Source: Thysanoteuthis rhombus (Eukaryota; Mollusca; Cephalopoda; Oegopsida; Thysanoteuthidae). Taken from it: a stretch of 64,000 bases of DNA. The notes under the pieces are model-generated. The model searched no databases. It was not told the DNA's origin and saw nothing but the letters and a program-made list of their open reading frames with translations. Shown here in pieces: positions 1 through 64,000 of this stretch (positions are counted from its first letter, which is position 1; each line of letters begins with the position of its first letter). The stretch covers positions 4,231,971 through 4,295,970 of the forward strand of contig OY735228.1 in NCBI GenBank assembly GCA_963457665.1, written 5' to 3'. Both the position numbers and the translations under genes were made by a program.

Positions 1-256
1 GCCAGCCGAGTTCAAAGTCCAATTCAATGGGAATGACTCACCCTTCATACGCAACGTACTTTCAATTATAAGTAACATACCTGGACGTGCCTGAGACTGT
101 TAATACAGATGTTGCGAACAGTCACTTACTATGACTGCAGAATATATGGAGATAAAAACGTTTGAATTGAAAACAGCCATGATAATGAACATCATCCAGG
201 GTGCTATTTACATTATCTAATGGAGTAATGCCAATTCAATACAGATTATCTTACCA

Positions 257-329
257 GCCGAAATAGCTCAGTTAGGAGAGCTTTAGACTGCAGGTCTAAT
301 GGTCCCTTTTTCAATCCCGGGTTTCGGCA
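257..329 (+). pseudogene. tRNA-Phe-like pseudogene with GCA anticodon
   Basis: A 73-nt sequence aligned end to end with the tRNA-Phe at 25891. Both acceptor halves (GCCGAAA / TTTCGGC) are intact. The anticodon loop reads CTGCAGG rather than CTGAAGA, so the apparent anticodon is GCA (Cys). The 5' half of the T stem is mutated (CCTTT where CCTGG is expected) and cannot pair with CCCGG. The flank beginning TCCGGTGGTTGG matches that of the tRNA-Phe copies at 21553 and 25891. This is a decayed Phe copy and is very unlikely to be a functional tRNA-Cys. Confidence 0.8.
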
Positions 330-982
330 TCCGGTGGTTGGTAGTCAATGTTTTAATGAATTCGTCACTTGTATTTTGAAATAAGCTTCCTCATTTATCC
401 AAGTCAGACTTTTCATAAAAACCACGTTGAAATCGCACAGTAAGGACAACGTTGGACTTCAGTTTAACTATTTCAGGTTCATCTTGGATCTCGGCATCCG
501 GAGTTTGTCTAAGGAATAAACTTATTTTTCCTTCGAGGAAAAGTTCAGTAAAATCTAAATTATACTGATATAATTTCAGCTAGAATTGTAATTTAATGTT
601 CGTTAAGAAAAAAAGAGAAATGAAATGTTTTCATGATATTGAATATGATGTTTTTTAGTTCATTTTTTTAATGCAATGAACCTTAGACAGCACTTCGCAC
701 ATATCTTGTAGAGGAGACCGGCACCGCCAAATCATCCTGTGTTTATGAGAAATTTCAAGAGGGACCCAGTATAGGGCCCAAGTAATCTACTAGGTCATGG
801 GATAATTGTTTGATTTACTTTGAAAAGAATCTACATGTTGATTAGAATGAGAAGAGGAGCAGCCCTTGGTTCCTTGGGGCCCCAGACAAGCTGAACTTCA
901 GTACCTTTCAAATTTGTTTCTTCATTTTCCCATTTTTTTTTTTTACTTCTCGGAAGGCCTAATGTCCCTGGTGAATAGCCCC
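330..982. other. Non-coding flank containing a dispersed repeat copy
   Basis: No gene seen. About 670-930 is a copy of a roughly 300-bp family found again at 2161-2310 and 7941-8245, and inverted at about 17635-17935. The shared text includes a CCGCCAAATCATCCTG-like stretch and a CAAGCTGAACTTCAGT stretch. The first part is the downstream flank of the Phe pseudogene. Confidence 0.6.
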
Positions 983-1765
983 GTTTTTCTGGCCTTTTCG
1001 GCAGGATCATAGTGTAGTACCTGTTCCACGGCATGGACCGAGGAGTCGATTCTGACATTTGCCTATTGACTGGGCCGGAGAGGGTGTGTGTCAAAGACCG
1101 AGTGCGCCGGTGCAATGCGTTAACCAATGAGGTTTTACTGAGGCTACACACTGCTAAGAACATCGGCTCTCCTATTATTACTCGGCCCAGCTGCAGGGGG
1201 GGGGGCAGTTTCCCCGGAGCAGCACTGCTCCAATGCACTTAAAGGAGCAGGTCCCCTGGTAGACACTTTCGTGACGGAGGTTGCTTTAGCTTCTACGGTC
1301 GCTTGGCAATCGAAGTCGTGTCGGCTGGAGCTATTTTTGGAAGAGGTTACCAATTCTTCCCACGTTAAGCCCGACCTTGTGTCAAAATCCGCTGTGATGG
1401 GACAGTAGATAAATAGATTCCCCGGAGCAGTACTGCTCCATTGCACTCAAAGGAGCAGTTCCCTGATGGAAGCTTTCGTGGCGGAGGTTGCTTTGGTTGC
1501 AAAGCAAACCGTAGCTGCGTTGGCTGGAGCCATTTTTGGAAGGGGTTACCAATTCTTCCCACGTTAACGTCGACCTTGTGTCATATTTTGCTGTGGCGGG
1601 GTAGCGAATAAACAACGCCCCGTTCTTCTGGCTTTTTTGGCAGGATCAAAGTGTAGTATCTGTTCCACGGAAGATTCCGAGGCGTAGGTACTGACACTTG
1701 CCCGTCGAATGGGCCAGAGATTGCGTTGCAGGTGGTGTCAAGACCCAGTGCACCGGTGTAGTCCG
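983..1765 (-). mobile_element. Cluster of three fragments of an unclassified short retroposon-like family
   Basis: Read on the minus strand, 1416 to 983 is a nearly full-length copy of the element inserted at 26889-27351. It starts CTATTTATCTACTGTCCC and ends GGCCAGAAAAA. The parts at about 1417-1610 and 1621-1765 are a 5' half and a 3' third of further copies, in the same orientation, so the fragments lie head to tail. Short frames through the element overlap in several phases and look like chance. A G-run lies at 1196-1204. I do not recognise the family. Confidence 0.65.
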
Positions 1766-1799
1766 TCAGCCAATGTGGTTTACTTAAAAGATTTACCAA

Positions 1800-2160
1800 A
1801 AGATTTAAACTAGTTTTGGATTTGAGGCATATATATGTAATGCCGTTATGATGATGTCATAATACCTTTGTGATACCTTTAATGTCATGTGATAATATCT
1901 TCTTTATGATGTCATAATGGATATTAACCTTATACCTTTGTGATATCATAATGGTGTTAATGTCATGTGTTAATACCTCCATTATGATGTCATAATGAAT
2001 TTTACCTCTCTGCTATGAAAAGAAAACAAGCGTTGAAGTCAGGAAATTGATGCATATATTGATAAATCAAATGTGACTTCAATTTCAACATTGATCTAAT
2101 TGAAATATTACTATATATATCATTATGGATTAATTAAAGATTATTTTATCAAAAATCAAA
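1800..2160. repeat. Direct repeat, copy 1 (partner 4990-5325)
   Basis: Both copies begin with an AACTAGTTT-like stretch and a GGCATATATAT tract. They continue through short internal repeats of TTATGATGTCATAATG and end at TTAATTAAAGATT...TTATCAAAA. In this copy the AT tract is only a few units long, whereas the partner carries 76 bp of (AT)n. No gene is seen. Confidence 0.7.
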
Positions 2161-2456
2161 GGACCTAAGACAGTCAGTCGTACATACTTTGGAGAGCAGA
2201 TAAACATCGCCAAACCATCCTGAGTTTATGAGAAATGTCAAGAGGGATCCGGTATAGGGCCTTAATAATCTGGTAGGTCGTGGGATAATTATTTGATTTT
2301 GACATTCCCGAGGAACGTCGCTTATCCAAACTCCAATTATCCGAGTTTCGCAGTATCTGAACAAAATATTCAACGTCGGTCCCAGTCGGGTAATCGGCGT
2401 TCTCTCGTAAAAATACGTTCACTATCGTACACCAGCAAACAACAGAGAATGTATTT
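2161..2456. repeat. 5' flank of tRNA-Val module
   Basis: Shared with 7941-8630, and inverted with about 17237-17935. It contains the roughly 300-bp family also present at 670-930, followed by a block with TTATCC(A/G)AAC and ACAAAATATTCAACGT. In each module this block lies immediately upstream of the tRNA-Val, so it travelled with the tRNA during duplication. No promoter element can be assigned. Confidence 0.6.
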
Positions 2457-2506
2457 GGTTCCATAGTGTAGTGGTTATCACGCTCGCTACACACGCAAAA
2501 GGCCCT
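2457..2506 (+). pseudogene. tRNA-Val 5' fragment
   Basis: This matches the first 50 nt of tRNA-Val(CAC), GGTTCCATAGTGTAGTGG onwards, and breaks off after GGCCC, so the T arm and 3' acceptor strand are missing. The anticodon-loop residue 33 is A instead of the invariant U, and the anticodon stem is imperfect. Confidence 0.85.
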
Positions 2507-3484
2507 TCTACAGTTTTTAAGAGCAGAATCAAGTTTTGTTTTTTTTTCTACTTGATATTAATTCTTTTCCTCCGTGATCGAACTGTCATTGTGATTTCTT
2601 TTTAACTTTGAGAAAGACTATTCAAATATTAACACAAATGCTGATATTTTAGTCACCAAGTTTAAATATTTGTCTGTTCAAGTAACAGTGAAACATTAGT
2701 TTTACTCCCTGCTTCTATTTACAGCTAATTAAAAAATGAGCGAAAGTTGACTTCAAAATTAAAAAAAAATAGGACTGAACATGGCCAGCAGCTAAAGTGC
2801 GACTGACTGCTGTAGCTGATTGTGTGTGTGTGAGCTTTGCAGAAGAACATAATCTTTACACTCTTTCCTCTCTTTAAAGCTGTTGGAAGAGAGAGAAAGA
2901 GATTTTTGTGACTGAATAGTAATATTCTAAAACATTAGTATATCCATAGATAACTTAAAAGAATCCCATCATTTTTGACGGGTAATATGCCAGTATCTTA
3001 ACAATACAGAAGTAATCGAGGAAATAAACCCATTGAATAAAAAAACATCGACATTTTCGGAGGAAAAAAAAAAGAAAGCCTTGACTTTCCTTATTCTCAA
3101 TTCTCATTATTCTTATTGATCACTCAATATAGGAGGGAAATAAACAACATGGCACTTGGAACCCCCGATACTAGTTTTAAAGACGTAATTAAAATTTTGC
3201 AAATTTCTGACTTTGGAGTTTAATAGAAAAAAAAAGGCCCACATTAACGTCTAGAAAAAGAAAAACGAAGAAAAACTGCTATGCTAAGCTATGACGAGCA
3301 GGCAGGGCGGGTATCATACGTATTGATTACAAGCGTCCAACCCTGCCTCGTCAATCACATTCTCCGTTTCATTTACAGCTCAGTCACTCACACGTCAGAA
3401 TTTCTGAGGGATCAGAAAATTTGCTCGAGTTATTAAGGAAAGATCAGAATGAATCGTAAAAATTATACACTGCCAACCTCCGGA
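2507..3484. repeat. Val-Phe spacer, copy 1
   Basis: Corresponds to the spacer between tRNA-Val 8770 and tRNA-Phe 9483, and in inverted form to about 16020-16960. For example, a CAGCAGCTAAAGTGC stretch near 2790 matches the minus strand near 16745. No gene seen. Confidence 0.6.
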
Positions 3485-3504
3485 TGCCGAAACCCGGGAT
3501 TGAA
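3485..3504 (-). pseudogene. tRNA-Phe 3' end, broken at a duplication junction
   Basis: Only the acceptor 3' strand and part of the T arm remain (minus strand of TGCCGAAACCCGGGATTGAA). At 3505 the sequence switches abruptly to a block otherwise found beside tRNA-Val at about 12690 and 13910. The breakpoint falls inside the tRNA T arm, as the intact relative at 9483-9555 shows. Confidence 0.8.
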
Positions 3505-4251
3505 GCCCAGTGAGTTAGGTGACCATTACAGCAGTTCCATAATAATAACCTTAAACCATTTTTTCACGTGTTATGCCAATAAAGTGAATACGAATTTACT
3601 TGGCTGTCTTAGAGTCACATCTATTTACATTCATGCAGATTAGAATCAACACCATATTTATGCTGGATGTTGTTCCAAGTCATACAGCTAAATGTGTACG
3701 AATGGTTTCTGAATTACCTGCCTTAAGACATTTTGTATCAGAAACTCTCTTGAAATATCTACACAAAAGAACAGTGAACTACGATACAATCACCCATGAA
3801 TTTTATGTTTGTTCGGAATGATTATATTTCAACAGTAACAATACACTGAGATGAAAGATGGCTGATTCTTTTGTAATCTGAATCAGGATTGAGGCAAAAA
3901 AGTCTATCAATTATTCCAAATACAATTTTCAAACACAATATTCCATATAAACTTTGCATATTTGTTGCTCATTATTGTCACATATTTGGCCTCGATGTAA
4001 AACAAAGGATGACAATGGCTTGGCTCATTGTTTACCAAAGAGTGTACAGTCACAATTCTAAGTGGAAAATGTTGGAATATTTAGCTTGAAATTCTGCATT
4101 CAAAAACCAAAGACTATTCACAGTGACCAAGTGCCAAAATAAACTATGCAATTATCTCATACTATTTTAGTTATCGTCGTGGAGAAGACATTTCAATACG
4201 CCGTTTGTAATGCGTAATTAATGATCATTCTTAGATAGGAAAACAAAGGAA
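3505..4251. repeat. tRNA-Val 3' flank block (inverted relative to two copies at 12 and 13 kb)
   Basis: The minus strand reading from tRNA-Val 4252 leftwards matches the plus strand after tRNA-Val 11785 (11858-12700) and after tRNA-Val 13038 (13111-13930). Shared pieces include TCATCCTTTGTTTTACATCG and GGAACTGCTGTAAT. Small frames here have stop-interrupted counterparts in the sister copies, so I do not call a gene. Confidence 0.75.
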
Positions 4252-4324
4252 TGGTTCCGCTGGGGATCGAACCCAGGACCTCTCGCGTGTGAAGCGAGCG
4301 TGATAACCACTACACTACGGAACC
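4252..4324 (-). tRNA. tRNA-Val(CAC)
   Basis: An intact 73-nt nuclear tRNA. The acceptor GGTTCCG pairs with CGGAACC, the discriminator is A, and the D arm is GTG/CAC. The anticodon stem CTCGC/GCGAG encloses loop TTCACAC (anticodon CAC, reading GUG). The T arm is CTGGG-TTCGATC-CCCAG. Internal A and B boxes are present. A T4 terminator lies 8 nt past the 3' end (minus strand of 4240-4243), and no CCA is encoded. The tRNA body is identical to that at 43902. A 5S-like pseudogene lies 78 nt from its 5' end, head to head. Confidence 0.95.
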
Positions 4325-4402
4325 AGTTGAGTGGTAAGACACTCAATAACATATCTGACTAATACACAATCTTAATCGATTGAGTCTCTGACATCTCTCT
4401 TC

Positions 4403-4520
4403 TCCGGTGAGGCCAAATCGTATTGGATACACCAGTTCTCGTACGACCACCGTAGTTAAGCAATGTAGTACCAGGCCAGTTCGTAGATGGGTGAGCAATT
4501 GAGAATGCCAGGTGGTGAAA
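4403..4520 (+). pseudogene. 5S rRNA-like pseudogene
   Basis: Alignable from memory with metazoan 5S rRNA over most of its length. It contains GATACACCAGTTCTCGTACG, then ACCACCGTAGTTAAGCAA (box A region), then GTAGATGGGTGAGC (box C region) and GAGAATGCCAGGTGGTG. Substitutions are scattered and the two termini do not pair well, so it is probably not functional. It could equally be the 5S-derived head of a SINE3-type element, but no such body or tail is visible. A mirrored copy lies at 11586. Confidence 0.75.
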
Positions 4521-5009
4521 GAATATGAGGACAATCCTGCTATTTTTTTCAGGCAAAGGCAAGAAGAAAAAAGAGAAAAGTGGAATAAATCTTAAGCAAT
4601 CAATTTTCAAATTAATTTCAATGTAGCACAATTACTATATTCTGAGCCCGAAATATATGAAGCAAAGCAAAACAATCGAATTCACTTTTAAAAAAGCTAT
4701 CAATATAATTTCTTCTCATTAATTCAATGTCATTACATAAAGTAAGACAGCGAACCTCTATCAATGCATTTTAAACAATATTTTTTATCAATTTTTATTT
4801 TAATCAAGTTTGGTAAATAATTTGATTTATCCAACCAACAAAGAAAAAATAGAAGGTATTAAAGGAAAATACATCTTACTTTCAAGTCCTTTGTTCTGCC
4901 CGAGTCAAGTTTTAGCAGAGCCTTTTTCCGTTGGAACCTTTTGGTTTTAAGTCCATTGTTCTGCACTAAGTTGGAAACACCGAAAGAGTCAAACTAGTTT
5001 AAAATTTTA

Positions 5010-5012
<3 letters not shown>

Positions 5013-5088
<76 letters not shown>
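5013..5088. repeat. (AT)n microsatellite
   Basis: An uninterrupted AT dinucleotide tract of 76 bp at the junction between the inverted-repeat arm and the extra segment that follows. The right arm has a shorter AT tract (18981-19014) at the matching point. Confidence 0.97.
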
Positions 5089-5091
<3 letters not shown>

Positions 5092-6806
5092 ACCGTTATT
5101 ATGATGTAATAATGCCGTTATGTCATGTGATGATACCTTTATTATGATGTCATAATGAGTTTTAACTTATCTGTTATTCGGGAAAAAAACAAGCATGAAA
5201 GTCAGGTGATAGATGTACATATTAATGAATTTAATGTAACTTCAATTCCGACATTTACTTCATTAAAATATTACTTTTATTATTGTGATTTAATTAAAGA
5301 TTGATTTATCAAAACGATCTATATTGAAATTTCCAACATCTTGATACAACCAAAAAATATCTAAATCTAGCTGAAAAACATCCAATTGGCCACACAACCG
5401 ATGCTAGAAATGTTGCGTCCAAACATAATTTTACAGTCAGTAGAAATCTACAGATTATTTGCTTTTTCTTGCCTTCGGTTATTTTGTTTCCTCTTCACAT
5501 CATCCCCTTTACAGATCGTTCTGTTTGTTTATGGACCCCAGAAAATAGCGTGCCTTCTTTCCCCTGGTATGAAATCAGCACTTTACAGGTAGACATTTCA
5601 CCTTTGGTAAGTTCTTTTTCTAGCTTTTGATTTTCATACTCTTTGATGTCACATGTATACTGTCAGACAGTCCTTTTAATGACCCTAATCCTAGCAAATC
5701 TTCAAAACCACTACCTGACACTTTCTACCGAATACAAAATTACCCCAAAATCTCTCATCGTAAAAGCAAATTTAGCAAATGTCTGCGATAAAATGGTTGA
5801 CAGTAGATAACTGATGGAGCACTGACATATATGGTACCCTCAAAGTGTTTTCCAGAAGACTGAACTCTTTGTTGTTGTTTGGATTGTTAACATGGCGTTC
5901 CAGCCGATCTATTCTTCAGCCTTCTTCAGATGTACTATCCGAACGTGATGGTGGTAAACTGAATTTTTCCAATGTTAGCTCGGCTATAACGTTGGATATT
6001 GTGTTCTTTCCTTGTTAGGCCTTACTATCTTTTCAAGAGGTGAGTTGTATATCCGAATATCCCATGATCAAGGGGAGGGGCAAGCATGATATATGCTCCC
6101 TCTCCCCGGGTTAACCCTTCTCATTTAGGGTGAGGGCATTTGAGAGTTGGAACTTCACAGTAAATGAAGGATAATGGTGCAGTACAATCGTTTTATGTAA
6201 TCTAAACCAACTGTACTTATATAAAAAGACAGTATTTTTACCGTAAGTGCTATTTTCCATGAATCGTAAATATATGATATATTTTAACAAATAAAGCTAA
6301 AAAATTGTTAGATAGAAATGACTTTTGAATATGTTTTTAAAAATTCGATTCAATTTATTGATAATCTTTGAAAATATCCATGTGAATTCTTTACAGTGTT
6401 GTTTTTATTTAGTAAATTCATTATCGTAGATATTTTGGAATTGTATAAAAAGAGGGAACTATCATTCGCTGGTAACAGGGTTGTTGCTGAGATATATCAT
6501 GAATATATCCTCTGGCCTCCACCCCAAGGAATTGTATCTTTTTGGCTTCCTTCCTCCTGCAAGAGTGGCAGCCTGTGATGCTAAGATCTCAAAATTTCAA
6601 TCTCTAAACTGCCCGTATATACCACTCAGAAGATTTACCAAAAAAGCTGGGTCTTTAATATTTCCCTGCACACCACTCCCTCCAAGTTATCGACAAACTC
6701 AATTGACTGCATGTTCAGTGACTGGGTCACTTCTACCAATAGAGAAAAGATGGTTGTTTTTTGACAAGTGATGGTGCAAAAAAAGGAAAACAATTAATCA
6801 CACAAT
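5089..6806. other. Segment present only in the left arm
   Basis: Its start (to about 5325) is a direct copy of 1824-2160. The rest (5326-6806) has no counterpart I recognised in the window. Frames of 60-96 codons at 5386-5771 and 6396-6771 have no recognisable domain, so I do not call them genes. The absence from the right arm means either insertion here or deletion there. Confidence 0.5.
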
Positions 6807-8387
6807 TACCTAAAAGTCAACATAGGTTTCTTCAATTTTTAAGCAGGTCTGTTTGGCCGGCTGGCTTTACAGTAATCACCAGTGTTGCTGACTTAAGAAA
6901 TAATTTTGCTCCACCAATAAGCACCAAATTAGAGAATAGTACAAATATAAAAAAAACACCCCCAAAAGATGCTAAATATGGTCACAAAATGAGCAAAGAT
7001 GGCAAACATTTGTAAGCTCGCCTGCGCTAATTTATCAATTTTCGCACGACCAAAACAAGAAACGTGCAAAATTTAACTCGAAAAGATCTAAATTGGCAAC
7101 GGTGGGTATCACGAGTTCTGGCCACAACAATGAAGCTAGACGACTGAATCAAAAAAAGAAATTACTCCATATTATGCACTGGAAAAAGTTTTCCTTATTT
7201 TTTTTCAAATCCCTAAAAAAGGTTTTTAGTAAGGGTTCAATTTGTAAGACTTCTTTCGAACTTTTTTTAGTGATCCGACATAATAAAAGGCAAGTGATAC
7301 TGACTTATCCATTGATCAACCAATATTTAATTGATCACCCACAGTACAACATCGTGTCGAAAGACGTGTGTCATGAGACGGTTTCTATAGAGTGACTAAC
7401 CAGACGTGCATTCATATGTTTTACGTTTCACTTGTCCCCAATGGTTTTCCACTAGAGAAAGTCAATCCCAGGCAACTTGGTGCTTCGAATGAAGAGACCA
7501 AAGCACCGAACTGAGGTCAAATCACAAAACAGGGCAAGTAAACAATCAAAACTTGAATTGCCTCAGACAACTTTTTACGACATTAAGCACCAATAAGCTG
7601 ATTTATAGACTTGATCTGCAAGGTTTTATGCAGGCCAAAAGTGAGGAGCCCAAAAGCATGGATAAGAAATTGAATTGTTTCAACTCTCTTCTCATTACAT
7701 AGAAATATTCTAATTGTAATTTACTTCATTTTTCTATCTATTGGCTTACTTTAGATTAAAAAGGTCTCTGTGTGTGTGTTTGTGTGTGTGGTCAAATATC
7801 GAGTCTCAGCTTCCGGAGATTGGCATTGAAATAACTTTATTTTTCATTCGGTGAAAAATCATGATACAATTTCTGTGAAAATTGTAATTTAAGGTTCATT
7901 AAGGAACAAGTGTTTTGTTTTCATGGTATTTCTTGGACTAAGGACCTGAGAGAGTCAGTCGTACATAGCTTGAAGAGAAGATGGGAACCGCCAAATCATC
8001 TTGAGGTGATGAAAAATGTCATGAGGGGCTCATTATAGAACTATAATAATCTGGTAGGTCGTAAGATAATTATTTGATTTTCTTTGAACGGACTCTAGAC
8101 GTTGATTCAAGTGAGGGCAAAGCCAGTCCTTGGGTCCTAGGCATCATTGACAAGCTGAACTTCAGTGCCAGTTAAATCTGTTAATTCACTTTCCCATTTT
8201 CTCATTTGTTTTGGAAAGTCCTACAGTCTCTAACAAATGACAAGCGACCTCTAGCACTTGGCGCCCCGAATAACTACCCCTATGTTGCCGGAACCTAGAT
8301 CTCGCCCCGAGGTTTACGATTGTTTTAGAGTTTTGAAAGCACACTATAGATGTATCGAGGCAGACGTAGAAAGTACCAGGAAGCTAG

Positions 8388-8472
8388 GTGTGTGTATCTG
8401 TGTGTGTGTGTGTGTGTGTGCGTGTGTGTGTATGTGTGTGTGTGTGTGTGTGCGTGTGTGTGTGTGTGTGTG
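8388..8472. repeat. (TG)n microsatellite
   Basis: An interrupted TG tract. It generates long artificial frames rich in Cys/Val or His/Thr on the two strands, which should not be read as proteins. Confidence 0.95.
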
Positions 8473-8769
8473 TATCTGAGCTTACGTGTCTGTCCAGTCT
8501 TTTGAAATTCCAATCATGTTGATAAATAAGTGTCGACGAATTTTGGCTATCCGAACTTCAATTATCCTAATTTTGCATTATCCGAACAAAATATCCAACG
8601 TCCGTCTTGGTCAAGTAATCAACGTTCTTCTGAAAATATAGTATGAAGTAAATGTTCAAATTGAAAGAGACAATAAAAAGTAATCACTACTTTATGAAAT
8701 CAAATCTTCTAAATCGATGATAAGCATAAGGTCTTTAGTATCTGAAAAGAGATTACCAGTTCAACAGTT

Positions 8770-8842
8770 GGTTCCGTAGTGTAGTGGTTATCACGCTCGC
8801 TTCACACGCGAGAGGCCCTGGGTTCGATCCCCAGCGGAACCA
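8770..8842 (+). tRNA. tRNA-Val(CAC)
   Basis: The canonical 73-nt copy. All four stems are fully paired (GGTTCCG/CGGAACC; CTCGC/GCGAG; CTGGG/CCCAG), the anticodon is CAC and the discriminator is A. It differs from the 4252 gene only in the variable region (GGCCC against GGTCC). T-runs at 8848-8852 and 8854-8859 make a strong Pol III terminator. It forms a convergent pair with tRNA-Phe 9483, 640 bp away. Confidence 0.95.
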
Positions 8843-9482
8843 TTGTCTTTTTCTTTTTTCCTCGAGGAGCAATATCAATTTTTTTCAATTTGACATTGAT
8901 CCTTTCCTTTTGAGATCGAAGCATCCGCATTGTTTGTTCATATTTTGAAAAAGGACAATCCAAATATATGAACAGGATTAATGGAAGAAGTTGACATGTA
9001 AAAAAAAAACACTGACATATTCGGTCTTTCTTTAGAAAAAGAGACAATCTCGACTTTTCTTTTCCCCTATTCACATCATTCTCATTGATTACTCAATATA
9101 AAGGAGAGAGAGACAAGCATGGCACTTGAAATCCCTGATACTTATTTTGAAAACGTATCTAAAATTTTGTAAATTTTAGACTTGAATTTAATCTCCTCAG
9201 AGCGAAACATAAAAAAAACACATTTACGTCTAAAAGGCGAAAACAAAAACAAGCAGAGGTGGATTCATGCTTTTCCCAAGGGTATTAGAACAAATAGAAA
9301 GCAAGCAATACATTCCCAGGCGGAGGAGAAACTCACATTGTCGATCACATTCTCCGTACCATTAGAAGCTCCGACACTCGCAAGTCGGAATTTCAGAGAG
9401 AATCAGAAAATTTCCTCGACTCGTTTAAGGAAGATGAGAATTTTCAGAACGAATCTTAAAAATTGATATGCCAACCTCCGGA

Positions 9483-9555
9483 TGCCGAAACCCGGGATTG
9501 AACCAGGGACCTTTAGATCTTCAGTCTAACGCTCTCCCAACTGAGCTATTTCGGC
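9483..9555 (-). tRNA. tRNA-Phe(GAA)
   Basis: An intact 73-nt tRNA-Phe. GCCGAAA pairs with TTTCGGC, the D arm is GCTC...GAGC, and the anticodon stem TTAGA/TCTAA encloses CTGAAGA (anticodon GAA). The T arm is CCTGG-TTCAATC-CCGGG and the discriminator is A. Minus-strand T5 at 9462-9458 is a terminator about 20 nt downstream. A 16-nt fragment of the same tRNA 5' end is repeated at 9650-9665. Confidence 0.95.
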
Positions 9556-9872
9556 TAGCGAAGATAATAGTATCAAGTTGATAATACATCATTTTAATGT
9601 AAAATGGTGTCAAAGTTAACGTTTCTTACATAGTGATCATTTATGCTTCAACTGAGCTATTTCGGCTGGCGATTGTAAGGTTATCAAATACATATAACTT
9701 TATTGTAATGCTGACGACAAGCAGTTGTAAATAAGCCGTGACAACTTTAGATAATAAAAGGCAAAATGAATGTGTGGAATGGGAATTTCGTTTTGTTCGT
9801 AGAGTGCGGGAGAGCAAGAGGAAGATTGCCTGTCTATCAGCTGGAGGGTTGAGAAGAAAAAGGAAAATTACA

Positions 9873-10139
9873 TCATCGTCAACATCATCATCATCAGTAG
9901 CAGCAGCCTATTTGTGTACGTTGTTGGACATAGACCATCCTTAAGATTCGCCAGATCCCTCTATCATGGGCATCACGAAGCCAACACTTTCTGAATTTAT
10001 CTAGCTCGTCACGCCCCCTTACTTTCTGTCGGCCACAGCCCCACACTGGACGTTTGTGAGACAAGATGTCCAGCAGTTGTCTGCTATTCGTGCAACATGT
10101 TCAACCCATTGCCATTTGAGTTTTCTAACAGTTCATATG
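9873..10139 (-). mobile_element. RTE-type retrotransposon 3' end (fragment)
   Basis: Begins on the plus strand with (ATC)-rich repeats and then TTGGACATAGACCATCC. It aligns with the antisense 3' end of the RTE copies at 26536, 36522 and 41747. The minus strand therefore runs through the decayed C-terminus of the RT polyprotein into an ATC-family tail. The flank at 9760-9870 is shared with 32700-32905 and 41550-41745. Confidence 0.7.
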
Positions 10140-11585
10140 AATGAACAGGAATAAGTTGAAATAAATAAATCAGTAAATAAATAAATCGTCTTGTTTTTTT
10201 TTTCTATTCAGCCAATTGTTTTCAATACGTCGAATAGTAAAAACTTGACTGACTTGCGAGTCAAATCCAGTGGTGTAGCAAGGAGGGGTCGACGAAGGCT
10301 AGTCGCCGCCGGGAACTAGTATGAAATGGTGTAAAAATTCCTTTGGTCTAAAATACCGGCAACACAGGCAATCGCCAAAGGTGCCAAGTCTTAGGGGACT
10401 GCCCGTCAGGTGTCTGAGACAGTCGAACTTTTCCGTTAGATTGGGAAAATAATTTGATTTGATATATATCAGATGATTCTTTTAAAAAATTTGAATGAAT
10501 ATCTTTCTATGGATCATTTACCAACGTATTTCACACACACGCCTTCTTGATGTTGAAAACGACGAACAAATAAAAAGAATTTAACAATCAAATTAATTAA
10601 AATCAGTAACAATACAATTTATTTCAAGGGTGAAAGAACTGAGATAGTTTTTTGATTGGAAGAAATGTCGAGACGATTGAAAGAAAGTTGAAAAAAACGA
10701 AAAATATAATTACCTCCCCTGAAATATATCTATATATGAACAGATTTGCATTCAGTTTTTGATTAGTGCACGGCGTTGGCAGAGGTATGCGCTCTAGAAG
10801 CTTTCTAGTTTTTGTTTTTCAATATCTATCGAGCTTCGGGTTACACTGGATTATAAGTTACACAAGTCTACATAGGGTTAACACTCCTAATATCAGAGAC
10901 ACGCCGATTACCGGAAAATACTAGATGGATAGAAAGGAATGAACATTGGTAAGCTTTGATAAAATTTTAGTGGGTGTTAGGAGATTTCGATTACAAATAA
11001 CAGAGATATCAGTGATTCAGATAATGAAACCAATTATTTGCCCTATGTTCTCACACCTGTGCTGTATCGGCTTGACTAGAGAAATATCCACTTCAGATTG
11101 CTAGCCGATTGTTCCATCTTATCTTTGGTTCTTCTCTATCTTTTTAATCAACGCATTTTCTTTAATATGTAACTTGAAACTCCTTTTTTTAAAAATTATT
11201 TTCTCCCTAATGAAACCGTTAATGAAAAAATGAGCCATCTCTTTCAACCGGTATGGTTTCACTATACAAATGGTTTTCCTTCAAATGAGTGTGCCACGAT
11301 GGAAACACCTGGTTATACAACAGTTATAGATATTTCTCCAATCCAAACAGAATTAATGTAAATAGTTATTATTTTGGTACTGCTTTCTAAATGAACGCAA
11401 ACTGGATGTTTATTATTCTTATGAGAATTCATTCATTTCTTGTCGCTCGCAACGAGGCCAGAGAGAAAGTTCAGGGAGCAATGGGAGAACATTTAGCTGC
11501 GTTATTAGGCGTAGTGTAGAGATCAGTCTCAGCCTTGAAAGATTAACAGGATTGTCACGGAGAGCACTCTCTACATGATCCCCAG
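10140..11585. other. Non-coding stretch
   Basis: 10150-10270 resembles part of the Phe module (compare 14650-14750 and 24555-24705: an ATAAATAAATA tract followed by a TTGACT...GTCAAATC stretch). I see nothing recognisable in the remainder. Confidence 0.4.
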
Positions 11586-11706
11586 CCACTTACACCACCT
11601 GGCATACTCAATTGCTCACCTACCTACGAACAAACCTGGCTCAATATTGCTTAACTCAGGTGATCATACGAAAATCGGTGTATCCAATACGATTTAGCCT
11701 CAAGAA
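11586..11706 (-). pseudogene. 5S rRNA-like pseudogene, mirrored copy
   Basis: The minus strand matches the 4403 copy over its full length, with shared ATCGTATTGGATACACC, GAGTTAAGCAAT and GTGAGCAATTGAG. It is more diverged from 5S in the central region. It sits 78 nt from the 5' end of tRNA-Val 11785, the same head-to-head geometry as at 4.3 kb, so the 5S piece and the tRNA were duplicated as one block. Confidence 0.7.
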
Positions 11707-11784
11707 GTGGAAAGATCTCGGAGATTCAATCGATTAAGCTTGTGCATTAGACAGATATGTAATTGAATGTTATATCGCTCAACT

Positions 11785-11857
11785 GGTTCCGTAGTGTAGT
11801 GGTTATCACGCTCGCTTCACACGCGAGAGGCCCTGGGTTCGATCCCCAGCGGAACCA
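11785..11857 (+). tRNA. tRNA-Val(CAC)
   Basis: The tRNA body is identical to that of the 8770 gene, with a fully paired cloverleaf, anticodon CAC and discriminator A. The T4 at 11866-11869 is a proximal terminator. It is the first of two direct copies (with 13038) of the Val plus 3'-flank block. Confidence 0.95.
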
Positions 11858-12722
11858 TCCCTTTATTTTCCTGTCGAAGCACGATCATTTATCATGTATT
11901 TCAAAAGTAATATTGGAACGTCTTCTCCGTGATATAAACTAAAATAGTTTGTAGAATAATCGCATAGTATTTCAAAAGTAATATTGGAACGTCTTCTCCG
12001 TGATTTAAACTAAAATAGTTTGTAGAATAATCGCATAGTTTATTCAGTAACGGTGAATAATTTTTGATCCCTGACAAAAGTTAGGTTTTTGAATGCAAAA
12101 TTTCAATTAGAATATCCCAATGTTTTCTATTTAAACTGGTGACAGCAAACTCTTCGGCAGAAAATGAGATAAGCCATTCTCATCCTTTGTTTTACATCGA
12201 GGCCAAATATGTGACAATAATGTACAACAAATATGCGAAGTTTCTATGGAATATTGTATTATTGTTTTTGGAATAATTGATAGACTTTTTTGCCTCAATC
12301 CTGATCCAGATTACAAAAGAATCAGCCATCTTTCATCTCAGTGTATTGTTACTGTTGAAATATAATCATTCCAAACAAACATAAAATTCATGGGTGATTG
12401 TATCGTAGTTCACTGTTCTTTTATGTAGATATTTCAAGAGAGTTTTTGATACAAAATGTCTTGAGGCAGGTAATTCAGAAACCATTTGTACACGTTTAGC
12501 GGTATGACTTGGAACAACATCCAGCATAAATATGGTGCTGATTCTAATCTGCATGAATCTTGATAGGTGTGACTCAAAGCCAGACAAGTAAATTCACAAT
12601 CCCTTTTGGTGGCATATACGTGTGAAAGAATGGTTTCAGGATATTATTATGGAACTGCTGTAATAGTCACCTAACTCCCAGGGCTTCAGTCTGGAAGATA
12701 ATCTGTAGAATATTATGAAAAG
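11858..12722. repeat. Val 3' flank block, direct copy 1
   Basis: Homologous to 13111-13930 (direct) and 3505-4251 (inverted). It includes a local 71-bp tandem duplication at 11898-12039 that is not seen in the sisters. Confidence 0.75.
11898..12039. repeat. 71-bp tandem duplication
   Basis: 11898-11968 and 11969-12039 are adjacent and differ at about one base (GATATAAAC against GATTTAAAC). This is a recent local event, with no gene inside. Confidence 0.95.
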
Positions 12723-13037
12723 ATTGCACCAATGAAAATACTTACCATAGATCATCTGAAAGAAGTATTGAAGACAATTAGAACAATTAGAAGTCAATAA
12801 TGATCTATGCAACAGTTTTTCAGCATCAATTCTTTCCCGAGTCAAAACAGGGATAAAAAATAAATACTTAACTTATAAATGCTATCTTTCAACTGCAGTA
12901 GTATATATGTCTCATCAAGTGAGTATTTGCAAGCAATAAGAGAATGCAGTATTTTATATTGAAAAAATCTGATATTCATTTTTTGTTTAACCTTATGTAT
13001 TATTCAGTTATGTTATTGAGTGTCTCACCACTTAACT

Positions 13038-13110
13038 GGTTTCGTAGTGTAGTGGTTATCACGCTCGCTTCACACGCGAGAGGCCCTGGGTTCGATCCCC
13101 AGCGGAACCA
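13038..13110 (+). tRNA. tRNA-Val(CAC)
   Basis: As the 8770 gene except C5 to T, which turns the fifth acceptor pair into a G-U wobble (GGTTTCG/CGGAACC). All other stems, the CAC anticodon and discriminator A are intact. T4 at 13119-13122 is a terminator. Probably functional. Confidence 0.9.
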
Positions 13111-13930
13111 TTCCTTTATTTTCCTATCTAAGAATAATCATTAATCACGCATTACTAACTGATTATTGAAATGTCTTCCCAGCGACTATTATCAAATTAA
13201 TATGGGATAATTTCATAGTTGATTTTGGCACTTGGTCACTGTGAATAGTCTTAGGTTTTTGAATGCAGAATTTCAAGCAAAATATTCCAACATTTTCCTC
13301 TTAGAATTGTGACTGTAAACTCTTTGGCAGAAAATGAGCCAAGCCATTGTCATCCTTTGTTTCACGTCGAGGCCAAATATGTGACAATAATGTACAACAA
13401 ACATGCAAAGTTTATATGTAAGCATATTTGAAATTATTGATAGTCTTTTTTTCAATCTGAATCCTGACCCTGATTCAAAAGAATTTGTCATCTTCCATCT
13501 CTGTGTATTGTTACTGTTGTAATGTATTCATTCTGAACGAACATGAAATTCACAGGGGATTGTATGGTAATTCGTTATTGTCTCGTGTAAATATTTCAAG
13601 CGAGTTTTTGATACAAAATGTCTTAAAAAAGTCGAGATTTCACGCAGATGTTGAAGTCAAAAGCCGCTTTGTTTAGGTTTGTCAAGCAGGTAATTCAGAA
13701 ACCATTTGTACACGTTTAGCGGTATGACTTGAAACAACATCCAGGATAAGTTTGGTGTTGATTCTAATCTGCATGAATGTAAATAGATGTGACTCCAAGA
13801 CAGCCAAGTAAATTCGTATTCACTTTTAGTGGCATAACATGTGTGAAAGAATGGTTTCAGAATATTCTTATGGAACTGCTGTAATGGTCACCTAACTCCC
13901 AGGGCTTCAATCTGGAAGATAATCTGTAGA
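13111..13930. repeat. Val 3' flank block, direct copy 2
   Basis: Direct copy of the block after tRNA-Val 11785, ending near the AACTCCCAGGGCTTCAATCTGG junction. It has a roughly 80-bp extra piece near 13620-13690. No gene is seen. Confidence 0.7.
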
Positions 13931-14499
13931 ATATTATGAAAAGATTGCACCAATGAAAATGCTTACCATAGATCATCTGAAAGAAGTAATGAAGACAATT
14001 AAGACAATTAGAAGTCAACAAGGATTAATTCTACAATGTTGCAGTATTAATTCTTTCCAGAATTAAAACAGTAATCAAAAACAAATACTTTACTTAGAAA
14101 TGCTATCTTTCAACTCAAGTAATATGTATGTCTTATCAAGTAAGTATTTGCACGCAATAAAAGAATGCAGTACTTTATATCGAAAAAATCTGATATTCAT
14201 TTTTTGTTTTGTGTGTGGGTGGAGTTGTGAAAATGTTTGCAAGACACTGTAGCTACAATCGAACTGAAACTAAAAATTCTCTGTGTGTACATGTTTAGCG
14301 CGTTTGCTGGTCATCCTATCAAAATGTCATGTCAATTTGTAACTAATTTTGTGTTAGTCGAATAAACTCAGATGGGAGAATGTTAGATTGAATATCTGGT
14401 TCAATCTCGGCTCTTGACATCCAGAGGTTAGCAGTATCATTATTTTTTTTATTTTTTTATTTTACTAATCACTTGTTTTGGAAAAAGGTTTTCTGATTT
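13931..14499. other. Non-coding spacer
   Basis: The first part continues the homology with 12700-12960 (GATTGCACCAATGAAAAT and following). The rest holds nothing recognisable. Confidence 0.5.
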
Positions 14500-15940
<1,441 letters not shown>

Positions 15941-16013
15941 GCCGAAATAGCTCAGTTGGGAGAGCGTTAGACTGAAGATCCAAAGGTCCCTGGTTCAATC
16001 CCGGGTTTCGGCA
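15941..16013 (+). tRNA. tRNA-Phe(GAA), one stem mismatch
   Basis: Identical to the canonical copies except for one base in the 3' anticodon stem (TCCAA for TCTAA), giving an A.C mismatch in the middle of the stem. The acceptor, D arm, T arm, GAA anticodon and discriminator A are intact, and T5 lies at 16037-16041. It may be functional or an early pseudogene. Confidence 0.85.
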
Positions 16014-17029
16014 TCCGGAGGTTAGCAGTAGGTACATTTTTAATTTTGAATTCCATTTTTTGATACCCTCAGACATTCCAAGGTGCAAGTGGTTTAGTTG
16101 TTGACGACACAGAGAATGTGATTGACAAGGCAAGTTTAAATTTCGCCTGAGGCTGCACAGTTATAATCAAACGCACTAATACCCCTGGGAAATGCATGAA
16201 TCCATCCTGCCTGCCTGTCATGGGTCAGCCAGGCAGTTTGTCCTCGTTTTTTCTTTTTCTGGACGTAAATGTTGGGATTTCTTTTCTATCTAGCTTCAAT
16301 GAGATTAAACTCCAAAGTCAGAAATTTGAAAATTTTCAATTACGTTTTCAAAATAAGTATCGGGGGTTCCAAGTGCCATGCTTGTTTCTTTCTCTCCTAT
16401 TTTGAGTGATCAATAAAAATAATGAGAATTGAGAATAAGAAAAATTGAGGCTTTCTTTCTTTTTTTCCTCCGAAAATGTCGATGTTTTTTTTTCAATGGG
16501 TTTATTTCCTCGATTGCTTCTGTATTTTTAAGATACTTGCATATTACCCGTCAAAAATGATGGGATTCTTTTAAGTTATCTATTGATATACTAATGTTTT
16601 AGAATATTACTATTTTTAAGCATCGTTTCCAGTCACAGTAATCTCTTTCCCTCTCTTTTAACAGCTGTAAAGAAAAAGAAGAGTGTGAAAATTATGTTTT
16701 CCTGCAAAACTCACACGCACGCTCAGCTACGGCTGTCAGTTGCACTTTAGCTGCTGGTCATCTTTAATTTGGATCTTTTTTTAATTTCGAAATCAAGTTT
16801 TGTTTTCTTTACTTAGCTGTAAATAGAGGCAGAGGGTAAAACTTATGTTTCGCCATTACATGAATAGACAAACATTCAAACTTGATGACTAAAACGTCAG
16901 CATCTGTGTTAACATTTGAATACTCCTTCTCAAAGATAAAAGGACACAACGGTGATACCTTGATCACAAAAGGAAAGAATTGATATCAATTTGGAGAAAA
17001 AATTAAATTCTGCTTCTAAAACAAGATCA

Positions 17030-17102
17030 TGGTTCCGCTGGGGATCGAACCCAGGACCTCTCGCGTGTGAAGCGAGCGTGATAACCACTACACTACGGAA
17101 CC
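17030..17102 (-). tRNA. tRNA-Val(CAC)
   Basis: Tract 17031-17102 has the same body as the 4252 gene (GGTCC variable region), with all stems paired, anticodon CAC and discriminator A. Minus-strand T4 (17021-17018) lies 8 nt downstream. It is the inverted-repeat partner of tRNA-Val 8770. Confidence 0.95.
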
Positions 17103-18075
17103 GACGGAAACCATCCCGAGAGCTACACTTCAAACTTTATCCTGTTAGCGCTGATCATCGATTTATAAGTTCTGATTCCATTATGAAATTACTTTTTGTT
17201 GTCTCTTTCAATTCAAACATTCACATGATATTATATTTACAGAAGAACATCAATTACCTGACCGAGACAGACGTTGAATATTTTGTTCGGATAATGCAAA
17301 ATTCGGATAATTGGAGTTCAGATAACTGACGTGGCTCGGGAACGTCAAAAGGCTGGACAGAATCGTCTGCTCTGACATAGACATATACAGACACTCATAC
17401 GGACATACATGCACACAGACACACAGAGATAAACCCCCAACAAAACATAAATAATTTATGACTGGTTTTTCTCTCATCTTTTTGTTGTTCTTCTTTTTGT
17501 CCCATCGATCCGGTCGTTACATTCTCCGACCGCTATAGTAAGCAATGTGAATCAGAAATTAAGATGCAACCGTCAGGGTTGGCCTTAGGTATTGGCAACA
17601 CAGATGTAATCACCCAGGGCGCTAAGTGCAAGAAGTCGTTTATTATTTGGACTTTCCAAAACAAATGAGAAAATGGGAAAGTGAATAAACAGATTTAAAA
17701 GGCACTGAAGGTCATCCTGCCCAGGGTGCAAAGGACCCAAAGACCGGCCTTGCCCTCACTTCAACCAACGTCTACAGTCCGTTCAAAGAAAATCAAATAA
17801 TTATCCCATGACCTAGGAGATTATTAAGGCTCTATACTGGGTCCCTCATGACATTTCACATGAACTCAGGATGATTAGGCGATGCCCATCTTCTCCCCAA
17901 AGCTGTGTGCAACTGACTCTCTATGTCCTTAGCGTAAGAAATATCATGGAAACGAAAGACTTGTTTCTTAATGAACATTATATTACAATTTTCACTGAAA
18001 TTATATCAGCTTATTGATTATCGTCAAAACTTTTCATCAAACGAAAAATAGAATTATTTCAAGGCCAATCTCCAG

Positions 18076-18150
18076 AAGCCGAGACTCGATATTGAACCAG
18101 AGGTTTTTCCAACTTTAGTGTAACGTTCTCCCAAATATTCTATGTTGGCT
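18076..18150 (-). pseudogene. Degenerate tRNA-Phe
   Basis: Aligns along a whole tRNA-Phe (acceptor end, TTGAACCAG, CTCCCAAAT...CTAT) with many substitutions, and the anticodon region is destroyed. A second 5'-half fragment lies at 18176-18215 (minus), keeping TTCAGTCTAA and CTATTTCGGC. A 3'-end remnant of the same copy is visible in the other arm near 7800-7835. Confidence 0.6.
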
Positions 18151-18977
18151 ACCTTTTTGGGGAATGGATAACTTGACCTTCAGTCTAATGCTCTCCCAAA
18201 TGAACTATTTCGGCTGACGGTACATCATGTCGAATTGAGATTACAGAGATTATGTCAGAGGGAATTTAAGTTTATTTCGATTGTTTACCTGCCCTGTTTT
18301 GTGATTTGAACCCAGTTTGGTGTTTTGGTCTCTATGCATTCGAAGCACCAAGTTGCCTGGTATTGATTTGATTGATGGGAAACCATTGGGAACAATTGAA
18401 ACGTAAAACATATGAATGCACGTCTGGTTAGTCACTCTATAGAAACTGTCCCATGACACACGTCTTTCGACACGATGTTGTCAGTATCTCTTTCCTTTTA
18501 TTGTGTCGGATCACTAAAAAAAAAGTCTGAAAGAAGTCTTTCAAATTGAATCCTAACTAAAAACCTTTTTGGATAATTTTCTTTTAAAGGAAGTAAACAT
18601 TTTCCAGGGTATAACATGGAGTATTTTAAAAAAATTTCAGCCCTCTAGCTTCATTGTTTGGGCCTGTACTCGTGATACCAAGTTTTGTCAATTTAGATCT
18701 TTTCGCGTTCTGGAATTTCTTGTTTTAATCGTGTGAAAATCGATAAATTAGCGTGGGCGTGCTTACAATTTTTCGCCATCTTTGCCCATTTTATGAACAT
18801 ATTTAGCGTCTTTTTGGTGTGTTTTGGATATTTCAGCTATTTTCCTCTAATTTGGCGCTTATTGGTAGCGGAAAAATATTTCTTAAGTTAGCAACACTGG
18901 TGATTACTGCAAAGCCAGCCAGCCAGCCAACCAGACCAGCTTAAAAATTGAAGAAACCTATTTTGACACTTTAGGTA

Positions 18978-18980
<3 letters not shown>

Positions 18981-19014
<34 letters not shown>
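18981..19014. repeat. (AT)n microsatellite
   Basis: A 34-bp AT tract at the position equivalent to the 76-bp tract at 5013. Confidence 0.95.
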
Positions 19015-19018
<4 letters not shown>

Positions 19019-19242
19019 AAAATCTGAAACTAGTTTGGTTCATTTGGTGTTCCCAGCTTGGTGCAAAACAATTGACCTAAAACCAAAAGGTTCAAATGGA
19101 AAAAAAGGCACTGCTAAAACAGGCAAACCAAATGACTTGAAGGTAAAAATGTATGTTCCTTCCATTTTTCTACCATTTTTCTTCTGTTCGTTGGATGCAT
19201 CAAATTATCTAACAACCTTGATTAAAAACAAATCAAATTGAT

Positions 19243-19384
19243 CTCTGAATTTTTGAGATGAAGTATTATTATTATTTCTATTAAATGATACCAGACGATA
19301 CCTGATGAAGGCCGTAGAGTACAACGGCCGAAACGTTGTATGGAAAACAACCAAGATGAGGATGGTCCAAATATCAATAGAAAT
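19243..19384 (+). mobile_element. 142-bp insertion with 13-bp target duplication and a hammerhead-like core
   Basis: Flanked by AAATCAAATTGAT at 19230-19242 and 19385-19397. The homologous places near 26460 and (inverted) near 4800 lack it, so it is an insertion. Inside, CTGATGA (19302-19308) is followed by a 6-bp hairpin GGCCGT/ACGGCC with an 8-nt loop, then GAAAC (19330-19334), then a 5-bp hairpin GTTGT/ACAAC. CTGATGA, a stem, then GAAA is the hammerhead ribozyme core order, as reported for Penelope-like elements. One extra A before stem II and the lack of a GUH cleavage site argue that this copy is inactive. Confidence 0.6.
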
Positions 19385-19528
19385 AAATCAAATTGATAAA
19401 AATGTTGTTTAAATTACATTGTTTGTACTTTATTTACTGTTCTACTTTATATAATTACATTAAATCATCACCATCGTCATCATCAGTCTATTATCTTATC
19501 TGATGATTTCTTTTAAAACGAGATCCAA

Positions 19529-19601
19529 TGGTTCCGCTGGGGATCGAACCCAGGGCTTCTCGCGTGTGAAGCGAACGTGATGACCACTACACTACAGAAC
19601 C
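19529..19601 (-). tRNA. tRNA-Val(CAC)
   Basis: Full-length with anticodon CAC and discriminator A. C6 to T gives a U-G pair in the acceptor, and the first anticodon-stem pair is T-G. D loop GTGGTCATC and variable-region AAGCC are shared with 23230 and 28772. Minus-strand T4 (19518-19515) follows. First gene of duplicated unit A. Confidence 0.85.
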
Positions 19602-19837
19602 ATTTCGATTCCGAATTTCTTCAATACGATCAATACAGATCATAGTCATGTGCTGAAAAAAAATCCAGCAAAGAATCACATTAATCTGGAAAGCTTTGAA
19701 AAGAATAAGCTCAAATTAAAAGAAAAAATCCCACTAAACTTAAAAAGATGGGTATAAAACCAACGTATCCTACCGATAGTCAACAATAGAGCTAAAACAT
19801 TGACCCTGAAACTGAGCCCAAAATGCTTAGTAGTATA

Positions 19838-19907
19838 AATCCCATAGTGTAGTGGTTATGTTTGCTTCAGATGCAAAGAACCCGGGGTTCAATCATTAGT
19901 GGAACCA
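19838..19907 (+). pseudogene. tRNA-Val-like pseudogene with CAG anticodon
   Basis: The 5' end is mutated (AATCCCATAGTGTAGTGG), ATCACG is shortened, and the anticodon loop reads TTCAGAT, which would be CAG (Leu). The T stem is degenerate. The same changes occur in the sister at 23545, so decay preceded the A/B duplication. Confidence 0.8.
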
Positions 19908-20009
19908 AATTTGTTACCAATTTGTATCGTACCATGTCAAGGGTGTGCTCTAAGGAAATATCACTGCAATGTATCACTGTTTCCTAGCCCACTAAGCTAA
20001 TGTTGTGTG

Positions 20010-20082
20010 GGTACCATAGTTTAGCAGTCATCATGCTTGCCTCACACGCCAGAAGTCCTGGTTTCGATCCCCAGTGGAACCA
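20010..20082 (+). pseudogene. tRNA-Val(CAC)-like, degenerate
   Basis: 73 nt with CAC anticodon and A/B-box-like sequences. It has an acceptor mismatch (A4-A69), an anticodon-stem mismatch (CTTGC/GCCAG) and one in the T stem. A T5 run follows within 5 nt. It is 168 bp from the next copy, close to the 174-bp period of the large array. Confidence 0.7.
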
Positions 20083-20177
20083 AATTTTTACTAATTTATT
20101 TTGTACCATATCAATTCTCCTAGGAAATATCACTGCAATTCATCACTGTTTCCTAACCCGCTAAATACTGTTGTGTA

Positions 20178-20250
20178 GGTTCCATAGTGTAGTGGTTATC
20201 ACGCTTGTTTCACACGCTAGAGGCCCTGTGTTCGATCCCCAGCGGAACCA
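20178..20250 (+). pseudogene. tRNA-Val(CAC)-like, degenerate
   Basis: Full-length with CAC anticodon, but with an A7.C66 mismatch, a T.T mismatch in the anticodon stem and one T-stem mismatch. Last unit of the short plus-strand array in unit A. Confidence 0.7.
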
Positions 20251-20389
20251 AAGATATTACCGATTTATATTGTCACGAGGTAGCACAGCCGGGCACCAAG
20301 AAGGGGACCTATTCAGCATAATTGTAAATAGAACCCCTAAATAAAAGCAGAAAATGTTTTCGAATTTTCAAATCTTATTTCTGACAGCC

Positions 20390-21176
20390 TGCTCCAGAGT
20401 TCCAGTAATAATTTCTGTCTGTCGTACGGAACTACGGCTTCGAAGTATTTCGGTCACCTCACTTCAGTCTGGTCAATTTAGATATTTCATATCTGAATTT
20501 AGATCTATAGTTGTAGGTAAAAGATCTATTTTTTTATTTAATTTTACTAGATTTCATGAGAACCACCGATCCAAACGACTTTAAACTTGACACTGCAACA
20601 CCTGGTGTACTGACCAAAATATCAGGCGAATTCCAATTTAAACAATTTTGTATAACGGGTAGAGTAAATTGCGGTTAAAAAAATAATTGATAAAATGGAC
20701 AGACAGGTGAAAAATAAAGAATAGATACATAGATGGAAAACGGATATTGTTTAAAATAATTTATTTTTAAAAAATGGATCAATACAGGAGTCCAAAGTGG
20801 AGAGCCTAATGTTAAAACAGGTGTGGGTCAAGTTTAATTGGTGCATAGGCGTTACGGTTGTGTTTGTTTCAAATCTGCTCTCACATTTCTAATTTTGTTG
20901 AAATTAAAATGGAATTTCAGTATTTTGTGGGGCGGAGCGGAGAAAAAAAAATTATGGGTAAGGAGGAGATAAAATCCAGGGTTTCAAAATAATGAGTTTT
21001 TTGGGTTGGAGTGATTGGGAGGGGTTAACATTCATTCTTTATCCCCTCTTTTTTATCATGAAAAAACATCATCTCTCTGTCTTTCCCCTCTTCAGTGAAA
21101 AGATAAACATCCCTTCTCTCTGTCTCTGTTTCTTTCACTCTCTCTCTCTATTTCTTCCTTTCTTTCTTTCTTTCTT

Positions 21177-21217
<41 letters not shown>

Positions 21218-21270
21218 CTCTCTCTCTCTCAAATCTGGCGAGTATCTACTTCGTACAAAGGCTAACTTGG

Positions 21271-21322
<52 letters not shown>

Positions 21323-21552
21323 CACACACACACACAAGTCCGGAGACTTCTCAACTTATTGTAAGAATGAAATTATTCATACATGATCTTGTTGCTGGCT
21401 ATTTATACACGTGTCGAGAATATTCTCTCACTAACGTTGCAGAAGATTTGAAGAAAGAAACGTTTGAAAAGATGATCACTCTGTTGGGAACATTGACTTT
21501 GACACCATTTTGCATAAAATATAATATCAATTTGATAACTTTGTTATCGCCA
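20390..21552 (+). repeat. tRNA-Phe module, copy 2 (shortened)
   Basis: Nearly identical to 24760-25890 over most of its length and related to 14790-15940. About 470 bp present in the other two modules is missing at the left end (junction near 20405). Confidence 0.75.
21121..21340. repeat. (TC)n, (TTTC)n and (CA)n microsatellites
   Basis: A pyrimidine-rich tract (to about 21232) and then a CA tract (about 21277-21335). The long 198-codon frame across it is low-complexity and is not a gene. Confidence 0.95.
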
Positions 21553-21618
21553 GCCGAAATAGCTCAGAGCGTTAGACTGAAGATCTAAAGGTCCCTGGTT
21601 CAATCCCGGGTTTCGGCA
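21553..21618 (+). pseudogene. tRNA-Phe(GAA) lacking 7 nt of the D arm
   Basis: Identical to the 25891 gene except that TTGGGAG is missing after GCTCAG, which removes the D loop and shortens the A box. The anticodon arm, T arm and acceptor are perfect. This is a clean recent deletion in one of two young duplicates. Confidence 0.9.
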
Positions 21619-21802
21619 TCCGGTGGTTGGCAGTTAGATTTCAGGTTTGTTCTGAAATTCTTCTCTTTCCTTAGTAATAATTGTATTTCTCTGGTGCGAG
21701 TGACCGAGCTATTAATTGAACAGACTATGAGGTCGGTGATACTAGTTTCTCCTTCGCCTGAGGCTATAGTGTTTGTTTTCTATTAGCTGTAATACCCTTG
21801 GG

Positions 21803-22446
21803 AATCTGTCGTTGGACATTGATCATCCTAAGGATTCGCCACACTTCGCTATCGTAGGCGTTGCAGAGCCAGTACTTCTCCTGTCTTCTCCTGGATGTAT
21901 TGTCCTATCCTGTGGCCTCTCCATGTGAGGTTGAGCATCTATTTAATCACTGTCCCACCACAGCAATATTTGACACAAGGTCGGGCTTAACGTGGGAAGA
22001 AATAGGAGCAAACCTCCAGCTGACACGGCTACGGTTGCCAAGCGCATCGTAATGGCTAGACCTGCTCCTTTAAGTGCAATGGAGCAGTGCTGCCCCAGGG
22101 AAACGGATTCCCCGCAGCTGGGCTGAGTAATAATGGGAGAGCCCAAGCCCCCCAATGCGGCCTTGAACTCAATTGAAATCTCTAAGGTAATGGAGGCCAT
22201 CGCTATACAAGGTGTAGATCTATGTCGAAGTGCTGCAACGTATAGAGTCGCAGCAGCTCCTTCATCAGGCTATATTTAGACTCGGAGTCCAAAAAGAGGT
22301 AAGACAAGGTGATACCAGCTCACCTAAACTCTTCACAGCCTGCCTCGAGATGATCTTCAGAACGCTTGACTAGGAGAATAAAAGAATCAAAATAGACGGC
22401 GAATATCTTAACGACCTCTGATTTGTTGACAAAATCAATCTCTCAA
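21803..22446. mobile_element. Compressed RTE remnant carrying a nested retroposon piece
   Basis: Collinear with 26573-27966 but with internal deletions. It runs RTE 3' end (antisense, 21803-21938), then the start of the 463-bp retroposon (21939 to about 22160), then a plus-strand RT fragment (about 22160-22446). The RT part keeps the Q-G-D region (VRQGDTSS). Near 22415 the frame has a stop and the expected F-A-D-D motif reads F-V-D-K, so a catalytic Asp is lost. Confidence 0.7.
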
Positions 22447-23229
22447 TCAAGATATATATATATATAGAAAGAGAGAGAAAAGGAGAGTGTGAGAGAGAGA
22501 GAGAGATACCAGTGAGCTATCCTTAGGAAAATGTTGATGACATATATCTAACTAAAACATGTCAAAGTCGGCACTGAACGAATCTACTTGCTGTATATTA
22601 TGCAGTATCTTTGCGCCGGTGTAACGCCATAGCCGAATCGGGTTCACTGAGGTTTGGTGAAGTAGAGAGGCCTAGGATTTGTCTTGACGTCTCAAAAAAT
22701 TACCTTGTCCAGTCTCAGGGATCAGTAAGCCTCGGTGAAGCACCTTCCCATGGTGCTAACAGAGCAGGATCAGGATCGCCCTGACGCCTTCGCAACGCCA
22801 TTTGTGGGGACTGGAGCATTTTTTAACTTCCTGTATACAGGATTCCGTATTAAACCGAGCATTTGTCTAATCTTGCTCTTGACTAGATACAAATCTGCTT
22901 GCAGTACATTGAAAGATATTAAGTCGATATGAGGATCAGGTCCTCTACACGAAGTATCTAGAAACCCCGATCGAAGGAGTTTTCGGTTAGTATTCAAAAT
23001 GAATGTTAATCAGAGGATAGAAGTCTAAACATAATATCCAAAAGAACACTTTGTTTCAACATCTTTGAGATGATGCGTTTATTTCCCTTTCATCTTTTGT
23101 TGTCCTTCACCACAAAACTCTTGTTTTTTTTCCATATGATTCATTGGGTGATTTTATACCATTTGAAGTGGAAGCACTTGATTCGAAATAGAAACTCAAT
23201 TTGGTGATTTCTTCTAAAACAAGGTCCAG
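22447..23229. other. (GA)n tract and conserved block shared with unit B
   Basis: A TATA/GAGA microsatellite (to about 22505) is followed by about 720 bp nearly identical to 28050-28771. Frames in it differ between copies by frameshifts (for example one T more in the GCATTTTTT stretch at 22817), so it is non-coding. Confidence 0.7.
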
Positions 23230-23302
23230 TGGTTCCGCTGGGGATCGAACCCAGGGCTTCTCGCGTGTGAAGCGAGCGTGATGACCACTACACTACAGAA
23301 CC
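23230..23302 (-). tRNA. tRNA-Val(CAC)
   Basis: Intact CTCGC/GCGAG anticodon stem with loop TTCACAC, intact T arm and discriminator A. One U-G wobble in the acceptor (GGTTCTG/CGGAACC). Minus-strand T4 lies at 23219-23216. First gene of unit B. Confidence 0.9.
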
Positions 23303-23544
23303 ATTTCGATTCCGAATTTCTTCAATACGATCAAGACTGATCATAGTCATGTGTAGAAAAAAGAAGAAATCCAGCAAAAAACCACATAAGTCTGGCAATC
23401 TTTCTAGGGGATAAGCTCAAATTTAAAGAAAAAAATCCCACTAAACTTAAAAAGATGGGTATAAAACCAACGTATCCTACCGATAGTCAACAATAGAGCT
23501 AAAACATTGACCCTGAAACTGAGCACAAAATGCTTTGTAGTATA

Positions 23545-23613
23545 AATCCCATAGTGTAGTGGTTATGTTTGCTTCAGATGCAAAGAACCCGGGGTTCAAT
23601 CATTAGCGGAACA
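23545..23613 (+). pseudogene. tRNA-Val-like pseudogene with CAG anticodon
   Basis: Unit B partner of 19838, with the same lesions (AATCCC start, TTCAGAT loop) and a further lost C in the 3' acceptor strand. Confidence 0.8.
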
Positions 23614-23714
23614 AATTCGTTACCAATTCATATCGTACTATGTCAAGGGTGTGCTCTTAGGAAATATCACTGCAATGAATCACTGTTTCCCAGCCCACTA
23701 AACTTTTTGGTGTA

Positions 23715-23787
23715 GGTTCCATAGTGTAGTGGTTATCACACTTGCTTCACACGCAAGATGCCCTGGGTCCGATCCCAAGTGAAACCA
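23715..23787 (+). pseudogene. tRNA-Val(CAC)-like, mildly degenerate
   Basis: Already has the array-type pairs A7:T66 and CTTGC/GCAAG. Its defects are a T-loop TCC, one T-stem mismatch and a C5.A68 acceptor mismatch. Exactly 174 bp from the next copy. Confidence 0.75.
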
Positions 23788-23888
23788 AATTTGTTACACA
23801 TTCATATTATACCAAATTGAAATTGTCCTCTCATGAAATATCACAGCAATTTAGCCACTTTTCCTAGCCCTGTAACGGCCCTTGAGTA

Positions 23889-23962
23889 GGTTCCATAGTG
23901 TAGTGGTTATTATGCTTGCCTCTACACGCCAGAAGTCCTGGGTTCGATCCCCAGCGGAACCA
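23889..23962 (+). pseudogene. tRNA-Val-like with 8-nt anticodon loop
   Basis: The T arm is good, but an extra base makes the anticodon loop CTCTACAC and the stem is mismatched (CTTGC/GCCAG). Acceptor A7.C66 is mismatched. Confidence 0.75.
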
Positions 23963-24058
23963 AATCTATTACCAATTTATTTTTTACCATATCAAGTCTC
24001 TTAGGAAATATCACTGCAATTTATCACAGTTTCCTAACCTACAAATCCCTATTGTGTA

Positions 24059-24131
24059 GGTTCCATAGTGTAGTGGTTATCACGCTTGCTTCACACGCAA
24101 GAGGCCCTGGGTTCGATCCCCAGTGAAACCA
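24059..24131 (+). tRNA. tRNA-Val(CAC), array type, one acceptor mismatch
   Basis: Differs from the consensus of the large array at a single base (TGAAACC for TGGAACC, giving C5.A68). It carries both array-specific pairs (A7:T66, CTTGC/GCAAG) and an intact D arm, T arm and CAC anticodon. No T4 follows closely. This is the closest relative of the array tRNA outside the array. Confidence 0.7.
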
Positions 24132-24369
24132 AAGATCTTACCAATTCGTATTTTCACGAGATAACACAGCCGGGCACTAAGAAGGGGACAGCATAATTGT
24201 AAATAAAACCCCTAAATAAAAGCACAAAATGTTTTCGAATTTTCAAATCTAATTTCTGAAAGCCCGTTCCAGGGTTCCATTAATACACACAGAACTTAAT
24301 TAGGGACATGTATGGTTCCTGAGTTACCCTATCACGTCACAGAGCTAGTTTGGTGCAGCAAAAATACAT

Positions 24370-25544
24370 TGGTCTAAATCTTTTGGGTATGAATCAGGAT
24401 CCACTCCAAGTAAATAAACTCTTTGTGGATCGACAATTAGTCTCAACTAACGCAGAAGTGTCAGGATAGGATTATGGAAATAACCTTTGAGTTCAGATAA
24501 AGACGGTGCGATTTGAGTTCAATTAAAGGACGACAATACAATAGATATGAGTAAATTGAAATAAACTGAAATAAATAAATGAAAAGATAAATAATAAATA
24601 AATAAATAAATGAACAAATCGTGGAAAGCTTATACCTATATAGCCATTTTATTTTTAATTCGGCAAATATTAAAAAGTGGACTGACTCAGGCGTCAAATC
24701 GGACGTATTTTCAATACATTTCTTGAACATTCCCGTTCAAAAAGTGCCATGATCGTCATGTAAATATAATTTCTGTCTGTCGTACGGAACTACAGCTTCG
24801 AAGTATTTCGTTTACCTCACTTCAGTGTTGTCAATTTAGATATTTGATACCTGAATTTAGATCTATAGTTGTAGGTAAAAGATCTATTTTTTTATTTAAT
24901 TTTACTAGATTTCATGAGAACCACCGATCCAAACGACTTTAAACTTGACACTGCAACACCTGGTGTACTGACCAAAATATCAGGCGAATTCCAATTTAAA
25001 CAATTTTGTATAACGGGTAGAGTAAATTGCGGTTAAAAAAATAATTGATAAAATGGACAGACAGGTGAAAAATAAAGAATAGATACATAGATGGAAAACG
25101 GATATTGTTTAAAATAATTTATTTTTAAAAAATGGATCAATACAGGAGTTCAAAGTGGAGAGCCTAATGTTAAAACAGGTGTGGGTCAAGTTTAATTGGT
25201 GCATAGGCCTTACGGTTGTGTTTGTTTTAAATCTGCTCTCACATTTCAAATTTTGTTGGAATTAAAATGGAATTTCAGTATTTTGTGGGGCGGAGCGGAG
25301 AAAAAAAAATTATGGGTAAGGAGGAGATAAAATCCAGGGTTTCAAAATAATGAGTTTTTTGGGTTGGATTGATGGGAGGAATTAACATTCATTCTTTATC
25401 CCCTCTTTCTATCATGAAAGAAACATCATTTCCTTCTCTTTCCCCTCCACGGTGAAAACATAACCCCCTGTCTCTCTCTCTCTGTTTCTTTCACTCTCTC
25501 TCTATTTCTTTCTCTCTCTCTCTCCCTCTTTCACTCTCTCTCTA

Positions 25545-25589
<45 letters not shown>

Positions 25590-25632
25590 CTCAAATCTGG
25601 CGAGTATCTACTTCGTACAAAGGCTATCTCGG

Positions 25633-25675
<43 letters not shown>

Positions 25676-25890
25676 GTCCTGAGACTTCTCAACTTATTGC
25701 AAGAATGAAATTATACATACATGATCTTGTTGCTGGCTATTTATACACGTGTCGAGAATATTCTCTCACTAACGTTGCAGAAGATTTGAAGAAAGAAACG
25801 TTTGAAAAGATGATCACTCTGTTGGGAACATTGACTTTGACACCATTTTGCATAAAATATAATATCAATTTGATAACTTTGTTATCGCCA
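24370..25890 (+). repeat. tRNA-Phe module, copy 3 (complete)
   Basis: Full-length counterpart of 14500-15940 that includes the part deleted in unit A. Microsatellites (TC)n at 25467-25593 and (CA)n at about 25638-25673 occupy the same site as in the sisters. The roughly 60-codon frame upstream of the tRNA is also present here (25705 on). Confidence 0.75.
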
Positions 25891-25963
25891 GCCGAAATAG
25901 CTCAGTTGGGAGAGCGTTAGACTGAAGATCTAAAGGTCCCTGGTTCAATCCCGGGTTTCGGCA
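25891..25963 (+). tRNA. tRNA-Phe(GAA)
   Basis: A perfect cloverleaf with the same body as tRNA-Phe 9483, anticodon GAA and discriminator A. T5 at 25985-25989 is a terminator. The only fully intact Phe gene in the duplicated units. Confidence 0.95.
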
Positions 25964-26535
25964 TCCGGTGGTTGGTAGTCTAAATTTTTAGATTTCTTCT
26001 GAAAATTCTTCTCTTTTCTTTGTAATAATTGAATTTCTGTGGTGCGAGTGATTGAGCTGATTGATGATGCAAGTTTCTTCTTCGCCTGAGGCTGTAGTGT
26101 TGTTTCTATTTGCTCTAATACACCTCGGAAAACTATGAATCTACCAATGCCTGTCTTTGTTTTTGACTTTTGGACGTAAATATGGGGCATTTTTATGTCT
26201 GACTACAACGAGATTAAACTCAAGCTTTCTCCAAAATATGAACAAACAACAAAGATACTTCGATCTCGAGAGGAAAGAATCAATGTCAAATTAAAAATAA
26301 CTAAAAAAACCAAAAGGAAAAAGGTTCAAATGAAAAAAGAAGGCTCTGCTAAAACTTGACTCAGACAGAACAAAGGACTTAAAGTTAAAATGTATGTTCC
26401 TTCCATATCTACCATTTTTCCTTTGTTGGTTGAATAAATCAAATTATTTATCAAACTTGATTAAAAACACAATAATAAAAAAAAGTTGTTCAAATTACAG
26501 TGATTGTACTTTACTGTCCTACTTTATGTAATTAT

Positions 26536-27540
26536 ATTAAATCATCATCATCATCATCGTCGTGATCATCAGTCTCTTAATATCTGTCGTTGGACATAGA
26601 CCTTCCCCAGGATTCACCACACTTCTCTATCATGGGCGTCGCAGAGCCAGTACTTTCTAAATTTGTCTAGCTCGAGTCTCCATCTTATACTCTGCCGGCC
26701 TCGGTTGTGCATGTGATCTTTGGGGCCCATGTTGTGAGTCATGATATCCATTGGTTGTCTGCCATTTTTGCAACATGGCCAGCCCATTGCCATTTGAGAT
26801 TTCTAATAGATTCTATGATGTCCCTGACTCCTGTCTTCTCCTGGATGTATTGTGCTGTCTTGTGACCTCGTCGTGTGAGGTTGAGCATCTATTTAATCAC
26901 TGTCCCACCACAGCAATATTTGACCTAAGGTCGGGCTTAACGCAGGAAGAAATAGGAGCAACCCTTCCAAAAATGGCTCCAGCCGACGCGTCTACGGTTG
27001 CCAAGCGCATCGTAATGGCTAGACAACCTCCACAACGAAAGCGTCCACCAGGGGACCTGCTCCTTTAAATGCAATGAAACAGTGCTGCCCCGGCGTAACA
27101 GATTTCCCGCAGCTGGGCTGAGTAATAATGGGAGAGCCCAAGGACGAGTCCAAGGGCTCCCCAATGCGCGTAGCAAAGCGCAGCCTCAGTAAAACCTCAT
27201 TGGCTAACACTTGCACCGGCGCAATCAGGCTTTAATGTCAACCCACACACAATCTCCGGCCCATTCGACGGGCAAGTGTCAGTAACTGCGCCTCGGTCTA
27301 TGCCGTGGAACAGATACTGCACCTTGATCCCGAAGGAAAGGCCAGAAAAAATGTGAGGTTGAGCATAATTCTTTTATGTGAACGTTGCATGATTCTCAAT
27401 TTGCAGGTAAGTGTCTTGGTTTGGTTCCATGTTTTAGCTCCATAAGTGAATATCAGGGGGATGCATTGGCAATATACTCTCCTTTTTAGGATTAATGGGA
27501 TCTTCTTGTTTTTGAAGGTTGAGTCTGCACTACAAAAATC
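26536..27540 (-). mobile_element. RTE retrotransposon 3' part, interrupted by a retroposon
   Basis: Starts on the plus strand at an (ATC)n tail. The minus strand encodes a decayed RTE-family RT C-terminus; in-window relatives show a WRDELDKFRKYWL-like stretch and an R-x-R-x-x-RW context. The element is split by 26889-27351. The two halves join exactly at the TGTGAGGTTGAGCAT duplication. Only the last part of the polyprotein is present; the upstream RT region lies next door in reverse orientation. Confidence 0.75.
26889..27351 (+). mobile_element. 463-bp non-autonomous retroposon with target-site duplication
   Basis: Bounded by 15-bp direct repeats TGTGAGGTTGAGCAT (26874-26888 and 27352-27366), with a short A tail (GCCAGAAAAAA) at its plus-strand 3' end. 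The RTE copies at 36522 and 41747 have uninterrupted sequence at the same point and serve as empty sites. No Pol III box pair, tRNA or 5S head is recognisable and there is no convincing frame, so the class is unknown. Other copies are at 983-1765 (minus) and 21939 to about 22160. Confidence 0.75.
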
Positions 27541-27966
27541 ATCACCAACTGAATCACAAAAACATTAGATGAAAACCAACCACGAGAGCGAGCTATTTTT
27601 AGAAGAAGCTACTCGACCATGGACTTACTGCATTTGATGGGTCAGCTGAAAGAAAAATCAGCAGAATATAAGCTACCACTCGCTGTAGCATTTATCGACT
27701 TCAAAAAGGCCTTGAACTCAATTGAAATCTCAAAGGTCATGGAGGCCATCGCTATACATAGTGTAGATCCATGTCGAAGTGCTGCGACTTATTCATCAGG
27801 CTAATTTTAGACTCGGAGTCCAAAAAGGGGTAAGACAAGGTGATACCAGCTCAACCAAACTCTTCACAGCCTGCCTCGAGATGATCTTCAGAACGCTAGA
27901 CAAGGAGAATAAAGGAATCAAAATAGACAGCGAATCCCTTAACGACCTCAGATCGACAAAATCAAT
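27541..27966 (+). pseudogene. RTE reverse-transcriptase palm fragment
   Basis: Codes for recognisable RTE-clade RT: LAVAFIDFKKALNSIE (motif A, with the first catalytic Asp) and LGVQKGVRQGDTSS (motif B). It has frameshifts between the two, and stops just before the F-A-D-D box. It lies head-on to the 3' part at 26536-27540, the arrangement expected from twin priming (5' part inverted during insertion). Not functional. Confidence 0.8.
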
Positions 27967-28012
27967 CGCTCAATCAAGATATATATATAGAGAGAGAGAA
28001 AGAGAGAGAAAA

Positions 28013-28053
<41 letters not shown>

Positions 28054-28771
28054 TATGCCAATGAGCTATCCTTAGGAAAATGTTGATGACATATATCTAG
28101 CTAAAACATGTCAAAGTCGGCACTGAACGAATCTACTTGCTGTATATCATGCGGTATCTTTGTGCTGGTGCAATGCCATAGCCGAATCGGGCTTACAGTA
28201 AAGTACAGAAGCCTAGGATTTGACTTGACGTCTCAAAAAATTACCTTGTCCAATCTCAGGGATCAGTAAGCCCCGGTGAAGCACCTTCCCATGGCGCTAA
28301 CAGAGCAGGATCAGGATCACCCTGACGCCTTTGCAACGCCAGTTGTGGGGACTGGAGCATTTTTAACTTCCTGTATACAGGATCCGGTATTGAACCGAGA
28401 ATTTGTCCAATCTTGCTCTTGACTAGATACGAATTTGCTTGCAGTATATTGAAAGAAATTAAGTCGATATGAGGATCAGGTCCTCTACACGAAGTATCTA
28501 GAAACCCCGATCGAAGGAGGAGTTTTCGGTTGGTATTCAAAATGAATGTTAATCATAGGTTAGAAGTCTAAACATAATATCCAAAATGGCAGTTTGATTC
28601 AACAACTTTGAGATGATGCGTTTATTTCCCTTTCATCTTTTGTTGTCCTTCGCCACAAAACTCTTGTTTTTTTCCGTATGATTCATTTGGTGATTTTATA
28701 CCATTTGAAGTGGAAGCACCTGATTCGAAATAGAAACTCAATTTGGTGATTTCTTTTAAAACAAGTTCCAG
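27967..28771. other. (TA)n/(GA)n tract and conserved tail of unit B
   Basis: A purine-rich microsatellite (about 27980-28050) followed by a block shared with 22510-23229. No gene is seen; frames are disrupted between copies. Confidence 0.65.
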
Positions 28772-28844
28772 TGGTTCCGCTGGGGATCGAACCCAGGGCT
28801 TCTCGCGTGTGAAGCGAGCGTGATGACCACTACACTACAGAACC
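28772..28844 (-). tRNA. tRNA-Val(CAC)
   Basis: Identical body to the 23230 gene (CTCGC/GCGAG, CAC, one U-G acceptor wobble, discriminator A). Minus-strand T4 at 28761-28758. It marks the start of a third, eroded duplication unit. Confidence 0.9.
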
Positions 28845-30248
28845 ATTATGAATCCAAGTTACTTCAACAAGATCAATACAGATCATAGTCATGTGCAGAC
28901 TTGAATTGCTTGTTTCTCTCAGAGCTTTTCTCTTTTATATTTACATGGAAATATTGAACTTCCAGTCTGTCAGTGTTTAGAGAAAAATAATGCTGATCGT
29001 TACATGAAATGTTTTATTGTGATAAAACAACAACGAGATAACTGCAGAAGTGCCTGAGGCAATCTGAAATTCCGTAGAAAGAAAAATGCGTTGAAACGAT
29101 GTACCAGATTAACATAAAAAAAATAAGGTAAGCAGGCGAATTATATATGCCATTGATTATGTACTCAAGAATTGGAAGCCTAATTAGCTAAGTTGGGAGA
29201 AAGTAGATTATAGAGATAAACACGATGGTTGAATCCAGAATAAATCAAAGCATCAGCATTGAAAACTGAAAGCAATATGAAATTAGAAAATTCACGACAA
29301 AAAATAAAAACAAAGGAGGGAAATAGCAGTCATTGTTCGTGAAAGAACAGAAAAAATCGACTGAATGTGATAGAATTTACTTGGAGGAAAGCCAAACGAA
29401 AACCAGCACTAACATCTAATGAGAAAAAAACGAGGTTACAATGAACTGATGAGAAACAATCATAGAGTGTGGATGATTGGATGAAAGTGATATTCAGTGA
29501 TGAATCTGCATTGGTCAAGATTCTGATGCAGTATCGTTTGACCGTTGCCATTCAAATGAAATATATAAAGATGACTGCCTGAAGAAAAAGAACAAAATTC
29601 CCGACTTATTTATGATATAGGGTCTCACATCAGGTAAAGGACCAGGGGAGATGGCAACCATCACTCCATTCCATCGATAGAAAATAGGTTTTGTGATGAT
29701 GAAGACATTTTCAGGATGATAATGCATCTTGCCACAGAGCTTTTTTTTTCTATCAATGACATGGCCAGCAAATGATTTGGATCTCAATCTGATTAAAGAT
29801 TTATGGTGGAAATTTAAAAAAGAATGATCCATGTCAAGGCTCCACTCTCCATCACTGATCTGTCAATCAGCTTTATAGAGAATATTTACTTACATTATTG
29901 GAATCAATGCCTCAAATAATTCAACCGTCATAAAATCTAAGGAGGAGCAACGAAGTATCAGGGGTTTTTTTTTCTTTTTGATAATTCAAAATTTTCTCTC
30001 AGCACTGAATGATTACATATTTTCTTATCTACTTGATCTGGAAAAAATATGCAAAGACTCTTGATTTAACTTGTTCTAGTTATAGTTCATGAAGCCAGAA
30101 ATCAAGCTATACAACAAAATTGTTTTGTGTCATATCTGCGAATGTTTTTTTTTTACTGTAAAGTAAATAGAAAAAGCCGGGTGAAATCCTCAAAGCATGG
30201 TGATTCCATAATTTCTGCCATGAGTTGTGTATACGGAAAAAAATTGAA
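28845..30248. other. Eroded Val flank with a Phe-like remnant
   Basis: 28900-29120 matches 31730-31950 and 40165-40360, each to the right of a Val(-) gene. A very degraded Phe-like sequence lies at about 29177-29240 (+), keeping only TAGCTAAGTTGGGAGA. I saw nothing recognisable from 29250 to 30248. Confidence 0.5.
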
Positions 30249-30318
30249 TGGTCTCACTAAGGATCGAACCCAGGACCTTTTGGATGAAACGCAAACATGA
30301 TGACCACTTATCGTAACC
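30249..30318 (-). pseudogene. tRNA-Val-like, degenerate
   Basis: The B-box half is good (GGTCCTGGGTTCGATCC), but the acceptor is mutated and the anticodon arm no longer forms or reads CAC. Confidence 0.65.
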
Positions 30319-31608
30319 AACTTGAAATAATAATACTCGCTATAAGTTTAAGTTAAAGCAATGCATTAGACAAGATAATTGTTAGTTTTTAGAAATTTTG
30401 TCCCCAAATATTTTTCTATTGGGGTTTGATTTACAGTGTGAGTTTATGTTAAACAGGGTCGTTATTTTTTGTCCAGCAGTGTTCGTGCTTATCTATTTGT
30501 TTTGAACATTTGTTCTTTTAGCAATTCAACAAAAGGCAAGAGAAGTAACTTATTCATTGATCACCCCCTTTTCCAATTTTATTGATCTCCCAAACACTGC
30601 TCGCTGCCAAAAGACGTGAAGATCTCTACTGACTGACCGACCAGATCTTTTTTTTTCCTATGTTTTATTAATATAATGAATTATGGAAATGTACTCCACT
30701 TGGGAGTGTGATAGCCTGATCATCGAAAGACCCTGGGGGCGACCTCAGGTTTAAGTGTCTAATTCGATGATTACTCTTTTCTTCGTGAAACCCAGTCAGG
30801 TTTGTATGTTTGAAAGTAAAAACCTACTGAGATTTCTGATTGTTTATTTGTCTCCATCCGTCTATTCTTTTCGTGAGGAAAGTTTGCATTTTAAACTAGA
30901 ACGGGCTCGCTCAAAACCATAAAAAATAACCAGTGAATGATAATTTGATCATACATAGCTACGGTTCAGAAAAAGTGACTGACTATGAAAAGATATCTCT
31001 CAATCAGAAGAAAATCCTTGACCCCCCAAATTGAATCAATTCATCCTTATACATGGTCCATTCTCCCATAAAATGTCATCAATTTTCTTTGAGAACTTTT
31101 GGAGGCATTGTGTGTATAAACATGAGTGAATACATGAATATGTAAAAAAAAAAAAAAAAGAAAAAATATATCAACAAAAAATGAATTCTTGGACCCACCC
31201 CAAATTTAACTGATGTAGCACAATTTACCCCATGTAGCATAACCTTCCAGAAATTTTCATCGAGAACTTTTGGAGATATAGTGTGGATAGATAGACAGAC
31301 ACGAGTGTATACACCTGCATCTTCCAACTCCGTTGGCTGGGGTGAATTACAATAGTATATCTAAAATGGACGTTGATTACTGGATAGAAAGAAAAAAGAC
31401 CTGAAATGGTGCCTTGCCTCATCAGCTTTGAGATAATTCATATATTTATTTATCTTTCATCTTGATTTTGCAATTTTTTTTTCCATCAAAAACTGTGATT
31501 GTTTTACATTAATCATTTAACGACTTATTTCCTATAAAGTGAAAACACTTGATTTGGAAAAAAATTATGCTTCTACGTTGATATAATCCGAATTCAAAGT
31601 TGAAGTAA
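30319..31608. other. Non-coding, with diverged module pieces
   Basis: 30425-30640 holds the ATGTTAAA...TGTCCAGCAGTGTTC repeat and a diverged copy of the 7260-7400 block. At 31080-31110 and 31257-31275 two related stretches share GAGAACTTTTGGAG. A poly-A tract lies near 31146-31160. No gene is supported. Confidence 0.4.
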
Positions 31609-31681
31609 AGGTTCCGCTGGGGATCGAACCCAGGACATTTCGCGTGTGAAGCGAATGTGATAACCACTACACTACAGAACC
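31609..31681 (-). tRNA. tRNA-Val(CAC), discriminator U
   Basis: Anticodon stem TTCGC/GCGAA with loop TTCACAC, and intact D and T arms. The acceptor is paired with one wobble. The 3' base is U rather than A, and no T4 lies nearby, so expression and processing are doubtful. Confidence 0.7.
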
Positions 31682-32005
31682 ACTTACTTTCCATTAATAA
31701 TCAACAAGATCAATATAGTTCAGAATCATGTGCAGATTTGTACAGTTAGTTTCACTTATATCTTCCCATAGAAATATTGAAGTTCCAGTCATTCAGATTT
31801 CATAGATAAGAATGATTTCAAAATGCTTTTCAGTTTATGAAAATGTTTTATGGAAGAAACAAAAGAGAACAATCCAATACATGAAGCAATCTAAACTACC
31901 ATGTGAAGAGAAATGCGTTGATTGAAACGATATCTTAGAATATGAGAGAAGATAAGGCAAGGTCCGTGTTTTATATACAATTGATTATATATTTAGGAAC
32001 CATAG

Positions 32006-32077
32006 ATCGAAATAGCTCAACTGGAAGAACTTCACACTGACGATCTAAAAGTCTTTGTCCAATCCCGAGTTTTGACA
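32006..32077 (+). pseudogene. tRNA-Phe-like with GAC in the anticodon position
   Basis: Alignable over its length (TCGAAATAGCTCA, CCAATCCCGAGTTTTGACA). The anticodon loop reads CTGACGA, the stem is not paired and the T arm has mutations. It lies 397 bp from the start of Val 31609, the recurrent Val(-)/Phe(+) spacing. Confidence 0.7.
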
Positions 32078-33198
32078 TTTGAATCAGGGACTTGGATTTT
32101 CTTCGTAATCAAAGCGAAATTCTCTTTCAGTCTCTCGCGTTCGTCAGTATTCAAGCAAACCTTATTTTCTTTTTACTGTAACTGATCAAACATCGGTCTG
32201 TACGACTTTGTTAGCCTAACTCAAGAACTACTGGATCTATGGCCACTAATTTTTTGGCGGTTACTAGTAGGACTCAAGAGCATATTTTAGCGTATCAGTC
32301 TTCAAAAAAAAGTAATGATGTAGAATCTACATTCATGCTCTCCGGTATAATAATGATCTGATTCCAATGTATCAATCCATCTACATAAACTTGAAAGTCT
32401 GATTCTGTGTATGACCACTGACTAGCCAAAATGGTGCATTGTAACCAGAGTAAAAGAAATAATACACACCTAAAACAGTTTGGGTTTTATTATAATTCAC
32501 CAAAACTCTGTCCGCCCGTCTGTCTGTATGTGACAGCCCACAACAAAACATACACTTTAGCAAATGAAATTTTCTGTATGTACCACTGTGGACCCGTGAA
32601 AGGTTTTTAGCGGATTAGTTTTTGAAAATAACCTGCACTGTATTATTAGGGATTTAAGTTTCGATTTAAGATGTAAATTCATGCTATAATTGATTCATTT
32701 CCGTATCCGCTTTTCTAGTTGTCGACAGGCATGTTGCTGAAAATAAAGAAAGATGACTTTAGGAAGGAGGAGAGAGTTATAGGGAGAATGAATGTTTGCT
32801 AATTAGAACGGGAATTTCGTATCGTTCGTAACGAGTGGAGGGGAGAAAAGTGAGGATGACTGTCTACTGCTCGAGTGGGTGAGAGTAAAAGGAAGACTGA
32901 CCTTGTATATTTGCGTTTAAAATTATTCCAAGATGTTGAAATAAATCTTAAAAGTCACAAATCAATTTATCAAATAAATTTAATTAAACACTATCTAATT
33001 AAACAATTTAGATTGAACACTGTCTAATTAAATAAGTTAGATAAAACACTGTCTAATTTCCATCTATCTTCATATCTTTTTAAACTTTTTAACAAACTAT
33101 TTAATCTAGCAAAATTATATCTATTTGATTTATACATTAACTTCTGATATTGTGTACAAGTCATACTTTTAAAATATACATTATTGCCAACCACCGGA
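32078..33198. other. Dispersed-repeat territory
   Basis: 32210-32290 and 32600-32690 match an unclassified repeat recurring at 35, 36, 38 and 41 kb. 32700-32905 matches 41550-41745 and 9775-9870 (GGGAATTTCGT...CGTTCGTA region). No gene is seen. Confidence 0.5.
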
Positions 33199-33271
33199 TG
33201 TCGAGACACGTTATCAAAACAGAGGCTTTGAGATCTCAAGTCTAAAGCTCTTCTAACTGAGCTATTTCAGC
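33199..33271 (-). pseudogene. tRNA-Phe-like with TGA in the anticodon position
   Basis: 73 nt; the 5' half is recognisable (GCTGAAATAGCTCAGTTAG). The loop reads CTTGAGA, the T arm is lost, and the acceptor has mismatches. Confidence 0.75.
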
Positions 33272-33374
33272 TGGCGAAGACAGTCGTAACAAATTGAGAT
33301 TAAATCAGAAAGTTTATGGCGTTGACCCATTTATACAGTCTCGCTGTTTCTTCTCGATGATAACGATCAGATTT

Positions 33375-33401
33375 CTATCTATCTATCTATCTATCTATCT
33401 A
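33375..33401. repeat. (TATC)n microsatellite
   Basis: Six to seven perfect TATC units. Confidence 0.95.
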
Positions 33402-33818
33402 CCTAATACTAAAAACGATTTTAAATGTATTTGACCTTTAAGTAGCCGAAACAGTGCACCATAGCCAAAAATAAAGAATCAAGACACCGTCTCCATAATA
33501 AAATCAGTTTGGGTTTCTTGTTGGAACCAAAGTTCACATTTAAACCTGCTGCAGGAACTAACTTGAAAATCCTCCCATACAGCGGTATTTCTAATTGCTA
33601 ATTTCGTGGCACCCATCCCCTCTCCAAGTAATATGAAACTGGTTCGCTAATGTTTACTGCATTTCTTATCAAAGAAGAGAATGGTGTACCGAGTATCAAG
33701 TAAATAAGACTCTTCTTTCTCCTTCTCATCGAATATTAAATTTCAGTTTCACTTATTTATTTTATAGATATGAAAAAAATATTTTATTAAGAAAAAAAGG
33801 CTGTTGCCAACCTCTGGG

Positions 33819-33883
33819 TGCCGAAACCTAGGATTGAAGCAGGGACCTTTACCCTAACGCTCTCCCAATTGAGCTATTTCGGC
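33819..33883 (-). pseudogene. tRNA-Phe with anticodon deleted
   Basis: Acceptor and D arm are near-canonical (GCCGAAATAGCTCAATTGGG). Eight nt covering the anticodon are missing (CGTTAGGGTAAAGG). Confidence 0.85.
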
Positions 33884-34731
33884 TGAAGAAACTATTCGTT
33901 CAAAATTGAGACCTAACCTTTTCAGGATACAAAATAGCTTCTAATATAACGTTTCTCATAGTGATCCGCGTTGTCTTGACTTTTGCGTGAACTTTATCAA
34001 GCAATCCAGCTGACATAATGTCATAGCAACAATGTCGAAGACAGATTGTCCATTAAACAGCGATTATGAACATATTTGTTCCCTTCCAATCTTTTCCTTT
34101 CCCACCAAGTACACATGATGTAAGCTCAATCAGATCGGGGACTTCTGATAATTACTTTTGAAAGCCGACTTTCTTGATGAACTGTCAGTGCCAGTGCAAA
34201 AAAGCAAAATCGATGTTACTACTAAATTAAAAAATGCAAATTTTTGACCTATTAAATTATTTTGTGTCATTATAGCAGCTGGTGAAAATAATTGATCGGA
34301 GTAGATATTATTTCAATAAGGTCACACCTTTTCATTTCATTGTGACGTGTTGACACATGAATGCAATAAAAAAAAACCTGACCTCGAGAAAATTATTTTA
34401 AGCATATACGGTTCTGCTTGGGATTGTTCTCTTGTTTTATCGAGCAGAAAGGTGTGTGATAGCCACCATACGAAGGAGACATCTCATACACATAACACAT
34501 ATGTTTTATAGTCTAGACATTCGAAAATGTCGGTGTATCTTGGCAGCGACCAAAAACGTTCATTTTGTTAGGTATCAAGCATTATCTACACTTTGTAAGA
34601 AGTGTCCATATGAATTAGGCGTTGATTTAAGCTACAAATTAGTTGTAGTTGTGAGTAAGACATCAATCTCACTCAAACGAAAAATTACTTGATTTTAGAA
34701 ATCTGATTAAAATATTCTAGATTCTATCTAG
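33884..34731. other. Phe-flank block and unassigned sequence
   Basis: 33940-34065 matches 37430-37520 and 42520-42590 (shared CAGACTGTC-like GTCGAAGACAGA... region), each near a Phe-like remnant. A frame at 34432-34692 has no recognisable domain and is not called. Confidence 0.4.
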
Positions 34732-34779
34732 GGTCCCTCGTGTGTGAAAAAAACTTGATAACCACTACACAATGGAATC
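34732..34779 (-). pseudogene. tRNA-Val 5' fragment
   Basis: The minus strand reads GATTCCATTGTGTAGTGG then TTATCAAG. The T arm and 3' acceptor are absent. Confidence 0.6.
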
Positions 34780-34943
34780 AACTTTTACTGAAGAACTTCT
34801 CACCAAGATCATTACCGGTCAGCAGAGCGGTACTCAAGGTTAAAAAACGTAGTATCTCTTACAGTTCTTTTCTTCTATCTTCTTACAGAAAAAATGAACA
34901 TTCAGACGATGGCCATATACAAAAAGCAATTTCAAATTAATCA

Positions 34944-35060
34944 TCAGCAGCAGCCGTTATAAGTCCACTGCTGGACAAAGGCCTTTCCCATTTCCTTCCA
35001 CGACGAGTGTCTGACGTCTCTCCATCATATGTATTTTCCTGCTGAGTTTACTGTACTACC
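34944..35060 (-). mobile_element. RTE-type 3' end, different subfamily
   Basis: Contains CCACTGCTGGACAAAGGCC followed by TTTCCCATTTCC, the antisense form of a very common animal RTE-family 3' terminus. It is distinct from the CGTTGGACATAGACC subfamily elsewhere in the window. Short fragment. Confidence 0.6.
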
Positions 35061-35735
35061 TGCACCAATCAGTTAACGTTTTGCTCCTTCGGGTTTATAG
35101 ATATACAAATAATCGTTTGGAATTGAGAAATGTTTATATCCTCATATTCATTTTACTCTAACATGTCTTTGTACCAGCGATTTAAGTTTTGAAGGGACTC
35201 TGACATTAGAAGAATCGCTTCTGGACAAATTAGGGAGAGTAACCACCCAGGATGTGAAGTAGATTGGTCTTGTTGGCCGAATTTTTACCTTGGCACACTC
35301 ACACACGCTAGGTTGCTTTTTTTCTGTATATTTTCACCTTATTTTAATGCAGGTTGTTTTGATTATTTTACCAAGTTTCTCTTTGATCGACACAAGTTTT
35401 TTAACAAGTTAGTTTTTGAAAATCCTTCCGATAATTTATTTTTCAGTGGAGGGTCGATATTCTATGTAAATTTATGCAAAGTTGGATATTTATTTTGTGC
35501 CCAGCAGCGTTCACCTTCATCTAAAGAGTTGCTATCTGTTACCTGTTGATGTGTTACCTATAAACACCAACGTGTGTTGCTTTGTAACGCCAATTTTTTA
35601 ATCACCATTGCATTTCGTTAAAAAAGAAAGTGTGCATTAAATGCCACGAAAACAAAAAAAAAAATTAGACATCGACTGAAAATATATTAGTCGATATTAC
35701 CACCTGCAGTAATCTTTTCAGATTCAGCCTCCGGA
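35061..35735. other. Non-coding with dispersed repeat copy
   Basis: 35395-35520 is a copy of the ATGTAAATTTATGC...GCCCAGCAGCGTTC repeat. A 78-codon frame spans it but its sisters are not open, so it is not called. Confidence 0.45.
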
Positions 35736-35809
35736 CATCGAAACCCGAGACGGAACTAGAGACCTTTAGATCTTCTAATCTAACCCTCTCCCTATTGAGC
35801 TATATCAGC
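35736..35809 (-). pseudogene. tRNA-Phe-like, 8-nt anticodon loop
   Basis: Anticodon stem TTAGA/TCTAA and GAA are kept, but an extra base makes the loop TTAGAAGA. The acceptor and T arm are mutated. Confidence 0.75.
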
Positions 35810-36521
35810 CAGAGAATGCAACTCTATCAAATCGAAATTACATTGTTTATGAATGTAAGATAGATTCAAAGATAACGTTTTCTTTTGGATTCTTTTCTAA
35901 TCAAAACTTTTCTTTTTTTCAGAATATATTTTGGGGGATTACGAAGTGAACAGCTGGCTGGCTATCTGTCTATGAATGTGTCACGTGTACAGGCCTCACT
36001 GATAGTACCAGAGGGATAAAAATTTAAACATTTACTCATTATTATGTCTTAAGTAAAAGAAAAAAAAAGGTTTCGAAGGTTTTTTGTCCTCAAAATGTTT
36101 TTAGTGGAAGGAGGCCAGTTTACAATGTAAGTTGATGCTAACTCCGTCCTTAGTTTGTGTCCGGCAGCGTTAGTGCGTGATTTGTGAAAAAATGACTTTT
36201 TAGAGATCCAACAAAAAAAGAGATGTAACTTCTTCATTGACCCCCACCTCTACTTTTTAAATTTTTTTTTATCGTCACCAACACAGCTTTCTACCAAAGA
36301 ACATTGGTTCTGTGATCTTTTTTACTCAGATACTAACTGGACTTCTTTTTACTATTAGCCGAATATAAAAGAACACTCTCCAAGATTTATCTATCTATTT
36401 GTTTTATTTTATTCCAGTTTATTCACATCTATTGTTTGATCATCACGGGAACTCAAATAACACCATCTGTATATAAACCCAAAGATTGTTAACCCAGAGC
36501 TGCTATTGCAATTCTGACTTC

Positions 36522-37090
36522 ATCATCATCATCAGTCTTTAAACGTCCTTCATTGGACATAGACCTTCCCCAGGATTTGCCACACTTCTCTATCATGGGC
36601 GTCACGGAGCCAGTACTTCCTGAACTTGTCTAGCTCGTCTCTCCATCTAATATTCTGCCGGCCTCGGTTTTGCTTGTGATCTCTGGGGATCCATGTCGTA
36701 AGTAGTGATGTCCATCGGTTGTCTGCCATTCTTGCAACATGGTCAGCCCACCGCCATTTGAGATTTCTAATGGATTCTATGATGTCCTTGACTCTTGTCT
36801 TTTCTCAGATGTACTGTGCTGTATTGTGGCCTCTCCATGTGAGGCCCAGCATTATTCTTTCATGTGCACGTTGCATAGTTCTCAATTTACAGGTCTGTCT
36901 CTTGGTTAGGTTCCATATTTCAGCTCCATAAGTGACTAATGGGAGGATGCATTGGTTTTACACCCTTCTTTTTAGGATTATTGGGATCTTCTTATTTTTG
37001 AAGGTTGAGCTAGCTCTGCCAAAGGCTTGCCATCCTAGTGTGATTCTTTGCTTGTTTTCTTCTTCTTTTGAGGGTCTCATGGAGATTCAT
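36522..37090 (-). mobile_element. RTE retrotransposon 3' end
   Basis: (ATC)n tail at 36522-36535, then the antisense RT C-terminus. The minus-strand frame is mostly readable from about 37000 down to 36565, with a stop near 36810. It is uninterrupted where the 26-kb copy carries the retroposon (empty site near 36840-36855). Confidence 0.75.
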
Positions 37091-37842
37091 TGTCCTAGGT
37101 AGATGTAGTGGTCTACTTCCTCTAGTTCTGTGTCCTCGGATCACCCAAAAGATACTTAAAGTGGGTTCTGACACAATCAAATCGCGACGTACAGAAAAAA
37201 AATCCAACTATTTCGCATTTGCTGCACCAAACCTGCTCAGGGATACCATCGATGGCCATTAAAGGATTCCCTGCAATCACCCGATTTTCTTCATCTTTTC
37301 TTTTTCTTTTGCCAAACACATGGACACGCACAACAGTCACCTGTCACTGTCAGGGATTCATCAAACCTCAGTCAGTTCGCATCTAATTAGGTTTTCGTAT
37401 GCAAAATCTCCATTACGGATGTAATCCGCGTTGTTTTGACCAATGAAGGAACTCTTTCAAGAAATCCAGTCATACTTGTGGCCATGACAATACTGTCGAA
37501 GACAGACCGTCTATTAAGAGCAATACGAAACTTACATTAAAAATCATACAGAAGAAATTTACGAGTCTGACCTTCCGTTTCAAATATCACTAATAGGTAC
37601 CTTTAACGAAAGATTGCCAAATTTTCAATCCATATCTAATATTGAACGAAATTTTCCTTGAAAAAAAAATTCTATCCCAAATTTTCAAACGAGACTGTAT
37701 TTTTTTCTTTTGGCAATTATAACCCAGCACCTCAAATAATCACATTTTTGATGGGTACTATGCAAATGAATAATGATCATACTTAGAACGTACATGGAAG
37801 CAACCAATCTCTTAGAAATAAAAGGATATCAACGATCTAACA
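37091..37842. other. Unassigned, with Phe-flank block
   Basis: 37430-37520 matches 33960-34065. Frames at 37068-37340 on both strands overlap each other and the RTE boundary, and have no recognisable product. Confidence 0.4.
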
Positions 37843-37915
37843 TGATCTTGCTGGGGTTCGACCCCAGGACATTTGGCATGTATAGTGAGCATGATAACCA
37901 CTTCACAACGGGATC
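37843..37915 (-). pseudogene. tRNA-Val-like, degenerate
   Basis: 73 nt; the T arm still pairs (CTGGGGTCGAACCCCAG). The acceptor is scrambled and the anticodon arm (loop near TATACAT) is broken. Confidence 0.7.
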
Positions 37916-40044
37916 AACAGGTGGTGATAATACTTCAATATCATCATAACGCCAGTATCTAAAATCAAATCCCTTGTCTCTCTACCATCCCTTCCTCCCA
38001 TAGAAATAATGAACATCGAGCCAGCGTTCACAAGTCCTTTTTTTAGAAAACGATTCCATAATAGTTGATTCATCTATAAAAAATATTTGAAGCACTTGTG
38101 ATTTGTCATTGAGACGGCTATTGATATTCATATAGCGTTATGAAACTATATTGATACTCCTACAAAACAACAAAGCTGCTGCTTGAACTATCTATATCCG
38201 ATAATAGTAATGCTATGAGACTACTTCGTCCCTTTACTGTGACGTCACTTACCTTCTCACAATGCAGTATTAAAAATCTTTAAAAAAGAACACATATGTC
38301 TCTATTGTCTTGTCTTTATCTCTAATTTTAATCAAATCACGGATCATTAAAACCCTGTATATTGATATATAAGATAGGTCATATCAAAAGAATCGGTCGT
38401 TGGACAACTTTGGGACTGAAACCTCCTACTTGAATATTGATTTGATTGTCAGGTTAGTCCAATCCAATTTTGGCACTTTTAAGAAATGTTTCCAGTATTT
38501 TCACTGGTTTACATCTGACTATGCCACGAGCACAATTTTTCCTATGGGCGCTTATGGGACTCCGGAGCAGATGTTTTTTAGCAAGTTAGTTTTTGATCTC
38601 CCAACCCCCTAATATAGGATTAAAGTGGTTTACAATGTAAATTTATGTTAAATTGATTCCTTGTTTATTTTTATCAGGATGCCTTCATGATTGCCTAAAA
38701 TTTGCTTTTTCTTTAATTCATCAAAAGGCTTCCCGTCCCTTCGTGTTAATATAACTTGAGAACTACACAGCGTATCCCCATTCCATGTAAGACGATGGAA
38801 CTGACTTTAAGGTATTATTTTAGTTTTTTTTTTTAAAGCCAAACCTTCAGTTTTCCATTGGGATCATTTTACAATGTAAATTTATGTTAATCGTCCCCTT
38901 CGATGACGACTATCGATATAGCCACCAAATTTTCTGTGTTCTCTAATAGGACCTGACGTATGTTTTCGCATGATCAACATGAAGCGAGGTTTTTATGAAT
39001 CTTCAATATAAATACTTCCAAACAAAATATGTCACAAATTTTTTTTGTATGCTTCGGTGTGTATAATCTTCAAGATGGTGTCAAAGATGACCACCGAATA
39101 TTTATAATTCCCACTCAAGATAATTTTTTCAATGGTTTCTTTGTGGTATCAAGTGTGCTTGATAACATCAAAATTCTGCCACAGTGTGTCCATTGGAAAG
39201 GTATAATCATTTAGATGGCGTCCGAATTGACTGTCAAATTAGTTAGCTTTATGAAAAAAACAAAAACAAACACCCTACCTCCAACCTATGAAAAATTTTG
39301 ATTTGATCCCCTTAACAATAGCACAATCGGAAATAAAGAGCAAGCCTCCGCTTTTTGTCCCCCACTCATGGGAAAGTGGCTACGGACGCCCATCAGTAGA
39401 TAACAATGACACCACGCAACCAACTAATAATAACAAAATTTCAATCTCATGATATCGCCAGATTAGACCAATGCCCAAGGTTAAATCACGTATGTATCTC
39501 CAACAACCCTTCTCTTCTTTCGGCTCATGGAAAAAAGAAACATCCAGTCACCATTCATAATAACTTATCTTAAGCGACTTCAAAGAAATTGGTTTATTGA
39601 TAGAAATATTCAGTTTGAAAGAAAAAATCTCCATTACAATCTAATATGTCATTTGAGCAGCAATTCGTAAGCAGTTCGTTAGCAGAGTTCATAGGGAACT
39701 CAAACATTAGAAGAATCGGTGTTTGGATAATATTGAGACAGGTTAGATGCTCTTGTTGGCCGAATACGATTTGGGCATCTTCACTAGATTGATTTTACTT
39801 TTTTGTTATTTTTCTGTAATTTTTGAATTTTTTTACATTATTGTAATCAATGTAATCAGATTGCCCTGATCAAACACGAGATGGTAATTCATTTATTCAT
39901 TTTGTTGCTTTTCAATACAACGCTCTTGTCGTTTCACATTTTGCATTTAATGATTTTCTTCCAATAAAGCGAAAACATTTTATTTGAAAGATAGGTATAT
40001 GATTATCTATATTTATAAACCAAAAGAACGGTAACAAATTTAAA
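37916..40044. other. Long non-coding stretch
   Basis: Contains copies of the dispersed ATGTAAATTTATG repeat at 38575-38700 and 38860-38900. No tRNA or mobile-element coding remnant is seen. Frames of 60-70 codons at 38400 and 39029 have no domain I recognise. Confidence 0.4.
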
Positions 40045-40117
40045 TGGTTCCGCTGGGAGTCGAACCCAGGACCAGTCGCGTGTGAGGCGAATGTGATAAC
40101 CACTACACTACAGAACC
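40045..40117 (-). tRNA. tRNA-Val(CAC), slightly degenerate
   Basis: Loop CTCACAC (anticodon CAC). The T arm CTGGG-TTCGACT-CCCAG is good and the acceptor has one wobble. The outermost anticodon-stem pair is T.C mismatched. Minus-strand T4 lies at 40025-40022, 19 nt downstream. Confidence 0.65.
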
Positions 40118-40446
40118 AAGCAACTACATCGAACCCGATCGATACAGACGAAAACCATCAGCAGACCTGAATCGCTTGTTTCTCTAAGATCTGTTCTCTT
40201 CTATCTTCACATAGAAATATTGAATTTTCAGTCAGTGTTCATAGAAAAACAATACCAATATGCTAGTTGAAATATTTTCATTTATATAAGAATCAAAACA
40301 ATTTAAGCGGATGTGTTTGGAGCAATCTAAACTTCCATGTAGAGGGAAATGATTGAAACGATGGCTTGAGAGACGATAAAACAAGTAACAAGTGAAAAAC
40401 ACACTTGATTGTGTCCTCCCAAATGTTAGCCAAAATATGTAAGTAA

Positions 40447-40500
40447 TGAAATCGTTGAAATAAAAATCTAAAGGTCTCTTGTTTAATCCCAGCATTTTTT
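40447..40500 (+). pseudogene. tRNA-Phe-like remnant
   Basis: Keeps AAATCTAAAGGTCTCTTG and TTTAATCCCAGCATTTT. Placed about 400 bp right of Val 40045, as in the other older modules. Confidence 0.45.
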
Positions 40501-40980
40501 TTCATATAGTACGTGCAGTCCTTGAACGACTCAGAAAAGGGTCATAAGTCTCCGGCTCAAGATAGCTGACTCTTGAATGCTTCATTAAGAATCACACTGC
40601 ACTCTCCACGAACAGGGTATCAGCCAAAAAGAATGTTCCTATGGTACCATCGCCTCTTTACTCCCCTAATCTGAATCTTTGTGACTATTCTGTTTCCAAA
40701 AATCAAAACAAAAATATGTGGTCACAATTTGGGAACTGTTGAGAACATCCACCAGGTCATGACGAACCATCCGAAGGTAGTGACAGTTGAAGACTTCTAG
40801 CACTGTTTCTGTGAGTGGGAACAACGTCTCTGTCGGTGTGTGGCTTCCCAGGAAAACTATTTTGAAGGGGATAAAGTTGATTCGTGATTAAGTTGATGAT
40901 AAATACAGTTTACACAATCAAACTCTTCATCTTCTGGACATACTTCATGTATACATTTGATCGTGTATTCCTAACTGATG

Positions 40981-41042
40981 ACCAAAATAGCCCAAGAAGG
41001 AGAGTGTTAGACTGAAGACCTAAAGCTGTTCCGATTTTGACA
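40981..41042 (+). pseudogene. tRNA-Phe-like remnant, GAA kept
   Basis: Retains AATAGCCCAAGAAGGAGAG and GTTAGACTGAAGACCTAAAG with anticodon GAA. The T arm is truncated. Confidence 0.7.
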
Positions 41043-41746
41043 TCTGTATCACGGATTTCACTTTTCTTTATTATCAGACCGATATTATCTTATATCCCTA
41101 AACTTTTGTAGATAGACCAACGAACCTAATTATCTTTCTACTATATGTCTATCCGTCTATGATTTCAAAACTCGATAACAGCTATGGCCACCAATTTTTT
41201 CTCGTTATCACTGAGACATCGGGGCAGGTTTTCAGCAAGATAGTTTTTGTCCCATCCTTGAAGTTTTTAGTGGTGTTCAATTTTCAGTAGAAATTTATGC
41301 TAAATTGGCCCCTTATTTTATGTCCAGCAGCGTCCACCTTAACCTGAAAAAAACTATCAAAAGCCAGTTCATCTGCCTGCCTGCTCATCCATCTGACAGG
41401 GCATCGCTAAAGTCACGCAGAATAAGTCCATGAAATTAGTGACCCTGGAGAAGTTTTTTTTTCAGTAAATTACTTCCCAAAGTTCGTTCATTACACGGGG
41501 GTCGATTTACAATGTAAATACATGCTAAAATGGACGAATTTTTGTACCCACTTTTTCAGCTGTCGACAGGCGTGCCCTTCAAAATAAGCAGTGGTAAATT
41601 TAGATAGGAGGGAAAGGTTACTGGGAGAATGACTGTTTGCTAACTGGAACGGAGACTCCGTATCGTTCATGGAGTGAAAGGGAGAGTAACATGGAGGGAA
41701 GACTATCTATCGGCTGGAGGAGCTGAGAGTAAAAATAGCACTGCTG
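41043..41746. other. Dispersed repeat copies
   Basis: 41175-41345 and 41455-41570 are two adjacent copies of the ATGTAAATTTATGC family. 41550-41745 matches 32700-32905 and leads directly into the RTE tail, the same joint as at 9.87 kb. Confidence 0.5.
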
Positions 41747-42262
41747 AACTCATCATCATCATCATCATCATCATCATTGTATTAACATCTGTCGTTGGAT
41801 GTAAACCTTCCCTAGGATCCGCCACACCTCTCTATCGTGGGTGTCGAAGAGCCAGTATTTTCTGAATTTATCCAGCTCATCTCTCCATCTAACACTCTAC
41901 CGGCCTCGGTTGCGCTTGTGATATCTGGGGATCCATGTCGTGAGTCACGATATCCATCTGTTGTCTGACATTCTTGTAACATGGCCAGCCCATTGCCATT
42001 TGAGATTTTTAATGGATTCTGTGATGTCCCTAACTCCTGTCTTCTTCTGGATGTATTGTGCTATCTTGTGGTCTCTCCATATGAGGTTGAGCATAATTTT
42101 TCATGTACACATTGCATAGTTCTTAATATGCGGGTCTGTCTCATGGCCAGGTTCCATGTTTCAGCTCCATGAGAGACTATTTGGAGGATGGCTTGGTTGT
42201 ATACCCTTCTTTCTAGGATTAATGGGATCTTCTTGATTTCTTCTTCTTTTGAGGGTCTCTGC
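41747..42262 (-). mobile_element. RTE retrotransposon 3' end
   Basis: (ATC)n at 41753-41777 followed by the antisense RT C-terminus. It has no retroposon at the site near 42080-42096 (empty-site comparison for 26889). It ends against a degenerate tRNA-Phe at 42260. Confidence 0.75.
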
Positions 42263-42330
42263 CGTAACCCTGGAACTAGGGACCTTCAGATCTTAAGTCT
42301 TACGTTCTCTCAGTGTAACGCTATTTTTGC
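42260..42330 (-). pseudogene. tRNA-Phe-like with TAA in the anticodon position
   Basis: Keeps the T-arm region and an AGACTTAAGATCT anticodon arm. Abuts the RTE fragment, so the acceptor end is disrupted. Confidence 0.55.
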
Positions 42331-43901
42331 TGGCAACGGTTTATGTATAAATTGCGATAAATCAGAACTTGTTATAATTGTCAAAGACAGAAAGTCTATG
42401 GAATACCTCGTAGACACCATCGCCTTCCACGATTTAAGATTAATAGAGTCTCAACTAGTTCCCATCCCATTGTGCAGAATCTCCACAATGTTACCCACCT
42501 TTCCTTGACCTATAAATGAACTCAGTTGAGAAGTCCAGTCGACTTGCTGTCACAGCAATACTATCAAAGACAAATTGTCTATTGAATAAAGATAACAAAC
42601 ATATGTTATGCTACTGACTTTTTTTTTATTTCCCACTTTACGCTAAATATAAACTCAACTGGATCGATGATACTTTAATCAACTTTTTGAATGAATCATC
42701 GTAGACGTAACAATAAGGAGCCATTACATAATGATCCATTACATTTAGCAGTCCCACAAATAGAGTTGTAGAAACGATATCTCATTTGACCCTCTAAAAA
42801 AATGTAGATTAAAATGAAATCTTAGACAATTTTAGGCCATAAGATTTTATTCTGGTTAATATACCTATGAACAGTATTTCTTATACAATCAATTATTGCT
42901 CTTAGGTTGAAAATATCGACATGCCAAGCTTGAAAATAGGGGTTCAAAAACCTGGCTCTTATCTCGAATCAAATATTGTTCACGGATACAAAGTGTCCAC
43001 ATCGACTACGTGACTATGTAAACTCAAAACAGACTTGTGGATACAATATCTTATTTAACCCTCAAAAGAATATAAATTAAAATGATATCTTGGACAATTT
43101 TGGGCAATAAGATTTTGTTCCGGATAAAATACTTATGAACAATGTTTCTTATACAATCAATTACTTCTCATGGTCTTGTGAACAAGCACAACATCTTTCT
43201 ATTGCCCTAGATTGCAGGAGTCATCGTGGATTTTGAGTGGGGTGGGGACGTAATCAACTTACGAGTTTGGCCCTTCATCCAGATAACAATGAGTGTCCAC
43301 ATTTTCAATCTTCTTCATCGATTTGAAACGAGATTTTTGGAAGACAGATTTTCTTTCGTTCAATAATCCAATCCGATAAAACAAAGACATTTTCCATAAA
43401 ATTAGCATTCATAACTACCAATCCATGTCTTGTTATGTTGATTGTAAAAACTTATGATTCGTCTTGTGTAATAATCGTGTTTTATCTCTACAAAAAGATT
43501 AGAAGGAAAACGTCCATTTGTTCAAGTAAAATGACAAACTGTACGAATAACGTTAGCTAGAAATAAATTAAAAAGGAAAATGGTGTTTGATCAAGACTGT
43601 TTGGCTTACATAATGATATAACTCTTTTTGTTTTTAAAATCTCCGAAACAGTAACATGGTGAACAACTGATGATCCCAAAAAGGGAAAATTTAGACATTG
43701 TGCCATACTAATGAAGTATATGTTAAGAAAAACCAAAAAAAAAAACAAACAAAAATTGCATTGACAGATATTAAGTGAGTGAGGTGATATAAAAATATTT
43801 TAATATATATATATATAAATAAATACGTGTGTGTGTGTATTGTGAGAGATACAAGTGTGTGCACACACGTGTGTAATGATCGCACAAAAGTTTTCCTCAT
43901 C
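42331..43901. other. Unassigned, with a 135-bp direct duplication
   Basis: 42767-42902 and 43033-43170 are about 135-bp diverged direct repeats (both contain TCTTATACAATCAATTA). A short (GT)n tract lies at 43826-43840. 42520-42590 is a Phe-flank block. No gene is seen. Confidence 0.5.
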
Positions 43902-43974
43902 TGGTTCCGCTGGGGATCGAACCCAGGACCTCTCGCGTGTGAAGCGAGCGTGATAACCACTACACTACGGAACC
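43902..43974 (-). tRNA. tRNA-Val(CAC)
   Basis: Perfect canonical copy, same body as the 4252 gene. Minus-strand T4 (43889-43886) lies 12 nt downstream. It is the last canonical gene before the array, only 926 bp from the first array monomer, and in the same orientation. Confidence 0.95.
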
Positions 43975-44447
43975 ATCTGATATTATGCTCGTCTTCATTT
44001 TAGTCAACAGCATAACTCTGATAGCGCTCTTCACAAGTTTAAATTGCTTATGTCTCTAACATCTCTTTTCTTCTTTCTTCTCAGAGAAATCCAATCAACG
44101 AATCTGATCTTGGCACTAAGACTTTGATTGCTATTTTCCAGTATAATTTATATTTTTGCAGCCAATGGAAGCAGATTGTTTTGATTATATGATTGAGTTT
44201 TTCTCTGTGCAGCACAAGGTCACAAGTTCTGGGGTACCAAGCGTGATTCGAATTGAAATACAAAGATTTTAAAACTGATCTTTTCATTAAATGTTTCAAT
44301 CTGAAGGAAACACTTAAAGCCAAAATTTGTGAAGCAGATTCAAACCCAACATAAAGGAAAATACTTTGAGAAGATAGAGGAAGACCCAAGGGAAGATAAC
44401 GCAAACGCCAAATGATCGTGAGTTCGATTGAATGCATGTACTCATAA

Positions 44448-44520
44448 TCCAAAATAGTTTAGTACGGTGGACGTGAGACTGATGATCCAAAAGATCCTGC
44501 TTCAATCCCATACTTCGACA
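44448..44520 (+). pseudogene. tRNA-Phe-like with GAT in the anticodon position
   Basis: Keeps CCAAAATAG and CTTCAATCCCATACTTCGACA. The loop reads CTGATGA and the stems are mismatched. Confidence 0.6.
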
Positions 44521-44900
44521 TTCACTTTTCTTCAAAATGAGAAAGAAATTTTTGCTGATTCGTGTGAAGAGGAAATATTTGGTTAAAAAAAAAAGACTCA
44601 TTTGATCTACATTCAAAAATCAAATCAACTTTCAACCGATTTTAATGAAACCTTGACGACTGAAAAAAACGGACGTCGTTTTGAAGATCTAAAAAAGAAA
44701 TTATTTTTGACATACGTTATCACTACGTTTGAATATCTATTCATTATTTGGAATTTAACAAGGTTATTGTTCACTTGCTACTTGCACCATGTAACCCAAC
44801 ACTACCTGTTTAATGATTGGATGAAAAATTTGGATAAATTGCATTAATAGTACAAACTAGAATAAGTTTTCAATGGTACAAAATAGATGAATAACAAATT

Positions 44901-47900
44901 CGATTCCGCTGGGGTTCTAAACTAAGCAATCTTGCATGTGAAACGAGCGTGATTACCACTTCGCTATGGGACCAAGGTAAATACCCAATTGTTGGTTAAA
45001 AAAATGAATTGAGAGTACCAAAATAATACAGTCGAAATTGGACCAATATCAATGGGTAACACTGGGGATCTCGTGTGAGGAGTAAACGTCATAATCACTA
45101 CACTATCGAACCCATGTCAATATGGCATTGTTGGTTTAAAAATGCCGATATATTGTCCTAATAGTTCCAAAGGGAATCCTTTTGCAATGGTACAATATAA
45201 AGGGTAATAAATCTAGTTCCACTGGGGAGCAAACCAAGGATATCTTGCGGTAAAAGACAAGTGAGATAACCTTTACATGATAGAACCAATGTCAGTATTG
45301 TACTGTTGGCTAAATGTATGACTATATATTCTGCTAATAGTTCCGGAAAGAAAACTTTGGCAATAGTACAATAAAAATCGGTAACATATCTGGATTTACT
45401 GTGGATCGAAACCAGGACCAACGCAAATGAAGCAAACGTAATAACCATTACACAACAGAAGCCATGATAAAATGGCATTGTTGGCTGGAAAAATGGCGAT
45501 ATATTGTGCTATTAGATCCCAAAAGAACACTTTTGCAATGGTAAAATATCAATGGGTTATAAGAAAAAACTAAGGCCATCTTGCATGTGAAATTAGCTTT
45601 ATAACCACTACACTTTAGAACTGATCACTTCAGGGCACAGTTGCCTGAAAAATTATGCTAATAATTTAAAATCAAACCAAGGGCCTCTTGCGTGTAAGGC
45701 AAGTGTGACAACCACTACGTGAGGGAATCTACATATCAAAGATTAGTGGGCTAAGAATTGGGAATAAATTGAAGTGATATTTCATGGGAGTAAAATTTTG
45801 ACTACGTATGATATAAATATGTAACAAATTTGGTTCCACAGGGGATGGAATCCAGAACCTCTTGCATGCGAGGCAAACGTGATAACCACTAAACTATGGA
45901 ACCTGTACCACAAAAACTTCTACATTAGAGAAAGAGGACAAATTGCAGTAATATTCCAGAAAGATTACTATGAAAAGGTATGATAAAAATGGGTGAAATA
46001 TTTGGTTCCAATGGGAATCAAACCAAGGTTTTTGTACGAGTGAAACAAACATGATCACCACTACCCTATAGAACCAATACAACAAAGCATAGACAGAAGA
46101 ACAGGATAAATTGCTGTGATATTTCATAAGAATAAAATTCTGATTTGGCAAGCTATGAATGGGTATAATTTGGCCCCACTGGGGATGGAACAAAGGACCT
46201 TTTGCGTGTGAAGCAAACGTGGTGACCGCTACACTATGGAACCTATATCTAAAAGCCATCTACATTACAAAAAAAGCAGACAAATAGCAGTGATATTCCA
46301 TGGGAGAATAGTACAAAATGATAAAATATAAATGGGTGAAAAATTCGATTCCACTGGGGATTAAACCTAGGACCACTTGCGTGTAAAGAAAGTGTGATAA
46401 ACATTACATTAAGGAACCTACACAACAAAGGTTAGTGGGCTAGGAAAAGGAGATAAATTGCTGTGATATTTCATAAAAGAATAATTTCGGCTTCGTATAA
46501 AATAAATGGGTGGCAAATTTGGTTCTACTGGGGATAGAACCCAAAGACACTTGCCTGCGTAGCTAATGCAATAATCACTGAACTATGTAACCCAAAACAC
46601 GAATGTGAAGGGGAGATAAATTGCGGTGATATTTCATAAGAAAATAAATTTGACTTGGTATAATAGAGATGGTAGGTGGATTTGTTTCCCTGGGGATTAA
46701 AAACGACCTAAAATGTATGAAGCAGGCATAATGACACTCACCCTAAAGATTATACAAGAAAAAGATAGTGTGCTAGGAAAAGTGGACATATTTCTGTGAT
46801 ATTTCATACGAGTATTATTTGAACACCGTATAATATGAATGTGTTACAAATTTAGTTTCACTGTGGATAGAACACAGGGCCTCTTCAATGTGAGGCAACC
46901 CTGATAAACACTACACTATGGAACCTACAACATTGCAATTACAGGGCTAGGAAAATATGAAAAGTTGCTGTGATATTTCATATGAGAATGATTTAACTTC
47001 GTCGGATATGAATGTGTAACAAATTTGGGTCTACGGGGGATCGAACCTAGGGCCTTTTGCCAGTGAAGCAAGCATGATAACCACTACTCTATGAAACATG
47101 CAAAAATTCGATTGCAGGGTTAAAAAAAGGTATAAATTGCAGATATATTTCATAAGAGAAGAATTTAAGCTTGGTTTAATATGAATGTGTAACAAATATG
47201 GTTCCACTGGAGATCGAACCCAAGGCCTCTTGCTTGTGGTGCAATCATGATAACCGATACAGTATAGAACATAAAAAATAGCAATTGAAGGGGCTGCGAA
47301 AATAAATGAATTGCAGTGATATTCCAAGAGAGAATAATTTCAGATCAGTATATGTGTAACAAATTTGGTTTCAATGAGGATCAAACCAAGGGCCTCTTCC
47401 ATGTGAACCAAGCATGATAACAACCACACTATGGAACTTACATCATGGTAATTATAGGGATGGGAAAATGGAATAAATTGCTGTGATAGTTCATAAGTGA
47501 ATAATTTCAACTTAGTATAATCTGAATATGTAACAAATTTGGTTCCACTGGGGATCGAACACAGGGTTATGGTATTTACAGAATGGCAATTGCAGGAGTA
47601 GAAAAAGTGGATTAATTGCTGTGATATTTCATTAAAAAAAAAATTTTATGTGTAACAAATTTGGCTCAACTGTAGATTGAACCCAAGGCTTCTTGCATGC
47701 TACAACATGGCAATTACAGGTCTAGGAATAGTGAACAAATTTTTGTGATATTTCATAAGAGAATAATTTCAACGTAAAATATTATTGTGTGTCATATTTG
47801 GTAAAACTTGGGATCGAAACTAAGGCACCTTAAGCGTGAAGACAGCGTGATAAACACTACACTATGGAACCTACTTCATGGCAATTACAGGGCTAGGAAA

Positions 47901-48140
47901 AGTGATTGAATTGCTGTAATATTTCATGAGAAAATAACTCGGTATAATATTAATGTAAGTGATACTTCATTCCACTTGGGATCAAACCCAGGTCCTCTTG
48001 CATGTGGAGCAAGCGTGATAACCACTACACTATGGAACCTACAACATGGCAATTACAGGGCTAAGAAAACAGGCTAAATTGCTGTGATAATTTATAAGAG
48101 AATAATGTCAATTCAGTTCAATCTGAATGTCTATCATATT
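44901..48140 (-). repeat. Degenerate left edge of the tRNA-Val tandem array (about 20 monomers)
   Basis: tRNA-Val-like starts (lowest coordinate) at 44901, 45053, 45214, 45391, 45560, 45664, 45831, 46003, 46171, 46346, 46520, 46683, 46853, 47026, 47199, 47366, 47540, 47662, 47799 and 47967. Spacing is irregular (about 104-178 bp). Several are truncated: 45053, 45560, 45664, 47540 (T arm only) and 47662. None folds as a perfect tRNA, although CAC is often still visible. Linkers keep the TGATATTTCAT...GAATA and GGGCTAGGAAAA signatures, so these are old members of the same monomer family. Divergence falls toward the right. Confidence 0.85.
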
Positions 48141-48734
48141 TGGTTCCACTGGGGATCGAACCCAGGGCCTCTTGCATGTGAAAAGAGTGTGATAACCACT
48201 AAACTATGAAACCTACAACATGGAAAATACAGGGCTAAGAAAACAGGCTAAATTGCTGCTGTATTTTATTAAAAATAACTCAAATTTGGTTCAATCTGAA
48301 AGTGTATTTTATATGGTTCCACTGGGGATCGAGGCAAGGGCCTTTTGCGTGTGAAGCAAGCGTGATAACCACTACACTATGGAACCGACAACATGGCATT
48401 TACAGGACTAAAAAAAAAGCTAAATTGCTGTGATAATTTATAAGAGAATAATTTCAATTCAGCTCAATCTGAATGTCCATCATATTTGGTTCCGCTGGGG
48501 ATTAAACCCAGGGCCTTTTGCATGTGAAGCAAGCATGATAACCACTACACTATGGAACCTACAACATGGCAATTACAGGGCTAAGAAAACACGCTAAATT
48601 GCTGTGATATTTTATAAGAGAAAAATTTCAATCCAGTTCAATCTGAATGTTTATCATATTTGGTTCCACTGACGATCGAACCCAGGGCCTCTTGCGTGTG
48701 AAGCAAGCGTGATAACCACTACACTTTGGAACCT
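48141..48734 (-). repeat. Four-monomer block repeated 17 monomers later
   Basis: Monomers at 48141, 48314, 48487 and 48661 correspond to 51097, 51270, 51444 and 51618 (offset about 2956 bp). The first pair shares GCATGTGAAAAGAGTGTG and a linker with ATTTTATTAAAAATAACTC found nowhere else. The second carries TCGAG(A/G)CAAGGGCC and the third GGATTAAACCC. Confidence 0.85.
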
Positions 48735-50226
48735 ACAACATGGCAATTACAGGGCTAAGAAAACACGCTAAATTGCTATGATATTTTATAAGAGAAAGAT
48801 TTCAATTCAGTTCAATCGGAATGTCTATCATATTTGGTTCCAATGTGGATCAAACCCAGGGCCTCTTGCATGTGAAGCAAGCGTGATAACCACTACACTA
48901 TGGAACCTACAACAGGGAAATTACAGGGCTAAGAAAACAGGCTAAATTACTGTGATATTTTATGAGAGAATAATTTCAATTCAGTTCAATCTGAATGTTT
49001 ATCATATTTAGTTCCACTGGGGATCGAGACAAGAGACTCTTGCATGTGAAGCAAGTGTAATAACCACTACACTATGGAACCTACAACATGGCAATTACAG
49101 GGCTAAGAAAAAGGGCTAAATTGCTGTGATAATTTATAAGAGAATAATTTCAATTCAGTTCAATCTGAATGTTTATCGTATTTGGTTCCACTGGGGATCG
49201 AACCCAGGGGCTTTTGCATGTGAAGCAAGCGTGATAACTACTACACTATGGAACCTACAACATGGCAATTACAGGGCTAAGAAAACACGCTAAATTGCTG
49301 TAATATTTTATGAGAGAATAATTTCAATTCAGTTCAATCTGAATGTCCATCATATTTGTTTCCACTGGGGATCGAACCGAGGGCCTCTTGCGTGTGAAGC
49401 AAGCGTGATAACCACTACACTATGGAACCTACAACATGGAAATTACAGAGCTAAGAAAACAGGCTAAATTGCTGTGATATTTTATAAGAGAATAATTTCA
49501 AATCAGTTCAATCTGAATGTCTATCATATTTGGTTCCACTGGGGATCGAACCCAGGGCCTCTTGCGTGTGAAGCAAGCGTGATAACCACTAAACTATGGA
49601 ACCTACAACATGGAAATTACAGGGCTAAGAAAACACGCTAAATTGCTGTGATATTTTATAAGAGAATAATTTCAAATCAGTTCAATCTGAATGTCTATCA
49701 TATTTGGTTCCACTGGGGATCGAACCCAGGGCCTCTTGCGTGTGAAGCAAGCGTGATAACCACTACACAATGGAACCTACAACGTGGCAATTACAGGGCT
49801 AAGAAAACACGCTAAATTGCTGTGATATTTTATGAGAGAATAATTTCAATTCAGTTCAATCTGAATGTCTATCATATTTGGTTCCACTGGGGATCGAACC
49901 CAGGGCCTCTTGCATGTGAAGCAAGCGTGATAACCACTAAACTATGGAACCTACAACATGGAAATTACAGGGCTAAGAAAACACGCTAAATTGCTGTGAT
50001 ATTTTATAAGAGAATAATTTCAAATCAGTTCAATCTGAATGTCTATCATATTTGGTTCCACTGGGGATCGAACCCAGGGCCTCTTGCGTGTGAAGCAAGC
50101 GTGATAACCACTACACAATGGAACCTACAACGTGGCAATTACAGGGCTAAGAAAACACGCTAAATTGCTGTGATATTTTATAAGAGAATAATTTCAATTC
50201 AGTTCAATCTGAATGTCTATCATATT

Positions 50227-50299
50227 TGGTTCCACTGGGGATCGAACCCAGGGCCTCTTGCGTGTGAAGCAAGCGTGATAACCACTACACTATGGAACC
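50227..50299 (-). tRNA. tRNA-Val(CAC), array consensus
   Basis: Exact consensus. Follows a dimeric stretch (49531/49705 repeated as 49879/50053, with alternating AAACTATGG and ACACAATGG variants). Confidence 0.85.
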
Positions 50300-50400
50300 T
50301 ACAACATGGCAATTACAGGGTTAAGAAAACAGGCTAAATTGCTGTGATATTTTATAAGAGAATAATTTCAATTCAGTTCAATCTGAATGTCTATCATATT

Positions 50401-50821
50401 TGGTTCCACTGGGGATAGAACCCAGGTTCTCTTGTGTGTGGAGAGAACGTGATAACCACTACACTATGGAACCTACAACATAGCAATTACTATGCTAAGA
50501 AAACAGGCTAAATTGCTGTGATATTTTATAAGAGATTAATTTCAATTCAGTTCAATCTGAATGTCTATCATATTTGGTTCCACTGGGGATCGAACCCAGG
50601 TTCTCTTGCGTGTGAAGAGAACGTGATAACCACTACACTATGGAATCTACAACATGGAAATTACAGGGCTAAGAATACACGCTAAATTGCTGTGATATTT
50701 TATAAGAGATTAATTTCAATTCAGTTCAATCTGAATGTCTATCATATTTGGTTCCACTGGGGATCGAACCCAGGTTCTCTTGCGTGTGAAGAGAACGTGA
50801 TAACCACTACACTATGGACCC
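50401..50821 (-). pseudogene. Three hairpin-variant tRNA-Val monomers
   Basis: Monomers at 50401, 50575 and 50749. In the last two the anticodon arm is replaced by GTTCTCTT-CACACGC-AAGAGAAC, a perfect 8-bp stem with a 7-nt loop. This consumes the variable region, so the normal cloverleaf is impossible even though length and A/B boxes are kept. The same variant recurs at 52662, 53010, 54228 and 54576. Confidence 0.8.
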
Positions 50822-52313
50822 TACAACATGGAAATTACAGGGCTAAGAAAACAGGCTAAATTTCTGTGATTATTTATAAGAGAATTATTTCAATTCAGTT
50901 CAATCTGAATGTCTATCATATTTAGTTCCGCTGGGGATCGAACCCAGGGCCTCTTGCGTGTGAAGCAAGCGTGATAACCACTACACTATGGAATCTACAT
51001 TATGGCAATTACAGGGCTAAGAAAACACGCTAAATTGCTGTGATAATTTATAAGAGAATAATTTCAATTCAGTTCAATCTGAATGTCTATCATATTTGGT
51101 TCCACTGGGGATCGAACCCAGGGCCTCTTGCATGTGAAAAGAGTGTGATAACCACTACACTATGAAACCTACAACATGGAAATTACAGGGCTAAGAAAAC
51201 AGGCTAAATTGCTGCTGTATTTTATTAAAAATAACTCCAATTTGGTTCAATCTGAAAGTGTATTTTATATGGTTCCACTGGGGATCGAGACAAGGGCCTT
51301 TTGCGTGTGAAGCAAGCGTGATAACCACTACACTATGGAACCTACAACATGGCATTTACAGGACTAAAAAAACAGGCTAAATTGCTGTGATAATTTATAA
51401 GAGAATAATTTCAATTCAGTTCAATCTGAATGTCCATCATATTTGGTTCCGCTGGGGATTAAACCCAGGGCCTTTTGCATGTGAAGCAAGCATGATAACC
51501 ACTACACTATGGAACCTACAACATGGCAATTACAGGGCTAAGAAAACACGCTAAATTGCTATGATATTTTATAAGAGAATAATTTCAAATCAGTTCAATC
51601 TGAATGTTTATCGTATTTGGTTCCACTGGGGATCGAACCCAGGGCCTCTTGTGTGTGGAGCAAGAGTGATAACCACTACACTATGGAACCTACAACATGG
51701 CAATTACAGGGCTAAGAAAACAGGCTAAATTGCTGTGATAATTTGTAAGAGAATAATTTCAATCCAGTTCAATCTGAATGTCCATCATATTTGGTTCCAC
51801 TGGGGATCAAACCCAGGGCTTCTTGCATGTGAAGCAAGCGTGATAACCACTACACTATGGAACCTACAACATGGCAATTACAGGGCTAAGAAAACACGCT
51901 AAATTGCTGTGATATTTTATAAGAGAATAATTTCAAATCAGTTCAATCTAACTGTCTATCATATTTGGTTCCACTGGGGATCGAACCCAGGGCCTCTTGC
52001 GTGTGAAGCAAGCGTGATAACCACTAAACTATGGAACCTACAACATGGAAATTACAGGGCTAAGAAAACAGGCTAAATTGCTGTGATATTTTATAAGAGA
52101 ATAATTTCAAATCAGTTCTAACTGAATGTCTATCATATTTGGTTCCACTGGGGATCGAACTGAGGGCCTCTTGCGTGTGAAGCAAGCGTGATAACCACTA
52201 CACTATGGAACCTACAACATGGCAATTACAGGGCTAAGAAAACAGGCTAAATTGCTGTGATATTTTATAAGAGAATAATTTCAAATCAGTTCTAACTGAA
52301 TGTCTATCATATT

Positions 52314-52386
52314 TGGTTCCACTGGGGATCGAACCCAGGGCCTCTTGCGTGTGAAGCAAGCGTGATAACCACTACACTATGGAACC
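52314..52386 (-). tRNA. tRNA-Val(CAC), array consensus
   Basis: Exact consensus. Opens copy 1 of the nine-monomer higher-order repeat. Linkers on both sides carry the TCTAACTGAATG variant. Confidence 0.85.
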
Positions 52387-52487
52387 TACAACATGGAAAT
52401 TACAGGGCTAAGAAAACAGGCTAAATTGCTGTGATATTTTATAAGAGAATAATTTCAAATCAGTTCTAACTGAATGTCTATCATATT

Positions 52488-52560
52488 TGGTTCCACTGGG
52501 GATCGAACCCAGGGCCTCTTGCGTGTGAAGCAAGCGTGATAACCACTACACTATGGAACC
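52488..52560 (-). tRNA. tRNA-Val(CAC), array consensus
   Basis: Exact consensus. Adjacent to the 52314 copy and followed by a hairpin variant at 52662. Confidence 0.85.
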
Positions 52561-52661
52561 TACAACATGGCAATTACAGGGCTAAGAAAACAGGCTAAAT
52601 TGCTGTGATATTTTATAAGAGAATAATTTCAATTCAGTTCAATCTGAATGTCTATCATATT

Positions 52662-52734
52662 TGGTTCCACTGGGGATAGAACCCAGGTTCTCTTGTGTGT
52701 GAAGAGAACCTGATAACCACTACACTATGGACCC
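52662..52734 (-). pseudogene. Hairpin-variant tRNA-Val with 9-bp stem
   Basis: The most palindromic variant: GGTTCTCTT and AAGAGAACC flank a 7-nt loop, giving a 9-bp perfect stem in place of the anticodon arm. Its duplicate is at 54228. Confidence 0.8.
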
Positions 52735-55445
52735 TACAACATGGCAATTACAGGGCTAAGAAAACACGCTAAATTGCTGTGATATTTTATAAGAGAATAA
52801 TTTCAGTTCAGTTCAATCTGAATGTCTATCATATTTGGTTCCACTGGGGATCGAACTGAGGGCCTCTTGCGTGTGATGCAAGCGTGATAACCACTACACT
52901 ATGGACCCTACAACATGGAAATTACAGGGCTAAGAAAACACGCTAAATTGCTGTGATATTTTATAAGAGAATAATTTCAATTCAGTTCAATCTGAATGTC
53001 TATCATATTTGGTTCCACTGGGGATCGAACCCAGGTTCTCTTGCGTGTGAAGAGAACGTGATAACCACTACACTATGGACCCTACAACATGGCAATTACA
53101 GGGCTAAGAAAACACGCTAAATTGCTGTGATATTTTATAAGAGAATAATTTCAGTTCAGTTCAATCTGAATGTCTATCATATTTGGTTCCACTGGGGATC
53201 GAACCCAGGGCCTCTTGCGTGTGAAGCAAGCGTGATAACAACAACACTATGGAACCTACAACATGGCAATTACATGGCTAAGAAAACACGCTAAATTGCT
53301 GTGATATTTTATAAGAGAATAATTTCAAATCAGTTCAATCTGAATGTCTATCATATTTGGTTCCACTGGGGATCAAACCCAGGGCCTCTTGCGTGTGAAG
53401 CAAGCGTGATAACCACAACACTATGGAACCTACAACATGTCAATTACAGGGATAAGAAAACAGGCTAAATTGCTGTGGTAATTTATAAGAGAATAATTTC
53501 AATTCAGTTCAATCTGAATGTCTATCATATTTGGTTCCACTGGGGATCAAACCCAGGGCCTCTTGCGTGTGAAGCAAGCATGATAACCACTACACTATGG
53601 AATCTACAACATGGAAATTACAGGGCTAAGAATACACGCTAAATTGCTGTGATAATTTATAAGAGAATAATTTCAATTCAGTTCAATCTGAATGTCTATC
53701 ATATTTGGTTCCACTGGGGATCGAACCCAGGGCCTCTTGCATGTGAAGCAAGCGTGATAACCACTACACTATGGAATCTACAACATGGAAATTACAGGGC
53801 TAAGAAAACACGCTAAATTGCTGTGATATTTTATAAGAGAATAATTTCAAATCAGTTCTAACTGAATGTCTATCATATTTGGTTCCACTGGGGATCGAAC
53901 TGAGGGCCTCTTGCGTGTGAAGCAAGCGTGATAACCACTACACTATGGAACCTACAACATGGAAATTACAGGGCTAAGAAAACAGGCTAAATTGCTGTGA
54001 TATTTTATAAGAGAATAATTTCAAATCAGGTCTAACTGAATGTCTATCATATTTGGTTCCACTGGGGATCGAACTGAGGGCCTCTTGCGTGTGAAGCAAG
54101 CGTGATAACCACTACACTATGGAACCTACAACATGGCAATTACAGGGCTAATAAAACAGGCTAAATTGCTGTGATATTTTATAAGAGAATAATTTCAATT
54201 CAGTTCAATCTGAATGTCTATCATATTTGGTTCCACTGGGGATAGAACCCAGGTTCTCTTGTGTGTGAAGAGAACCTGATAACCACTACACTATGGACCC
54301 TACAACATGGCAATTACAGGGCTAAGAAAACACGCTAAATTGCTGTGATATTTTATAAGAGAATAATTTCAGTTCAGTTCAATCTGAATGTCTATCATAT
54401 TTGGTTCCACTGGGGATCGAACTGAGGGCCTCTTGCGTGTGAAGCAAGCGTGATAACCACTACACTATGGACCCTACAACATGGAAATTACAGGGCTAAG
54501 AAAACAGGCTAAATTGCTGTGATATTTTATAAGAGAATAATTTCAATTCAGTTCAATCTGAATGTCTATCATATTTGGTTCCACTGGGGATCGAACCCAG
54601 GTTCTCTTGCGTGTGAAGAGAACGTGATAACCACTACACTATGGACCCTACAACATGGCAATTACAGGGCTAAGAAAACACGCTAAATTGCTGTGATATT
54701 TTATAAGAGAATAATTTCAGTTCAGTTCAATCTGAATGTCTATCATATTTGGTTCCACTGGGGATCGAACCCAGGGCCTCTTGCGTGTGAAGCAAGCGTG
54801 ATAACAACAACACTATGGAACCTACAACATGGCAATTACATGGCTAAGAAAACACGCTAAATTGCTGTGATATTTTATAAGAGAATAATTTCAAATCAGT
54901 TCAATCTGAATGTCTATCATATTTGGTTCCACTGGGGATCAAACCCAGGGCCTCTTGCGTGTGAAGCAAGCGTGATAACCACAACACTATGGAACCTACA
55001 ACATGTCAATTACAGGGCTAAGAAAACAGGCTAAATTGCTGTGGTAATTTATAAGAGAATAATTTCAATTCAGTTCAATCTGAATGTCTATCATATTTGG
55101 TTCCACTGGGGATCAAACCCAGGGCCTCTTGCGTCTGAAGCAAGCATGATAACCACTACACTATGGAATCTACAACATGGAAATTACAGGGCTAAGAATA
55201 CACGCTAAATTGCTGTGATAATTTATAAGAGAATAATTTCAATTCAGTTCAATCTGAATGTCTATCATATTTGGTTCCACTGGGGATCGAACCCAGGGCC
55301 TCTTGCATGTGAAGCAAGCGTGATAACCACTACACTATGGAATCTACAACATGGAAATTACAGGGCTAAGAAAACAGGCTAAATTGCTGTGATAATTTAT
55401 AAGAGAATAATTTCAATTCAGTTCAATCTGAATGTCTATCATATT

Positions 55446-55518
55446 TGGTTCCACTGGGGATCGAACCCAGGGCCTCTTGCGTGTGAAGCAAGCGTGATAA
55501 CCACTACACTATGGAACC
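55446..55518 (-). tRNA. tRNA-Val(CAC), array consensus
   Basis: Exact consensus. First monomer after the nine-monomer repeat pair. Confidence 0.85.
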
Positions 55519-55793
55519 TACAACATGGCAATTACAAGGCTAAGAAAACACGCTAAATTGCTGTGATATTTTATAAGGGAATAATTTCAAATCAGTTCAA
55601 TCTGAATGTCTATCATATTTGGTTCCACTGGGGATCGAACCCAGGGCTTCTTGCGTGTGAAGCAAGCGTGGTAACCACTACACTATGGAATCTACAACAT
55701 GGAAATTACAGGGCTAAGAAAACACGCTAAATTGCTGTGATATTTTATAAGAGAATAATTTCAATTCAGTTCAATCTGAATGTCTATCATATT

Positions 55794-55866
55794 TGGTTCC
55801 ACTGGGGATCGAACCCAGGGCCTCTTGCGTGTGAAGCAAGCGTGATAACCACTACACTATGGAACC
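55794..55866 (-). tRNA. tRNA-Val(CAC), array consensus
   Basis: Exact consensus, between single-base variants at 55620 and 55968. Confidence 0.85.
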
Positions 55867-56662
55867 TACAACATGTCAATTACAGGGCTAAGAAAACAGG
55901 CTAAATTTCTGTGATTATTTATAAGAGAATAATTTCAATTCAGTTCAATGTGAATGTCTATCATATTTGGTTCCACTGGGGATCGAATCCAGGGCCTCTT
56001 GCGTGTGAAGCATGCGTGATAACCACTACACTATGGAACCTACAACATGGCAATTACAGGGCTAAGAAAACACGCTAAATTGCTGTGGTAATTTATAAGA
56101 GAATAATTTCAATTCAGTTCAATCTGAATGTCTATCATATTTGGTTCCACTGGGGATCGAACCCAGGGCCTCTTGCATGTGAAGCAAGCGTGATAACCAC
56201 TACACTATGGAACCTACAACATGGCAATTACAGGGCTAAGAAAACAAGCTAAATTGCTGTGATAATTTATAAGAGAATAATTTCAATTCAGTTCAATCTG
56301 AATGTCTATCATATTTAGTTCCACTGGGGATCGAACCCAGGGCCTCTTGCGTGTGAAGCAAGCGTGATAACCACTACACTATGGAACCTACAACATGGCA
56401 ATTACAGGGCTAAGAAAACACGCTAAATTGCTGTGATTTTTAATAAGAGAGTAATTTCAATTCAGTTCAATCTGAATGTCTATCATATTTGGTTCCACTG
56501 GGGATCAAACCCAGGCCTCTTGCGTGTGAAGCAAGAGTGATAACCACTAAACTATGGAACCTACAATATGGCAATTACAGGGTTAAGAAAACAGGCTAAA
56601 TTGCTGTGGTAATTTATAAGAGAATAATTTCAATTCAGTTCAATCTGAATGTTTATCATATT

Positions 56663-56735
56663 TGGTTCCACTGGGGATCGAACCCAGGGCCTCTTGCGTG
56701 TGAAGCAAGCGTGATAACCACTACACTATGGAACC
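56663..56735 (-). tRNA. tRNA-Val(CAC), array consensus
   Basis: Exact consensus. The 173-bp step before it comes from a 1-nt deletion in the 56490 monomer. Confidence 0.85.
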
Positions 56736-58402
56736 TACAACATGTCAATTACAGGGCTAAGAAAACAGGCTAAATTTATGTGATTATTTATAAGAGAATT
56801 ATTTCAATTCAGTTCAATCTGAATGTCTATCATATTTAGTTCCGCTGGGGATCGAACCCAGGGCTTCTTGCGTGTGAAGCAAGCGTGATAACCACTACAC
56901 TATGGAACCTACAACATGGCAATTACAGGGCTAAGAAAACACGCTAAATTGCTGTGATATTTTATAAGAGAATAATTTCAAATCAGTTCAATCTGAATGT
57001 CTATCATATTTGGTTCCACTGGGGATCGAACCCTTGGCTTCTTGCGTGTGAAGCAAGCGTGATAACCACTACACTATGGAACCTACAACATGGCAATTAC
57101 TGGGCTAAGAAAACACGCTAAATTGCTGTGATATTTTTTAAGAGAATAATTTCAAATCAGTTCAATCTGAATGTCTATCATATTTGGTTCCACTGGGGAT
57201 CGATCCCATGGCCTCTTGCGTGTGAAGCAAGCGTGATAACCACTACACTATGGAACCTACAACATGGCAATTACAGGGCTAAGAAAACACGCTAAATTGC
57301 TGTGATAATTTATAAGAGAATAATTTCAATTCAGTTCAATCTGAATGTCTATCATATTTGGTTCCACTGGGGATCGAACCCAGGGTCTCTTGCGTGTGAA
57401 GCAAGAGTGATAACCACTACACTATGGAACCTACAACATGGCAATTACAGGGCTAAGAAAACACGCTAAATTGCTGTGATATTTTATAAGACAATAATTT
57501 CAAATCAGTTCAATCTGAATGTCTATCATATTTGGTTCCACTGGGGATCGAACCCATGGCCTCTTGCGTGTGAAGCAAGCGTGATAACCACTACACTATG
57601 GAACCTATAACATGGCAATTACAGGGCTAAGAAAACAGGCTAAATTGCTGTGGTAATTTATAAGAGAATAATTTCAATTCATTTCAATCTGAATGTCTAT
57701 CATTATTTGGTTCCACTGGGGATCGAACCCAGGGCCTCTTGCGTGTGAAGCAAGCGTGATAACACCTACACTATGGAACCTACAACATGGCAATTACAGG
57801 GCTAAGAAAACACGCTAAATTGCTGTGGTAATTTATAAGAGAATAATTTCAAATCAGTTCAATCTGAATGTCTATCATATTTGGTTCCACTGGGGATCGA
57901 ACCCAGGGCCTCTTCCGTGTAAAGCAAGCGGGATAACAACTACACTATGGAACCTACAACATGGCAATTTCAGGGCTAAGAAAACACGCTAAATTTCTGT
58001 GATTATTTATAAGAGAATAATTTCAAATCAGTTCAATCTGAATGACTATCGTATTTGGTTCCACTGGGGATCAAACCCAGGGTATATTATATGTGAAGCA
58101 AGCGTGATAACACCTACACTATGGAACCTACAACATGGCAATTACAGGGCTAAGAAAACACGCTAAATTGCTGTGATATTTTATAGAGAATAATTTCAAA
58201 TCAGTTCAATCTGAATGTCTGTCATATTTGGTTCCACTGGGGATTGTACCCAGGGCCTCTTGCGTGTGAAGCAAGCGTGATAACCACTACACTATGGAAC
58301 CTACAACATGGCAATTACAGGGTTAAGAAAACACGCTAAATTGCTGTGGTAATTTATAAGAGAATAATTTCAATTCAGTTCAATCTGAATGTCTGTCATA
58401 TT

Positions 58403-58475
58403 TGGTTCCACTGGGGATCGAACCCAGGGCCTCTTGCGTGTGAAGCAAGCGTGATAACCACTACACTATGGAACC
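58403..58475 (-). tRNA. tRNA-Val(CAC), array consensus
   Basis: Exact consensus, first of three consecutive perfect monomers. Its 3' linker carries GTCTGTCATA. Confidence 0.85.
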
Positions 58476-58576
58476 TACAACATGGCCATTACAGGGCTAA
58501 GAAAACACGCTAAATTGCTGTGGTAATTTATAAGAGAATAATTTCAATTCAGTTCAATCTGAATGTCTATCATATT

Positions 58577-58649
58577 TGGTTCCACTGGGGATCGAACCCA
58601 GGGCCTCTTGCGTGTGAAGCAAGCGTGATAACCACTACACTATGGAACC
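58577..58649 (-). tRNA. tRNA-Val(CAC), array consensus
   Basis: Exact consensus, second of the three. Its 3' linker carries CATGGCCATT. Confidence 0.85.
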
Positions 58650-58750
58650 TACAATATGGCAATTATAGGGCTAAGAAAACACGCTAAATTGCTGTGGTAA
58701 TTTATAAGAGAATAATTTCAATTCAGTTCAATCTGAATGTCTATCATATT

Positions 58751-58823
58751 TGGTTCCACTGGGGATCGAACCCAGGGCCTCTTGCGTGTGAAGCAAGCGT
58801 GATAACCACTACACTATGGAACC
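58751..58823 (-). tRNA. tRNA-Val(CAC), array consensus
   Basis: Exact consensus, third of the three. Next to a TTATATTGTATG variant at 58925. Confidence 0.85.
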
Positions 58824-59272
58824 TACAACATTGCAATTACAGGGCTAAGAAAACATGCTAAATTTCTGTGATTATTTATAAGAGAATAATTTCAATTCGG
58901 TTTAATCTGAATGTGTATTATATTTAGTTCCGCTGGGGATCGAACCCAGGTTATATTGTATGTGAAGCAAGCGTGATAACACCTACACTATGGAACCTAC
59001 AACATGACAATTACAGGGCTAAGAAAACAGGCTAAATTGCTGTGCTAATTTATAAGAGAATAATTTCAATTAAGTTCAAACTGAATGTCTATCATATTTG
59101 GTTCCACTGGGGATCGAACCCAGGGCCTCTTGCGTGTGAAGCGAGCATGATAACCACTACACTATGGAATTTACAACATGGCAATGACAGGGCTAAGAAA
59201 ACAGGCTAAACTGCTGTGATAATTCATAAGAGAATAATTTCAAATCAGTTCAATCTGAATGTCTATCATTTT

Positions 59273-59345
59273 TGGTTCCACTGGGGATCGAACCCAGGGC
59301 CTCTTGCGTGTGAAGCAAGCGTGATAACCACTACACTATGGAACC
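59273..59345 (-). tRNA. tRNA-Val(CAC), array consensus
   Basis: Exact consensus; flank reads CATTTTTGG rather than CATATTTGG. Confidence 0.85.
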
Positions 59346-60142
59346 TACAACATAGCAATTACATGGCTAAGAAAACAGGCTAAATTTCTGTGATATTTTA
59401 TAAGAGAATAATTTCAAATCAGTTCAATCTGAATGTCTATCATATTTGGTTCCACTGGGGATCGAACCCATGGTCTCTTGCGTGTGAAGCAAGCGTGATA
59501 ACCACTACACTATGGAACCTACAACATGGCAATTACAGGGCTAAGAAAACACGCTAAATTGCTGTGGTAATTTATAAGAGAATAATTTCAAATCAGTTCA
59601 ATCTGAATGTCTATCATATTTGGTTCCACTGGGGATCGAACCCAGGGCCTCTTCCGTGTAAGGCAAGCGGGATAACAACTACACTATGGAACCTACAACA
59701 TGGCAATTTCAGGGCTAAGAAAACACGCTAAATTGCTGTGATAATTTATAAGAGAATAATTTCAAATCAGTTCAATCTGAATGTCTATCGTATTTGGTTC
59801 CACTGGGGATCAAACCCAGGGTATATTATATGTGAAGCAAGCGTGATAACACCTACACTATGGAACCTACAACATGGCAATTACAGGGCTAAGAAAACAC
59901 GCTAAATTGCTGTGATATTTTATAAGAGAATAATTTCAAATCAGTTCAATCTGAATGTCTATTATATTTGGTTCCACTGGGGATCGTACCCAGGGCCTCT
60001 TGCGTGTGAAGCAAGCGTGATAACCACTACACTATGGAACCTACAACATGGCAATTACAGGGTTAAGAAAACACGCTAAATTGCTGTGGTAATTTATAAG
60101 AGAATAATTTCAATTCAGTTCAATCTGAATGTCTGTCATATT

Positions 60143-60215
60143 TGGTTCCACTGGGGATCGAACCCAGGGCCTCTTGCGTGTGAAGCAAGCGTGATAACCA
60201 CTACACTATGGAACC
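60143..60215 (-). tRNA. tRNA-Val(CAC), array consensus
   Basis: Exact consensus; ten-monomer paralogue of the 58403 copy, sharing its linker. Confidence 0.85.
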
Positions 60216-60316
60216 TACAACATGGCCATTACAGGGCTAAGAAAACACGCTAAATTGCTGTGCTAATTTATAAGAGAATAATTTCAATTCAGTTCAATCT
60301 GAATGTCTATCATATT

Positions 60317-60389
60317 TGGTTCCACTGGGGATCGAACCCAGGGCCTCTTGCGTGTGAAGCAAGCGTGATAACCACTACACTATGGAACC
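60317..60389 (-). tRNA. tRNA-Val(CAC), array consensus
   Basis: Exact consensus; ten-monomer paralogue of the 58577 copy. Confidence 0.85.
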
Positions 60390-61360
60390 TACAACATGGC
60401 AATTACAGGGCTAAGAAAACACGCTAAATTGCTGTGATATTTTATAAGAGAATAATTTCAAATCAGTTCAATCTGAATGTCTATCATATTTGGTTCCACT
60501 GGGGATCGTACCCAGTGCCTCTTGCGTGTGAAGCAAGCGTGATAACCACTACACTATGGAACCTACAACATGGCAATTACAGGGCTAAGAAAACACGCTA
60601 AATTGCTGTGATATTTTATAAGAGAAAAATTTCAAATCAGTTCAATCTGAATGTCTATCGTATTTAGTTCCACTGGGGATCAAACCCAGGGTATATTATA
60701 TGTGAAGCAAGCGTGATAACCACTACACTATGGAACCTACAACATGGCAATTACAGGGCTAAGAAAACACGCTAAATTGCTGTGATAATTTATAAGAGAA
60801 TAATTTCAATTCAGTTCAATCTGAATGTCTATCATATTTGGTTCCACTGGGGATCGAACCCAGGGCCTCTTGCGTGTGAAGCAAGCGTGATAACCACTAC
60901 ACTATTGAACCTACAACATGGCAATTACAGGGCTAAGAAAACACGCTAAATTGCTGTGGTAATTTATAAGAGAATAATTTCAATTCAGTTCAATCTGAAT
61001 GTCCATCATATTTGGTTCCACTGGGGATCGAACCCAGGGCCTCTTGCGTGTGAAGCAAGCGTGATAACCTCTACACTATGGAACCTACAACATGGCAATT
61101 ACAGGGCTAAGAAAACATGCTAAATTGCTGTGATAATTTATAAGAGAATAATTTCAATTCAGTTCAATCTGAATGTCTATCATATTTGGTTCCACTGGGG
61201 ATCGAACCCAGGGCCTCTTGCGTGTGAAGCAAGCGTGATAACCACTACACTATGGAATGTACAACATGGCAATTACAGGGCTAAGAAAACAGACTAAACT
61301 GCTGTGATATTATATAACAGAATAATTTCAAATCAGTTCAATCTGAATGTCTATCATATT

Positions 61361-61433
61361 TGGTTCCACTGGGGATCGAACCCAGGGCCTCTTGCGTGTG
61401 AAGCAAGCGTGATAACCACTACACTATGGAACC
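61361..61433 (-). tRNA. tRNA-Val(CAC), array consensus
   Basis: Exact consensus. Its 3' linker has the unusual AAACAGACTAAACTG spelling seen again before 63795. Confidence 0.85.
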
Positions 61434-61534
61434 TACAACATGGCAATTACAGGGCTAAGAAAACACGCTAAATTGCTGTGATATTTTATAAGAGAAAAAT
61501 TTCAAATCAGTTCAATCTGAATGTCTATCATATT

Positions 61535-61607
61535 TGGTTCCACTGGGGATCGAACCCAGGGCCTCTTGCGTGTGAAGCAAGCGTGATAACCACTACACTA
61601 TGGAACC
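61535..61607 (-). tRNA. tRNA-Val(CAC), array consensus
   Basis: Exact consensus; 5' flank CTGCAACATGG. Confidence 0.85.
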
Positions 61608-61882
61608 TGCAACATGGCAATTTCAGGGCTAAGAAAACACGCTAAATTGCTGTGATAATTTATAAGAGAATAATTTCAAATCAGTTCAATCCGAATGTCT
61701 ATCGTATTTGGTTCCACTGGGGATCGAACCCAGGGTATATTATATGTGAAGCAAGCGTGATAACCACTACACTATGGAACCTACAACATGGCAATTACAG
61801 GGCTAAGAAAACACGCTAAATTGCTGTGATAATTTATAAGAGAATAATTTCAATTCAGTTCAATCTGAATGTCTATCATATT

Positions 61883-61955
61883 TGGTTCCACTGGGGATCG
61901 AACCCAGGGCCTCTTGCGTGTGAAGCAAGCGTGATAACCACTACACTATGGAACC
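61883..61955 (-). tRNA. tRNA-Val(CAC), array consensus
   Basis: Exact consensus; follows a TATATTATATG variant at 61709. Confidence 0.85.
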
Positions 61956-63272
61956 TACAACATGGCAATTACAGGGCTAAGAAAACACGCTAAATTGCTG
62001 TGGTAATTTATAAGAGAATAATTTCAATTCAGTTCAATCTGAATGTCTATCATATTTGGTTCCACTAGGGATCGAACCCAGGGCCTCTTGCGTGTGAGGC
62101 AAGCGTGATAACCACTACACTATGGAACCTACAACCTGGCAATTACAGGGCTAAGAAAACACGCGAAATTGCTGTGATATTCTATAAGAGAATAATTTCA
62201 ATTCAGTTCAATGTGAATGTCTATCATATTTGGTTCCACTGGGGATCGAACCCAGGCCTCTTCCGTGTGAAGCAAGAGTGATAACCACTACACTATGGAA
62301 CTTACAATATGGTAATTACAGGGCTAAGAAAACACGCTAAATTGCTGTGATAATTTATAAGAGAATAATTTCAAATCAGTTCAATCTGAATGTCTATCAT
62401 ATTTGGTTCCACTGGGGATCGAACCCAGGGCCTCTTGCGTGTGAAGCAAGCGTGATAACCACTACACTATGGAACTTACAACATGGCAATTACAGGGTTA
62501 AGAAAACAGGCTAAATTGCTGTGGTAATTTATAAGAGAATAATTTCAATTCAGTTCAATCTGAATGTCTATCATATTTGGTTCCACTAGGGATCGAACCC
62601 AGGGCCTCTTGCGTGTGAAGCATGCGTGATAACCACTACACTATGGAACCTACAACATGGCAATTACAGGGCTAAGAAAACACGCTAAATTGCTGTGATA
62701 TTCTATAAGAGAATAATTTCAATTCAGTTCAATCTGAATGTCCATCATATTTGGTTCCACTGGGGATCGAACCCAGGCCTCTTGCGTGTGAAGCAAGCGT
62801 GATAACCACTACACTATGGAACCTACAACATAGCGATTACAGGGCAAAGAAAACACGCTAAATTTCTGTGATTATTTATAAGAGAATAATTTCAAATCAG
62901 TTCAATCATAATGTCTATCATATTCGGTTCCACTGGGGATCGAACCCAGGGCCTCTTGCGTGTGAAGCAAGCGTGATAACCACTACACTATGGAACCTAC
63001 AACGTAGCAATTACAGGGCAAAGAAAACACGCTAAATTGCTGTGGTAATTTATAAGAGAATAATTTCAAGTCAGTTCAATCTGAATGTGTATTATATTTA
63101 GTTCTGTTGGGGATCGAACCCAGGGTATATTGTATGTGAAGCAAGCGTGATAACCACTACACTATGGAACCTACAACATGACAATTACAGGGCTAAGAAA
63201 ACAGGCTAAATTGCTGTGGTAATTTATAAGAGAATAATTTCAATTCAGTTCAATCTGAATGTCTGTCATATT

Positions 63273-63345
63273 TGGTTCCACTGGGGATCGAACCCAGGGC
63301 CTCTTGCGTGTGAAGCAAGCGTGATAACCACTACACTATGGAACC
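63273..63345 (-). tRNA. tRNA-Val(CAC), array consensus
   Basis: Exact consensus; third occurrence of the GTCTGTCATA-linked type (58403, 60143). Confidence 0.85.
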
Positions 63346-63446
63346 TACAACATGGCCATTACAGGGCTAAGAAAACACGCTAAATTGCTGTGGTAATTTA
63401 TAAGAGAATAATTTCAATTCAGTTCAATCTGAATGTCTATCATATT

Positions 63447-63519
63447 TGGTTCCACTGGGGATCGAACCCAGGGCCTCTTGCGTGTGAAGCAAGCGTGATA
63501 ACCACTACACTATGGAACC
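63447..63519 (-). tRNA. tRNA-Val(CAC), array consensus
   Basis: Exact consensus; third occurrence of the CATGGCCATT-linked type (58577, 60317). Confidence 0.85.
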
Positions 63520-64000
63520 TACAACATGGCAATTACAGGGCTAAGAAAACACGCTAAATTGCTGTGATATTTTATAAGAGAATAATTTCAAATCAGTTCA
63601 ATCTGAATGTCTATCATATTTGGTTCCACTGGGGATCGAACCCAGGGCCTCTTGCGTGTGAAGCAAGCGTGATAACCACTACACTATGGAATCTACAACA
63701 TGGCAATTACAGGGCTAAGAAAACAGACTAAACTGCTGTGATATTCTATAAGAGAATAATTTCAATTCAGTTCAATGTGAATGTCTATCATATTTGGTTC
63801 CACTGGGGATCGAACCCAGGCCTCTTCCGTGTGAAGCAAGAGTGATAACCACTACACTATGGAACTTACAATATGGTAATTACAGGGCTAAGAAAACACG
63901 CTAAATTGCTGTGATAATTTATAAGAGAATAATTTCAAATCAGTTCAATCTGAATGTCTATCATATTTGGTTCCACTGGGGATCGAACCCAGGGCCTCTT

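Follow-up and report, generated by a model that had tools for sequence, protein, structure and literature searches.

A 468-copy tandem tRNA-Val(CAC) array in a squid genome: a candidate gene battery with freely decaying copies

Introduction

Tandem tRNA arrays are a known kind of locus. In Entamoeba, as set out in excerpts of PMC2652664, nearly all tRNA genes lie in arrays built from 25 unit types of up to five genes each; concerted evolution is invoked, copy number is not tied to codon use, and the authors saw no clear pseudogene copies. Excerpts of PMC12308677 and PMC11700998 describe the Arabidopsis SYY cluster (27 repeats, tRNA-Tyr and tRNA-Ser) and proline tRNA clusters as methylated, silent in most tissues and active in special cells of the root tip; whether methylation itself does the silencing is doubted there. 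The human/mouse 1q23.3 repeat has, in an excerpt of PMC4041453, a 7.3-kb GC-rich unit holding several tRNAs and present in 9-43 units, and the silk-gland tRNA-Ala tandem repeats of Bombyx, named in an excerpt of PMC12308677, are matched to secreted silk proteins.

Here we describe a tRNA-Val(CAC) gene repeated head to tail in 174-bp units within a 64,000-nt stretch (the window) of a contig of the squid Thysanoteuthis rhombus (OY735228.1). Matches to hemocyanin and suckerin indicate a decapodiform cephalopod. As far as those excerpts go, it resembles the Entamoeba arrays in its length, head-to-tail order and mostly uniform units, but occurs in an animal, with one gene per unit, many decayed copies, and short-unit arrays so far only of Val and Ala. 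Like the Arabidopsis clusters it is a big tandem cluster beside dispersed genes, and unlike them it comprises 468 copies of one isoacceptor. Conserved tRNA genes in a unit whose remainder turns over are shared with the 1q23.3 repeat, although the unit here is 174 bp long with ~39% GC; a special tRNA subset amplified in tandem is shared with Bombyx, although the analogous idea of a match to suckerins failed. We found this form nowhere in the openly licensed literature searched, and no nuclear tRNA array of a cephalopod, absences that are weak evidence; the word "tRNA" is absent from the main text of PMC9068888 and PMC13218726, which report squid/octopus and cuttlefish genomes, and PMC6279123 only names it as a prediction step.

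Results

The array occupies 44901..64000 on the minus strand of the window. Scanning by edit distance with the tRNA as query gives 111 complete copies between 44901 and 63867 and a further copy cut by the edge, in agreement with the roughly 112 monomers on one strand counted in an earlier note on this DNA; the note rightly saw the right edge as open, and its count is not the total, as the array runs on to C33:4357868. An array of this length rules out chance. The strict 174-bp period proposed earlier applies to the homogeneous core (48040..63867, minus strand), where 81 of the 91 units in the window are exactly 174 bp long and mean pairwise identity is 93.1%, and fails in the degenerate left edge (44901..48039, minus strand), whose 19 irregularly spaced units diverge from the core consensus by 18.9% in the tRNA and 25.3% in the spacer. 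In the TRF output the 174-bp array spans 47700-64000 (93.8 copies, 93% matches), and a separate, diverged stretch with a 173-bp period covers 46796-47566; ARAGORN and Rfam call a tRNA in most core copies. Seventeen copies in the window equal the consensus, the number previously given; one lies at 58403..58475 (minus strand). Unequal exchange, also suggested before, is supported by a nine-unit block (1566 bp) occurring twice in tandem at 52387..55518 (minus strand; first copy 52387-53952, the second adjoining), with 99.04% identity, 15 mismatches and no gap, and by the decay of the array's ends around a homogeneous centre.

Followed beyond the window edge in the assembly, this array (array 3) holds 468 tRNA copies over 81 kb without N by the same scan, 71 of them exact, and is degenerate at either end; ARAGORN makes 428 tRNA calls in it, from window position 47 kb rightwards. 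A core set of 441 of its 467 units, from which the edges and units outside 165-180 bp are excluded, contains 343 distinct units, and the anticodon is CAC in 434 of the 441. A complete tRNA in each head-to-tail unit is what a tandem tRNA gene battery should show; a long array homogenised by unequal exchange is equally what a satellite should show.

The same chromosome carries two further arrays of this family: array 2, with 138 copies (109 units analysed, the first 28 copies, a divergent edge, being left out), and array 1, with 110 copies in the part read, in three pieces of 51, 31 and 28 copies that supplied 49, 29 and 23 units. Exact array-type 72-mers number 163 genome-wide (41 forward, 122 reverse), divided among array 1 (47), array 2 (41) and array 3 (75), with none elsewhere; selection must therefore have acted on the arrayed copies. 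This distribution, confined to three arrays on one chromosome, led us to reject a tRNA-derived SINE. Small inverted relatives with related spacers are found in the window at 19815..20273 (plus strand, 3 units read) and 23522..24154 (plus strand, 4 units read), and their consensus, from five of the seven units, differs from the core at 2/73 tRNA and 31/96 spacer sites. A canonical dispersed tRNA-Val(CAC) gene stands at 43902..43974 (minus strand), and ten more lie at 4252, 8770, 11785, 13038, 17030, 19529, 23230, 28772, 31609 and 40045. The two array-specific base pairs pointed out in the earlier note are indeed A7:T66 and T29:A41 in the array, against G7:C66 and C29:G41 in dispersed genes. A gene-against-flank control on four non-overlapping pairs of duplicated segments gave mismatches at 2/271 gene and 253/3246 flank positions (p = 3e-7). 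Scans of viral contigs and genome contigs turned up no relatives, which is unsurprising for an animal repeat.

One and the same 73-nt tRNA consensus is shared by the two core pieces and the decayed edge of array 1, by array 2 and by array 3, whereas the spacer consensus differs from that of array 3 at 18, 14 and 42 (array 1 pieces and edge) and 5 (array 2) of 101 sites. Fisher tests of these against 0/73 tRNA differences give p values of 5e-5, 4e-4, 1e-12 and 0.075, the first three significant and the last not. A consensus tRNA fixed across arrays with changed spacers is expected of a battery and is not predicted by a functionless satellite. The 19 units at the window's left edge likewise have a consensus differing from the core at 0/73 tRNA and 25/101 spacer sites, although a consensus from a 14-unit subset shows 3/73 tRNA differences, which speaks against a battery.

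Within arrays the signal is mixed. Arrays 1 and 2 are less variable in the tRNA than in the spacer (non-CpG sites: 2.7 v 8.8%, 3.2 v 5.9% and 1.9 v 5.8%). Overall variation in array 3 is nearly even at 3.74% v 3.84% (441 units), and in the window at 3.95% v 3.83%, against a battery. No constraint is visible in array 3 overall, yet critical sites and stems in the full array, like the between-array consensus, look constrained. Fourteen critical tRNA positions, taken from general tRNA knowledge but chosen after the window's per-site table had been seen, vary at non-CpG sites by 0.9% in the 441 units, compared with 3.4% for other tRNA positions and 3.5% for the spacer, and are clearly below other tRNA sites solely in array 3 and one array 1 piece. 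Array 3 has 229 broken pairs, where matched random mutants give 274 +/- 10; the same test shows no deficit in the window alone (148, random expectation 144) and is null in array 2 and one of two array 1 pieces.

Individual copies decay freely, which is unlike a tightly kept battery. Strictly intact units make up a minority of array 3 (147/441), a majority of array 2 (68/109), and 24/49 and 10/29 of two array 1 pieces. B-box C56 is T in 20% of array 3 units, again against a battery, and by a string test 30/441 carry a variant whose anticodon stem is damaged. CpG transitions reach 8.2% in array 3, other C/G sites showing 2.1%; this excess comes from two of the four CpGs (38 and 56) and may reflect methylated, possibly silent DNA. 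The earlier description of the locus as standing between battery and satellite is a fair one, to which we add that the consensus tRNA is fixed across arrays while two thirds of the 441 units are not strictly intact.

A battery with near terminators is not what the window core shows: the 30 nt that follow the tRNA hold no TTTT, and the first is at +71/72 in 81 of the 91 units and at +36 to +39 in 5, with none found in 3. A candidate Pol III terminator is the TTTT that begins ~72 nt past the tRNA, at unit positions 145-148 (for example 58328..58331, minus strand). Among dispersed genes, by comparison, TTTT stands at +6 to +24 in 13/15, and at +6 to +20 in 10 of the 11 listed tRNA-Val(CAC) genes, the gene at 31609 having it at +45. 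The +72 TTTT is kept in 434/441 array 3 units, where it is the least variable of 97 four-site spacer windows; in arrays 1 and 2 its conservation is unremarkable.

As to codon demand, four suckerin-like frames (from six loci, two of which duplicate frames already counted) use GTG for 3 of their 63 valine codons and GCG for 1 of their 79 alanine codons, and four hemocyanin frames use GTG for 14 of 92 valine codons. The idea that Val, Ala and Thr tRNAs supply the suckerins, the squid sucker-ring proteins, is rejected on these figures. The rarity of the two codons in two gene families, together with the lack of a close terminator, argues against bulk tRNA supply.

Discussion

We favour, with a probability of about 0.58, an oversized tRNA-Val(CAC) gene battery maintained by array-level purifying selection together with unequal exchange. 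Each 174-bp unit would be a self-contained candidate Pol III unit, with a full tRNA, internal promoter boxes and the distant TTTT; the tRNA would be transcribed, processed and charged, and the distant terminator used. On this chromosome a tRNA-Val gene with two compensated stem-pair shifts would have given rise, by amplification, to three arrays or more; unequal exchange would homogenise the centre of each and leave its ends to decay, and purifying selection on the array as a whole would hold the consensus tRNA fixed while single copies drift.

A tRNA-derived satellite, in which a former tRNA-Val gene spreads in nucleosome-length units by unequal exchange, silent and functionless, its likeness to a tRNA being simple inheritance, is possible though rather unlikely. 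It would account for the similar variability of tRNA and spacer inside array 3, the null broken-pair test in the window, the damaged-stem variant, the raised CpG transitions (if they do mean methylated, possibly silent DNA) and the missing near terminator in the window core. A plain neutral satellite was indeed how array 3 appeared from the window alone, a reading dropped in the light of the 441 units of the full array and of arrays 1 and 2: the consensus tRNA is the same across arrays despite 5-42 changes in 101 spacer sites, and critical sites and stems are kept above expectation in the full array 3. We regard as improbable a chromatin element, whose TFIIIC/Pol III-bound tRNA units would form a boundary, a condensed domain or a barrier to replication, with the tRNA product secondary. 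In its favour, two tRNA families whose spacers are unrelated both have units close to a nucleosome in length (164-174 bp), codon use in two gene families fits the arrays poorly, and boundary roles are proposed for the human 1q23.3 repeat in an excerpt of PMC4041453; but the fixed 73-nt consensus and anticodon go beyond what promoter boxes alone would need. That the assembler inflated or collapsed the copy number is very improbable. The array comes from a single assembly and contains exact repeats of up to 1303 bp, a worry weakened by the absence of N, the many distinct units, the 15 differences between the nine-unit blocks, the degeneracy of both ends and the separate places of the three arrays.

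A single animal assembly here presents one tRNA gene in hundreds of copies, spread over several arrays that differ in their stage of decay, which makes testable both selection on a gene present in hundreds of exchangeable copies and the boundary between battery and satellite. A simple supply explanation is called into question by the poor agreement with codon use among the few genes examined. The same architecture recurs in tRNA-Ala arrays with 164/166-bp units, on a different chromosome and with spacers unrelated to those of the tRNA-Val arrays, which hints that the process is a general one in this lineage; there TTTT follows directly behind the tRNA, and the tRNA is less variable than the spacer, which favours a battery. 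More speculatively, and unlikely as matters stand, these may form a class of nucleosome-length tRNA arrays of independent origins, Val (174 bp) and Ala (164/166 bp), in which the tRNA is selected for purposes other than common codons, with a stage-specific or non-translational role such as embryo or gonad tRNA, tRNA fragments, or arrayed TFIIIC sites that organise chromatin. Short-unit arrays are so far only those of Val and Ala, in an array search that scored 63 of 263,858 candidates. We also note a 1081-bp battery with tRNA-Phe, the position of the tRNA-Phe being given by ARAGORN.

Extent and structure of the tRNA-Val array

The right 19.1 kb of the window is a head-to-tail array of tRNA-Val(CAC) genes on the minus strand, for which TRF recovers a unit of 174 bp between 47700 and the window edge, in agreement with the period and single orientation described in the earlier note. 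That note had counted about 112 monomers, 17 of them exact, and had left the array open at the right edge; by edit-distance scanning, 111 copies are complete from 44901 onward, one more is cut by the edge, 17 tRNAs equal the consensus exactly, and the array does continue in the assembly to C33:4357868. In full (C33:4276871-4357868, minus strand; array 3) it holds 468 copies, 71 with exact tRNAs, contains no N, and takes 367 of its 467 steps at exactly 174 bp; it is real, and no artefact as far as the assembly can show, and exceeds the size reported earlier. The 111 window copies delimit 110 units: 19 degenerate ones, diverging from the core consensus by 18.9% in the tRNA and 25.3% in the spacer, and then a 91-unit core with a mean pairwise identity of 93.1%. 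Divergence is high at both ends of the full array. Seven units (window 50401, 50575, 50749, 52662, 53010, 54228 and 54576, minus strand) carry a stem that has been rebuilt on each side to GTTCTC/GAGAAC, a version that a string search found nowhere else in array 3; ARAGORN reads their anticodon at position 36.

Unequal exchange is visible in array 3 as a nine-unit block present twice in tandem (99.04% identity), as longer near-identical runs offset by 13, 16 and 20 units, and as decayed ends. CpG transitions affect 8.2% of cells in its units versus 2.1% at other C/G sites, the excess coming from two of four CpGs (C38, 23%; G39, 8%; C56, 20%) with those at 25/26 and 141/142 near background; CpG methylation of the array is only a suggestion, because old variants, once spread, would give a similar pattern. 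Five sites separate the array-type tRNA from the canonical one. At four of them the change is a transition at a CpG of the canonical tRNA gene, and these four make up two compensated pairs, 7:66 and 29:41.

Sister arrays and neighboring tRNA genes

Two further arrays of this family lie on C33, of which the window takes up 4231971-4295970: array 2 (C33:4082778-4107038, plus strand) has 138 copies, 41 of them exact, and array 1 (about 2.8046-2.8509 Mb, minus strand) has at least 110 copies (28 + 51 + 31), counted over all of it but about 25 kb in the middle. Outside masked stretches of the 2.73-Gb assembly, there are 41 forward and 122 reverse occurrences of the exact 72-mer (41 in array 2, 75 in array 3, 47 in array 1), and this search found no exact array-type tRNA outside the three arrays. 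A 26-mer with both A7 and T29 occurs 84 times forward, with 83 matches in array 2 and one in a 204-kb stretch around the window, and 361 times reverse (18 without position), with 243 in the 204-kb stretch, which includes array 3, and, among the matches listed, 100 in array 1.

The rest of the window carries dispersed canonical tRNA-Val and tRNA-Phe genes in many segmental duplications, positions 1-45000 forming a dense mosaic of direct and inverted copies. Two 5S rRNA matches (4413-4514, plus strand, 51 bits; 11587-11705, minus strand, 44 bits) lie near tRNA-Val genes within an inverted duplication, and partial tRNA-Val-like fragments detected by blastn at 2449-2506, 30249-30308, 34730-34782 and 37851-37919 probably represent remnants of such dispersed genes. 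In the interval that separates arrays 2 and 3, 13 kb to the left of the window, a battery with a unit of about 1081 bp (C33:4196242-4219013) contains 22 canonical tRNA-Val(CAC) genes and, on the opposite strand, 19 called tRNA-Phe(GAA) genes, two more tRNA-Phe places falling in masked N. Over 21 units its tRNA-Val varies by 0.13%, and the remaining unit sequence by 1.19%; it is cleaner than the 174-bp array. Elsewhere, C43:11.37-11.62 Mb holds a loose cluster of at least 26 high-scoring tRNAs, of which the one checked is a tRNA-Thr(TGT).

Evidence for probable selection on the arrayed tRNA

The most likely account of the array is a battery of tRNA-Val genes, many of its copies decayed, which selection at the level of the array and unequal exchange maintain; the main rival is a functionless satellite. 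The strongest evidence for selection on the tRNA comes from comparison between arrays: all three, with array 1 represented by two pieces and its decayed edge, have an identical 73-base tRNA consensus, whereas their spacers differ from that of array 3 at 18 and 14 (array 1 pieces), 42 (decayed edge) and 5 (array 2) of 101 sites (tRNA-versus-spacer p of 5e-5, 4e-4, 1e-12 and 0.075, respectively). At the window's left edge, all 19 units together give 0/73 tRNA versus 25/101 spacer differences (a 14-unit subset gives 3 tRNA differences), and the consensus of the mini-arrays, two small plus-strand relatives at 19.8 and 23.5 kb in the window (5 of 7 units), gives 2/73 versus 31/96. Since the exact tRNA was confined to the arrays in the 72-mer search, such selection must act on the arrayed copies.

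Inside array 3, the tRNA is about as variable as the spacer, as a functionless satellite would have it: 3.95 versus 3.83% in the 91 window units, and 3.74 versus 3.84% in 441 of 467 units of the full array (2.92 versus 3.50% at non-CpG sites). In contrast, the dispersed window genes show 2/271 gene versus 253/3246 flank mismatches across four duplicated segment pairs. Broken pairs among 62 distinct window tRNAs match random expectation (148 versus 144 +/- 6), and among the 191 distinct tRNAs of array 3 they fall below it (229 versus 274 +/- 10; 0/300 simulations). Fourteen critical tRNA positions, chosen from general tRNA knowledge with the window's per-site table already seen, vary by 0.9% in array 3 versus 3.4-3.5% elsewhere. 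As the variants are related by descent, the probabilities from these tests are no more than indicative. Replication of this constraint is mixed: the pair test gives P of 0.63 in array 2 and 0.03 and 0.80 in the two pieces of array 1, critical positions lie below other tRNA sites with P of 0.11, and 0.19 and 0.02, and below spacer sites with P of 0.005, and <0.0001 and 0.009, in the same order.

Candidate transcription unit

Dispersed genes have TTTT 6-24 nt 3' of the tRNA in 13 of 15 cases. The motif stands at +71/72 in 81 of the 91 window core units and at unit positions 145-148 in 434 of 441 units of array 3, where, of 97 four-site windows in the spacer, it varies least; it is present in 38/49 and 26/29 units of array 1 and 96/109 of array 2, at unexceptional conservation ranks of 28, 39 and 48 of 97. 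A long trailer, cut off in tRNA processing, would be possible.

A second family of tRNA arrays

An Rfam tRNA search, in which 63 of 263,858 candidates were scored, led to tRNA-Ala arrays on C35, with 164-bp units near 5.81 Mb and 166-bp units near 7.59 Mb (plus strand) and 7.61 Mb (minus strand). Most of their anticodons are CGC, the remainder including TGC, TTTT follows the tRNA immediately, and 43 exact tRNA copies lie at 5.790-5.831 and 7.582-7.618 Mb. Of three sampled pieces, of 6, 3 and 4 kb (36, 17 and 21 units), two share a tRNA consensus from which the third departs at 1/72 sites; the 164- and 166-bp spacers are mostly unlike past their first bases. The tRNA is less variable than the spacer in all three pieces, narrowly in one (non-CpG, 1.7 versus 3.7, 3.9 versus 4.5 and 1.8 versus 4.2%). 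Blastn of the Val spacer against the Ala arrays returned nothing beyond 8-base matches, and since the spacers are unrelated, the short-unit architecture appears to have at least two origins in this genome. Arrays of this kind are already known; this one is set apart by its size, the single isoacceptor, the nucleosome-length unit, the parallel Ala arrays and the cephalopod host.

Possible roles and gene families checked

A supply of tRNA for decoding GTG is the obvious reading, and the genes checked do not support it. In four hemocyanin frames, 14/92 valine codons are GTG and 0/99 alanine codons are GCG, the codon read by the main Ala-array anticodon; the corresponding counts in four suckerin-like frames are 3/63 and 1/79. 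The counts cover these eight stop-to-stop frames only, some non-coding ends included. The arrays might instead supply tRNA at a special stage, by analogy with the Arabidopsis SYY cluster, described as active in root tips (PMC12308677), or might act in chromatin, as has been proposed for the human tRNA repeat at 1q23.3 (PMC4041453).

A search with the mollusc hemocyanin domain PF14830 gave 52 matches. One functional unit aligns to chain 6r83 with 709 bits and to 3j32 with 466, chains that we take to be squid and abalone hemocyanin, respectively. Suckerin-like frames also occur, suckerin being listed among families restricted to squid (PMC9068888), and contig sizes would suit a set of about 46 chromosomes, the number given for decapodiforms (PMC13218726). 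Together these observations indicate a decapodiform cephalopod. We note that nine hemocyanin functional-unit matches at C25:56607734-56625492, with the same score, 464-aa frames and a spacing of about 2.18 kb, apparently reflect a single unit that has been multiplied in tandem.
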